DNA of 64,000 nucleotides from Cladopsammia gracilis (lineage: Eukaryota > Cnidaria > Anthozoa > Scleractinia > Dendrophylliidae), in NCBI GenBank assembly GCA_022457155.1, contig JAJGOT010000168.1, forward strand, positions 751,001 through 815,000. Reading direction: 5' to 3'. Below, piece after piece: positions 1 to 64,000 of the stretch (positions are counted from its first letter, which is position 1; each line of letters starts with the position of its first letter). The position numbers and the translations under genes are program-made. Under the pieces are notes generated by a model. That model did no database searches. It was given only the letters and a program-made list of their open reading frames with translations, and was not told the DNA's origin.

Positions 1-1390
1 TTCGGTAAGGTTTCTTTTCGTCCCGCTTTTTGTAGTCACAAATTGCCATGTTTTTTTAAAGTTTCCCGTATCCCGCGGGACGACTTTCACTGTTCTGATT
101 GGTTGACACGCGACCTCTTGATTTCGGCGTGCCCGTAATCACGTAGCCGAGTGAAGCCACTAGCATTTGGACTTCACCGAAAAAGAAATTACATTTTTCG
201 ATGGGAATTTACGTTGATATCAATTTGTGATTGAATTTTTCGTTGTGTTGTCGCTAGTTTTGAAGAAATGCTAATATTCAGTTGTAAATTCAGTCGTAAT
301 AAATGATATCTGATATTATGTAAACAAAACAAGACTTACATGTCACGCAAAATTCGTTGAAAGGGAAGGGGTGCGTGACCCAGTTAAAATAAACCATGAA
401 ACGTTCTTATGCAAGCGCATGAGTACAGGCTACCAGCTAGCCTCTTGTCTTAGTTTAACTTGCATGTGATGTATTTTTTTAGATAACCTTTCAGTCGAAC
501 ATGTAAGATGGGGGAGCTGTGATTATTACACAGCAAACCAGCTACCAACCTGACCACTTAATGTATTTTGTAATTTTTTAATAAACAATTAAAAAAGATC
601 AAGTCTGTTGCTTGTGTACTTTTGGTCGATTGCTTTGTTGTGGAATACAGAAGCTTCATTCTCAGTGCGCGATATCTTGCGTCATTTGCGCGTGCACGAG
701 CGCGCGCGCACTCCGAAGCAATAGGGTTTCCTTTGAAGATGCAGTTCCCCAAGTAAATAAGCGGTTGTTTTCTCCTAAACGAGCTCGGTGACCTATCTTT
801 TTTTTTTGCATAATTTCATTCTTTTAGTCCTTCTCTTTGTGCTGTAAAATTTTTAAAAAATAATCATGCCAGAAAAAAAGTTATCGCGAAAAAAGCATGT
901 GCAGCCATCGCTCGTAGACACAAAATTCTATCCTCGAGATCTCGCACCCGATGAATATTTTAAGTTAGTACCTTTTCAGGACGTGTGCCTGTACTATAAA
1001 ACAAACATCAAATTGTTCCTATTGGTCAATACATTACATCTATTTTGTTATTTCAAGAATTACTTTAAAGCTTTGCTTCCTGTTCCTGCGAAACGTAGTG
1101 TGAGCTGATGGAATAAACGTGCGCTTGATAAGTGCAGTTGCAAGGATATAAAGGGCAACTATAGACAATTATATCTCCTAAACGAGCTTGGTGACCTATA
1201 TTTTTTATTGCAGATTTCGGATTTTTATATTGTGGGAAACAATCAGGGAAAGTTTAAAGAAATTCTTATGTCAACCTTAAAAGAAGCTTGAGCCAGTTTT
1301 TTTTTGTTTACTGATGGATAATCACATTCATAGTCAATTCAGACAACCACAGTCCCAGTAATTGTTTTTTTTTTTCCTAATTTATCTTTC
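1..1390. other. Intergenic sequence, no supported gene
   Basis: AT-rich sequence with scattered short ORFs and nothing recognisable. A small open frame at 866-1108 (+) begins with a basic, polar stretch but turns hydrophobic and resembles no family known to me. The phrase 'taaacgagctyggtgacctat' recurs in part near 776 and 1180, so at least some of this is dispersed repeat. I see no exon with convincing splice sites. Confidence 0.5.
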
Positions 1391-1822
1391 AGTTAATTAG
1401 TCAGCCAGTCATTCAGTCAGCCAGTAATTCAGTCAGTCAGTCAGTAATTCAGTCAGTTGGTCAGTAATTCAGTCAGTTGGTCAGTAATTCAGTCAGTTGG
1501 TCAGTAATTCAGTCAGTTGGTCAGTAATTCAGTCAGTTGGTCAGTAATTCAGTCAGTCAGTAATTCAGTCAGTTGGTCAGTAATTCAGTCAGTTGGTCAG
1601 TAATTCAGTCAGTCAGTCAGTAATTCAGTCAGTTGGTCAGTAATTCAGTCAGTTGGTCAGTAATTCAGTCAGTTGGTCAGTAATTCAGTCAGTCAGTAAT
1701 TCAGTCAGTTGATCAGTAATTCAGTCAGTTGATCAGTAATTCAGTCAGTTGGTCAGTAATTCAGTCAGTTGGTCAGTAGTTCAGTCAGTTGACCATGCAG
1801 TCAGTCAGTCAATCATCCAGTC
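1391..1822. repeat. 20-bp minisatellite (CAGTCAGTTGGTCAGTAATT)n
   Basis: About 20 tandem copies of the 20-mer CAGTCAGTTGGTCAGTAATT and shorter variants lacking the GTTGGT block. Every unit is built from CAGT, which suggests growth by slippage from a simpler (CAGT)n seed. The edges are degenerate. Confidence 0.9.
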
Positions 1823-1901
1823 AGTGGGTCAGTTAGTAACTCTCGTGCCCAGTTCTCCTCATGCAGCCCTGTATGAACGCCTGGAGCAACAACAACAACA
1901 C

Positions 1902-2458
1902 TTTTTACAATAACTGTGCGAATTCTCGCGCGCTGATTGGCTAATTTTTATTATCAATAAGAGTAGAGACGCATAAAACGATAAACCTGACGCCATCAGC
2001 GAAAGTTTTTCCAAACTTGTCAGCCCTGCGCTTTTTGTGGCGAGAATTCTTTCACAAATCCAGAATTCAATGAGAAAATCGTCCAAAATAGATGAGATGA
2101 ACCTGAAGAAGCTAAAACACAACCTTAAAGCGGAAAGATGAAGATGTTTGTTGAGAATCCAGACCTGAAAATTGGCGGTGAGCAGGATTAAAGTGCTGTG
2201 AGTCGCTGAAATAAGCTTTACCGTAGGTGAACTGAACCGTGTTTCAACGGATTATTTGAGAACAATTTTAACCGGAATAAAGGTTAGTTTCAAAATTCCA
2301 TTTTCTCTATGTGTTTTTGACTTACTCTACTCAAACTTTTAATTTACGAGCCCGTGTTTCTCCGAATTATGGCTATGAAATTCTGGTTTTGTGGCGATCG
2401 CATCTTGCATTTCCTTCCTTTATTTCAACATCAGTTTTGGCGTTTTGTTATTGTAAAA
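1902..2458. mobile_element. Dispersed DNA element copy 1 (TTTTTACAATAAC ends)
   Basis: The stretch opens with TTTTTACAATAACTGTG and closes with GTTATTGTAAAAAA, giving an inverted terminal match of about 13 bp. Its first 85 bp closely match 4504-4590 (shared GCGCGCTGATTGGCT block followed by a GAGTAGAGAC/GAGTATAGAC block), so it is a repeated element. No transposase reading frame is visible. It abuts the foldback at 2459-2645, whose arms carry related GCGTCTG and GACGTCA words, so the two may be parts of one family. Confidence 0.5.
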
Positions 2459-2645
2459 AACAAATTGACGTCAGTTTTTTATGCGTCTGTCCTGTTATTG
2501 ATGATAAAATTCGTCATAACATTGTCAAAGTGCTGTGGATCCACGAGCCGCAGGCGAGTGGATCCACAGCAAACTTTGACAATGTTATGACGAATTTTAT
2601 TATCAATAACAGGACAGACGCATAAAAAACTGACGTCAATTTGTT
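2459..2645. mobile_element. Foldback element with near-perfect arms of about 86 bp
   Basis: The left arm (2459-2544) and right arm (about 2558-2645) are reverse complements almost throughout, around a short centre flanked by GTGGATCCAC on both sides. The whole unit would fold into one long hairpin. It is non-coding; the ORFs called across it are products of the symmetry. Similar foldbacks lie at 10000-10187 and, degraded, near 13260-13790. Confidence 0.8.
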
Positions 2646-4503
2646 AATTGGCAGGCAATATGAAGACATGTTGACACTCTGAGTTTCCTATTATAACAAG
2701 CAACAAGCTGAAATTTTAGTGTTGAATGAGAGAGACAGTAAATCTATTGACGTAGAATACACAAAATGTATTCTAACATTTGCGTCACATGTCCATGCCT
2801 TACTAAACCTTCAGCGTATTTTTACTGTAACGTGACGTTACTGTTATAGTTCCATTTATTTTGCATTTTGACACAGTTTTTTTTACATATTTAAATACTC
2901 ATATACTTTGTTGTTAATTGGTTGCCACAAAAATAGGTACCCAGTCCCTAACAACCACTATGTCTACAATAGAGTACCGAAGTGTGACGTCAGTTGCCAT
3001 GGTGCTGGTTCTAAACATTAACTGATCAGCATAAAATTTCTAAGGAAGAACAAAAGAAAAATGCTTAATGATTTAAGTTTAGAACCAGTACCCTTGGTAA
3101 CTAACAAAAGGTGACGTATACGGCGTATGCACATGACGTCACGGCGGCCATATTGGTGTACCAAAACAATAGAACGGCGGCCATGTTGGTGTACCAAAAC
3201 AATCCTGTGGGATTTGAACGCTTTTCTTATGTTAACACTTTCTTTTGCTCCAATAAATTTGCATAGCTGCTTGCCACGTGAGTGCATACGCTCTATTCAC
3301 TAAGGTACTCTATACGCGTTCCTCTCCAGTCTCCTACGCAGCCGATATTTGTGTCATAAAAATTCAAAATGGCGGCGCGTGGAAGTTTAAAAGTGAAAAT
3401 AGGCTATGTTCATATACAAATGTTTTGAAAACTGAAATTGTCTTTCTATTTCTTATTAAAATAATCGAACTTTAGACTTCATTTCCAACAATCTAGCGCC
3501 GGTCAATTTAATTTGTTATAACTATGGAGGTTCCCTTTAAAAAGAATTTGGTAGCATATTTAACCCCATCCGTCAATACAAGAACACCTTCTGTCCCGTC
3601 AGCAGTCGTTTTAACGAAGTTCCAGCCGAAATTCCACTATGCATAAACAAAATATTTAGGTAAGGATGTTTTTACATTCAGAATTAGAGATAATTTTAGA
3701 CAACCAAAATTTCAGGCATGAAGTATCGATTTAGACAAGATATACAAAATTATAGACGTTTGTAGTAGCGGACCAGGCGCCAAAGAATGCAGCAATACTT
3801 TTGTTTTGACCCAACTCTGTCGAGCGACAGTTTATAGACTCTGAGTGAGCTTGTTAAATGATCAAATGATCAAACTTTGGGATATGCTTTATTTTTTACC
3901 TTCAGTCAGTTCTTATACCTTCAATATTTTCGAACCTAGTTCAAATTCGCTCTGACAAGAAATGATTTATTTTATAAAAATTAACCCTTTTCCTGCCCAC
4001 ACTCGATCTCTGGATCTTAAATATTCAGGGTCTGAGTAAATATGAACATTTTGTGCAATTTTCCGTTACATTAACTGCCTTTCGTTCGCGAGATGGTTTG
4101 TATTCCGTGGGGAAGTTGAGGGTAAAAATATGTTTTTCGCACGCCTCCCGTCGCGTGTGACTCGCGCTCGACGCTCGACTGACACATTTAAAATAACGCC
4201 TGCTCAGAAGAACCTGTGATGAGCTCTTTAAGTTAAGGTAAATATTATGGGTTATGACAGACCAGATGGACGCCATGTTGAATTTTTCTAAAAATTCAAA
4301 TTTATCGAAAAATTTCCATATAGTCATATTGATGTAAAAACTGTCATAATAATACCACTCAACGCCTAAAAAGGTAACGCCTGTTAGATACACACTTACG
4401 ACATAAGCATGAAAGCGCAGCCCACAACTACGACCAAAAAATAGCTCTCACAAATGCTGTGCTGCTGCGCTTTGTAATAATCGTACCGATAATAGGAAAG
4501 ATG
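2646..4503. other. Intergenic sequence with short dispersed repeats
   Basis: No gene is supported. A 30-bp direct repeat (ACGGCGGCCATRTTGGTGT and following bases) occurs twice at about 3141-3203. A short inverted pair GGTTCTAAAC/GTTTAGAACC sits near 3006 and 3077. The remainder is AT-rich unique-looking sequence. Confidence 0.5.
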
Positions 4504-5180
4504 TTTTTTACAATAACTGTGTGAATTCCCGCGCGCTGATTGGCTCATTTCTATGGTCGATGAGAGTATAGACCATGAAAATGACGTAACAGGTAACGCA
4601 ACGCGGTGAGTTTTGTCAAACTGGCGCTACGGGTTCTTCAAACAGTGAAAAATGCACTTAAAACTGGAATTCTTCAATGAAAAGAATGCTCTCTCGTCAG
4701 TTAAATTTAATTTACAATCAGCTAAACTTGCCTGGAATTAAGTGCGAAGCAAAAAGGACAAACAACTTGTTGTAGTTTCACGGGAAAATATAACACGGAA
4801 TCAGTCGCCGACGCCCGAAAGAAGTAAAACTGAGCCGAAAACAACTTGGAGCAAAGATTCATCTGATTATTCGAAGATATTTCAAATTTGAAAAAGGTTA
4901 GCTTTGTAAACTGTGCCTAGTAATTTTATATTTGACTTTGTGTGAGGTTATTGTGCTGTATTTTGCGATTATCGCCGAGCGCGGTTCTCTAAAATTTGCC
5001 GAATAACGGAAAAATTTAAGCTTATATTAAAAGATTCTAGCTATGATTTAAGCTGAAGAGAATTTTTGTGTGAGCCTTTTTCGTTACATAATTTATTCAC
5101 ATAAAAAGTTAAGGCTTTAATTATTCCCCACGCAAAAACATTTTGCAGCACTGAGTTTGTCAGTGTTAGGTTGTTTATCT
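4504..5180. mobile_element. Dispersed DNA element copy 2, left part, interrupted by DIRS
   Basis: The start (TTTTTTACAATAACTGTG) and the next 85 bp match the element beginning at 1902. The expected closing motif GTTATTGTAAAAAA is found only beyond the DIRS element, at about 9984-10000. The simplest reading is that DIRS inserted into this copy. Non-coding as far as I can see. Confidence 0.45.
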
Positions 5181-5206
5181 TGATTATACTTCAGAACAGT
5201 CGCCTC

Positions 5207-5344
5207 ATATAACAATGTGTAACCAACTTTATTTCGCTCTGAAATACAGCGCATTAAAAGCAAACTTGAATAATTAACATAATTAACATAATTCCAACAC
5301 CCCATAAGTCCTTGCGCCATTCCACTCCAATTCGCCATTTTATT
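5207..5344 (+). repeat. DIRS left inverted terminal repeat
   Basis: The 138-bp segment is the reverse complement of 9721-9858 with little or no divergence. It carries the ATTTCGCTCTGAA word near both ends. ORFs called inside it on either strand (about 5117-5338 and 9685-9915) are mirror images of each other and not genes. Confidence 0.9.
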
Positions 5345-5359
5345 TCGCTCTGAACAAAG

Positions 5360-6520
5360 ATGTCCGCTACATCGCGTGGTGATGACAATCCTTCGGATAA
5401 TACAGCCATCTCACGTCAAGGAGCTGAGCCGAAGGAAGGGGAAGGTAATGCAAATCCTGTCTCTCTCGTTCAGCAGATTTTTAGTGATCCCGAAGCACTA
5501 AATTTGCTTCGGCAAGCTTTTAGTAGTTCTTCACACGAAGATGGTGTCCACGGAGCGCCCAAGGCTCCAAGCTCAGTTACGAAATCAAACTCTGCCGGGG
5601 CGTTCAAGGTTCACTCGGCAAATGAAAATGACACCGCTACGTATACCCCGGCGACTAAAAGGCCAAGAGGGGCAGAAAACTACTCTGACGAGGTAGTTGT
5701 AATAGAGCCCGATGGTACAAACCCGGGCACTTCTCATCCTGCGGGAGAGGATGACGAAGACGATGAACTTTGCCATAGCGCTCGCTGGCAAGCTAGTGAA
5801 CAGTTATCGGCATTCTTAGGAACATTGCACAAGCCATTGTCTGCCTTTGAGAGGAAAGCAATTGCTAAAAAGTACCCACGTCCAGATGTTGATTGTGTTT
5901 ACACTCCCACTTTGGATAACTATCTCCCATCACTCTTGCCTGGCGTCAAAACTGTCGACAAGGACAATAAATTTTTGCAGGATCGTGTGTTAGACACCAT
6001 GGGCCCGGTAGCCATGTTATTTGAGCATGTTTACGGCTTCCTTGCTGAAGCTAAGCCAGGTGAAAACGTGATCCTCAGTTATGAGCAGATGAAGGATCTT
6101 GGGGCAATCACATCAAATGCTATACGTCTACTGGGTAATGCCTCTGCACTTTTGTCAAAGGAGCGACGCAAGGCTGTCCTTAACAAAATCAATTCAAAGG
6201 GAACTCTATCATCTCTTGCCTCCGAAGAGTTTCCGCAAGCTGGCAAAAGTTTGTTTGGAGAGGGATTTGAAGCACGGATCAAGACCAGATCAGAGACAGC
6301 AAAGACCTTACTTTCAGCTGCTTCTGTGGGGCAGAATTCACGACCTGCTCAGTTTTTTCGAGGCCGCACCACCCCCTTCAGGAGACGAGGGAACCGCTGG
6401 GGTGGTGCCAGTCAAAGGTTTCCAAATGCCAGCAACTTCGGCCAGTTTCGGGGTTCATTCAGAGGCCGAGGCAGGGGTACCAGAGGAGCCCTGCACCAAA
6501 TCCCTCCAGCCACCCAGTAG
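5360..6520 (+). CDS. DIRS ORF1, Gag-like protein (386 aa)
   Basis: First ORF of the DIRS element; its ATG lies 15 bp after the left inverted repeat, which supports the start. The product is acidic and Ser/Pro-rich for about 140 residues, then has a more ordered middle (about 145-315). It ends in a strongly basic Arg/Gly tail (RGRTTPFRRRGNRWGG, then FRGSFRGRGRGTRG) typical of RNA-binding regions. No zinc knuckle is present, as is common for DIRS Gag. Position and composition imply it packages element RNA; I know of no enzymatic role. It overlaps the other two ORFs at its 3' end. Confidence 0.75.
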   Translation: MSATSRGDDNPSDNTAISRQGAEPKEGEGNANPVSLVQQIFSDPEALNLLRQAFSSSSHEDGVHGAPKAPSSVTKSNSAGAFKVHSANENDTATYTPATKRPRGAENYSDEVVVIEPDGTNPGTSHPAGEDDEDDELCHSARWQASEQLSAFLGTLHKPLSAFERKAIAKKYPRPDVDCVYTPTLDNYLPSLLPGVKTVDKDNKFLQDRVLDTMGPVAMLFEHVYGFLAEAKPGENVILSYEQMKDLGAITSNAIRLLGNASALLSKERRKAVLNKINSKGTLSSLASEEFPQAGKSLFGEGFEARIKTRSETAKTLLSAASVGQNSRPAQFFRGRTTPFRRRGNRWGGASQRFPNASNFGQFRGSFRGRGRGTRGALHQIPPATQ

Positions 6521-6546
6521 AGAGGCCTTCTCACTTACCACCAGGT

Positions 6547-8601
6547 ATGATGTTACATTTAAATCCTTTAGCCATAAATCATCTCCCCTTAGCGGGACGC
6601 CTAAAACATTGCATTTCAAACTGGGTTGTTATAAGCAAAGACCCTTGGGTCTTGGAAACTGTTTAGGGGTTTCATCTGGACCTCGTGAGTACCCCGCACC
6701 AATTATCTGTCCCGCTGACAATTCCTCACACAAAGGAGAATATGGCCCTTATAGACCTAGAAATACAACAAATGCTAGAGAAAGAAGCTATCCATGTGGT
6801 CCCCCCGGGAGAGTTACATCAGGGGTTTGTGAGTTCAATTTTTCTAGTCCCCAAAAAAGGGGGTGGTCAGAGGCCCGTAGTGAATCTCCGCCCTCTCAAT
6901 CAGTTCATTCCTTACGAACATTTCAAAATGGAGGGGATTCATATGCTGAAGGATCTGTTAAGAAAAGGCGACTTTATGGTCAAGATAGACCTGAAGGATG
7001 CCTATTTCACGGTGCCAGTATGGAAGAACCACCAAAAGTTTCTGAGGTTTGTTTGGAAAGAAACAATGTACGAGTTTGCCTGCCTGCCCTTCGGGCTCGC
7101 AAGTGCTCCCAGAGTCTTCACGAAACTTATGAAGCCTGTAGTAGGCCTGTTACGACAACTGGGCATCAGACTGATAGTCTATTTAGACGACATGCTAATA
7201 ATGGCTCAGTCCCAGGACGTTGCCCTCCAACATGCCTCAACTGCCCTAGATCTTTTGCAAGGGTTGGGCTTCATGATAAACTATATGAAGTCAGTCCTAG
7301 TCCCTTCCACACAGATGGAATTTCTAGGGTTTGTGGTAGACTCCCTCACCCTGTCCCTCGCACTCCCTCGGGACAAAATCAGGAAAGTAAGAAAGGAGTG
7401 TCAGACCTTACTGGACTCACCACTAGTAACAGTGAGACAACTGGCCAAGTTACTGGGACACCTTACCTCTACCATTCAAGCTGTCTTTCCAGGGCCCCTC
7501 CACTTCCGCCACTTGCAAAGCGAGAAAAACAGGGCTTTAGTGCATTCTCAAACGTACGACTCCGCTACTCCCCGTTGCCCTCAGGCCAAAGAGGAATTGG
7601 TTTGGTGGAGGGACAACCTGGAAGCATGGAATGGAAAAGCTCTGGTTTCAGGTTCTCCAGACTTAGTAATCGAGACAGATGCCTCCCGACAAGGTTGGGG
7701 GGCATTTTGCAACGGAGTGTCCACAGGGGGTCAGTGGTCTCAAGGGGAATCCCTTTTCCACATAAATTGTCTCGAACTTCTGGTTGGGGCATTTGCTGTC
7801 AAGACCTTTCTGAAAGGCAAAGTTCAAATGCGAGTCCGCTTGTTAATGGACAATTTGACTGCCGCCCATTACATAAACAAGATGGGGGGCACAAAATCCC
7901 CTGTTCTGGCACGTCTGGCATTAGATCTATGGGAGTGGTGTCTTCACCACAATATCCTCATCGAGGCTCAGTATTTACCAGGGGTACTAAATATCCGAGC
8001 AGACCGAGAATCTCGAGTATTTTTAGACCATCACGACTGGAAACTGGACCCCTTGTTGTTTGCGGAACTAAATCAGGTCTGGGGTCCCTTGGAGGTAGAC
8101 CTGTTTGCCTCTCGGCTTTCAACTCAACTTCCACGGTTTTACAGTTGGAGACCAGACCCTCATTCAGAGGCAGTGGATGCGTTTTCCCAGGACTGGGGCA
8201 AAGTGAGGGGATATGCATTCCCTCCCTTTGCTCTAGTAGGCCGCTGCCTCAGACAGTTACTAGACCAGAGTCTGTCACACCTTGTTCTAGTCGCACCAGT
8301 CTGGCAGTCACAGCCGTGGTACCCTCTGCTTCTCGAGTTGTGTGTAGCACCGCCCATTCTGTTCCCTCACTACCCGGGCCTGCTGACACGACAAGGGGAA
8401 GTCCACCCCTTGCTGACCCTTCAACTGGCAGGTTGGCTACTATCCGCCAATCATATTCAGAAGCAGGCATTTCACAGCCAGCTCAAACCCTACTTGTTGC
8501 AGCCTGGAGGGATGGAACATCCAAAGCCTATGCATCAGCTTGGCGAAGATGGGATAGCTGGTGTCGAGAACGGAAACTTAATTCGGTTCAAGCTTCTGTA
8601 G
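6547..8601 (+). CDS. DIRS reverse transcriptase / RNase H, with one in-frame amber codon
   Basis: RNA-dependent DNA polymerase that copies the element. The RT core starts near 6840 (LVPKKGGGQRPVVNLRPLNQ) and continues through the palm (KIDLKDAYFTVPV) and LPFGLASAPRVF to the catalytic YLDD at about 7179. An RNase H domain follows (ETDASRQGWGAF, then LLMDNLTAAHYINK and a later D). A C-terminal block (FPPFALVGRCLRQL...LVAPVWQSQPWYP) occupies the place of the degenerate methyltransferase-like region of DIRS elements. The frame can be opened at ATG 6547, but TAG at 6664-6666 interrupts it; the uninterrupted part has only GTG 6685 or an internal ATG as start. The family normally reads through this segment, so the amber codon is probably a mutation. 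Confidence 0.85.
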
Positions 8602-9431
8602 AGTCTATTTTAGAGTTCCTCACTTCTGAATTTAATCTTGGGAGAGCTTATAGGACTCTTAATGTTTACCGGTCTGCCATTTCTAGCACTCACCCTAAAA
8701 TTGATTCAGTTAGGGTTGGGGAACACCCCTTAGTGGTCCAGCTGTTAAAGGGAGCATACAATCTTAGACCGCCTTTACCTCGGTATTCTAGTACCTGGGA
8801 TGTCAGCCTTGTTGTTTCTTTTATTGATGGTTTAGGGGTCAACGAGTCTCTCTCTCTTAAGGATTTATCCCAGAAGCTTGGTTTTCTCCTAGCCCTTACT
8901 GCATTGGAAAGGGTATCTGAAGTGGTTTCTCATGACCTTAGGTACAGGCGCTTTATCCCTGAAGGAGTGACCTTTGCGCTCCCAGATTTAACAAAGAAAT
9001 CTCGAGCAGGCAAGGATCTCAAAACTTCGTTTCACGCTGGTTTTGAGGAAAATCCAAACCTTTGTGTGGTTAAGTGTCTTAAAGAGTATGAACGTCGCAC
9101 TTCAGAATTCCGTCCCTTAGACCCATCAAAAGCCAACAAGCTTTTATTATCATACATTCGCCCCCACAAGCCCATTTCAGGTGCTTCCCTCAGTAGGTGG
9201 CTGAAGGAGATAATCTCTCGGGCAGGTATCGATACGAGTATTTTTAAAGCTCACTCAGTAAGAGGAGCGTCTGCATCAGCGGCCTATGAAAGGGGTGCTT
9301 CTCTGCAGGATATCTTAGATCTTGCTGATTGGTCAACCGACTCCACGTTAAGGCGTTTTTATTACAGGCCTAGACACAATTCTAGCATTACAAGGACATT
9401 GCTAAATGTGCAAAGTTTACCGATTCAGTGA
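8400..9431 (+). CDS. DIRS tyrosine recombinase (C-terminal part of a long overlapping frame)
   Basis: Catalyses integration of the circular DNA copy without a DDE integrase. The SAM-like core-binding region begins near 8490 (TSKAYASAWRRWDSW). The catalytic domain carries ALERVSEV (first Arg, about 8909), KAHSVRGASA (His-x-x-Arg, about 9245-9270) and RRFYYR (Tyr nucleophile, about 9350-9365), the R..HxxR..Y pattern of the family. The frame is open back to 6099, but upstream of about 8400 it only shadows the RT gene. The true start is not clear; translation may depend on reinitiation or frameshifting from RT. It ends 20 bp before the internal complementary region. Confidence 0.85.
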   Translation, partial: SPPLADPSTGRLATIRQSYSEAGISQPAQTLLVAAWRDGTSKAYASAWRRWDSWCRERKLNSVQASVESILEFLTSEFNLGRAYRTLNVYRSAISSTHPKIDSVRVGEHPLVVQLLKGAYNLRPPLPRYSSTWDVSLVVSFIDGLGVNESLSLKDLSQKLGFLLALTALERVSEVVSHDLRYRRFIPEGVTFALPDLTKKSRAGKDLKTSFHAGFEENPNLCVVKCLKEYERRTSEFRPLDPSKANKLLLSYIRPHKPISGASLSRWLKEIISRAGIDTSIFKAHSVRGASASAAYERGASLQDILDLADWSTDSTLRRFYYRPRHNSSITRTLLNVQSLPIQ

Positions 9432-9450
9432 ACATGACCCACTTTAAAAA

Positions 9451-9568
9451 ACACATTGTTATATGAGGCGACTGTTCTGAAGTATAATCACAGATTATGC
9501 TAGGGCCGCTTGCGGCCTGCAGTATAAGATGGATTATACGAAGATAAAGGAGACGAATATAACAATGT
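9451..9568 (+). repeat. DIRS internal complementary region (ICR)
   Basis: The first part (to about 9490) is the reverse complement of the outer left end (5181-5219). The second part is the reverse complement of the outer right end (about 9851-9929). It therefore spans the joined circle junction and is the template by which DIRS elements restore their termini. It contains the self-complementary GCCGCTTGCGGC. Confidence 0.9.
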
Positions 9569-9720
9569 CCCTCCCGCCTCTCCCTTTTCTAGGACATATC
9601 CTTTTGGGTCATGTTCATACCAGGTGCTTCTTATGTTTAATCCATTGCCTTCTTCTTCTGTTTGCAGGTTCTTGATTTACAAGCATGTTTACCTTTCCTG
9701 CGGTCCATTTGTGTACGCTC

Positions 9721-9858
9721 AATAAAATGGCGAATTGGAGTGGAATGGCGCAAGGACTTATGGGGTGTTGGAATTATGTTAATTATGTTAATTATTCAAG
9801 TTTGCTTTTAATGCGCTGTATTTCAGAGCGAAATAAAGTTGGTTACACATTGTTATAT
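9721..9858 (+). repeat. DIRS right inverted terminal repeat
   Basis: Reverse complement of 5207-5344. It is followed by about 70 bp of right-end sequence (9859-9929) that is represented in the ICR but not in the left end. Confidence 0.9.
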
Positions 9859-9999
9859 TCGTCTCCTTTATCTTCGTATAATCCATCTTATACTGCAGGC
9901 CGCAAGCGGCCCTAGCATAATCTGTGATTTTCTAAAATGATTCCCGCAAACTCGTTCGCTCGGCGCTCGTAGTTGTTCAAGTTTGTTATTGTAAAAAAA

Positions 10000-10187
10000 A
10001 AATCGACCGCATTTTTCCATGGTCTATACTCTCATCGACCATAGAAATGACGCCATAAAATGTTCAAAACTTGGCAGTGAAACCACTCGCCTAACGGCTC
10101 GTGGTTCCACTTGAGTTTTGAACATTTTATGACGTCATTTCTATGGTGGATGAGAGTATAGACCAAATGGAAAAATGCGGTCGATTT
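10000..10187. mobile_element. Foldback element, arms about 75 bp
   Basis: Left arm AAATCGACCGCATTTTTCCA... (10000-10070) and right arm (about 10112-10187) are reverse complements with few mismatches. The centre contains further small complementary pairs (GTGGTTCCAC region). Preceded, like the foldback at 2459, by GTTATTGTAAAAAA. Non-coding. Confidence 0.75.
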
Positions 10188-10349
10188 GTTAAATGTTGAG
10201 TGGTACATAGCGGTCAGCTTTCAGGTAGTTTTAAAATCAAGGCTGCCTGCTATCACGATTTATAATTCTTCCCAGTCGCCATTAACTGGATAATGAGGTC
10301 TAATACTGAAAAGAAAAACTACGAAATTCAGTGGACTCTTTGGTCACAA

Positions 10350-10412
10350 TTGATTAGCTCAATTGGTAGCGGCACCAGTCTGCAGAGCGGGTGGTCGCGT
10401 ATTTTCAACATC
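10350..10412 (+). repeat. tRNA-derived SINE head (A-box like), degraded
   Basis: TTAGCTCAATTGGTAGCG followed by CACCAGTCTGCAGAGCGGG matches the 5' half and A box of a tRNA. The expected B box (GGTTCGA-type) is missing: after GGTCGCG the sequence diverges. A SINE remnant is more likely than a functional tRNA gene. Confidence 0.5.
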
Positions 10413-10746
10413 TGGCGGCCTCAAAGAATCCGCAATGAGGAGCTCTGGTAAACTTTGTTCGGGAATAGTCCAGTCAACACGGAAAAAAAGTTACTATCAA
10501 ATTGAACTATACTCTTTTATTTATGCGTTGCTATTCACTTACATCAGCAAACTCCACTCTAAAGCTATAACTATTCATGAATTCAAAGACGAAATAGACT
10601 TAAAGTATCGAACCGAGAATTTAGGTCTATGTCTTTACCCTGAAATTGCGTTTATCTGTCCAAATACTTTACTTCCCCTTTTGAATAACTTTTTCCAACT
10701 ATCATTGCATGATATATTGGAATAATAATGATGTAATAATGCTTAA

Positions 10747-10921
10747 AGGCCCACCTTCACCCATAATGCTGTGCGCGCCGTGATCTCTTTCTGTGCTGAA
10801 TTTTGTGTAACAAGAAATTCATGCTTGCATGCGTGTAGCCAATCAGATCATGAATATGAACAATGGAGCATTTCAAAACAAAAACAAGCGACCGCAACGT
10901 CTTTTGGGTGAAAGTGGGCCT
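10747..10921. mobile_element. Short TIR element with TTAA target duplication
   Basis: Ends AGGCCCACCTTCACCCA and its reverse complement with one mismatch (17-18 bp), flanked by TTAA at 10743-10746 and 10922-10925. The 175-bp interior is non-coding, so this is a non-autonomous MITE. A TTAA duplication fits piggyBac or Kolobok type transposases; the family is not identified. Confidence 0.7.
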
Positions 10922-11174
10922 TTAAATAAAAATGTAATACTGAATGAAACATTGCATGTAAATAGATGGCAAAAAATAGAAAAAAGGAAGGAAAAGGACC
11001 AGTTAGTAGACAGATTCTAATGAGGAAATGGGTCTGAATCGACCACACAACTAACATATCTTGCCTCCGCTACACCGCCGAATAAATACACAAATCTGAG
11101 AGGCATGGAGCGTTGGTCAGCCAGGCCCGCGATACATTTTATTGATTCACAAACAAACGCAAGCGCAGGTGGCC

Positions 11175-11368
11175 GCAAAAAACTTAAACTTTGTTCAACT
11201 GTTGCGAAAACGCTCGCGATCACTTACTACGTTTTTTTCTACTTAATTTTGCTTCACGCTCGTGAAGAAATGCGCCAGTGAAAATTGGACAACGTAGAGT
11301 CAACGTTCGTTTTTATACGTAACAGTTCATTCGTAACAGTTCATTCACGTGCGTAGACAAAAACGAAT
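11175..11368. repeat. Fragment related to the adjacent Harbinger-like element
   Basis: Contains GTTCAACTGTTGCGAAA, GCGCCAGTGAAAATT, ACAACGTAGAGTCAACGT and GTGCGTAGACAAAA, which reappear in order at 12028-12235 inside the right arm of the next element. It is therefore an older, truncated copy next to or under the complete one. Confidence 0.5.
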
Positions 11369-12262
11369 AAAGGTGGATTTCCACTGTCGTGTAAATTTTT
11401 ACGCGCATGCGTAAAACAGGCGTAAATAAAACGCACGTTAACAATTCCCACTGTTCCGTGAAATGGAACATGTTCCGTTGCATTAGTTCGTAAACTCTTC
11501 CGTACGCATTGGTTTTGGCGCCCAAAGCTTTTTGTGGCCTGGGCTGAAGCGTGAATTTGAATTGCGTGAACGTGGTGCACGTGGTGCACAGTGCATCGGC
11601 AACTGAAGTCCACGCATTTTCTTTGACTGTCTTGTTTTTGTAGTAAACGTCAGAAGTATTCCAGAAGCAGATATACTTTCTAACCTCTTCGATTATTACA
11701 GCTTCCACATCGGCATATTTTCCCATGTTGAGAGTGCTATCGACAAATTTCAAACCTTCAAGCAAGTGTTTAATGTGGCGCTGTCACATGGCACAGGTAT
11801 TATGTGACAAAATCCGTGTTAACCTCGATGTTAGAACCTGTGACTTTTTCCTTTGTTTTTTTTACCTTTGTAGTATTGTATTTCTAGTTGACTCTATTGT
11901 GTTATGCCTTTTGTTTTCTTTGTTTTACGTCACTAATGAGTTTCACAGGTTCTTCCACAGAGGGTGGGCACGAAATCCAGATAACTGGATAAGTTCTTGC
12001 GTAAACACAGGCGGCTGATGACGGCTTGTTCAACTTTTGCGAAAGCGCTCGGATCAGTACGTACGTAAAACGTGCGTGAATTCCGCTCGTAAAAAAAACG
12101 CGCCAGTAGAAATTAAACAACGTAGTAGTAGAAGTAGTAGAAATTAAACAACGTAAAGTCAACGTACGACTTCTGTGCGTAAAAGTTCGTTTTTCCGCAC
12201 GTTTTCAAATTTTACGTACGGTAACGCGCGTAGACAAAATGCCACAGTGGAAATCCACCTTT
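11369..12262. mobile_element. Harbinger-like TIR element with a MADF/Myb-like remnant
   Basis: TIRs AAAGGTGGATTTCCACTG at the left and the complement at the right enclose 894 bp. The flanks give a 3-bp duplication (AAT, or TAA if the boundary is shifted), which suits the PIF/Harbinger group. Those elements often encode a second, Myb/SANT- or MADF-like protein, and such a remnant is present on the minus strand. No DDE transposase is present, so it is non-autonomous. Confidence 0.6.
11590..11765 (-). pseudogene. MADF-like DNA-binding domain remnant
   Basis: Reading leftward from 11765 the frame encodes about 25 residues and then IIEEVRKYICFWNTSDVYY and KNKTVKENAWTSVADAL. This is the pattern of the first helices of a MADF/Myb-SANT-like domain (acidic-aromatic start, Y-K-N-x-x-x-x-x-x-A-W). 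The second half of the domain is lost in unrelated sequence. In Harbinger elements such proteins bind the TIRs and help import the transposase. Here it looks decayed. Confidence 0.45.
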
Positions 12263-12800
12263 AATGTCTTGCGACTGACACGCGCATCACTAGAAACTGT
12301 CCCAGCTTAAACCCCAGAAATTTACTTTATTAAATCAAATCAGTATTAGAAGTGAGCACAAATGTGAAGTAAAATTCCAGACATAACTATCAAGTGACAA
12401 AATGTAACAACGACATGTTTTCGATGCGAGAAACACTGAGTGAGTTGACCCCCCTCCCCCCCTCCCCCCCCTTCTTCAATGAAAACGTAAAAAGAAGCCG
12501 ACGGAGCATGTGTGTGCAAACCGCTAACCTACTTATGACAGGATAGGGATCATGAAAACACAGTTCCAGTTTCGAATAAACTGTTAAAAGCAATCTGAAA
12601 ACGACAAACGCTGAATCTACCCAACAGGTTTTTAATATTCAAGTTACTTGACTGGTAACCTGCTCTGCGGGACACTTTTTAAGTCGAGGTTTTCACCTGA
12701 AATATTGATTCTTGTAACGATTAGTCAATTAAAAAACAGCTTTTTATTATTTTCAAATATTTACCCACAAGTCCCACGGAGCGTATTTAAAAATAAGGTG
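12263..12800. other. Intergenic, no supported gene
   Basis: Contains a C-rich tract (about 12450-12471) and otherwise AT-rich unremarkable sequence. No conserved reading frame was seen. Confidence 0.5.
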
Positions 12801-13076
12801 AGGTAAAGTCGCACACGAGCCACAGGTGACCCACTCGGCCGGAGAAAGGTAAAGTCACACACGAGCCATAGGTGACCCACTCGGCCGGAGTAAGGTAAAG
12901 TCACACTCGAGCCACAGCTGACCCAATCGGCCGGAGTAGGGTAAAGTCACACACGAGCCACAGCTGACCCACTCGGCCGGAGTAAGGTAAAGTCACACAC
13001 GAGTCACAGGTGACCCACTAGGACGGAGTAACGTAAAGTCACACTCGAGCCACAGGTGACCCACTCGGGCGGGAAC
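12801..13076. repeat. 46-bp minisatellite, six units
   Basis: Six copies of a 46-bp unit beginning AGGTAAAGTCACACACGAGC and containing CACAGGTGACCCACTCGG. It runs directly into the tRNA-like head at 13070-13136, so it is probably the expanded body or tail of a tRNA-derived SINE on the minus strand. Confidence 0.85.
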
Positions 13077-13136
13077 CCGCCGACCTACAGATCTGAAGTC
13101 CAACACGCTAACCACTGTGCCACCGCGCCTCCACGT
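13070..13136 (-). repeat. tRNA-derived SINE head
   Basis: Read on the minus strand it has GGCGCGGTGGCACAGTGGTT (A-box region), then GCGTGTTGGACTTCAGATC and a B-box-like GGGTTCCCGCCC. The spacing suits a tRNA with a long variable arm (Leu/Ser-like). The B box deviates from GGTTCGANNCC and no mature tRNA 3' end follows, so I call it a SINE head with an internal Pol III promoter rather than a tRNA gene. Confidence 0.6.
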
Positions 13137-14091
13137 TTTTCAATGTGAGGGGGCGGCTAAATTGATCACCAAAGTGTAAAAATTGCGGTCTGTGGAACAT
13201 GGCTACAAATCATTTAACTGACAGCTCAGCTTGATGAAAATTGTCAATTTTTATACAATTTACTGAATTCTACGCGCATCAGTTGATTGGTCATTACCTA
13301 TTATCTATTAGAGTACAGACGCGCAGCTGACGTCATGGTAAATTTGTTTCATCTTTGTGTCGTCCAACATGGCGGACAGTTTTGAAAATGTGGACGAGAT
13401 TTTTTCAAAAAGAGCAAGTGAAGGCATCAAGAAAATGTTTAGCAGAAGCTATTGACAATTAGGAAAAAGATTAAACCAAACGGAGTTTCGATGACGTGGA
13501 AAAATCCCGAAATTAGACAAAATCGTCGAACAGTCATGACCATAGTGGAGTAGTGGAGTTCTACGAGGGTAATTTTTTCCCTCTTATTGAATTGTATAAA
13601 ACAAATGAATTTAATTTTGCTGCATGTGCGTCTGTTCAGTTTTATATCACAAAAGACGTCAAAATGTGATAACATCGCCTGCGGTTCCTTCGCCATATTT
13701 TTGTTCTTAACATATTTTGACGTCATCTCAGTGTTACTCTATTACTGAAGAGATGCATGGCAAAATGGAATCTGTTTGTTAATTAATAACAACTACAAAC
13801 AGCCATTTTTAAGTGAATCTAAGGTAGTTGAGACATTACACTGCACCATCAATCGAAGTTATCGACATTCTACAAAATTAAATGACAACAGCCACCCGAG
13901 ACACCATAAGTTTTCATTTTTTGTCAACTGTATATTAATTTATCTGGCAAGGAAAAAAATCTGTCTGCCTTTTCAAGAGTTCAATTCAACACTCGGCTTT
14001 CAAAAAGTGGTAAAAATTGAATGAGCAAGTCTGAAAATAAACTGGAAAAATCTAACAAGTAATCAGAACAAACGTGTTTGTTCAGAGTAGA
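13137..14091. other. Intergenic with a degraded foldback (about 13260-13790)
   Basis: GACGTCA and GCGTCTG words recur around 13310-13345 and 13625-13735, with an imperfect inverted pair (GACGTCAAAATGTGATAACA against TGTTCTTAACATATTTTGACGTC, written in two parts). This looks like an old member of the foldback family at 2459 and 10000. No gene is supported. Confidence 0.4.
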
Positions 14092-14092
14092 G

Positions 14093-14119
14093 TCAGGCCT
14101 TATAGATCATAAGGCCTGA
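14093..14119. repeat. Perfect 11-bp palindrome
   Basis: TCAGGCCTTAT, five-base spacer AGATC, then ATAAGGCCTGA. Isolated hairpin-forming site; function unknown. Confidence 0.7.
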
Positions 14120-17100
14120 TTCCAACAGCAAATTCATCCGTTCTGTTAATGAATGTTGACTGTTTTGCGATCCTGCTGGAAAGCGAAACGTAAAAGAAAA
14201 AAAATCCCTTTGTGTGGATAATGATCGTTGGACAAAACTGCAATAGCTCAGTGATAGCTGCAGAATTTACATGAAGAGCTCGTTGTTTGTTATCTTGTTG
14301 ATTGTCAACGTATATCATTAAAATATACAGTTTTACATACAGACACACGACAGTACCATATTGACTTCATATAACATAAGAGATATTAAAGAAAACTATA
14401 GAGTGCCGAAACATCTAGGTATCAAGGTATTTTGAACAATTTTACTTCATTATTTTCGCTGTGCTGTCCATATTCTACCTTTGTACTTTTCTGTGCCTCA
14501 GTCATCAGTGCCCTTATTGACGGGGTCCCACTGTATTTTCGAGCCTCTTAGTAATTTTCTGTGGGAGGTAGCCACAGAACCCCCTGTGGTCTAACATCTT
14601 CTAGCGAACATTAAAGAACCCCTCTCTCCTTGAAAAACCCTATTACCTGAAACGACTGAAAAAGAAAAACATTACTGACCCAAGTCTGGCAAGTGATTAA
14701 AATAAACTGGTTCCTAATATTCAGTTAAATAATTCAGAATTATTTTGTCCAATGATTAGAGGCACTGTCAACAAGAAGGTATCTGCCTTTACGCGAAGTA
14801 CGCAAGTGGGTATCAGAATTTCCCTGAATATATCAGTTTTTTACATTCAAGAAGAAAAGCAAAGGATGAAGTCGTGTAATTCAGGTTATATGTGTTATAA
14901 TGTTTTTCTATCGTGTCTTTTGTGCTCACAGAGCAATCTGCTGGTCATACAGAGAAAAACAGGTGAGTGTAGTATATATACTGCCTTACGGAAAATATTT
15001 ACCGAATGCGATGTCTATAAAAGTGAGGAAGTAAACAAAGTTTTCTGAAAACCCATGTTCCAATGTAATGAATGATGCAATATAGATTGAAAATTTTGGT
15101 TTAATGGTTGAGAATTAAGCTTAACTGCAGAGTTTATATCTTTACTACGTACACAAACGCTTTTTGGTCTCAGGAATGCAGAAATTGCGTTTTTAACCAG
15201 TAACATGAAAAATAGTTTTTCGGGCGGTGAATGCCCGTCTCCCACATAGAAACTCGCGCCTTGGGCGTGAAAGTTATGCATGAGTCAACGAAAATCCCGA
15301 CGCCCCCCCGACCCCGGGAAAAGGTGGGGATTTGGAAAAAACCTTGCTCAAATCTCGAATAATAACCCAACCCCAACCCCTGGGGATGCTTCGTTAAGTC
15401 AAAACATCAGCTGATACCCCCACCCCTGGGGGCTGTGTTAGATGGCACTTGGTTGTTAGCCTGAAAAGGAAAAGGTACTGATGGTGAGTCATGAAAATTT
15501 CTTTTAAAGTTAAGCCAAGTTTTTTCAACCAGCCAGAGCAAAGCTCTATTTTCACGACAGCAACCACCAAAAATTTAATAGGAATATAAAATAAAAACAG
15601 TATACAGACCTTTGCAAACACTGTAGATCCAAAAAATAAATAAAACAATGTGATATTATATAAATCTTTAAATGCATCTTCTGATCACATACCTATTTTC
15701 GAGGTTGTGCATATTTTTCCGCGAACTCCGTAGAACTTAGAACTTAGAACCTAGAACTTAGAAATAGATTTCTCTAATACTGGGTGGGTCGGTTTGCGGT
15801 AAATGCCTACGTAAGAGCCTTGGCCTTTTATAGATCTTATAACTGGCCGCCGGGCTGACTGCTTAAAGCTATTTAAGGATAAAGATGTTACTACTTCTGA
15901 AGAAAGTAAGTTCCCGACTCGATCTGTTTGTTTTTGTTCTTCCGTAGGAATACTGAATTCCTTTTCAGAATACTGCTTCCAGTCTATTGACATCAGATGA
16001 GTGATATGAACGTAAATCTGAACCGAAGTGAAAGCACACAATTCGCTTGAGTTGGCTTGAGTTTTTTCTGTCGAATAAGTCGAAGGTCAAAAACTTCAGT
16101 TAATGTATGTCAAATATTTGACATATATATTGACAAAAACTGAAGTTTTCTCATGCTATATATCGCGCCACGTTGTAGCTGAGTACTAAAATTCTGCTGT
16201 TTGGGCGCACAATGAGACCAAGAACGGGTGCAAATCTGAAAAATATTGATCACAGTTCGTAAATCAATATTGCTTTTGTGTTTTGCAATTCCCACTGAGC
16301 AAGGATGGCTTATGAATAACAAAAGCTACTCACCTTTGACTTTGCTTTTTCAAGAAACACACGAGAGATTAAGTTTCAGGTAAAAACGGCAAAGCGATAA
16401 AGCGATGACTCTTGATCCCCATGTTACAGATGGTATATAGTAGACTTGATGAACTTTAATAAGTAGTGGCATTTAGCTTCTTTCTTACCAATCATTTTCT
16501 GTTATTCTGTTATGTTATCTTTCAAAAGTTTTATAAGTAACGGCCCTATTATATCTGTATTCATTTTTGTTTTTTAGCCCCCGTAGAAGGTTGTTTTGCA
16601 AACCGAAATATCGGGCAAATATATACTACTGTTGTTTTATTTCACTTCTGTCTCAATCTCTTCTCCTTTCCGTAAGGATCAGTTTGCCGTTTTTACCTAC
16701 TATTTCAAGATTTTTATTGATCCAGGTCTACGATAGATCCGGCTGCACTCTTCATTGGTTTGTCGCTGTGGTTTTGCCGTTATTATAGTTTTTGATGAAG
16801 TTTTATACGGACAACCGTTGACTTTGACATTGCAGACTATGCACAAATCCCCACCTATGCACCACCCCCACGGGGCAGCTAAATTTACTAAACGCTTCAA
16901 ATACCCCACCTTCTCGGGCGTGATTTTGTATCAAATCCCCTACTGTTCCCTTCTACACCCCACCTTATCCCGAGGTTAAGGGGGGGGGGGGGGATGCGTG
17001 GGTTCGGGGTTTTCGTTCACTACAGTAATGTAATGCAATACTTTCTCACTGACTTGGTACGCCCCCGACTAGTGTCAAGACCTGGGAATCAGTAAACCAT

Positions 17101-17280
17101 TATCGATGGCTTTTTTAATTTTAATTTTTCTTTTTTTTTTATTTTTTATTCACCCATTTTACCCAAGTTTGGTGCAATGCCCCCTGGCTGCAATGTCGTC
17201 CCTAGGCGCCGCGATAATAAATACCGAAAAGACCCTGGGACGAGGTTGTTCAGTAGATGGTGCTGCGTTGTGAAGTCAGA
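14120..17280. other. Intergenic, local duplications, no supported gene
   Basis: AT-rich sequence. The segment at about 14692-14780 recurs at 17283-17365. A 12-bp inverted repeat (AAAACTTCAGTT at 16090-16101 against 16138-16149) encloses GTCAAATATTTGAC. Two GC-rich, G- or C-run-bearing stretches (15290-15435 and 16845-17000, the latter with a G14 run) look like related repeat ends. No exon is convincing. Confidence 0.4.
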
Positions 17281-17401
17281 CCCTAATAAACTGGATTCCA
17301 TTATTTAGGTAAATGATTCAGAATTATTTTACCAATGATTAGAGGTACTGTCAACTAGTGACAAGACCTAGAAATCTATACACTATTATGATCTATTATC
17401 G

Positions 17402-17705
17402 ATGGCTTCATGTTTTTTAACTTTCAATTTTCTTTTAATTTTCTTTTTAATTTTTGCTTTTGTTCATTCATTCCACGATAATGAAAACCGAGAAGACACT
17501 GGGGACGAGGGTGCTCTCAGTAGACACAAGATGGCGTTGTTCGGAGCAGACAAAATTTGTGAGGTGATTGGAAATGTCTCGTGGGGTGGCGATGACTTGG
17601 AACCTGGATCGATAACACTTTATAAGGACCGATGGAGCGACTTCTACTGTATTGGAGTCAGTAAAACAACAGCAGCAGCAGCAGCAGCACAGCCAGCACT
17701 GGTAT
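17402..17705 (+). CDS. Possible host exon with signal-like start and CAG run
   Basis: An open frame starts at ATG 17402 with a very hydrophobic stretch (FLLIFFLIFAFVHSF). It continues with ADKICEVIGNVSWGGDDLEP and DRWSDFYCIGVSK, then a CAG-encoded Ala run. The sequence CACTG|GTATGT at about 17700 is a good splice-donor match, so this could be a first exon. Against it: a diverged copy of the surrounding sequence lies at about 17050-17260, so it sits in a local duplication, and I recognise no domain. A shorter start at 17531 (MALFGADK) is equally possible. Confidence 0.25.
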
Positions 17706-18885
17706 GTCAATCAATCAATGGTTTTTATGCCTGAGCAAGTAATCAGTGTTTTAACCCTTTAACTCGCAATCGTCCATTGTATGTACGAAAAACACCAGTA
17801 GTGATTTGAAACTCTGCAGCTTTCACATATCTGGCAAGTGATAGTAATGATCACTTGTTAGGACAAAGCGATAAGTTTCATAGCTTTAACACCCAACTAC
17901 TTTAATAGCTTAATAATAATAATTATAATAATGCTTTATTTACTTACTCATTATTTTTTACAACTCTATTTTAAAAATACCTACACACATTTTATTAACA
18001 AAGTTACTGATAATTTAAATAGTTAATATAATTTTGAGCCTGGTGCTAAATTAACGGTTGAGTTTTCTAGTTAGCCCCCAGCCATAGTTACAACTATGTT
18101 AATTACAACTATGCTGCATATGGTTGTTCATTCGACTGCAAATCCAAAAATGCCCATTTCTACTTCCCAGGAAAACAACAAAAAACGCACATCTTTGCAT
18201 CTATTTTTTTTTAATGAAAAAATAATGCTGAATCCAAAAGTGTACATTTGCAACAAACTTCAAACCTGTTCCTCTGCATATATGCCAAAAAAATTTTCCA
18301 TCAATCTTTCAGCAGATTGAGCAATTACTGTTCATTCAGAGCGGGCTTGAGACAAATGTGAATTTCACATTTAACTACCTCTTATAGAGACAATTTAAAA
18401 TTTTGCAAATTAGTGTCTCTGTATATATATATATATACAGAGCAAAAACTTCGCAGTTAATTAACTGCGAAATATTGCTTCTGTATATATATATGCAGTG
18501 AGGAAGTTACATGTAACTGCAAAATTTTTATTTATATATATACCCCATTCAGAGCTACATGTACATGTATTCTTGCAAACTTATAACTCATCCTCATGCA
18601 CGACCTTAATGCATTATAAACCTACTGTAGGCTTAAAAGTTTTATTAAACAGTATTTTACTGAGCTTAATTAAACCTAAGAGTATACAGTCTTTAATGGT
18701 CACTATTTTTTTCATTTGGTAAATGTCAAATAAAACTTTGTGCCCAGCACTTTATAAGCAAATAACTAAAGTTTTAATAATACATACAATGATACAGAAC
18801 AAATGTGCTGGATCTTTATTTGATCAAAAAGTGCGTGTGTACAGTATGATCAATCACAAGACATGCAGGATTTTGTTCACTATAA
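17706..18885. other. Intergenic AT-rich sequence
   Basis: Simple TA tracts (18421-18440, 18483-18494), a palindromic TTAATTAACTGCG/ neighbouring region at 18455-18475, and repeated TACATGTACATGTA words. No gene is supported. Confidence 0.5.
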
Positions 18886-19102
18886 TCACAGGAAAAAATA
18901 CCTGATTCCCATTTTGGGATTTTTTTGGGTATTTATAGAACACCCACAAAATTCCCAAATTTGGAAAAGTGAGACAAGTCCCAACCAGCAAATTCCCAAG
19001 GTTGGGACTTGTCTCACTCTTCCAAATTTGGGATTTTTTGGGATATTCTTTAAAAATACCCTAAAATATCCAAAATTGGGAACCTGGTATTTTTTCCTGT
19101 GA
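18886..19102. mobile_element. Foldback/MITE with full-length inverted arms
   Basis: Ends TCACAGGAAAAAATACC and its complement; the interior continues as inverted arms (GTGAGACAAGTCCCAACC at about 18969 against 19000-19017) so that nearly all 217 bp would fold into one hairpin. Non-coding. Confidence 0.75.
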
Positions 19103-19235
19103 ATAATTTATAGTATATAAAACTTGAGCTTAATTAGTTGGTAAATGTGTTTAAAATAACACTAACAGTATGTTGTACCCAGCATGTTAGTTTTAACCTG
19201 TTTAAAAGTTGGGGCCACACAACATGCAGGATTTT

Positions 19236-19790
19236 GTCAAAATAGCTTCAATTATTTGGGAATTCTGAAACCATTACACTTGTTGGCACTAATCCCATGG
19301 GAAAACTACATGTAATTTAAAATTGAAATTGTGAATTATGTTGACCAGGTAATTTTTTTTTCAAGCAAACAATTGTTTATATACATGTAATTCCCCTTGA
19401 CACCTATCCCAAAGTGAGAGAAATAGCAACAAAATAGCTTCAATTATTCAGGAATTTGGAAACCGTTATACTTGTTGGCACTAATCCCATGGGAAAACTA
19501 CATGTAATTTAAAATTGAAATTGTCAATTATGTTGCCCAGGTAATTTTTTTTTTCAAGCAAACAATTGTTTATATACATGTAATTCCCCTTGACACCTAT
19601 CCCAAAGTGAGAGAAATAGCAACAAAATAGCTTCAATTATTCGGGAATTTGGAAACCGTTATACTTGTTGACACTTCCCCTGGGCAAACTAATTAAAAAT
19701 TGAAATTGTGAATTATATTGTTCCAATGATTTTTTCAAGCAAACAATAGTCTGTATAATTCCCCTTTCAGGGTTGCCACTCATTAGAACA
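19236..19790. repeat. 193-bp tandem repeat, nearly three units
   Basis: AAAATAGCTTCAATTATT recurs at about 19238, 19431 and 19623. The units share TTGTTGGCACTAATCCCATG and CAAACAATTGTTTATATACA. The last unit is more diverged and truncated by the next element. Confidence 0.8.
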
Positions 19791-20131
19791 TAAAAAATTC
19801 CCTGACTTTTCCCTGACCTCAAAACAATTTTCACTGACTTTGCATTGGACAAATTATCAAATAGACCACATCCACTATTACATTTGCTTCAGCTTCTTTT
19901 GCAGACCGTCAATATTCTTCTCTTCATTTTAGATCTCTTTACGTTTTTCACGGGATTTTGAACGCATTACTACATTTGACTTCACCAAACTGAAAACAAA
20001 ATTCCCTAACTTTTCACTGACTTTGACAAGAACTAAGACTTTCCCTGACCTTTTGCAAAATTCCCTGACTTTTCCCTGACCTTGAAAAATTTTTGTTTTT
20101 CCCTGACTTTTCCCTGACTGTGGCAACCCTG
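19768..20131. mobile_element. MITE with CAGGGTTGCCAC termini
   Basis: Ends CAGGGTTGCCAC and GTGGCAACCCTG with a 5-bp flanking match CCTTT (19763-19767 and 20132-20136), perhaps part of a longer imperfect duplication. The interior repeats TTCCCTGACTTTTCCCTGAC. Widespread in metazoan genomes and non-coding; hAT-like termini, family not certain. Confidence 0.65.
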
Positions 20132-20346
20132 CCTTTACAGATATCCTAAAGTGAGAGAAAGAGCAAATTAAAATCCCAAGGTTGCTGACCAATAGATGCT
20201 CAACAATGTCACTGTTTACTGTGTTCATTAAATTATTCTGTTGAGAAATCAATTTATTTGTATGCCAAAACAACTCTGACCAAGATTTATTACTTCACTG
20301 TGACCACCTGATTTCCATCTTATCAGGGGTGATGGGTGTACATCCT

Positions 20347-20703
20347 GGGGGGGGGGTACTCCCTTATATACACTATATAGGTATAGTGTAACTATAACTA
20401 TAGTGTAACTATGTGCCGCCCGGTAGGGTAGGGTTTTTGAGGTGCTCAGTATTTTTGGTATTGTTATCCTTAGATATTCCTTAGATAGGGTCACTAAATT
20501 GCAGTATCCACCCCAACGCGCAAAATGAAAAAGATATGGTCTGTTAAAACTGTACTACACACCTGAATTGGGCCTTAAAAAGGGTATCAAATTTCGATTT
20601 TCTATATATACATGTACACTGTACCCTTAAATAGGGTCAGGGTTTGAGAACCTTGGCGGCACACACCTATCCTAAATTGTCGGGAGTACCCCCCCCCCCC
20701 CCC
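20347..20703. mobile_element. TIR element with G-run/GGTACTCCC ends
   Basis: Left end G10 followed by TACTCCC and right end GGGAGTA followed by C14 form the inverted termini. The interior (about 330 bp) contains TATAGTGTAACTATA repeats and no gene. Non-autonomous element. Confidence 0.6.
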
Positions 20704-21401
20704 GGGTGGACATGTACTTGATCTTAAATTAGGGACCCTATGAATGTTGTTTCATTACTGTACATAAATAGAACATACCTTTTACAGAAGTTATTTCTCA
20801 GGTGTGTGTGCTCTGACTTGAATGATTGCCAAGTGTTTGTAAGATGCTGTGAGTTGATTCGTTTGATTTCTTGAGTGCATCCCCAATGTAGAGGTCTTGT
20901 GAACCTTGACATTGATCAATGCTTTTCTCAAAAAATATTGCTATGTCATAAATCTTTGAAATACTCAGAGAATTATTGTATTTTTACTATTTTTACTTCT
21001 TTGTTGACAAATACATGTAAACCATTGTTGTAGAGCTTGAGGTGTGGGATCAAGAGAGTCAGTGTTTTTGGACATTTGATAGCTACAGGCCTAATACCTT
21101 ATTACATGAAATTTTTTGCAATACATTAACTTTGCAATAATTATTTTAAAGGTTGCATGTTATTCACAACACTTTAATTTTGCAAACATTTTATATTGTA
21201 ACTCACTTTAATTTTGCAAAATTTCATAAAAAAAATTCTTGATTTTAGGTAAATTATAATATATCACATGATGTTACCTGTCAACAGATTACTGTACAGC
21301 TGTACATGTCTTTATTATACCACCAACAGTAACAAGCCAAAATAATAAATAATACAGTTTCTGTAGAAGGCATTATTTTTTAAGTAGTATTGGAACAGGA
21401 A
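20704..21401. other. Intergenic left flank of the Polinton
   Basis: AT-rich sequence with no supported gene. Its final bases carry the Polinton target site. Confidence 0.5.
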
Positions 21402-21407
21402 CAAAAC
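21402..21407. repeat. Polinton target-site duplication CAAAAC (left)
   Basis: CAAAAC lies directly outside the AG-starting left terminus and is repeated exactly at 40526-40531. A 6-bp duplication is characteristic of Polinton integrase. Confidence 0.92.
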
Positions 21408-21608
21408 AGTAGTTATGTAACCCACTGTATCTCACTTTTCCATTTCAGTGTGTTTTGTCGTTAATTTGATGTAATATCGTATAATTATAGACGAATCATC
21501 TATAATTATTCACTATAGCACACTTTTCAAGATCTAGTGTGTTTTGTCGTTAATTTACAAAATATCATTATAATTTAGTGACGGTATATATTTTAATCGA
21601 TACTCATT
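21408..21608 (+). repeat. Polinton left terminal inverted repeat (201 bp)
   Basis: Exact reverse complement of 40325-40525. It contains two copies, 89 bp apart, of TGTGTTTTGTCGTTAATTT (about 21449-21467 and 21538-21556), each preceded by CACTTTTC, and a near-palindrome TATAATTATAGACGAATCATCTATAATTA (in two halves around GACGAATC). These are candidate integrase or terminal-protein binding sites. The last codons and stop of the outermost leftward gene lie inside it. Confidence 0.95.
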
Positions 21609-22270
21609 GTTAACACAGCACGGTTTGAAGAAAAAACCTCATCTTCTTCGCTTTCTTCAGGTATTGTTAGTAGCGAATCTTGTGGGTTAACATATATATC
21701 ATGTACCGTAACTTGAAATGAAACTTCTTCTTTGCTGATATAAATACTATCGATTATCAGAGCCAATTTGACTTTTTCTAGCTTTCTCATTGCGATTCTT
21801 GTTAAAATTTTATCCCTTTGTTTTGAATATTTGAGAAGTTTAACATTAAACATTTCAGATCTTATTGAACCCCCAGTAATTCTTGTACCCATACCTTCAA
21901 ACTGAAAACCATAAAAAATACCTTTTATTTTATTAGCTATTTTTTCACCATAAACACCTTTTAAATGTCGCCTACAGATGTCTCTAATAAAAACCATACA
22001 ATCAACAAACTTTTCTTCTTCTTCCGTTGACATCCGACTGCATCCTTCTTCACCGTATAAGCGAACAGGAATGGTGTAACCAAGTAGTTTACTACTTTCG
22101 TTTTGACTATATGTCTCTTTTACACCTAAAATTGTAAGAAATGGTGAATCGATTACTAGCGGACCTTTATAGGTGTCAATTTTAATTATTTCAAAACCGG
22201 TTTTGCTGTTTTTTACCGGTTTATGGAAAATAATATTTGATGAAACTTTTGAAGGACTTAACAGTTGCAT
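21593..22270 (-). CDS. Polinton protein of unknown function, intact paralogue (225 aa)
   Basis: I do not recognise a known domain. The protein starts MQLLSPSKVSSN and has a conserved N-terminal block (KGPLVIDSPFL, LLGYTIPVRLYG). A charged helical middle follows, then KVKLALIIDSIYISKEEVSFQ and a Glu/Asp-rich tail. The next gene (22348-23013) is a paralogue with the same start, the same KGPLVI..PFL and LLGY.IPV motifs and the same LALIIDSIYI block, so the two arose by tandem duplication, including about 70 bp upstream. The stop codon lies in the left TIR. Upstream is a 12-bp stem hairpin (22307-22336) that is also found before the paralogue. Alternation of beta-like and helical segments might suggest a capsid-accessory or DNA-associated role; this is only a guess. 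Confidence 0.75.
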   Translation of the reverse strand: MQLLSPSKVSSNIIFHKPVKNSKTGFEIIKIDTYKGPLVIDSPFLTILGVKETYSQNESSKLLGYTIPVRLYGEEGCSRMSTEEEEKFVDCMVFIRDICRRHLKGVYGEKIANKIKGIFYGFQFEGMGTRITGGSIRSEMFNVKLLKYSKQRDKILTRIAMRKLEKVKLALIIDSIYISKEEVSFQVTVHDIYVNPQDSLLTIPEESEEDEVFSSNRAVLTMSID

Positions 22271-22306
22271 GTTGTTATATTACCACATTTATTTTTTAAG
22301 ACGATT

Positions 22307-22336
22307 TTTTTCATTTCTAGTAAAAGAAATGAAAAA
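22307..22336. promoter_or_regulatory. Hairpin upstream of paralogue 1
   Basis: TTTTTCATTTCT and its exact complement flank a six-base loop AGTAAA. The same hairpin occurs just upstream of 23013 (about 23050-23080) and a related one at 33983-34010 before the SAP-PolB gene. Its position between genes suggests a transcriptional or 3'-end signal; not proven. Confidence 0.5.
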
Positions 22337-22347
22337 TAAACAGATAT

Positions 22348-23013
22348 TTAATCTTCTTCATCATCGCTTTCTTGTATCGTTAATAACGATTCTCGTTGAG
22401 GTAACGGTTTGAAATATACCTCATGAACCTTTACTTGAATTGAAACAGCTTTTTCACCAATATAAATACTATCAATTATCAAAGCTAATTTCACATGACA
22501 ATATGAATTAAGATAGTCGAGCGGTTCGACTCTTTTGTTTCCTTTTGTTTTGAATAGCGTTAAAAATTTATCAGACTTTTCTGAATAATTGAGTTTAGCA
22601 TATAATATTGGTGGATTATTTCCTATATTACTGTCCTTGTAATATAAAAGGTTATTTCATTTATCAGCTATCTCTACACCACAAGCCTCTTCTAAGCGCT
22701 TGTAACAAAGTTCTTCAAAATTTTCCAAAGAAATATAAAACTCATTTTCTTCCGGTGTCGGTTCATCGTCTTTGGACCATAAACAAACCGGAATAGAATA
22801 TCCAAGTAGCTCACGAGTTCCGTCTTCTTTACTTCTTCTTTCGGTTACACCAAAACTGAAAAGAAACGGTGTTTCAATGACTAAAGGTCCTTTTTTATTA
22901 TCACCGTAATCGATTTGTATTTTAATCCTTTGATAATTGTAAAGGTCATTTTTTATCGGTTTGCTGAAAATAATATCTTCATTGCGAACATCTGAGAGAA
23001 TTGACAGTTGCAT
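22348..23013 (-). pseudogene. Polinton unknown protein, paralogue 2, with one in-frame TGA
   Basis: The frame runs leftward from ATG 23013 and matches the intact neighbour over its whole length (KGPLVIETPFL, LLGYSIPVCLW, then LALIIDSIYIGE and an acidic tail ending at 22348). A single TGA (22657-22659) follows residue 118. No other disruption occurs in the 222 codons, so this is a single nonsense change, either recent pseudogenisation or, less likely, read-through. Codon use matches neighbouring Polinton genes. Function unknown. Confidence 0.7.
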
Positions 23014-23094
23014 GTTGTTATTATTACAAATTTATTTCCTTAAGACCATTTTTCATTTCTAGTAAAAGAAATGAAAAATATTCAAGCTTCATTC

Positions 23095-23526
23095 CTACCT
23101 GCAATCCTTGCAACAGCGTTTATCTTTCTTATGAATACAGATACCGTTTCCACCGCATTCTTTGCAATAATATTTCACTCGATTGTGTTCACAAAACTGA
23201 TTTCCACTACACTCCTTGCAATAGTACTTGTTATTTCCATGAATACAGATTCCACTTCCACCACAATCTTTACAAAAATACCGTCGTTTACCGTGTTCAC
23301 AAATCCTTGATCCCGAACACTCCTTACAATTGTATTTATTTTTCCCGTGTGGGCAAAGTTTTTCTTTACGTTCTGGTGATTTCACAGGTTCTTTCAATTC
23401 TACAGCTTGTAAAGCATCGATGAGTTCGGCTTTCCGCATTAGATACCATCCTTTAATTTTCTGCTCTTTTGCCATAGCTTTGAGATCTTTTACCGTAACT
23501 TTAGGTTTCGATTCTTGCTTTTCCAT
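23095..23526 (-). CDS. SAP-motif protein with Cys/His zinc-binding repeats (143 aa)
   Basis: Residues about 10-43 form a SAP-like helix-turn-helix (VTVKDLKAMAKEQKIKGW, then RKAELIDALQA), a motif that binds AT-rich DNA. Residues about 55-143 are tandem repeats of the pattern C-x-H-x6-C-x2-C-x5, for example ICEHGKRRYFCKDCGG, repeated about four and a half times. Such repeats occur in proteins of giant viruses and protists and probably bind zinc. The combination suggests a DNA- or chromatin-tethered factor of the element. The upstream region contains AATGGTATTAAAAATATAAA, which is shared with the two other SAP genes of this Polinton. Confidence 0.75.
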   Translation of the reverse strand: MEKQESKPKVTVKDLKAMAKEQKIKGWYLMRKAELIDALQAVELKEPVKSPERKEKLCPHGKNKYNCKECSGSRICEHGKRRYFCKDCGGSGICIHGNNKYYCKECSGNQFCEHNRVKYYCKECGGNGICIHKKDKRCCKDCR

Positions 23527-23534
23527 TTGTTTTA

Positions 23535-23570
23535 TAAGGTACTTTATATTTTTAATACCATTTTTTGATT
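23535..23570 (-). promoter_or_regulatory. Shared promoter-like motif of the SAP genes (copy 1)
   Basis: Read leftward: AAAATGGTATTAAAAATATA, lying about 20-35 bp before the ATG at 23526. A matching motif stands before 34061 (AAAATGGTATTAAAAAATAA) and a shorter one before 24305 (TTTGGTATTAAATAAATA). All three genes begin with a SAP motif, so they may share a transcription signal. Confidence 0.5.
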
Positions 23571-23750
23571 AACAAGCGCTTTCGAGTCACGACGTTTCCG
23601 AGAAATCGGTCTTAATTTATTCATCTTTTCCGAGAATTGCGTAGGTGTTCATTCAAGTGTGAAACCTTCTAAAGTGCATGCGCAGTCACGCGTGAAACGC
23701 GCGCGTGACACTTGACACGTACCACATGTGTGAGCGCGATAACTCCTTCC

Positions 23751-23761
23751 TATATAAATAG
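23751..23761 (+). promoter_or_regulatory. TATA box candidate for the structured RNA
   Basis: TATATAAATAG on the plus strand, about 30-50 bp before the first paired base of the RNA candidate and opposite in direction to the flanking genes. Upstream lie E-box-like palindromes (CACATGTG at about 23723-23730). The layout resembles an external Pol III (type 3) or small Pol II promoter. Confidence 0.5.
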
Positions 23762-23784
23762 TTCGATCGAACTATATATATTAA

Positions 23785-24115
23785 TAAGTCTGTAATTCGA
23801 TAGAACTCAGGGGGGAGACGGTTGGCCACTGTCAGAACCCTGCTTACGGTTCATACGATGTCAGACCTACGGGGTAGCAGTGTAGTTGAGTCAGTTGACT
23901 ACGCTCTGGTGAACTAGCCCCGGCCCAACTGATAACAGGGGGGGGTGCTCAAAGATCTCTTCGGAGAACTTAACCTCACCCAGAGGTATAAAATGGGATG
24001 ACACCCGCTTTGTCAGCGGGAAAAGTCCTCACTTCGGTGAGGCAAAAGTCCTCACTTCGGTGAGGCACAGAAACAGCCAACCGAGCACCCCCCGACCAGG
24101 GTTTTGCACTTTTTT
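23785..24115 (+). ncRNA. Candidate structured non-coding RNA inside the Polinton
   Basis: The sequence is GC-rich between AT-rich genes and strongly self-complementary. A three-part closing stem is visible: AGAACUC 23802-23808 with GGGUUUU 24099-24105, G6 23810-23815 with C6 24088-24093, and CGGUUGGC 23819-23826 with GCCAACCG 24076-24083. Inside lie GAACC/GGUUC (23835-23852), CUAC-GGG-GUAG (23867-23877), an 8-bp stem (23879-23886/23898-23905), UCUC-UUCG-GAGA (23956-23967) and CCCGCU/AGCGGG (24004-24020). Two identical CCUCAC-UUCG-GUGAGG hairpins follow (24027-24042, 24050-24065). UUCG tetraloops fix the strand as plus. It ends in T6 (24110-24115), a Pol III-type terminator, and has an upstream TATA box. 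GGGGGGUGCUC (23940-23950) could also pair with GAGCACCCCCC (24083-24093), competing with the closing stem. It resembles RNase P, VA-type or ribozyme RNAs only in style; I cannot assign a family. Confidence 0.6.
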
Positions 24116-24116
24116 A

Positions 24117-24305
24117 TCAAACGATGTTGTGAACTTTTACTAGAGGTTCATATATATCTAATTCAGCTAAAGCATCGATGAGTTTAGCTTTCCGCATTAG
24201 ATACCAACCTTTAATTTTCTTCTCTTTTGCTAAATATCGCAATTCTTTGAAGGTATATTTTGTTCGATTAATCAATGGCCTTTCCCATTCACCACTTGTG
24301 CTCAT
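24117..24305 (-). CDS. Small SAP-motif protein (62 aa)
   Basis: The SAP-like motif occupies residues about 17-50 (YTFKELRYLAKEKKIKGW, then RKAKLIDALAELD) and is nearly the same as in the neighbour at 23526 (EQKIKGWYLMRKAELIDAL). Little else is present, so it could be a stand-alone DNA-binding peptide, a truncated duplicate of the neighbour, or an exon to be joined to another. It ends two bases after the terminator of the structured RNA and its upstream region holds the GGTATTAAA motif. Function unknown. Confidence 0.65.
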   Translation of the reverse strand: MSTSGEWERPLINRTKYTFKELRYLAKEKKIKGWYLMRKAKLIDALAELDIYEPLVKVHNIV

Positions 24306-24338
24306 TGTTTTTATTTATTTAATACCAAATCTTTATGT

Positions 24339-24869
24339 TCATTTGAACTTTTTATCGTATCGATCTTCGATTCGACTATTTATTGCTGGACATAAATCGA
24401 TGATTATTTCATCGATCAACCTCATATCGTTAACAAACGATTCGTGATCGAACTGTTTTCCTCGCAGACAAGACCGCAAATCAACCAAAACTTTCTGGTA
24501 TGTCGTAAATGCAAATTTACTCATCTCAATCCGTCGGTTATAATTTTTATAATCGGTAAATGTTTTGACCAACAACCCTGCACCGGAAATGACACCTAGT
24601 ATAACTGGGTTCAACGTAATTCCACCGGCAATCGTACCGCCTGCGATAAGAGACGACGAACTCAATTTACACAAGAGATTCATCCGTTTGAGATGTCTAA
24701 AAGTCTTTTTATAACACCACCATTTCTTGTGATAAAAACTGTAAAGGGACTTGATCACCATTAATTTTGTCTCGTCGATCGATGTATCGATATGATTAAA
24801 TGCAAAAAGATCGTATTTCATTTTATAAAGATGACATACTGATTTTAAAATGATCGCATTCATTTTCAT
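24339..24869 (-). CDS. Hydrophobic-segment protein of unknown function (176 aa)
   Basis: I do not recognise a named domain. Residues about 70-105 form a Gly-rich hydrophobic stretch (LIAGGTIAGGITLNPVILG, then ISGAGLLVKTFTDY), long enough for a membrane hairpin. It is flanked by a basic N-terminal half and a helical C-terminal half (KVLVDLRSCLRG, SRIEDRYDKKFK). Comparable proteins are common in coral and Hydra Polintons to my recollection, but their role is not known to me. A membrane-interacting virion or assembly protein is possible. Two Met codons lie close together at the start (residues 1 and 3), so the start is approximate. Confidence 0.6.
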   Translation of the reverse strand: MKMNAIILKSVCHLYKMKYDLFAFNHIDTSIDETKLMVIKSLYSFYHKKWWCYKKTFRHLKRMNLLCKLSSSSLIAGGTIAGGITLNPVILGVISGAGLLVKTFTDYKNYNRRIEMSKFAFTTYQKVLVDLRSCLRGKQFDHESFVNDMRLIDEIIIDLCPAINSRIEDRYDKKFK

Positions 24870-24985
24870 TCTTGTCTCTTTTATAAATGAGCATGTTCAT
24901 AGTCCTCAATGGTTAAGAGAAACTCGGGAGATCGCTAGAGAGGTCGTAGAAGCACTTGAACACGCTAAGATCTGAAAGATCCCCT

Positions 24986-25014
24986 AATTTATTATACGTA
25001 GCGTATAATAAATT
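24986..25014. promoter_or_regulatory. Perfect 13-bp palindrome AATTTATTATACG...
   Basis: AATTTATTATACG, three-base spacer TAG, then CGTATAATAAATT. It lies in the gap between the fibre-like gene (ending 25032) and the hydrophobic-protein gene (starting 24869). The core TTATTATAC...GTATAATAA recurs at 32212-32234, just before the zinc-ribbon gene. Candidate bidirectional promoter or RNA hairpin. Confidence 0.55.
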
Positions 25015-25031
25015 TTGATTCGCGTAAAAAA

Positions 25032-26825
25032 TTACACCGTCTCAAGCCACAGACTTACCAAACATTTATCGATGGTAGTGCCCTGTAAACTTTGTACTCT
25101 CACACGAAATTCATCACATTCTACCAGAGCGATATCGTTAGTTAAGTGACAGACCTGTTTCTTACCACCCTCTCCCCTTCCTATTACATTATTTATCAAC
25201 ACGGTAATAGGAGGGTACGTTTCGAGCGTATCGAGAATGTTTATACAACATTTTACAATTTTACACTTAACCACAACCATAACTTCCGGTTCTCCTAAAA
25301 ATAGAGCAAACATCTGATTCACAGTTCTCTTGTAAATACCGTTAATTACAAACGCACCACCGCTGGGACTTGGTGAATTGAGAATTGCGTAATTGTTCAT
25401 ATCCAGATCGGTCTGCATAACCATTTTCCTACCCTCCAAAATATAAGGAGTGTCGTAAACACTGGCCGGTACATCTGAGCGGTGTCCTTTTATTCCGTAA
25501 ATTACAAGATAGGCTTGAGCTTGCGAAGGCGATGTTCGCGAGCCGCTACATTTTAAATCGACCTTAATATATTCCGGCGGTGAAATTTTCCACTTATGCA
25601 AATTGATAATGCTTCTAGCGTAATTCGTAAAGTTTTTTGTCGATTGTTTATTTATATTGATAGAAGTCGATTCAACATCGACGCTGACACCTCTCATCGT
25701 AGGCGGGATAAATTCGATACAAACGGTATATTCTCCTTCTGGTAATTTATACATATTAAATCCGATTCTTGAGGCGTAGCTATTTAACGGGTGTTTGTGC
25801 AATAAAAGACTGTAAACTTTTTTGTTTAACGTATGCGGCGACTCCACCAAATCGACTATACCGGTGACGGTTATATCATGTTCGGAACTTGATTGATTCA
25901 CATCTTCCATTAGGTACCTAAAATCATCTTTCAAATTTGTCGAGGTGGTGATATGCGATTCGTCAACATATTTTTTAAGCTTCTCTTCTAATTCTATCGT
26001 ATGAACTACCACACCCCCTATCTTGAGATCAAGATTTTTATCAGCGCCGTCCACATAAGATTTATTACATGCGTCGGAACTGTTTTGTGGATCACCGAGA
26101 TTGGTAATCTTATGGTTTGACATATCGAAATCTTCACCGGACGGATTACTCAATTTACCCGAAATTATATGATCCACGTATCTTTTATTTGCTCCTTGGT
26201 CGGCGACCGTCGGGTCTTTCATATTATAAACCGTATTATTTCCCATGTCCAAACTAGTCTCCATCGGAAACGTCTCTTTGCGAGATAAGAAAATATTCCT
26301 AACATCGTTGTAAGAGACTAGATTGTTATAATTTGCTCCTAAATCGTGATAAGTCTGTTGTTTCGATTGGACAACATTGAAACGTTCTTTCAGATCGATA
26401 TTTTTCACGACCTCATGCGTCGGTTCAGGAGCGTTAGGATGAAATTTTTTCAGAGTCACCATATTGACAGCGCATAAATCGTTATCTTCGTCCGTGTCCA
26501 TATTGGTGATAAGTTTTCTGTTCATATCGATCTCTCCGGGAAGAATGATCTTATTTCCTCGTAGATCTAAATCACCGGTCATATGAGTCGATCCATCCAA
26601 GTTCAGAAAGTGTGTTTTAGCGGTACCCCAGTTCGTTACATCTTTTAAATTTACCGGATCGGCGACATTCACCAATCTTTTGTTTTGAATATCGTAATCA
26701 CCCGAAGACGTTAATTTAAAACCGACACCCGGTAATCCTGGCGGTCCTTGTTTTCCTCCCGTTTTATAACTGTTAGTTATGCAACTAGTTATGTTGTCTG
26801 ATAATAGCCCATTTGAATAGCTCAT
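25032..26825 (-). CDS. Fibre/spike-like trimeric protein (597 aa)
   Basis: Probably a projecting virion fibre. After 26 residues comes a short collagen-like GPPGLPG. Then four related repeats follow (residues about 40-260) of the form D-M/L-x-N-x-x-I/V-x-N-x-x-DP-x-x-x-x-D-A-x-N-x-x-YVD, seen clearly as LDMGNNTVYNMKDPTVADQG...RYVD and FDMSNHKITNLGDPQNSSDA...SYVD. Such repeats form trimeric beta-prism or beta-helix shafts in phage tail fibres. The C-terminal half (about 290-597) is beta-rich and may hold jelly-roll head domains. It overlaps nothing; the ATPase stop is 1 bp upstream, so the two are probably one transcription unit. Target and host range cannot be inferred. Confidence 0.7.
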   Translation of the reverse strand: MSYSNGLLSDNITSCITNSYKTGGKQGPPGLPGVGFKLTSSGDYDIQNKRLVNVADPVNLKDVTNWGTAKTHFLNLDGSTHMTGDLDLRGNKIILPGEIDMNRKLITNMDTDEDNDLCAVNMVTLKKFHPNAPEPTHEVVKNIDLKERFNVVQSKQQTYHDLGANYNNLVSYNDVRNIFLSRKETFPMETSLDMGNNTVYNMKDPTVADQGANKRYVDHIISGKLSNPSGEDFDMSNHKITNLGDPQNSSDACNKSYVDGADKNLDLKIGGVVVHTIELEEKLKKYVDESHITTSTNLKDDFRYLMEDVNQSSSEHDITVTGIVDLVESPHTLNKKVYSLLLHKHPLNSYASRIGFNMYKLPEGEYTVCIEFIPPTMRGVSVDVESTSININKQSTKNFTNYARSIINLHKWKISPPEYIKVDLKCSGSRTSPSQAQAYLVIYGIKGHRSDVPASVYDTPYILEGRKMVMQTDLDMNNYAILNSPSPSGGAFVINGIYKRTVNQMFALFLGEPEVMVVVKCKIVKCCINILDTLETYPPITVLINNVIGRGEGGKKQVCHLTNDIALVECDEFRVRVQSLQGTTIDKCLVSLWLETV

Positions 26826-26826
26826 T

Positions 26827-27462
26827 TTAGATTATATTTTCATTAAAATTTTTTAATATTCTTTTCTTTGGTTTGTCAATATATAGAAAAGAATATGGAT
26901 CTTTTGTAGCCATTTCATATTGATTTTTATCAACATTATTTTCACGACAAAACATAGAAACTTCGTTATTGCTTGGAAATTCAAAAATACAAAAATGTGA
27001 ACAGTTTAGACGTATATCTTTTGGTGTTTTATAATAACTTTGTGAAAGATAGATAACGCTACAATTTTTATGTCTACCATTGATAAAATAATCAATCAAC
27101 GGATCTTGGTTCTTTTCACAAACAAAATCATCGAATATAACTATTTTTTGGTTCTCGTCCGTTAATTCAGAAACCGGTATAATATAATCGTTACTTGCTT
27201 CTATAACATCAAAACCTGCTTCTTCACTAATCGGTTTAAATTCTCGTAATAAGAACTGATATTTAGATTGATCTAAATTTTTCGCATACAGATAAGCCTT
27301 GTCAAAAAACAATAAACGAATAATCATATCTAGCAAAATATTTGTTTTTCCAGAACCTGAAGGGCCACAAATCAACATTCTGAAATTCTGTTCTGGCATG
27401 AAAGGTTGTCGCTGCTTGTAGCTCGTAACCATATCATCCACATCATAGTTTATAAACTTCAT
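26827..27462 (-). CDS. ATP: Genome-packaging ATPase, A32/FtsK-HerA type (211 aa)
   Basis: Pumps DNA into capsids in related viruses. Walker A is GPSGSGKT at residues 33-40; Walker B is IVIFDDF at about 107-113 with the second acidic residue in place. A sensor-like YLSQSYYKTPKDIR follows near 145-158. Length is normal for Polinton ATPases. Its ATG is 49 bp from the divergent gene at 27512, so this gap must hold a bidirectional promoter. Downstream, the fibre-like gene follows after one base. Confidence 0.93.
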   Translation of the reverse strand: MKFINYDVDDMVTSYKQRQPFMPEQNFRMLICGPSGSGKTNILLDMIIRLLFFDKAYLYAKNLDQSKYQFLLREFKPISEEAGFDVIEASNDYIIPVSELTDENQKIVIFDDFVCEKNQDPLIDYFINGRHKNCSVIYLSQSYYKTPKDIRLNCSHFCIFEFPSNNEVSMFCRENNVDKNQYEMATKDPYSFLYIDKPKKRILKNFNENII

Positions 27463-27511
27463 CTTACTGAAATAACAATTATAAAATTTAAAATCGAATA
27501 ATAGTAATAAA
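27463..27511. promoter_or_regulatory. Divergent promoter gap between the two gene blocks
   Basis: Only 49 AT-rich bases (with AATTATAAAATTTAAAAT) separate the leftward ATPase and the rightward Pro-rich gene. Every leftward Polinton gene lies on one side and every rightward gene on the other, so transcription must start at or near here in both directions. Confidence 0.6.
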
Positions 27512-28369
27512 ATGAGTTTAATTAAGTGGAAAGAACTTGCAAAACAACAAACTAAGTTGGGGAATAAGATTAATTTTGTTCATGAAACGCTAACAAAGAA
27601 AAAATTAGGCGAAGAGACAAGTCAATTGGCTTATGAAAAAATATTTAAGCCGATAACATCAAAATTAGATGTACCGGTATCATCGGTGGGTAAAAGCAAA
27701 GTACCAAAGAAACAAGCTGTTCAAAGTGCTAAAGATATTGATTATTATCCAGAAGTAGATCCATATGAAGAGATGGATGTAGAAGGTTTAATCGATTTTG
27801 GTGAAGAGGTTTTACCAGAACAAGAGAAACAACCACCGCTGCCATATGCAGATTCACCACCACCGTTATATTCACCGGGTCAATATATGAAAATAAGACA
27901 ACAAAGAGCTCTGGAAGAAAAAGAAATATTTGAAAAATACGGTTTGCCTATTATTGAAACTACCGAAGAATCACCAGAAGAGACGCTTGAAGCATATGAT
28001 AGCGCAGTAAAAGAGTTAGGAAAAGAAAAACGAAAATTAACGACTTTAATCAATAAATTAGAAGATTCTACAGAAAAGGAAAATCTCAAAGAACAAAGAG
28101 AGCGACTGCAACGAGAAAGTTCCGTAATTACTGTGAGAAGAGATAAATTAAAAAAGACCGGTAAAGGACTTGGAAGAAACCTAATATTTTTCAGCAATCC
28201 TAAAGAACTTGTCAAAAAACTTGAACTAATAGTAGGTGAAATTATAGCCGGTAATACAAATATCGAGATGCGTAATACCGGAGTTACAATTTTAGACGAA
28301 CTTTTGAAATCATCGCTAATCGATAAAAGGCAGGCTAAACAGATTTATAAGAAATATTTTAAATATTAA
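27512..28369 (+). CDS. Pro-rich/coiled Polinton protein of unknown function (285 aa)
   Basis: Three regions are visible. The N-terminus (about 1-60, KWKELAKQQTKLGNKINFV, then YEKIFKPITSKLD) is conserved-looking. An acidic Pro-rich linker (about 85-130) contains PPLPYADSPPPLYSPGQY, including a PPLY match to the PPxY late-domain pattern. The C-terminal half has charged coiled-coil (KEKRKLTTLINKLED, ENLKEQRERLQRESS) and a final helical block (RNTGVTILDELLKSSLIDK). I do not know its function. Its place as first gene before penton and capsid genes suggests a structural or assembly role. Confidence 0.65.
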   Translation: MSLIKWKELAKQQTKLGNKINFVHETLTKKKLGEETSQLAYEKIFKPITSKLDVPVSSVGKSKVPKKQAVQSAKDIDYYPEVDPYEEMDVEGLIDFGEEVLPEQEKQPPLPYADSPPPLYSPGQYMKIRQQRALEEKEIFEKYGLPIIETTEESPEETLEAYDSAVKELGKEKRKLTTLINKLEDSTEKENLKEQRERLQRESSVITVRRDKLKKTGKGLGRNLIFFSNPKELVKKLELIVGEIIAGNTNIEMRNTGVTILDELLKSSLIDKRQAKQIYKKYFKY

Positions 28370-28394
28370 AATAATATCACCACTATAAAATAGG

Positions 28395-29153
28395 ATGGAT
28401 AGAGAAATTGTGTTATCATCATATTCTGTCAAAACAGAAGCCAACAACAAACCTGAAGATTTCACAACAAATTTTACTGAAGCAATTGTTTTGGACCCGA
28501 ATGAACAATATGTTATCGGTCTTAACAGAATTATCAATATGAGCTTTACATGGTTCAATATTAATGCTAAATACGCTAATCAGTTGATCAGATACAGCTC
28601 TGATGGTGGAAAAACTTTTTCTGATATTTCTTTTCCAGGCGGTGTTTGGGATTATGAAGATATTAATCTACATATTCAAAAAGAAACTGTCATAAAACAA
28701 CCTAGAAAAGACGATGAGTTTCCGATCAGCCTGGTTTTTAATACCACAACTTTTAGAGTAACAATAACGCTGAAAGAAAATTATCAACTCGATCTAACAC
28801 AAAGTAACTTTAACGAACTGATCGGTTTTGATAAAAAAGTTCTGAAGGAACAGATAAATATAGGACCCCGAGTTCCAAATCTGTCTCAAGATACAGATAT
28901 TTTGAACGTTCATTGTGATCTGACAAATAGATCGCTTGTTGATGGCGAAGCTACCGATATCATTTATTCCTTTTCAACATCTGTTCTGCGACCATCTTAT
29001 AGTTTTACTCTTGAACCAAAGAGAGTAACATATAACCCTGTGAATAAAAACACAATAGACAGTATCCGAATCCGTATCACGGATGGAAAAAGAAGAAAGG
29101 TCAACCTAAATGGAGCCGATACAGCTTTCTCATTAATTTTAAAAAGAATATAA
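28395..29153 (+). CDS. mCP: Probable minor capsid protein (penton), single jelly roll (252 aa)
   Basis: Would form the capsid vertices. The beta-rich sequence contains the blocks typical of Polinton pentons: an opening strand region (REIVLSSYSVKTEANNKPED, 20 residues), EQYVIGLNRIINMSFTWFNI, QLIRYSSDGGKTF, and FPGGVWDYEDINLHI. Length suits the family (about 200-270 aa). It stands in the capsid gene cluster two genes before the major capsid protein. The ATG is 25 bp after the previous stop, after the AT-rich CCACTATAAAATAGG. The identification rests on sequence style and context, not on a search. Confidence 0.65.
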   Translation: MDREIVLSSYSVKTEANNKPEDFTTNFTEAIVLDPNEQYVIGLNRIINMSFTWFNINAKYANQLIRYSSDGGKTFSDISFPGGVWDYEDINLHIQKETVIKQPRKDDEFPISLVFNTTTFRVTITLKENYQLDLTQSNFNELIGFDKKVLKEQINIGPRVPNLSQDTDILNVHCDLTNRSLVDGEATDIIYSFSTSVLRPSYSFTLEPKRVTYNPVNKNTIDSIRIRITDGKRRKVNLNGADTAFSLILKRI

Positions 29154-29170
29154 TATAGTAATGTAATAAA

Positions 29171-29575
29171 ATGAAAACTTATGAATTTACTCGTTATTAT
29201 AACCCGAAGATGGGTAGACATGTTTACAAGCACAAAGGAACAGGCGTCATTATCGATAATATTTTTAAACCGATGAAGGCTGTCGCATCAGCAGTTTTCA
29301 AAAAATTCGCGAAACCTATTGCGAAAAAAGCGTTGGAAGCCGGAATTTCTCATGCTGGCGAAAAACTAGGTAAAAAAGCAGTTGAAAAATCTGGTGATCT
29401 GTTAATGAAAAAACTAGGTAAAATGAGAATATCTCCTAAAGCAACTACTAGTGCGACTAGTACTAGTAGTTCTAGTACTAGTACTGGTAGTAGGCCGTTA
29501 CAAAAACAACAAGAAGATACTAATGTGATATTAAACAGATTGATATCTGGTAGCGGTATAAAAAGAAAAAAATAA
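29171..29575 (+). CDS. Small basic Polinton protein (134 aa)
   Basis: Strongly basic with an amphipathic helical middle (FKPMKAVASAVFKKFAKPIA, 20 residues), a Ser/Thr-rich linker encoded by ACTAGT-like repeats, and the end LISGSGIKRKK. ISGS|G fits the adenain cleavage consensus (M/I/L)xGx|G, so it may be a protease substrate like adenovirus core or cement proteins. The gene sits between penton and major capsid protein, 17 bp after the former. A DNA-condensing or membrane-active role is plausible; I do not recognise a family. Confidence 0.6.
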   Translation: MKTYEFTRYYNPKMGRHVYKHKGTGVIIDNIFKPMKAVASAVFKKFAKPIAKKALEAGISHAGEKLGKKAVEKSGDLLMKKLGKMRISPKATTSATSTSSSSTSTGSRPLQKQQEDTNVILNRLISGSGIKRKK

Positions 29576-29593
29576 AATCTATAATAAAAACAA

Positions 29594-30838
29594 ATGGCTT
29601 TCCGAGCGAGTGAAAATTTACGAAAAAATCAATTGGTAAGATTTCAACTGGATAGTTTGATTAGAGCTCCGGCCATTGGAGAACAACAAGATAAAGGTGG
29701 TTATATATTCACAATTAATGACAGGTCGTCGTATTATGACTGGTATAATGCTTATTTTGAAGTACAATTTCAGTTACAAAAATTAGCAGACGGTGCCGGT
29801 TATGCGGCAGCTGATAGAATAACAGTTCTTAACGGTGCTCATTCATTAATTAAGCATATGACGATTAGATCTTCGAATAAGATAATTTATGATACTGATA
29901 ATCTGCATAAAGTTACTTTTGTTAAAAATTTGTTGGAATACTCTGATGACTTCAACAGATCGACAGCAAAAAACAGTTTCTGGTATCTGGATACGGATGC
30001 AACAACCGCTAACACGAATGCAGGATTTGAAGCGAGGCGGGTACAAACACAAGCGGTTCAAAACAATGGTAACGGTGGCGCTAAAAACATTAATACGATT
30101 ATACCTCTGTATCGTTTTTCCTTTTTCGAAGAGTTGGAAGATAAGATGCTTGTACCTATGCAGCTACAATTCGAGATTGAGCTTCAAAACGATAGCGAGC
30201 TGATTCACATGGCTAACGGTGTTGATGAGGGAAGAGTTGTTGTGAATAGGTTTTTGCTTTGGGTTCCTAGAATAACACCCAAACTTTCGATTTCGACAAA
30301 TTTTGTCAACTCTTTTTTGAAAGAAAAACAATGGAACTATTTAAGGGAGAAGTATGCAAAATCACCTCCTACACTAACATCAGGATTTTTTCAAATAAGC
30401 GCTGGTATTGATAATGTTAAACATGTTTTCGTTTATCTGAAAAGAGCCGCTCCACCTAATAATGATAATGCAGAAGATAACCCTTATCTTATGGACACGT
30501 TCAAATTAAATGCTGCGGATAATAACTCATCGCTGGCAACTTGCAAATTAGAGTATGGAAATGGGCTTTATTTCCCGGATACACAATATAATGCTGAAAG
30601 TAAGATAAGAATATTAAACGATGTAGCGTCTTACGCAATGAGGAAAACTGATGTAAACAGCGGGACACAGCTGAATTTCGCCAATTACAGCTCTCTCTAC
30701 GGTCTGATCTATTTCGATCTGACTTGTCAAGATGAAAAGATAACAAGAGATCCCAAACAGTTATTATTCAGATATACATTGACAGCAGATGCAACTGCAA
30801 ACTTTAACGTACAATGTACATGCGATAGTTTTGTATGA
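29594..30838 (+). CDS. MCP: Major capsid protein, double jelly roll (414 aa)
   Basis: Forms the trimeric hexon-like capsomers. The opening (VRFQLDSLIRAPAIGEQ) is followed by FTINDRSSYYDWYNAYFEVQ and HSLIKHMTIRSSNKIIYDTD, the family's first jelly roll. Then come PLYRFSFFEELEDKMLVPMQ, a WVPRI/ISTNFVNSFL link and the second beta-rich half ending YGLIYFDLT and FNVQCTCDSFV. Length and order agree with Polinton capsid proteins. It lies 19 bp after the small basic protein and before the pX-like gene. The frame is intact. Confidence 0.88.
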   Translation: MAFRASENLRKNQLVRFQLDSLIRAPAIGEQQDKGGYIFTINDRSSYYDWYNAYFEVQFQLQKLADGAGYAAADRITVLNGAHSLIKHMTIRSSNKIIYDTDNLHKVTFVKNLLEYSDDFNRSTAKNSFWYLDTDATTANTNAGFEARRVQTQAVQNNGNGGAKNINTIIPLYRFSFFEELEDKMLVPMQLQFEIELQNDSELIHMANGVDEGRVVVNRFLLWVPRITPKLSISTNFVNSFLKEKQWNYLREKYAKSPPTLTSGFFQISAGIDNVKHVFVYLKRAAPPNNDNAEDNPYLMDTFKLNAADNNSSLATCKLEYGNGLYFPDTQYNAESKIRILNDVASYAMRKTDVNSGTQLNFANYSSLYGLIYFDLTCQDEKITRDPKQLLFRYTLTADATANFNVQCTCDSFV

Positions 30839-30939
30839 TCAGCTGATAAAAATAGATAAGGTTGGAAATGAGTTGGTCATCGCGTAAGCGTAAATTCATT
30901 TTAAACAAAAAATTTTGTATTTACAATACTAAATACAAA

Positions 30940-31731
30940 ATGACAAGATACCATCCTTACAAAGTAAGTTTAACAGAAGGGCAGAAAGAAAAACTTGCAA
31001 GAGCATATAAAACAAGCAGCCCCATCACAATTAGATTAGCGAAGTCACAGACAAGCGGTAACGATGAGCTACTGCTAACGTCTACACAGATCAATAGGAT
31101 CGGTAAAGCGAAATCGCTTGGAAGCGGTGTCGAGATAAAAATATCAAAAACACAGATTAGAAAAGTATTGAGAGAAGGTGGAAGTCTGTGGAGCGCAATT
31201 ATTCCGTTAGCACGTTCGTTAGCACCGACTTTAGCTAAAACACTCGGTTTATCGGCGATTGCCGGTTTAGCGAGTGAAGGAGCAAGTCAAATTGTTAAAA
31301 AGATAAGCGGTAAAGGTCAAACCGGCGGTTTCCTCATCCCTCCAGATAAGATTCAACAACTGATCGATTATAAACATTTGCTGACAAATAAACAGAAACA
31401 AGAAATTCTGAACGCTCTTCAATCGGGAGGACGAGTACTAATAAAGCCGACAAAAACACAATCTGGAGGGTTATTAGGAACTATTTTAGCAAGTATCGGT
31501 ATTCCGCTGGCTGTTGAAGCGTTTAAAAAATTGACCGGTTCAGGTGCACCCAGAATGGGTAGACCTAAAGATGGAAAAGGAGTATTGAAAAACCCTTATC
31601 AACCTCCTCCATTTTATGGCCAATGGGGGAAAAATACTGTTGGTATGGGAACTAAAAAAAAGGGAAAAGGGTTACTTTTAGGACCGAACAGCCCGTTCAA
31701 CAAGATACCGTTAGTAGGGGCACTCCTGTAA
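30940..31731 (+). CDS. pX-like Polinton virion protein, protease substrate candidate
   Basis: The frame is open from TTG 30862, but ATG 30940 (MTRYHPYKVSLTEGQKEKL) best fits the usual start; ATG 30868 is also possible. The conserved N-terminus contains SPITIRLAKSQTSGNDELLL and EIKISKTQIRKVLREGG, then a hydrophobic helix (APTLAKTLGLSAIAGLA). Several adenain-like sites are visible: ISGK|G, QTGG|F, QSGG|R, QSGG|L and LTGS|G. This pattern is like adenovirus pX/pVI precursors. Near the 3' end the codons AAA AAA AAG form an A AAA AAG heptamer (31656-31662) from which a -1 shift would enter the protease frame. Confidence 0.7.
   Translation: MTRYHPYKVSLTEGQKEKLARAYKTSSPITIRLAKSQTSGNDELLLTSTQINRIGKAKSLGSGVEIKISKTQIRKVLREGGSLWSAIIPLARSLAPTLAKTLGLSAIAGLASEGASQIVKKISGKGQTGGFLIPPDKIQQLIDYKHLLTNKQKQEILNALQSGGRVLIKPTKTQSGGLLGTILASIGIPLAVEAFKKLTGSGAPRMGRPKDGKGVLKNPYQPPPFYGQWGKNTVGMGTKKKGKGLLLGPNSPFNKIPLVGALL
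31656..31662 (+). promoter_or_regulatory. Slippery-type heptamer A AAA AAG (pX to protease)
   Basis: Eight A residues then GGG; in the pX frame the codons read A|AAA|AAG, the X XXY YYZ register. The -1 frame is the protease frame, whose preceding stop codon ends at 31655. A weak AAAAG/CTTTT stem lies 2 nt downstream and a 7-bp hairpin (CACTCCT gta AGGAGTG, 31721-31737) covers the pX stop. No strong stem occurs at the usual distance. Confidence 0.45.
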
Positions 31732-32189
31732 GGAGTGTAAGGAGTGTAAAGCCTAAATTCATAAACAAACCGCTAAGTAATGCTGATCTGATGAAGTGGA
31801 TCTCATACCTTAGAATTCCTAATTTCAAAGGGATATATTCAAGGGATGAAGTTATGCCTAAAAATCATAGTCCATGCATTATTAATCTCGATTCGCTTGA
31901 AAATGCCGGTTCTCATTGGGTTTGTTGCGCACCATCTCACGATAATAACTTCGTGTGGTATTTCGATAGTTTTGGCATGGGTTATCCCGAAGAATTTACA
32001 AGTGGCGGAAAACAGATAATCTATAATTCAAGTCAGTATCAAAACATAAAAAGCGTCCTTTGCGGTTATTATTGTCTTTATTTCCTTCATCAATGGTCAC
32101 TCAAGAAAGATTTTTATGATATCTTGCAGCCGTTTAGCTTAACAGATACATTGTTCAATGAAAAGTTCATAAAAAAATATTTTATGTAA
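31656..32189 (+). CDS. PRO: Adenain/Ulp1-type cysteine protease
   Basis: Matures capsid precursors. Numbering from the internal ATG at 31791, the catalytic set is visible: His42 (AGSHWV), Asp59 (WYFDSFG), Gln82/84 (SSQYQ) and Cys91 (VLCGYYCLYF). The family normally carries about 12-25 residues before this Met, and here the upstream codons (KPLSNADLM) do look like family sequence but contain no ATG back to the stop at 31653-31655. The gene therefore probably begins by -1 frameshift from the pX frame, or by splicing; initiation at 31791 would give a shortened protein of 132 aa. Confidence 0.85.
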   Translation, partial: KKGKRVTFRTEQPVQQDTVSRGTPVRSVRSVKPKFINKPLSNADLMKWISYLRIPNFKGIYSRDEVMPKNHSPCIINLDSLENAGSHWVCCAPSHDNNFVWYFDSFGMGYPEEFTSGGKQIIYNSSQYQNIKSVLCGYYCLYFLHQWSLKKDFYDILQPFSLTDTLFNEKFIKKYFM

Positions 32190-32211
32190 GCGTATTTAAA
32201 ATTAGAAATTT

Positions 32212-32234
32212 TTATTATACAAATCGTATAATAA
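32212..32234. promoter_or_regulatory. Palindrome TTATTATAC...GTATAATAA before the zinc-ribbon gene
   Basis: Nine-base arms around AAATC, ending 1 bp before ATG 32236. The same core occurs in the longer palindrome at 24986-25014. It could be an initiator/TATA-like promoter or an RNA hairpin separating the two rightward transcription or translation groups. Confidence 0.5.
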
Positions 32235-32235
32235 G

Positions 32236-32403
32236 ATGGAACCGCTAACACAAAAAACATTTTGCGTCAAGGAAAAAATAAAAACCGGTTGTACTGAACC
32301 ATCCGGTTATAAGATAGCCGCCAACGGTAGACCTTATTTTTGGTGCACTTGCGCTAATTGTGGAATCAAGAAAACCCGTTTCGTTAAGAGTTCGGAAAAC
32401 TAG
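32236..32403 (+). CDS. Small zinc-ribbon-like protein (55 aa)
   Basis: A short ORF: opening MEPLTQKTFCVKEKIKTGC, then YKIAANGRPYFWCTCANCG and a basic end. The CxxxxK...NGRP...C-x-C-x-x-CG arrangement resembles the small viral zinc-ribbon family (DUF5679-like, YCVKCK...NGRPALKG.CPVCG), except that the first CxxC is replaced by CVKE. It overlaps the PLA2-like frame, which is -1 to it, and its last codons plus stop (GGAAAACTAG) precede a stable hairpin. Likely a small nucleic-acid-binding protein; role unknown. Confidence 0.65.
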   Translation: MEPLTQKTFCVKEKIKTGCTEPSGYKIAANGRPYFWCTCANCGIKKTRFVKSSEN

Positions 32404-32432
32404 TTGGGCCCCCACAAGGTGGGGGCTTTTTT
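32394..32432 (+). promoter_or_regulatory. Candidate -1 frameshift signal, zinc-ribbon to PLA2
   Basis: G GAA AAC (32394-32400) is read in the zinc-ribbon frame just before its TAG. A 7-nt spacer follows, then a perfect 8-bp stem GCCCCCAC-AAG-GTGGGGGC (32408-32426) and T6. The heptamer is not canonical X XXY YYZ but has the GGA-type form of GGAUUUU, a natural plant-virus shift site. The hairpin plus T6 also looks like a bacterial terminator, which is not expected in a eukaryotic element. Confidence 0.45.
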
Positions 32433-32468
32433 GATGTGGAAGGTAGTCATAGTCTTGGAGAGATAGCT

Positions 32469-33011
32469 ATGAAAGCCGGTATGAAAGGTCTTTACAATTT
32501 AGGACGAATAGGTGCGTCAAAAGCCATCGAATCAGACTTTGTAAAGAAAAAGATTAAATCAGCCGCTAATAAGTATATAGATCAGGCTTTGGACAGTTTC
32601 ACGGGAGACTTATCGAAAAGACTCGATCCGCTTCACCACGGTAGCGGTGTCGACATTCATAAAATGATCGGTAAGCTTCCGAAACCGAAAGGCGGTTGGA
32701 CATTACCCGGACATAAATACACAGGACCATACAATGACTTGGATACACAACTGACGTATGATCCGGAAACAGGAAAAATACTGGAGATCTACGAACAGCC
32801 GACGGGTGAAACGGATGCTATAGCGATGCAGCATGACGTTGATTATTCTGTGTGCGCAAATAAACCGGAACCGCGTAAATGTAAAAACGATGCGGATAGA
32901 AAAATGGTGAAAGCTTTGGATAGCGTGCCCTATAACGATCGACAATGGGGCCACTGGTTAGCTAGAAATACTATCGACGTAAAACAAAAACTTGGGTTGG
33001 GAAACGGATAA
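32469..33011 (+). CDS. Phospholipase A2-like virion protein
   Basis: The frame is open from 32388 but its first ATG is 32469 (MKAGMKGLYNLG); GTG 32436 is not a credible eukaryotic start. After a basic helical N-terminus comes the PLA2-like core: a calcium-loop-like YTGPYNDL, the catalytic AMQHDVDYSVC (His-Asp at 32832-32837), and KCKNDADRKMVKAL. Parvovirus and adintovirus capsids use such domains to breach membranes during entry. It is encoded between protease/zinc-ribbon and integrase and ends GLGNG with TAA at 33009-33011. It is -1 to the gene before it and the integrase is -1 to it. Confidence 0.75.
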   Translation: MKAGMKGLYNLGRIGASKAIESDFVKKKIKSAANKYIDQALDSFTGDLSKRLDPLHHGSGVDIHKMIGKLPKPKGGWTLPGHKYTGPYNDLDTQLTYDPETGKILEIYEQPTGETDAIAMQHDVDYSVCANKPEPRKCKNDADRKMVKALDSVPYNDRQWGHWLARNTIDVKQKLGLGNG

Positions 33012-33973
33012 GGCCGCCGAGTAAAAACGTAGAGACGTGGCAAGAAAAGCTTGCAGACGAGCTGCATAAACCTATAAGACGAAAGTTTACTCGGCGGCGT
33101 GTTATTGTAAACGGTATCGATGAGATATGGTGCTCCGACCTTGTCGAGATGCAGAAATTAAGTAAGTGGAATAAGGGATATCGATATCTTCTCATGGTGT
33201 TAGATGTTTTCAGTAAATACGGTTGGATTGTACCGTTGAAGAATAAAAAGGGAGAGACCGTTAGGGAAGCGTTCAATTCGCTATTCAAGAAAGGAAGAAA
33301 ACCGAAAATGCTGTGGGTGGATAAGGGAAAAGAGTATTACAACAAGAATATGAAAGAACTGTTGGATAAAAATAAGATAGTGATGTATTCGACAGAGAAT
33401 GAAGAAAAATCTAGTGTTTGTGAAAGATGGAACCGTACGATAAAAGAGAAAATGTATAAACAATTTACCGTTCAAAACAATACCGTGTATTATGATATAT
33501 TACCGATGATATTGAAAGAATACAATAATTCAAAACACCGAAGCATCGGAATGACACCTGTGGAAGCGTCGAAGAAAAAGAACGAAAGTGCTGTTTACTT
33601 AAATCTGTACGGTAAGATGAAACGGATATACACAAAACCATCTTTTAAAGTTGGGGATAAAGTTCGAATATCAAAATACAAACGTCCTGTTTTCGATAAA
33701 GGTTACACACCGAATTGGACTGAAGAGATTTTTACTATCGATAAGATTCGATACACTAACCCTATAACTTATAAACTGAAAGATGAGCTGGGTGAGGAGA
33801 TAACGGGTTCTTTTTATAAGGAAGAGCTGCAGAAGGCTGTTCAAGACGTTTACCGTATTGAGAAAGTGATTCGACGAGATGCTCGAAAAGGTAAAGCGTT
33901 AGTGAAGTGGAGCGGGTATAGCGATAAATTCAACTCTTGGGTAGATTTGAAAGAACTGAAAGATCTGCGGTGA
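32966..33973 (+). CDS. INT: Retrovirus-like integrase with C-terminal chromodomain
   Basis: Integrates the element. The RNase H-fold core has D in IWCSDLVEMQ (33137-33139), D in MLWVDKGKEYY (33320-33322) and E in SSVCERWNRTIK (33422-33424), the DDE triad. A C-terminal chromodomain (VYRIEKVIRRDARKG, then VKWSGYSDKFNSWVDL, about 33850-33960) probably directs insertion to chromatin. The first ATG in frame (33149) is after the first catalytic Asp, so translation cannot start there. The frame is open back to the TAG at 32963-32965 without any ATG. Expression by -1 frameshift from PLA2, or by splicing, is required. Confidence 0.92.
   Translation, partial: KYYRRKTKTWVGKRIRPPSKNVETWQEKLADELHKPIRRKFTRRRVIVNGIDEIWCSDLVEMQKLSKWNKGYRYLLMVLDVFSKYGWIVPLKNKKGETVREAFNSLFKKGRKPKMLWVDKGKEYYNKNMKELLDKNKIVMYSTENEEKSSVCERWNRTIKEKMYKQFTVQNNTVYYDILPMILKEYNNSKHRSIGMTPVEASKKKNESAVYLNLYGKMKRIYTKPSFKVGDKVRISKYKRPVFDKGYTPNWTEEIFTIDKIRYTNPITYKLKDELGEEITGSFYKEELQKAVQDVYRIEKVIRRDARKGKALVKWSGYSDKFNSWVDLKELKDLR
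32999..33098 (+). promoter_or_regulatory. Candidate -1 frameshift signal, PLA2 to integrase
   Basis: G GGA AAC (32999-33005) stands in the PLA2 frame in exact X XXY YYZ register. The PLA2 stop is inside the 7-nt spacer (33006-33012). A perfect 13-bp stem follows: GCCGCCGAGTAAA (33013-33025) with TTTACTCGGCGGC (33086-33098), loop 60 nt. GGGAAAC with a structure 5-9 nt downstream is a standard retroviral-type -1 signal. A shift here enters the integrase frame, which is open on both sides of the site. Confidence 0.65.
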
Positions 33974-33982
33974 AGATCTCTT

Positions 33983-34060
33983 CTTTTCATTTCATGAACG
34001 TGAAATGAAAATTTAAAATGGTATTAAAAAATAAAATATATTGATATAAGATACTTACGT
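33983..34060 (+). promoter_or_regulatory. Hairpin and shared promoter-like motif before SAP-PolB
   Basis: TTTTCATTTCA and its complement (TGAAATGAAAA) form a hairpin like those near the leftward paralogues. It is followed by AAAATGGTATTAAAAAATAA and 28 bases later ATG 34061. The GGTATTAAA motif is shared with the two leftward SAP genes. Confidence 0.5.
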
Positions 34061-34492
34061 ATGGATTCAAAAACTGTTGAACAGCTTAAGGCAATTGCAC
34101 GTGAAAACGGTTTGAAAGGTTATTCACGTTATAGGAGGAAAGCGGAGCTGATCAAATTCATTGAAAGTAGTATAAATACTCCACCACCTCCCCCACCACG
34201 CGGTATCGTTAATTTTATAGATGAACCTTCACCACCTCCACCACGTGGTATCGTTAGTTTTATAGATAAACCCTCTCCACACCGAAGAAGAAAAAGACAA
34301 CCCTCACCATCTCCGCCCCGAAGAAGGAAAAATAGACAGCCCTCTCCACAACCCCTAGAAGATCATCAATCAGAGATACCGTTAGAATCTGAAGATTCTG
34401 ACCGTAAACGACAAAAGAAGAGACAAAAGACCCGTAAAACAAAGAAGGAGAAGAAATTGGAAGAGGTCGAAAATAGATCTGAAAGATCTGAA
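34061..34492 (+). pseudogene. PolB: SAP-PolB gene, 5' part (before transposon insertion)
   Basis: ATG 34061 opens a SAP motif (TVEQLKAIARENGLKGYSRY, 20 residues, then RKAELIKFIES). Pro-rich repeats follow (PPPPPRGIVNFIDEP, PPPPRGIVSFIDKP), then an Arg/Lys-rich tract with SPSP motifs. The coding sequence breaks at 34493 where the inserted transposon begins; the final 43 residues of the apparent ORF (to 34621) come from the transposon. The 3' part resumes at 36499 in the same frame once one TGAA copy and the insert are discounted. SAP plus PolB fusions suit DNA-tethered replication. Confidence 0.75.
34489..34492. repeat. TGAA target-site duplication of the inserted transposon (left)
   Basis: TGAA directly precedes the left terminus GGAGGGGGACATTGGGG and is repeated at 36495-36498. 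Four-base duplications are made by, for example, Sola and some CACTA/Chapaev transposases. Confidence 0.8.
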
Positions 34493-34889
34493 GGAGGGGG
34501 ACATTGGGGGGTAGGCCATACCGCAATACCGCAGCATAAAATCAAAAATACCGCAATACCGCAAGGAAAATCAACAAAATACCGATACCGCAGGTATGGA
34601 TATCAGGCAGGTACCACGTGACACTCTCGTAACAGTTCCAGGTTGCATACCGAAAATGTGAATTGCTCTCTCCAATTATATCCCTTTGTCCTCTTAACAC
34701 TCCGAATGTGTGGTTCCAGAAAATATCCATACCCCCTACACGGATGGTCTTTCAATTTAGATCCCCCCCCCCCCCCCCCCCACCCCCAACCAACTCGACT
34801 TTTCTTTTTACACTTTTCAAATTCAGGCTTTAAAAAGACGTTCACTTGGTTTACACACAACATTTGTGACCTCTCACACGAAAACGATA

Positions 34890-35155
34890 CTGACGGCTAT
34901 CCGTTCGAGCCGTTCAAGCTGTTCACTAGCCGTTCATCAGCCGTTCACGAACGACAGGAGGCCGTTCGAACGGCTGTGATTTCGTGATTAGCCGTTCAAA
35001 AAATTTACTCAGCCGTTCGAACAGCTGCTGCTAGCCGTTCAAAAGAACCTTCAGCCGTTCGAACGGCTGCTGCTAGCGTTCAAAAACAACTTCAGCCGTT
35101 CGAACGGCTAGGGCTATCCGTTCGGAAAAACTATTCAGCCATTCGAACGGCTAAT
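34890..35155. repeat. Array of palindromic AGCCGTTCGAACGGCT sites
   Basis: About a dozen AGCCGTTC half sites. Several are arranged as perfect 14-16 bp palindromes AGCCGTTCGAACGGCT spaced roughly 50 bp apart. Located inside the transposon that interrupts PolB. Could be multiple transposase or host-factor sites, or only a satellite seed. Confidence 0.75.
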
Positions 35156-35744
35156 GATTTACCTATTCCCCGGAATCCGGAATCTTGAGCGTGAAATCCT
35201 AAAAGCCGGAATGAATCAAAACATGAAAAATAAATAAATATTCGTTTAATACCCGTTTAATTTTTCGTACATGACAACGCGTGGCGCAGTTTTCCGATTC
35301 CTTACTTTACCTTTTTACGCCAAAATTTTGACTATAGCGTGACCTGATTGTATAACGCACGCTGTGGTCCAAACTGAGTATAGTGCGACACATCGCGCTT
35401 CGTTGTGAAGCACATTCACAGGCTTAGCCAATCTATAAACAGGATAGATGAGAGTGAAATTGTGGCGGCACAAGCGGCCCGTTGAAACGAAGTAGTCCTG
35501 TAGTCGCGATTTTAAATTTGTCACATTCCATCATGAATTTATGCATGACGCTATTGTTATACGGTAGAGATTACACATGGCATCTAGGGATCTCTTAGGG
35601 TCGATTTTCAGCCGTTTGAGGGAGTCCGGTTTTCAGATCCTCCTCCCAACGGTATGTACTTGGTGTATCCCATATTATTTTGTATTTAAACACTTAGTTT
35701 TTATTTCAGTAGAAATAAAACGTAAAAAAACAGTAGAATAGGGA

Positions 35745-35812
35745 AACGAACCCGGGCCGAATGATCTGCTCTCTACACCACCGAGGACTAGCTGCCGGAA
35801 AATGTAATTCAG
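35745..35812 (-). repeat. tRNA-like (SINE) segment inside the inserted transposon
   Basis: On the minus strand: GGCAGCTAGTCCTCGGTGGT (A-box region), then GTAGAGAGCAG and CCCGGGTTCGTTTCCC (B-box-like). The T loop GGTTCGTTTCC differs from the consensus at two positions and the 3' acceptor is not complementary to the 5' end. Probably SINE-derived. Confidence 0.4.
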
Positions 35813-36494
35813 TTTTTAAGGGATATAAGATAATATGCTGCTAGCCCAGACTAACCCAGAACTAACCCTTTCGATACACTGGAAATACTGGAATCAGTGC
35901 TTAACCCTAAATACTAAAATCAGTGCTTCAACCCTAGATACTGTAATCCGACCCTACATTACACTGCAATATATCTAAATACATTACAATGAGGGATACA
36001 TTATGATCAGGGATACACCAAGTACCTAGGCTCCCAACAAGTGGTATGCGCGAAGGAACGCGAGCGCACAAAACGGCGGGTAATCGGGTAGTTTCTTGGT
36101 GTTGCGGATGGTGTGATCACCAAATGACGTAAAACAAAAGATTCAAAAGACACTGTACAATACGTACCCACACCACAACACAAAAGATAACCAACAATAG
36201 CTTCCGCAACACCAAGAAACACCCGGTAATCGAGCCTAGGGATCTCTAGGAGTGTTATTTGATAATGCTATTTGGGGAATGGCAGCAAAGGTCAGCAAAT
36301 CATCAGCCTGTCAAATACCGAAATACCGCGCAAAAAAACGTGTTTCACCGAATACCGCAGTCCGAAATAATCAAATACCGCATACCGCAGTCTCAGATAA
36401 TACCGAAATACCGCGTTCAAAAATAAAATTTACCGAAATACCGCACGAAAAATGGACCAATACCGCGATACCGCGAACCCCAATGTCCCCCTCC

Positions 36495-36498
36495 TGAA
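36495..36498. repeat. TGAA target-site duplication of the inserted transposon (right)
   Basis: Second copy of TGAA, immediately after the right terminus CCCCAATGTCCCCCTCC. Confidence 0.8.
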
Positions 36499-39400
36499 GA
36501 TGAACAAATTTCGACAAATAATAAGAAGAGACAAAAGAAACTAAAGAGGGAGGCTGCCCGTCTAACAAAGAAAATCAGCCGTGCAAAAAACAAACGTGGC
36601 GCACTGTTCTTACAAGAAAAACTAAACCAAGTTTTGAAAAAGATCGATAGCCGAAGATTACCCTATGAGATAATCAAGATAGGTGAGAATACAAGTAACA
36701 AGTTCAGATCGTTTTTCGATATATTCAAAGTTAAGATAGTAAACCCTCGTGAAATATTCGATATTGATAAATTACTGCTAGAAATAGGGCTCAGAGTAAT
36801 AAAAGAGAGAGGGTTACAAAACGGTGACAAGATTCGATGGATACTTAGTCATCCGAGTTGGTATAAACCGGTCAGTACAAAACGAATCACGATCACAGAT
36901 CACCTTGGGACGGATCTTGTCGAAGAGATAGCTAGATTCATTGAATACAAGGATGTACCGCTCCCCGAGGTCAAAATAGAGATTCAGTCGGTAAAGGTTC
37001 CCCGGGGAATGGGCCGATTACGTGTAACAAAATTAAATGCCAGCGATAAAAAGAGTATAATCACAATCAAAAATAATGACTCAATCTGTCTTGCGCGAGC
37101 AATAGTGACGGCTCGTGCAAACATAAATAAACAAAAATGGACACCATCTCAGTTGAAAAACGGGTTCAATAGCTCGAGAAAACTGCAGAAAGACGAAGCT
37201 ATCAAACTTCATAAAGAAGCTGGAGTGGAGATCAACGAGGAAACCGGTTCAGATCTGGAAGATGTAAAGAGATTCGCGGAACATCTTAAGATTCAGATAA
37301 ACATTGTAGACGGCGATCGATTCAATGATCTGATCTTTACTACCGATAATGAGCACGATGGACAGATGATATACCTTTACAAAAACAAAAACCACTTCGA
37401 CGTTATCACAAGTATGCCAGCGTTCTTGTCCAAAAAATATTATTGTCACACCTGCAAAAAGCCGTACACAAAACGCGACTGTCATAGATGCCCCGCAAAA
37501 TGTACAGCATGTTTCAAGTACTTTCCACACGGAGTGAAAAAGTGCTCTAAACCGCCAATTCCATGCGATAAGTGTAATAGGTCTTTCTTTGGAGTAGATT
37601 GTTTTATGGAGCATCTACGTGAACGATCCACATGGGGTAGTAAAGACACTGTGTGTAAAAAAGTAGGTAAATGTTTGAAATGCGAGCGTACAATTACATC
37701 TTCTAAAAATAATGGCCTAAAGAATCACATCTGCGGATATTCGAAGTGTAGTAATTGTGAGAAGTACTGTGATATGAATGAACATCTTTGTTTCATGTCT
37801 CAAACGGAATGTAGGGGTGGAAAATGTCAAGGTTACGGATGTAAGGATGGAAATCTGTGTTATTCTTGTCGGACAAGAACCGATAAATACATGTTCTATG
37901 ATTTTGAAGCGACTCAGGAGACCGATGTTCATGAGGTCAATTTAGTCGTCTGTCACGATTTTTATGGAGATAAAAATACGTTTGAAACGCTCGACGAATT
38001 TTGTAGATTTATTTTTAACAAGAATGAGCATGTGGGGTATACCTTCATAGCTCACAATGCAAAAAGTTACGATGCTCAGTTTATTCGAAATTGGTGTATA
38101 GAGAACAGAGTGAAACCCGATATTATCTACAACGGAACAAAGATTATGTCTATGAAGGTTGAGGGTGTTAGATTTATTGATTCTATAAACTTTATCGCTG
38201 CGGGGTTATCATCGTTCCCAAAGACATTTGGTTTGAAAGAGTTGAAAAAAGGGTATTTTCCACATTATTTCAACACAAAGTGTAACCAAAACTATGTAGG
38301 ACCGATTCCTGATAAGAAACACTATGATTATGATCAGATGAAACCTTCAGCGAGAAAAGAGTTCTTAAGATGGTACCAACAACGTATTGATGAAAACTAT
38401 GTGTTTGACATGAAGAAGGAGCTGAGAGATTACTGTGATAGTGATGTAGACATCCTCAGAAGAGGTATGTTGATTTTTCGAGAACAGTATATCGAGTTAG
38501 GTAACATCGACCCTCTTCAATATATAACCATCGCTTCTGTATGCATGACCATGTACAGAAGTAACCACATGCGTCGTGAAAAGATCGCTGTTGTAAAGGA
38601 AATTACACGTGGAGAGAACTACAGTAAAAGTAGCATCGCATGGTTAGATTGGATTTCTCAGAGAGATGGTGTTAAAATAAAACACGCTCTGAACGGTGGT
38701 GAAGAGACTTTACCAGATATCGGAAAGGTTGATGGGTTTTGTGGGAATACGGTCTATGAATTTCAAGGATGTTTTTGGCACGGTTGTGAGAAGTGTTATA
38801 CATGTGACACAATCAACACAAAAAATCAGATGGATATGTTAACTCTAAGAAAGAGGACGGTAGCGAAAAACGATAAGATTAGAGCTGCCGGGTATGAGCT
38901 GGTTGAGGTTTACGAATGTGAACTGAAAAAGGAGAAAGATTTTAATAAGTTTCTAAAAACGTGGAATCGGGAATTTGTAGGACCTCTTAACCCTAGGGAC
39001 GCATTTTTTGGTGGACGAACAAATATAACAAAACCGACCTACACATTCAAAAAAGGTGAGAAAGGTAGATATGTCGACTTTGTTAGTTTATATTCAACGG
39101 TACAGTTCTTCAAGCATTATCCGATAGGTCATCCTACAAAGATATTCGATCCTCCTCAAGAGTACGATGAGAACTGGTTTGGTTTTGTGAAATGTAAAGT
39201 TTTACCTCCAAGAGGTCTTTATCATCCTGTGTTACCGGTAAAAATAAGATGCGATAAGGCTGAAAAGCTGCTATTTCCGCTCTGTAGAGTGTGCGCTGAA
39301 AATAAGATTCAGGAATGTACACATACAGATGATGAACGATCATTCATCGGAACATGGTGCACAAATGAGCTGAATGTGGCGATTTGTAAAGGGTACAAGG

Positions 39401-40326
39401 TTGTAAAGATATACGAGGTGTGGCATTTCCCTAAAAGATCAGATGACCTTTTCAAGAGTTATGTAAGAAAATTCATGAAGATCAAGATGGAATCGAGTGA
39501 ACTGAAGGTTGGGGAAGGTTGTACATATAAGAGTGTTGATGAGTACAAGGCTATTGTTAAATCAAAGTTAGGAATCGAGCTTGATGAGATTGAGTACAAT
39601 CCTGGAAGGAGGGCGATAAGTAAGATCTCTCTGTGTAGCTTATGGGGAAAGTTTGGTCAGCGTAATAACATGAATCAGACTGTGTACGTCACTGAACCAA
39701 AAGAATTTTACAAGATCTTGTTAGATGAAAGCATAGACGATCTGAACATTCAATTCTTAAACGAAGATATGGTTGAAATGACTTACAACTTGAAAGACCA
39801 GTTCGTTGACAATAGTAATAACACAAACATATTTATTGCTGCCTTCACAACCAGTCACGCTAGAATGATGCTGTATGAAGTGTTGGATAAACTCGGTGAT
39901 CAGGTTCTCGGTTTTGACACCGACAGCTGTTGGTATATCGAACGTGAAGGGGGACAGCGAATCGAAACAGGTGACAGCCTCGGCGATCTAACCGATGAGT
40001 TAAACGGACATTATATTACGAATTGGTGCGGTTCTGGTCCAAAATCATACAGTTACAGTACAAGTGATGGGAAGATGGAATGTAAGGTCAAAGGTTTCAC
40101 TCTGAATCACAAAAATAGTCAAAAAATAAATCAAAAAACGATGAAACAGATCATCGAAGGTCAAAAGGAACGAATAACAACCGTAAACGAACGAGCAATA
40201 ACTCGGGATCCCTCTACAAAACAGGTTGTAAATAAGTACCAGAAAAAAGACTTTCGGATGTGTTACGATAAACGGTGTATGGTGAAGACTGAATCTGGTA
40301 TCGAGACTTTTCCGTACGGATATTAA
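36499..40326 (+). pseudogene. PolB: Protein-primed DNA polymerase B, 3' part (after the insertion)
   Basis: Replicates the element. The apparent start TTG 36634 is not a real start; the frame is open back to the transposon at 36498 and matches the frame of the 5' part. Numbering from 36634: an N-terminal block with NDSICLARAI and NKNHFDVITS (OTU-like Cys/His pattern), a Cys-rich region (about 270-415), Exo I FYDFEATQE (Asp423), Exo II AHNAKSYD (474-480), polymerase motif A VDFVSLYSTVQ, motif B KISLCSLWGKFGQ and motif C FDTDS. Two deviations stand out: SLYP is SLYS, and the motif B Asn (NSxWG) is Cys. The stop overlaps the first base pair of the right TIR (40324-40326). Confidence 0.88.
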
Positions 40327-40525
40327 TGAGTATCGATTAAAATATATACCGTCACTAAATTATAATGATATTTTGTAAATTAACGACAAAACACACTAGA
40401 TCTTGAAAAGTGTGCTATAGTGAATAATTATAGATGATTCGTCTATAATTATACGATATTACATCAAATTAACGACAAAACACACTGAAATGGAAAAGTG
40501 AGATACAGTGGGTTACATAACTACT
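40325..40525 (-). repeat. Polinton right terminal inverted repeat (201 bp)
   Basis: Exact reverse complement of 21408-21608; ends ...CATAACTACT followed by CAAAAC. PolB stops at its inner edge, as the leftward unknown gene does at the other TIR. Confidence 0.95.
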
Positions 40526-40531
40526 CAAAAC
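40526..40531. repeat. Polinton target-site duplication CAAAAC (right)
   Basis: Exact copy of 21402-21407. Confidence 0.92.
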
Positions 40532-41689
40532 AGAAACCATCCAAAAACAATAATTTATATGTACTGCCTTATAATAGAGGTCCTGAAGTCTATGCAACTA
40601 TGAAAGACGCATGTTTTTCACAATCACAAGGAGGCCTAGAAATTCCGATTGAAGTAATAGCTAGAGTGGATTTGTCCTTTAATAATGTTGCAGCTGTTGA
40701 GAAGTTCAAAATTTGATTCCTCTTGAAAAAAAATATGACTTTTTTTCTACTGGAATACTTAAGCTTTGGTTTACAGTAATAGCTTAATGTTTGATAAGTT
40801 ACTGATGTATCATGGATCATGATGTGTTTAACAATCTGCATGTAAGGCCATAGAAATGTATGTTGGATTCAATGAGCTTTTAATCGGTTTGTTGTAACTG
40901 TTTGGTTTTTCATGTGTTATTAAGTTTGTTATTAGTTTGTCTTACATGTATTTAACTTAAATTGTGATTGTTATTTCGCTCCCATTGTTTATGTGATTGA
41001 ACACTTGCAATACTCTAAAATTGCTGATAAAAAGGTCAAGATTTGTACACCTGTATGCACATAATCTGCATATATTTCCTGGAATACACTTAAAATGAAA
41101 AAAGACGTTCATTTATAAGTGGCTGTATCTGTTAAGTTCTTGAAAAAACACAGCAAATTTGAGCTAATTTCATCAGACCATTTTTCATGCATTTTCAATT
41201 TTCTTTAGTGGTACATGTTTATTTTTTTTTGCCTGATAGTTATTCAAGATGGTTAATATATAGAGACTATACATATAATGGATTATAACCAAAATAGCTG
41301 TACTGACTTGTTAAGTAATGAGAAAAAAATAAACTTGTGGTTGTATGTGTGACAGTGCTTTTAAAGTTAATACTGACATCATTCTAGCAGTTTTGAAGAA
41401 ACCAATCAGACTATCAAAGTTTGCTATATAATATAATAATTTATTGTTAAATGTTACATATGTACATGTATAGATGATGAACCTCAGATCCAACTTGTAC
41501 AAAATGTTGTATCTTCTGCATGCATGCACTACATGTACATGCAGTTTATTATGATCTGAGTGCACTTTGTTGAATTTTTCTGCACCTATAAACTATTACT
41601 ATGCTCACAAAATCAACTGTCTGAAGTTAATACTTTGTTAGATTTCCAAAAGGTCTAGATGTTAGCAGGCAGGTTATAATTTTAAGAAA

Positions 41690-42285
41690 AACGACAAAAC
41701 GTTTTAGTTTGAAAAACATGTTTCGACAGCAACTTCTGTCATCTTCAGTTAATTAGTAGTGTACAAAGCGTTGACAGTGAATATATAAGTGGGAACAAAT
41801 GTTAATTATGCTAGTAACAACAATGTAAATAAAAGCGTGACGATATGAGAATTATAAGGTTAGTTTCAAATTTACATGATGTAATTGTTGATTCAAAGAC
41901 GGTTTTTCTCTATGAATATGAAAAGCCTCTTTTATCTTAAGTTGGAAACTCGTAGAAGCGTGATCTAAAATATGAAAGCAATCTTGTGAACACAAGGTAC
42001 GGCAATGTTCAGAATTCAATAGATGTTTGAAAATGTGCGAGGTCCTGTCATTGACTAAGTGCTCACGCACGCGTGTGGAAAAATGCCGGGTTGTTTCACC
42101 GACATAACAGGCATTACAGCCCGCACATACAAACTTATAAACCACACGCGAACGAAGCCCGTCAGGGACAGGGTCTTTCACGCTAAACATGTTGCCTATC
42201 TTAAAGGAAGAAAAAACTAATTTTATATCCAAATCATTACAATAGTGCTTGATAAAGTGACGAATCTTTTTCTGAAATTAAGCCT
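41690..42285 (-). mobile_element. Penelope-like element, 3' fragment with GIY-YIG endonuclease
   Basis: Minus strand. The open frame from about 42275 to 41852 encodes VVYKFVCAGCNACYVGETTR and HFSTRVREH, the GIY-YIG nuclease pattern of Penelope-like elements with the CCHH-type Cys pair in front. It then runs into the non-coding tail with TGTTTCGACAGCAACTTCTG, typical of the element's terminal repeat. The RT half is absent (5' truncation). The paralogous block at about 56700 lacks this insertion. Confidence 0.75.
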
Positions 42286-42818
42286 CATCATGGGTACCTA
42301 CATGTACATGTACACTCTACATTCAAGCTAATGGAGTATGTCACTTTTTTCTTAAATCATGAAAGTTGTAAACAAAAATTGTCATTGGTTCAGTTATTAA
42401 TAGTGACCTGAACACCTCTTTCAGACATTCAGTTTTATTGGTCTTAACAACCTGTTGCTGGTATTAATAAAAGTGCCCCTGTTATCAAATTTCTGATTTT
42501 CATTTTTTTACATTTTCGTGTACAATTAGACTTTCTTACTCATCTTGCCAAATTTCAATTCATTACGAACATCAGAGGTCTTTTTATTTTAACATTTATT
42601 TCCGAGAATTTGCGGCGGCTATTAATCAACCTTGTTCCAAGGCTTAATTGGCTGCGAATGGGAGAAAGTGACGTCAAAGACTCAAACATACCTCAAGGGT
42701 TGAAATTAATAATAACAATCAGCATAGAAAATTGTTGCTTTTCGCGTTATTTTCAATACTCATTGTTATTATAATTTCAGCTGTACATACTTAGTCAATA
42801 CCAGGAAAGATAAAAGTA

Positions 42819-43352
42819 CAGTGGAACCCCGATTTAACGTACCCCGATTTAACGAAGTCCCCGATTTAACGTACAAATGTTTTCGGCCCGGCCAGAGTCA
42901 CAGAAAAATGTATGGAGAAGAACCCTGATTTAACGTAATCCCCGATATAACGAACAAAATCTGGAGGACTGAACTTAAAAACTACCCCGATATAACGAAT
43001 AAAATGTCATCACGCCACAGAAGACGAATCTGGCAAGAGATGAAACCGATAATATTTTGTTTATTCTCTAAGAACATTGTCAGCAGCTATCCATTATGTA
43101 CAGTGGACAGTACATTAATAAATCACGAGTGCTTTAAGTTATGTGTACACTGTGCAATACCGATCAGACGGGGAAGTGTTGGACTGTGAAGCAGAACGGT
43201 AAATTTTAATTATTACCTATACCCCGATCTAACAAAGTTTTAGGTCATTTTTCCACAAATTCGTTGTATCAGGGTTCTCGATTTAATGAAACCCAGATCT
43301 AACGAACTGTTTTTTCCGGTCCCCTGTGCTTCGTTAAATTGGGGTTCCACTG
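42819..43352. mobile_element. pogo/Tigger-type MITE (Tc1-mariner superfamily)
   Basis: Termini CAGTGGAACCCCGATTTAACG and the complement CGTTAAATTGGGGTTCCACTG (approximate), flanked by TA on both sides (42817-42818, 43353-43354). The interior repeats CCCCGATTTAACG and CCCGATATAACGAA words. No transposase; 534 bp. The duplicated block at about 58270 shows the unoccupied site. Confidence 0.85.
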
Positions 43353-43388
43353 TATGAAGTCAAACTGCAATTTCCAAGGGGGTACTTT

Positions 43389-43392
<4 letters not shown>

Positions 43393-43430
<38 letters not shown>

Positions 43431-43436
43431 GTTATT
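43393..43436. repeat. (ATT)n microsatellite
   Basis: About 13 perfect ATT/TTA triplets. Not coding. Confidence 0.9.
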
Positions 43437-43591
43437 GTAAAATTCATTAATAGTTCATAAAGAAAATACAAAAGAAATAAAAAGTTTAATGAAGGTGTGA
43501 AAATCCTGATAAAGAACAGCTATACTGCATCACTGTTACAGAATACTAATAGGAATGCTAATAAGCTTCATCACTATTGTTCTTATAACCC

Positions 43592-43790
43592 CCATCCCCT
43601 TGCCCCCTTCTTCTCTCCTCCCCCCTCCTTCTCCTTCTCCTCCTCCTTTCTCCCCTCCCCCGCCTCTCCCTACTTCCCCCCATCCTTTTTGCCCTCCTCC
43701 TCCCCCTCCTTCTGCCCCCTCCTTCTCCTCCCTCCTTCCCCGCCTTCTCCTTCCCCCCCTCCTCTGCCCTTCTTCTTCACCCACTCTAAG
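43592..43790. repeat. Polypyrimidine tract
   Basis: About 200 bases of almost pure C/T on the plus strand with CTCC and CTTCTCC repeats. The duplicate block has a shorter form at 60450-60535. Long open frames on both strands here are compositional artefacts. Mirror-like C/T tracts of this length can form triplex DNA. Confidence 0.85.
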
Positions 43791-44459
43791 GAATAAGAAA
43801 TAGATAAAATAAATGTGAGCAGCAGAACTGTATAGATATTTACATTGGTGAGCTATTGTAAATATATGTACAGTACATTTGTGCTGCTTATAAAAGAAAA
43901 ATAACAATGATTTAGATTACATACAGTATAGCTGTTCTGTGTCAGGATTTACAAACTCCCCATTAAGTTTTCATTTCTTTTGTATATACAATACATAAGG
44001 TACATGTATATAACACCATAGCACCATCAAACAGAAATTTACCAAAATGTACAGTAAACCATTCAAAACCTGTTAAGACTAAACTTTCTTGACGACTATC
44101 AATATTACTATTAGACAGCATGTAGTGCTGGGTTTCATGGAAAGTATGGATCAAAGATCTGGGCTCAAGGATAACAGATCAAGGATTTTGAAAAAAAAGT
44201 CAATGAAAAATAAGAGAAAGTTAAAATGTCTAAGATCACACAAAAATTAGAAAATAATGAAAAAAGAAAACAAATAAATTGAATCTTTCTGTATAAAATA
44301 AAGTAAAATGAAATATAAATTATTTTATAAAATACTCAAGGAAATGCGCATGCTATGATTAGTCAAACCACGTTAATTATAACTTGATAAAGCATGCACA
44401 AATTCTTGCCCCCTTGTGGTCATTAAAGAAATAAAATACTTGTTCCTCGTGCATTGTTC

Positions 44460-46160
44460 AGTTATATAAGCCCTGAGAATTTTTTAAAACACTTGAGAAG
44501 TGTGAGAAGCACACTTCTCTTGTGCTCTTAATAATTCCCGTGTGTTCTTAATAATTCCTGTGCACTTGTATAACTCAATAATGCACTCGGTGCATTTTTT
44601 AAGTTTTAATAATGACCTTGTGAGATCTTGTGACAAAAGTAAGTCCAGTTGTAAACAGTTAATGTCTTAAATACTTTTATGTCCTCTGTTCAACCTGTTT
44701 ATACTCCAGTTGTCAGCTCAAGGAGTTTGGGGGTGTGTTCTACTCAACATAGATTTGATTTGATTGGCATTTTAATTGATACTAGCAAACTGTTAGGAAA
44801 ACTTCATAAAAGCCTATAAAATGCTGGCTGGGTTTTCTCTAAAATTTTCACTGCTCCCCTCCCCCCTTATTCACTCCCCCACCCCCTCCCCCACAGTAAA
44901 GTCTGGATTACTGCTAAAATATACACTGTAAACAAGAAATTAATTCACAAAAATAATATGATTCACGAATCACGTTTAATTTAAAAGTCATATGTATGAA
45001 AACAATTGCATTATTTGCACAATCCTTGATTAATTCTTAATATTTTTATTTATTTAGTTTTCTCTTATTCTTTTTTCGAATATACGATATATTTTTAATG
45101 GAATGAATTTTCTTAATCGAAATTAAGTGTCTTTTTTTTTAATCGAAAGGAATAATGTAAATGGTGTTTTGACTGAATAGTTTTTTTTAAGTGAAATTAA
45201 TTGTAAAATAAGATTTTTTATTAAGCTTTGTTATCAATAAAAGATTTTGTTTTCTCTTATTTATACAGTGTATTTCCTTATTTTTGATCCTTAAATCTTG
45301 ATTCCCATTCCTTGATCCATGATCTATATTTTCCAGGAAACTCAGTGCAGTGCAGTTGAAGCTGGGTTTGTTTAATACCACATGTGACAGTATATTACAC
45401 TGTATATATAGTACTGTCACACGTTTTCTCTATTTTCACCTCATAACAATGAAGTCAGCATTTTAGTTCATGTATAATGATGATCTTAAGGTAGCTCACC
45501 TGGATTTTTGGGGGGCAATAACCCCCAAGTTTGAGCATTTAACTACAACATCATTAACAATACTATGGAAAAACAGTCACCACAGCTGTACATGTATTAG
45601 ATAAACTAAGATGAAAATTTGTTAAGACCAGTGTTATATTGACATTGGAGTTGCCATAGCAACGTAAGGACACAATGACGTTTTTTTACTTGCAGCCATA
45701 TTTCTGGGCAGCAGGAGGTTTTTTTTGCAATCGATTAAGGGAGCTTGTACCTCCTATAGTCGCCTCCATTATTGTGGCAAAGTTGGAACAATTTTATGAA
45801 AGCGTTTTTGAAATTTTTTGGGATGCAGTTTTGGGGATTATAAGTACAGTAAAAAACATGCTATTGACATAATTGGCTAATATCCAAAGAAAACGATGGG
45901 CTTCGGGGATGCAGTTTCATTGCATAGTAGTTTTATTCCATCTGAGATTGTGTGTGAAAAAGTGAAAGGGGTTGCTTTGACCATTGCAAGAAAGAAGGAT
46001 TTGTTATTTCTGTATGTAATTTGGTCTACGCCTACAAATGTGATGATAATTTGGAAACCGCTTGATAATATATTTTTTTAATTTGTCAATCTCGAGATTA
46101 ATCATCAATTTATCTGGCCTGCAAGTTTCAAGGACATTGAAAACATGCAAGGCAATTAAA
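44460..46160. other. Intergenic AT-rich sequence
   Basis: No supported gene. A C-rich stretch lies at 44850-44895. Short ORFs on the plus strand at 45675-46081 have no recognisable domain. Confidence 0.45.
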
Positions 46161-46400
46161 TTTACACAGTGTCATGGATCGTGTTTTAACATTTATATTA
46201 ATATGTTTCTATAAGGCCACAGAGATACATGTACATCTATATTGGATGTAATAAGCTTTTAATCATGCAGTTCATTATAACTGTTTGGTTTTTCATGTGT
46301 TACAGTATGTTATCAGTTTGCCTTATTTAACTGGATTTGTGATTGTAATTTCACTCCCATTGTTTACATTGTTGAACACTTGCAGTACTCTTAAAGGAGC
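46160..46400. repeat. Local segmental duplication, copy 2, first part
   Basis: Matches 40800-41015 (shared AAGGCCA, GCTTTTAATC, AACTGTTTGGTTTTTCATGT, CTCCCATTGTTTA). The match resumes at about 56117, so the 9.7 kb between is inserted or expanded sequence. Confidence 0.65.
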
Positions 46401-46734
46401 TATGTCATGATGATTTTGAGGTTTTTGGGTGAAACTGCCCCAAATATGAACTAAGTATCTTTGCTGTACATGAAATGCTCATAGAACACTAAGAGGAAGA
46501 TATCAATTAAATTTTAGAAGAGAAAATAAACCATAATCAAAAGTTTTAGCCAGTTTTCCAAGACACAAGTGATAAACTTAAAAATTTCCCAGTCCTCATG
46601 GAGATCCAAAATCTTCGCCTCCTGGCGCAAAATTACCGCCCTCAGAAAGAAATGGTCGCTCTTCGGAAAAGAAGTGTACAAATTGCGGTTCTTCAACACA
46701 CAACACACACAGCAAGTCTTGTCCAGCTCGTGGT

Positions 46735-47358
46735 GTGCAGTGCCGTTCCTGTGGTAAAATAAATCATTTCGCTAATTGGTGTCGCTCTAAATCGGCTGGC
46801 ATTAAACAAGTTTCTCAAGGTGCCAAGAATGAAACAAGGGAAACCGTAACCGTGTTTAACTTGCAAGACGGAACAACTGGTAAAGATTTTAAGTCCTGCC
46901 AAGTAAACATACAAGGAGTGGAGCTAGATCTCATGATTGATCTCGGCGCAAAGGTGTCTATCATCAGTGAATCGGTGTTTAGGGAACATTTTTCCAAGCA
47001 CCAACTTGTCAGTCCCAAAAAAAAAAAAAAAAAAAAACTTGTCGCTCCCAGCCAGCAGATCCTCAGCTACAACAACGAGAAAATTGAGGTTCTCTGTTTA
47101 ATTAATGTATTGGTACAGTATCAAGAGAAATTTGTTGATTGCTTTCCCTTCTACGTTACTAAACGTGGAGCAAGCCTTATGGGAATTGATCTCTTCAACC
47201 GCCTAATGTCGACACCATCGTTAAACCTGTGTCACAAAGGATGTGGCGCCTACCCCTATCGTTACGTGAAGAGGTTTCAAAGGAACTTCGCCGCCTGGAA
47301 GAAACCGATGTCTTCGAAAAGATTGATTCTTCACCATGGATTTCAAATCTCGTGGTAG
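46735..47358 (+). pseudogene. Gypsy Gag zinc knuckle and aspartic protease remnant
   Basis: The GTG-started frame is open further upstream, where a second knuckle (CTNCGSSTHN...C) lies. CRSCGKINHFANWC is a CCHC knuckle. The protease region has LMIDLGAKVSIIS, where the catalytic D-T/S-G is changed to D-L-G. A run of about 20 A (47018-47037) encodes Lys and is a likely slippage point. The 3' end is out of frame with RT. Confidence 0.7.
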
Positions 47359-47396
47359 CCCAATGACCTTCTGGGGAAATTCGCCTATGTGTTGAC

Positions 47397-48629
47397 TTGC
47401 GCGAAGTGAATAAGGCCATTATTCCCGACAAGTACCCACTGCCGTCACAGGAAGAACTCATGACCGAGTTTTGCAGTTCCACCGTTTTTTCCAAACTGGA
47501 CCTCCGTATGAGCTACCTACAGATCCCTTTGCATGTAGACAGTAGACATCTCACAGCTTTTGTTACACATGATGGAGTGTTTCAGTACAAACGTATGCCA
47601 TATGGTCTGTCGTCAGCCCCAAGTGCTTTCCAGAAGATTCTTTCGTCTATCCTGTCAGGGATTAAAGGTGCTTTCAATATCATCGATGATATTATTGTCC
47701 ATGGCAAAGGCAAAGAGCAGCATGACAAACGCCTCAAGGAAGTTCTCACCCGTCTCAATGATCATCATCTGTCACTGAACACATGCAAATGTGTCTTTGG
47801 TGCAACAGAAGTTGATTTTTTTGGATATAGTGTTTCCGCAGCTGGTGTTCGCCCACTGAAGTCCAACGTCAAGGCCATTCTGGATCTCCCGAAACCTCGG
47901 AATGCCAAAGAAGTTGCTTCCTTCTTGGGCACAACCAATTTCTACTTGAAGTTTGTCCCAAACTACGCCCTCCTTGCAGAGCCTCTCTGTAGGTTGCTAC
48001 AAAAGGATGTTCCTTGGGAGTGGACTGAAGCTCAGTCGTCAGCTTTTGCTTCCCTTAAAGCAAAGATTGCATCTCCTCCTGTTTTGGCACACTTCAGCCC
48101 CGATGCACCCACTATTGTCACTACAGACGCCTCTGGTATTGCCCCTGGTGCAGTCCTTTCTCAGTAGATCGATGGCCAGGAGTACCCTATCGTTTTCGCT
48201 TCAAAGACGCTGTCTGACACAGAACGGAAGTATTCTACTGGTGAACGTGAAGCTTTGGCCTGTATCTTCGCATGTGAGCATTGGCACAACTTCCTATTCG
48301 GTCGGAAATTCCTTTTAAGAACAGACCATGAAGCTCTACGCACGTTGCTCGCTACAAGTGGGTCTGGCCACAAGCCGATGCACTTACTCAGATGGACAGA
48401 ACGCCTTCATCAGTACAATTTTGCTGTTCAGTACATCTCTGGAAGTAACAATCACGTTGCAGACATGCTCAGCCGTCTGGTCGTCACTAAACCAGACCCT
48501 GTGATGTTGCCTAGTTCGGATGATAGCTGTGTCTTCGAAGTTAATCTTTCATCCCTCATCACTCCAAATGAGCTGCTAGAAGCCTCAAAAGCGATGCTGT
48601 TCTCCAGCAAGTTTCGAAGTACATTGTGA
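47397..48629 (+). pseudogene. Gypsy reverse transcriptase and RNase H, one in-frame TAG
   Basis: RT motifs KLDLRMSYLQIPLH, MPYGLSSAPSAFQ and FNIIDDIIVHG (the usual aromatic before x-DD is Ile). The connection and RNase H follow (TTDASGIAPGAVLSQ, amber at 48165-48167, then FASKTL, STGEREALACIFA and RTDHEALRTLL). The frame is otherwise continuous to 48629, where it shifts out before the integrase. Confidence 0.8.
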
Positions 48630-48760
48630 ACGGGTGGCCCAGTAAAGTTCCAAAGGTGTTTATGCCTTACTTTCAGCTCTGATCAGAACTCTCCATATTC
48701 AATCAGTGTTGCATCGCTCGTGGGACATGCGCTGTGATTCCGGAGTCCTTACAAGCTTGA

Positions 48761-60390: not shown

Positions 60391-61612
60391 TCACTGTTAC
60401 AGAATACTAATAGGATCGAGTGCCAATAAGCTTCATCACTATTGTTCTTATAACCCCTCCATCCACTTCCCCCTCCCCCTTCTTCTCTCCCCCTCCTTCT
60501 TCCCACTTCCCCCCCTCCTTCTCCCCCCTCCTAATCTGCCATTCTCTATCACCTAGTACTCTAAGTAATGGATAAAATAAATGTGAGCAGCAGAACTGTA
60601 AAGATAATTATTTACAATGGCGAGCTATTGTAAATATCCATACAATTCTGCTGCTTATAACAATAAATTTATGATTTAGATTACAGTGTATATACAGTAT
60701 AGCTGTTCTGTGTCAGGATTTACAAACCGTCCATTAAGTTTTCATTTCTTTTGTATATTCAGTCTATAAGATAAAATGGCACCATAGCAACATCAAACAA
60801 ACATAAAATTACCAAAATGTACAGTAAACCATTCAAAACCTGTCAAGACTATACTTTTCTTGATGACTATAAACCATTATTAGACAGCATGCAGTGCAGG
60901 GTTTCATTGAAAGTATGGACGAAAGATCGGGGCTCAAGGATCACAGATCAAGGATATTTTTGAAAAAAAAATAGTCAAAATTAAAATAAGAGAAAGTTAA
61001 ATATCAAAGATCACACAAAACGGCAAAAAATGAAAAAAAATAATAATAAATTGAATCCTTCAGTATAAAATAAAGTAAAATTAAATCTAAATTATTTAAT
61101 AAAACACTCAAGGAAATGCACACACTATGGTCAAACCGAGTTCATTATAACTTGTTATAAAATGCTCAAGGAAATGCGCGCGCTATGATTGGTTCTCGCG
61201 AGTTCATTATAACTCGATAAAGCAAGCGCGTGACGTAAGATTCATTATAACCGTTTTTATTTTATTAAAGAAATAAAAAAACTTGTTCCTCAGAAAAAAA
61301 TCTGAACAATGTTTTGCAACCAATATGTAGTTCACATGCCAAAAAAGGACAAATCTGAGGGAGAAAAATAAAAAACGACCTCAAAAGCAACATAGGTTGG
61401 TTATGCCCCCAGCCCTTCAATTGGGATGACCATAAGAGTATATGGCACTGGACATTTCTATAATATATATTATATATTTATGCATGTAACATGCCCATAT
61501 TTTTGTAGTAAGTAACAATTGCAGGCTTAATGGCAGTATTACTCAATTCTAAGTATGATTATCACCTCAGGCATAGGTACCCTGTGTGTTATTGTGAGGT
61601 CTGGGGTCAATT

Positions 61613-61710
61613 CAATAAAACTTTTACAAGTGTAATTTGCAAGTGTAGCCAACTGTTTCAGAGGTTGAAAACAATAACTGCACTTGTAAAAGTTTTATTG
61701 AAATGACCCC
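61613..61710. mobile_element. Short hairpin MITE
   Basis: GGGGTCAATTCAATAAAACT (and ten more bases) at the left pairs with AGTTTTATTGAAATGACCCC at the right; 98 bp in total. Non-coding. Confidence 0.7.
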
Positions 61711-62304
61711 TGGTGTAAAACTAGTTTAATGGGCTGACTTCTATATTGACACAATGTTTCCAGGGGCGTGGCGAGCCTATAGGCCTGTAGGCCCAGGTCT
61801 ACAAAGTTTTTAGTCCACCTGTCTTATTTAATGCATGAGAGAAAATAATTTCCTAAAATTCTTTACGTGTGTAGTAAAAAAGAAAACGCAATTTATTAAT
61901 GTACTGTACATGTATGATCTCAGGATGAGATCACAGAATTCGCGAAGTGAAGCAAGGGAAAATTCCTGAGCCTGTAGGGAGCGGAAAGAAGAGAGACCCT
62001 GGGAACGAGGTCGACAATCTTACAGCAGTTGCATATACTGGGCCATGCTTTGTCTAACATAATTTCTGTTGTCTTAGTTTAATGAGCTTTTGGCAGTGGA
62101 AATTTTTCTTTTTCGTGTAAATCAAGGCTCTTCCATTTGAAATGTACGTTCGATATGTCTGCAGCATTACGATTACTGAAATATAGAACATTTTGGTTTT
62201 CTGATTGAGCATTAAGGTAAACATTAGTTTCAATGCAGGAATAAAGTCGCCCACTAATTGGAGTGCATGCATGCAGCTTCTAGTGTATATATATTATAAT
62301 AATT
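61711..62304. other. Intergenic, no supported gene
   Basis: AT-rich sequence with no recognisable coding region; a GGGAACGAGGT word near 62001 also occurs in the 51.7 and 54.9 kb leaders. Confidence 0.45.
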
Positions 62305-62770
62305 TGGTTTTATCGACTGAGTCGATAAGGTAAATTAGCCACCGTAAAAAGATTCGAGAAAGCTGACGTTTCGAGCGCTAGCCCTTCGTCGGAGCGAATC
62401 AAGGGATTGTGGGTAGTGTGTGGTTTTATATAGTTGGAGGAGCTCCGCCATTGGTGGAAATTTGGTGACGTGAAAAACAAATGTATATTAGTTGAATGAA
62501 AAGCGTTCGTTAATTCCGTGGGGTTTGAGAGTGCCGATTCGAAAGATGATTTTTTGTTCTAAGTTTTTACGGCTTTCTGTGTTGCCCTGGTGTAGGGAAA
62601 CGCCACAGATTGTCATGTGTTGTTTAGAATGGTTAGCAAGATTGAAATGACGCGCGACTGGTTTGGATGCGTCTTTGTCATTTTTTTCAACGTCTCGGAG
62701 ATGTTCTCGAAAACGGTCGCCCAGTCTCCTCCCTGTTTCGCCAATGTATAGATCTCTAAATTGATAACTG
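62305..62770 (-). mobile_element. Penelope-like element 3' fragment with GIY-YIG endonuclease
   Basis: The minus-strand frame 62796-62488 encodes FRDLYIGETGRRLGDRFREH, the core of a GIY-YIG nuclease, then ARHFNLANHS and the C-terminal RIGTLKPHGINERFS. The tail (62305-62440) holds GACGTTTCGAGCGCTAGCCC, the usual Penelope terminal-repeat sequence. RT is missing at the 5' side because another element begins at about 62765. Confidence 0.8.
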
Positions 62771-63783
62771 AGTACCTTAAACTGGTCAAGAGTCACTGTA
62801 CTTCATACTGCAAGACTATTTTAGAACGAACAGGAGTTAATTGCATGTGGGTCATCAACAATTCGTTGGATGTTATTCACACATTGCAGGACAAACAACT
62901 TTCGCTTAATCATGTGAGTACTTGGGACTTTTCCACTCTTTATACTAGCCTTCCACACGCCAAACTTAAACATCAACTCCATGATCTACTTGAAAGGGTT
63001 TTTAACACCAGAGGAAAAAATTTCATAGCAACCAATAATTTCCACACATTCTGGGCTAATGATAGGAAATCTACGAAGTACACTAACTTCTCCTGTAGGG
63101 AACTGTGCCTTGCTATTGACTTTCTTATCGACAATATCTACGTCCGCTTCGGAAACACAGTTTTTCGGCAAATTATTTTCGGCATACCTATGGGCACTAA
63201 CAGCGCACCTTTGTTGGCTGATCTGTTCCTCCACACCTTCGAGTATGACTTCATGCTAAGAACAATGAAGCAAGATGTGACCGAAGCTGTCCAATTTAGC
63301 AACACCTTTCGTTATATCGACGATTTATTGAGCGTTAACAATGAAAATTTTGGAAATTACATCAGCGACATTTATCCGTCGGACCTGGAACTAAAGAACA
63401 CTACCTTAACATCAAATGAGGTGTGTTATCTGGACACGAGAATCAAGAATGGTGACAGCAACACACCTTTCCATCTCAGTGTCTACGACAAGAGGGATGA
63501 CTTCTCATTTCGGATTGTCAATTTCCCTCATATGGACAGCAACATTCCAGCCAATCCGGCTTATGGTGTTTATATATCTCAATTGGTAAGATATGCTAGA
63601 ATTTGCACATCGAAGTTGGATTTTATGCATAGACTTCGCCGACTTTCATCACGTCTCCTTCACCAAGGGTTCAAATCTTCACTCCTTCGTAAATCATTTA
63701 CTAAATTCTTCAAACGCCACAGTGCTATCATTGAGAAATATGGCACTACACTACGAGAAATTAAACTAGCAATCCAGAATTGA
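62761..63783 (+). pseudogene. Penelope-like reverse transcriptase, 5'-truncated
   Basis: RT of the Penelope type: CMWVINNSLDVIHTL, WDFSTLYTSLPHAKL, FGIPMGTNSAPLLADLFLH (20 residues or fewer in each part) and the catalytic RYIDDLLSVNN (about 63314). Then follow VCYLDTRI and SNIPANPAYGVYISQL. The N-terminal region is cut at the junction with the minus-strand endonuclease fragment, so the ATG at 62761 is chance. No endonuclease follows before the stop at 63783, which suits the EN-less coral lineage or 3' loss. Confidence 0.8.
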
Positions 63784-64000
63784 GAAACACCGCCGTATCC
63801 TTTGTTATTTTAGATCCTTTATATTATTCTAGCGCCCCTATTTAATTTCTATATTGCTTCTATTCAGGTTAATGCAGGTGCGCGCGCGCAATTTTCCTTG
63901 AGTCGTGCGCGTGCTTAGCTTGTTTAGATGACGTGTGTGCTTAGTTCGTTATTTAACGTACTACATTTTTTTTGCGTTGTTTTCCTTACTGATATGTCTT

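What the first reader, a model, noticed from the sequence alone, without database searches (positions are those of the whole stretch)
31656..33098. Chained -1 frameshift organisation in a Polinton (pX/protease and zinc-ribbon/PLA2/integrase)
Seen: three downstream genes (protease, PLA2-like, integrase) each lie in the -1 frame of the gene before. Protease and integrase have no ATG before essential family sequence; the integrase's first ATG comes after its first catalytic Asp. Heptamers sit at the overlaps: A AAA AAG (31656), G GAA AAC (32394) and G GGA AAC (32999). The last two are each followed by exactly 7 nt and then a perfect stem (8 bp and 13 bp). Known: -1 sites need a slippery heptamer and a structure 5-9 nt downstream. 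Inference: zinc-ribbon, PLA2 and integrase could be made as one polyprotein by two successive shifts, fixing low integrase dosage as in retroviruses. I know of no such chain described for Polintons.
Basis: partly seen in the sequence, partly recalled or inferred. Interest (0 to 1): 0.9.

Follow-up and report, generated by a model that had tools for sequence, protein, structure and literature searches.

The report
Polinton genes chained by ribosomal frameshifts
A virus-like DNA transposon in an animal genome appears to make its protease and its integrase mainly when ribosomes slip back one base at three conserved signals, a retrovirus-like way of setting protein doses that has not been clearly shown for this kind of element.

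Summary
Inside a full-length Polinton (21408-40525; 201-bp terminal repeats 100% identical; 6-bp target duplication) protease, PLA2 and integrase each lie in the -1 frame of the gene before, with in-phase slippery heptamers at 31656, 32394 and 32999. In one copy this is weak evidence; other copies in the same 878-Mb genome make it strong.

PLA2/integrase: 72 of 72 loci (71 places) have a canonical heptamer (G GGA AAC 49, A AAA AAC 23), exactly 7 nt, then a stem with compensatory changes. A third family keeps A AAA AAC (39 of 40 sampled) with a different stem. Zinc-ribbon/PLA2: 68 of 72 keep heptamer, 7 nt and a covarying hairpin; 3 of the 4 without it (near-identical) have both genes in one frame. 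pX/protease: 49 of 50 readable loci have the -1 step with an A6-type heptamer, one (L038) is in frame; no convincing structure.

Best explanation: three -1 programmed frameshifts, two in series (zinc ribbon-PLA2-integrase), working like MMTV/HTLV. Nothing was measured. Against: some copies and relatives have usable ATGs, PLA2 could start internally, and 15 of 20 copies found with a fused query have PLA2 and integrase in one frame.

The parts
21408..40525 (.). Full-length Polinton (19,118 bp) that carries the signals; TIRs 21408-21608 and 40325-40525, TSD CAAAAC at 21402-21407 and 40526-40531
30856..31731 (+). pX-like ORF (stop to stop), zero frame for site 1
31656..31662 (+). Site 1 slippery heptamer A AAA AAG; stop TAA of the -1 frame directly upstream at 31653-31655
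   Evidence: -1 step with an A6-type heptamer in 49 of 50 loci with a recognisable protease start, L038 in frame
31656..32189 (+). Adenain-like cysteine protease, -1 frame of pX, first Met at residue 46
   Evidence: PF00770 E=0.0021, below its gathering score
32236..32403 (+). Zinc-ribbon ORF (DUF5679), zero frame for site 2
   Evidence: PF18930 E=1.3e-5, just below its cut-off
32394..32400 (+). Site 2 slippery heptamer G GAA AAC (G GGA AAC in 29 of the 68 loci that keep the site); -1 frame stop TAA at 32385-32387
32408..32426 (+). Site 2 hairpin GCCCCCAC-AAG-GTGGGGGC, 7 nt after the heptamer
32388..33011 (+). PLA2 (parvovirus-type) ORF, -1 frame of zinc ribbon, zero frame for site 3; first ATG at 32469
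   Evidence: PF08398 E=1.2e-9
32999..33005 (+). Site 3 slippery heptamer G GGA AAC (A AAA AAC in 23 of 72 loci)
33013..33025 (+). Site 3 stem, 5' arm, 7 nt after the heptamer
33086..33098 (+). Site 3 stem, 3' arm
32966..33973 (+). Integrase (rve + chromodomain), -1 frame of PLA2, first Met after the first catalytic Asp
   Evidence: PF00665, PF00385

Best explanation
The late genes of this Polinton use three -1 programmed ribosomal frameshifts. A ribosome translating pX slips at A AAA AAG (A AAA AAC in a sister lineage) and some product becomes pX-protease. A ribosome translating the zinc ribbon slips at G GAA AAC / G GGA AAC, held by a hairpin 7 nt downstream, and makes zinc ribbon-PLA2; a fraction of these slips again at G GGA AAC / A AAA AAC, held by a second stem 7 nt downstream, and makes zinc ribbon-PLA2-integrase. 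The series would yield a falling ratio with integrase lowest. Shown here: frames, in-phase heptamers, fixed spacing, stems with compensatory changes, few synonymous changes in the stem arms, loss of the signal where zinc ribbon and PLA2 share a frame. Inferred: that slippage occurs, its rate, the dosage purpose, and that the integrase is carried into particles as a fusion.
For: Site 3: 72 of 72 loci (71 places; L049 repeats L003) have GGGAAAC (49) or AAAAAAC (23), exactly 7 nt, then GCCG[CT][CT]GAGT and a complementary arm; the stretch between the parts my pattern fixed is 48-75 nt, always a multiple of 3. 13 pairs in 42 rows: 97.8% of cells paired against 25-56% when slid by 1-3; two pairs changed on both sides. 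The C-G to U-A change costs P to L and R to Q in the integrase, so protein coding does not explain it. Synonymous entropy in the integrase is lowest in the 45-nt stretch with heptamer and 5' arm (0.0, 4 codons) and next lowest in the one starting at the 3' arm (0.099, 7 codons); 4 of 5 codons of degeneracy 4 or more in the arms never vary against 4 of 65 elsewhere, p = 3.6e-4, chosen after seeing the data. Third family: in-phase A AAA AAC in 39 of 40 sampled junctions with a non-homologous local stem, 99.3% paired in 13 rows, two pairs changed on both sides. Site 2: 68 of 72 loci; 20 distinct rows, 97.5% paired, covariation 0.327 against 0.121 shuffled (0 of 500), one pair seen as G-C, C-G, U-G and U-A. 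L035, L039, L040 (near-identical, perhaps one event) have zinc ribbon and PLA2 in one frame and neither heptamer nor hairpin. Site 1: 49 of 50 loci with a readable protease start have the -1 step with an A6-type heptamer; in the 39 of the A AAA AAC lineage a stop lies directly upstream in the protease frame, and the first Met (counted from 0) is at 90-94 in 38, past the HW motif at 53-57, and at 52 in L041. Integrase frames long enough to be fused to PLA2: 0 of 120, 0 of 120 and 1 of 150 hits.
Against: No translation data. No downstream structure at site 1 (z -0.62; 0.31 to -2.08 for eight variants). Some pair controls do not exceed shuffles: further pair types 253, 208 and 500 of 500 and pairs changed on both sides 497 of 500 at site 2; the tool warns that related rows can beat its shuffles without structure. 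In 16 of 64 loci the integrase frame has an ATG before the catalytic Asp. In L034 and L046 the protease frame has a Met upstream of the heptamer, in L134-L136 one at position 42, and protein relatives P0246, P0249, P0259 have a Met just before the domain. PLA2 has an ATG at 32469 that would keep the catalytic domain; in the third family its frame is open through the zinc ribbon with an upstream ATG (L133-L136). 15 of 20 loci of a fused query have PLA2 and integrase in one frame: seven by an extra A, L076 and L080 by an extra base in the spacer, six (L073, L074, L083, L086, L087, L088) by other changes. L038 has pX and protease in one frame. The copies come from one genome and share ancestry, so compensatory changes stand for few events. 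This copy's PolB is split by another transposon.
Confidence: 0.88

Rival explanations
1. The genes are separate and start on their own, at internal ATGs, by leaky scanning, by reinitiation after the upstream stop or at non-ATG codons; the heptamers are accidents of A-rich coding sequence.
For: Some relatives have a Met directly before the protease domain; L034, L046 and L134-L136 have an earlier Met in the protease frame; 16 of 64 loci have an ATG in the integrase frame before the catalytic Asp; PLA2 has an ATG at 32469; the third family has an open PLA2 frame with ATG through the zinc ribbon.
Against: 48 of 64 loci have no integrase ATG before the Asp; in 39 of 39 A AAA AAC-lineage loci the protease frame has no Met before position 52, in 38 none before 90. 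It explains neither the fixed 7-nt spacing, nor covarying stems, nor the loss of hairpin and heptamer in the in-frame zinc ribbon-PLA2 copies.
Confidence: 0.06
2. Introns join the frames.
For: Protein models of relatives join PLA2 and integrase, and some joins look like gene-finder introns (my reading; their DNA was not seen). Conserved GT-AG pairs of the right phase exist within families: four in F1 and one in F2 at site 3, one of 44 nt at site 2.
Against: None of the site-3 candidates is shared by F1 and F2, and site 1 has none (39 loci; pairs of 35 nt or more with 95% conservation in a limited range). Splicing needs no stem 7 nt after a heptamer. Intact vertebrate Mavericks were reported without introns (PMC8097293, passages).
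Confidence: 0.03
3. Decay: the frame breaks are old indels in dead copies and mean nothing.
For: This copy's PolB is interrupted by a ~2-kb transposon; some listed copies carry stops; several copies show indels at the junction.
Against: TIRs are identical and the target duplication intact; the same three -1 steps are kept in three families of this genome with different stems.
Confidence: 0.01
4. RNA polymerase slippage on A-runs makes mRNAs with shifted frame.
For: Site 1 and, in two families, site 3 contain runs of 6-9 A.
Against: Sites 2 and 3 also use G GGA AAC, which has no long run; stems and spacing are not needed.
Confidence: 0.02

Closest known systems
Double -1 frameshift of gag-pro-pol in MMTV and HTLV (recalled, not searched)
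   Same: Two successive -1 sites in overlapping ORFs, canonical heptamers, structure a few nt downstream, integrase in the last and rarest product.
   Different: A DNA transposon/virus with PolB; upstream proteins are zinc ribbon and PLA2, not Gag; the protease is made from a separate third site; heptamer and stem type differ between sister families.
Predicted -1 frameshifts in adintoviruses (PMC11071296; passages and section 16 seen)
   Same: Related elements with PolB and a chromodomain integrase; slippery sites predicted by KnotInFrame for Penton; a similar relationship noted for Hexon-Adenain, which would put the protease in a -1 product.
   Different: Prediction only. No pX-protease, zinc ribbon-PLA2 or PLA2-integrase site and no chain is named in the text I saw, and no covariation.
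-1 frameshift transposases of bacterial insertion sequences (recalled)
   Same: A DNA element that limits its recombinase by -1 slippage on A-runs.
   Different: Single site, prokaryotic, no structural gene upstream.
In-frame relatives: zinc ribbon-PLA2 and zinc ribbon-PLA2-integrase proteins (P0006, P0209; L035, L039, L040)
   Same: Same domains in the same order in one protein.
   Different: No shift needed. In L035, L039 and L040 the site-2 signal is absent. Database proteins are models whose DNA I did not see.

Membership tests
-1 programmed ribosomal frameshift site | Slippery heptamer X XXY YYZ in zero-frame phase | tested here: met
   Site 3: heptamer in 72 of 72, phase checked in the 68 loci listed, plus 39 of 40 in the third family. 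Site 1: 49 of 50, L038 in frame. Site 2: 68 of 72, of which 29 strict G GGA AAC and 39 G GAA AAC; phase read in 57 loci where the zinc ribbon pattern was recognised
-1 programmed ribosomal frameshift site | Stable structure 5-9 nt downstream, supported by compensatory changes (sites 2 and 3) | tested here: met
   not every pair control exceeds its shuffles (see evidence against)
-1 programmed ribosomal frameshift site | Stable structure at site 1 | tested here: not met
   z -0.62 and 0.31 to -2.08. Site 1 is a weaker candidate; A6-type sites can slip without structure (recalled)
-1 programmed ribosomal frameshift site | -1 ORF is conserved and lacks its own start | tested here: inconclusive
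   Integrase: no ATG before the Asp in 48 of 64 loci. Protease, A AAA AAC lineage: first Met at 90-94 in 38 of 39, at 52 in L041; earlier Mets in L034, L046. PLA2: internal ATG at 32469
-1 programmed ribosomal frameshift site | Measured frameshift product | not testable with these tools
   No expression data held
Polinton/Maverick | Long TIRs and 6-bp target duplication | tested here: met
   201 bp, 100%; CAAAAC
Polinton/Maverick | Protein-primed PolB and rve integrase with chromodomain | tested here: met
   PF03175, PF00665, PF00385; PolB interrupted
Polinton/Maverick | Adenain-like protease | tested here: inconclusive
   PF00770 E=0.0021, below gathering score; 116 homologues, two of them precomputed as PF00770
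Polinton/Maverick | Packaging ATPase and capsid proteins | tested here: inconclusive
   ORF 29588-30838 gave no Pfam match and 27485-28369 only a weak one below cut-off; the reverse-strand ORF 26827-27579 was not scanned
Retrovirus-type gag-pro-pol expression | Two -1 sites in series ending in integrase | tested here: met
   Architecture only; homology to retroviruses is not claimed

The most novel reading that the evidence does not exclude
Polintons express a structural series zinc ribbon > zinc ribbon-PLA2 > zinc ribbon-PLA2-integrase by two frameshifts in tandem and put the protease on a third, so that integrase and maturation protease enter the particle as fusions to virion proteins in fixed low dose, as in retroviruses, although the element is an adenovirus-like DNA virus. 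The stem at the integrase site was rebuilt with a different partner in a sister family, so the system is old and kept by selection.
Probability: 0.55. Interest if true: 0.88.

Novelty: new variant of a known kind. Interest (0 to 1): 0.76.

Why it matters
It gives a testable answer to how a Polinton could keep its integrase and protease low relative to structural proteins, ties these enzymes to proteins likely to be in the virion (bearing on the open question of Polinton particles), and suggests that a frameshift strategy best known from retroviruses also exists in eukaryotic DNA elements. Annotations that call these ORFs broken or join them with introns would need correction. Sequence variety within one genome offers many natural variants to test heptamer, spacer and stem.

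Tried and rejected
Rejected: splicing, decay, polymerase slippage, independent starts (see rivals). A known RNA family: the Rfam scan of 31400-33400 gave two matches below gathering score (E 0.29 and 0.94), taken as chance. Downstream structure at site 1 not found. Relatives in IMG/VR: none confirmed. Full-length in-frame hits of the fused query P0209 at first looked like a rule against me; that query favours fused copies. The unfused query gave 1 fused-length frame in 150. One pattern of mine was wrong (2 of 64 found) and was replaced (57 of 64); another missed most site-2 hairpins (11 of 72) and was replaced (68 of 72). A fourth family around L091 was not followed: the search did not complete.

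Selection of loci: L001-L030 and L031-L060 are the best 30 of 120 listed hits each; L061-L072 are 12 hits picked by hand for odd frame lengths; L073-L092 are 20 of 89 matches of a fused query; L093-L132 are 40 of 150 hits picked by hand; L133-L136 are upstream parts of four of these 150, two of them the same elements as L095 and L101. Pair counts used 42 of 58 distinct site-3 rows, chosen by hand; all 18 distinct site-2 rows and then these plus L133 and L134 (L135 and L136 are identical to L134 there); and for the third family 12 of 15 distinct rows (without L079, L080, L099) plus L083. The site-1 count covers 50 of 60 four-kb loci; ten had no recognisable protease start. One search lists 68 of 72 loci. 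One search covers 64 of 72.


Full report
What the sequence is. The finding lies in a complete Polinton of 19,118 bp: 201-bp terminal inverted repeats identical in all positions and the 6-bp target duplication CAAAAC on both sides. Pfam finds DNA_pol_B_2, rve integrase with chromodomain, a parvovirus-type PLA2 and, weakly, adenovirus endoprotease and DUF5679. The host assembly is 878 Mb. Of the 120 relatives listed in each, the few with an organism name are from stony corals (Stylophora, Oculina).

The observation. Each of protease, PLA2 and integrase is in the -1 frame of its upstream gene, and the three heptamers are in zero-frame phase at the stated coordinates. In this single copy the heptamers could be chance (p 0.26, 0.07, 0.12 by codon shuffling); the site-3 stem alone is clearly unusual (z -4.33).

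Site 3, PLA2 to integrase. 72 loci from the same genome (71 places) were read. All 72 have GGGAAAC (49) or AAAAAAC (23), exactly seven bases, then GCCG[CT][CT]GAGT and a complementary arm; the stretch between the fixed parts varies from 48 to 75 bases in steps of three. In 42 distinct rows 97.8% of pair cells are standard pairs against 25-56% for slid partners; four rows carry C-G to U-A, which is nonsynonymous on both sides (P to L, R to Q in the integrase frame), and one carries A-U to G-C. Rows that break pairs exist: one cell at the outermost pair, one at the C-G/U-A pair, ten at the innermost pair. The number of further pair types is not above shuffles (253 of 500). In 56 distinct integrase ORFs synonymous variation is lowest in the stretch with heptamer and 5' arm and next lowest at the 3' arm; 4 of 5 codons of degeneracy 4 or more in the arms never vary against 4 of 65 elsewhere, a test chosen after seeing the data. 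The end of the PLA2 frame is not conserved: in the 68 loci listed its stop lies from +10 to +46 after the heptamer start. So the signal is kept and the PLA2 tail is not.

A third family. Searching with an unfused integrase piece gave 150 hits, of which 149 have an integrase frame of at most 435 codons and one 591. 39 of 40 sampled junctions have in-phase A AAA AAC, then GGGAAA(A) (GGAAAA(A) in L104) and a hairpin AGATTTTGAGT/GCTCAAAATCT or close to it, whose 3' arm lies inside what is the loop of the other families. The exception, L099, carries an indel. A subfamily (L075, L077) has two compensated pairs; pairs changed on both sides reach 2 against 0.5 in shuffles (35 of 500 as high), further pair types do not exceed shuffles. 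The same place after the same kind of heptamer therefore carries two non-homologous stems, which I take as the strongest single argument for selection on the RNA. The four of these elements read further upstream keep all three -1 steps (L133-L136).

Copies with PLA2 and integrase in one frame. The fused query P0209 found full-length open frames; 15 of 20 junctions fetched from its hits have both genes in one frame: seven by an extra A in the slippery run, L076 and L080 by an extra base in the spacer, and L073, L074, L083, L086, L087, L088 by other changes. Whether they are functional, decayed or sequencing errors is open. In the samples found with unfused integrase queries fused-length frames number 0 of 120, 0 of 120 and 1 of 150.

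Site 2, zinc ribbon to PLA2. 68 of 72 loci keep GG[GA]AAAC (39 G GAA AAC, 29 G GGA AAC), TAG plus four bases, and a 19-nt hairpin. With two third-family rows, 20 distinct rows are 97.5% paired; one pair occurs as G-C, C-G, U-G and U-A, another as A-U and C-G; covariation 0.327 against 0.121 in shuffles, none of 500 as high, while the counts of pairs changed on both sides (497 of 500) and of further types (208 of 500) do not exceed shuffles. In 57 of 57 loci where the zinc ribbon was recognised (L045 aside) the -1 frame is closed shortly before the heptamer. Of the four loci without the signal, L035, L039 and L040 (near-identical, perhaps one event) encode zinc ribbon and PLA2 in one frame and L045 is decayed. 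In the third family the zero-frame stop is TGA instead of TAG while heptamer, spacer and hairpin remain; there the PLA2 frame is open upstream with an ATG, which is against exclusive frameshifting in that family.

Site 1, pX to protease. Of 60 four-kb loci, 50 had a readable protease start. 49 have the -1 step with an A6-type heptamer in pX phase; in L038 pX and protease share a frame. In the 39 loci of the A AAA AAC lineage the protease frame opens directly after a stop at the heptamer, eight codons before the domain; the first Met (counted from 0) is at 90-94 in 38, past the HW motif at 53-57, and at 52 in L041. The window belongs to the A AAA AAG lineage with first Met at residue 46, before the His. 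L034 and L046 have a Met upstream of the heptamer in the protease frame. No downstream structure stands out. Database relatives include proteins that read to me as pX-protease in one chain (P0309, P0297) and proteases with a Met just before the domain (P0246, P0249, P0259). Site 1 is thus likely but less secure than sites 2 and 3.

Rivals. Independent starts fail for most integrases (no ATG before the catalytic Asp in 48 of 64 loci) but remain possible for PLA2. Splicing has no conserved candidate of the right phase at site 1; at site 3 F1 has four and F2 one, none shared; at site 2 there is one of 44 nt. Decay and polymerase slippage do not explain G GGA AAC, spacing and covariation.

Comparison. 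Functionally this resembles the double frameshift of MMTV/HTLV (recalled). Membership as -1 frameshift sites is met by sequence criteria at sites 2 and 3, untested by experiment, and partly met at site 1. Prior art: PMC11071296 (passages and section 16) predicts -1 sites in adintovirus Penton and notes a similar relationship for Hexon-Adenain; the listings showed nothing on a PLA2-integrase site or a chain. I opened parts of two papers only (PMC11071296, PMC8097293) and saw the other listings by title, abstract start and term counts; the original adintovirus paper cited there (Starrett et al. 2021) did not appear in these listings and was not read, and the library lacks most subscription journals.

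Limits. One host genome, shared ancestry among copies, no RNA or protein data, and several samples chosen by hand. Confidence: about 0.95 for sites 2 and 3 being selected RNA signals, 0.88 for the overall frameshift model, 0.55 for packaging of the fusions.

Noticed in passing
34493-36494: PolB is split by a ~2-kb insertion with inverted ends GGAGGGGGACATTGGGG and an apparent TGAA duplication; a SAP-like N-terminal part (34061 on; likeness recalled) and the polymerase ORF (36427-40326) lie on either side.
   Followed up: partly
L001-L060: Copies look like mosaics: two pX/protease junction types and two PLA2 N-terminal modules (FFDVEGSHSLGE and FGEMAMEGLTMHALPW) occur with nearly the same integrase, which suggests recombination between elements.
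   Followed up: no
25032-26831 (minus strand): A 599-aa ORF with a collagen-like GPPGLPG stretch and repeated units around DLDM, I.NL and NK.YVD, which recall phage tail-fibre proteins (likeness from memory).
   Followed up: no
23095-23568 (minus strand): An ORF with tandem cysteine-rich CKEC/CKDC repeats of 18 residues (54-bp repeat).
   Followed up: no
L045: A decayed family carries two zinc ribbons, one directly joined to a pX-type C-terminus (GLLFGPNSPF), yet keeps A AAA AAC plus 7 nt plus a 12-bp stem at PLA2/integrase.
   Followed up: partly
L075, L077, L078, L079, L081, L084, L085: Seven copies with one extra A in the slippery run, so PLA2 and integrase share a frame while the stem stays; functional variants, decay or homopolymer error.
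   Followed up: partly
L038: pX and protease share one frame in this copy, whose A-run at the junction is longer than in most.
   Followed up: no
19238-19675: Tandem direct repeats of about 193 bp outside the element.
   Followed up: no
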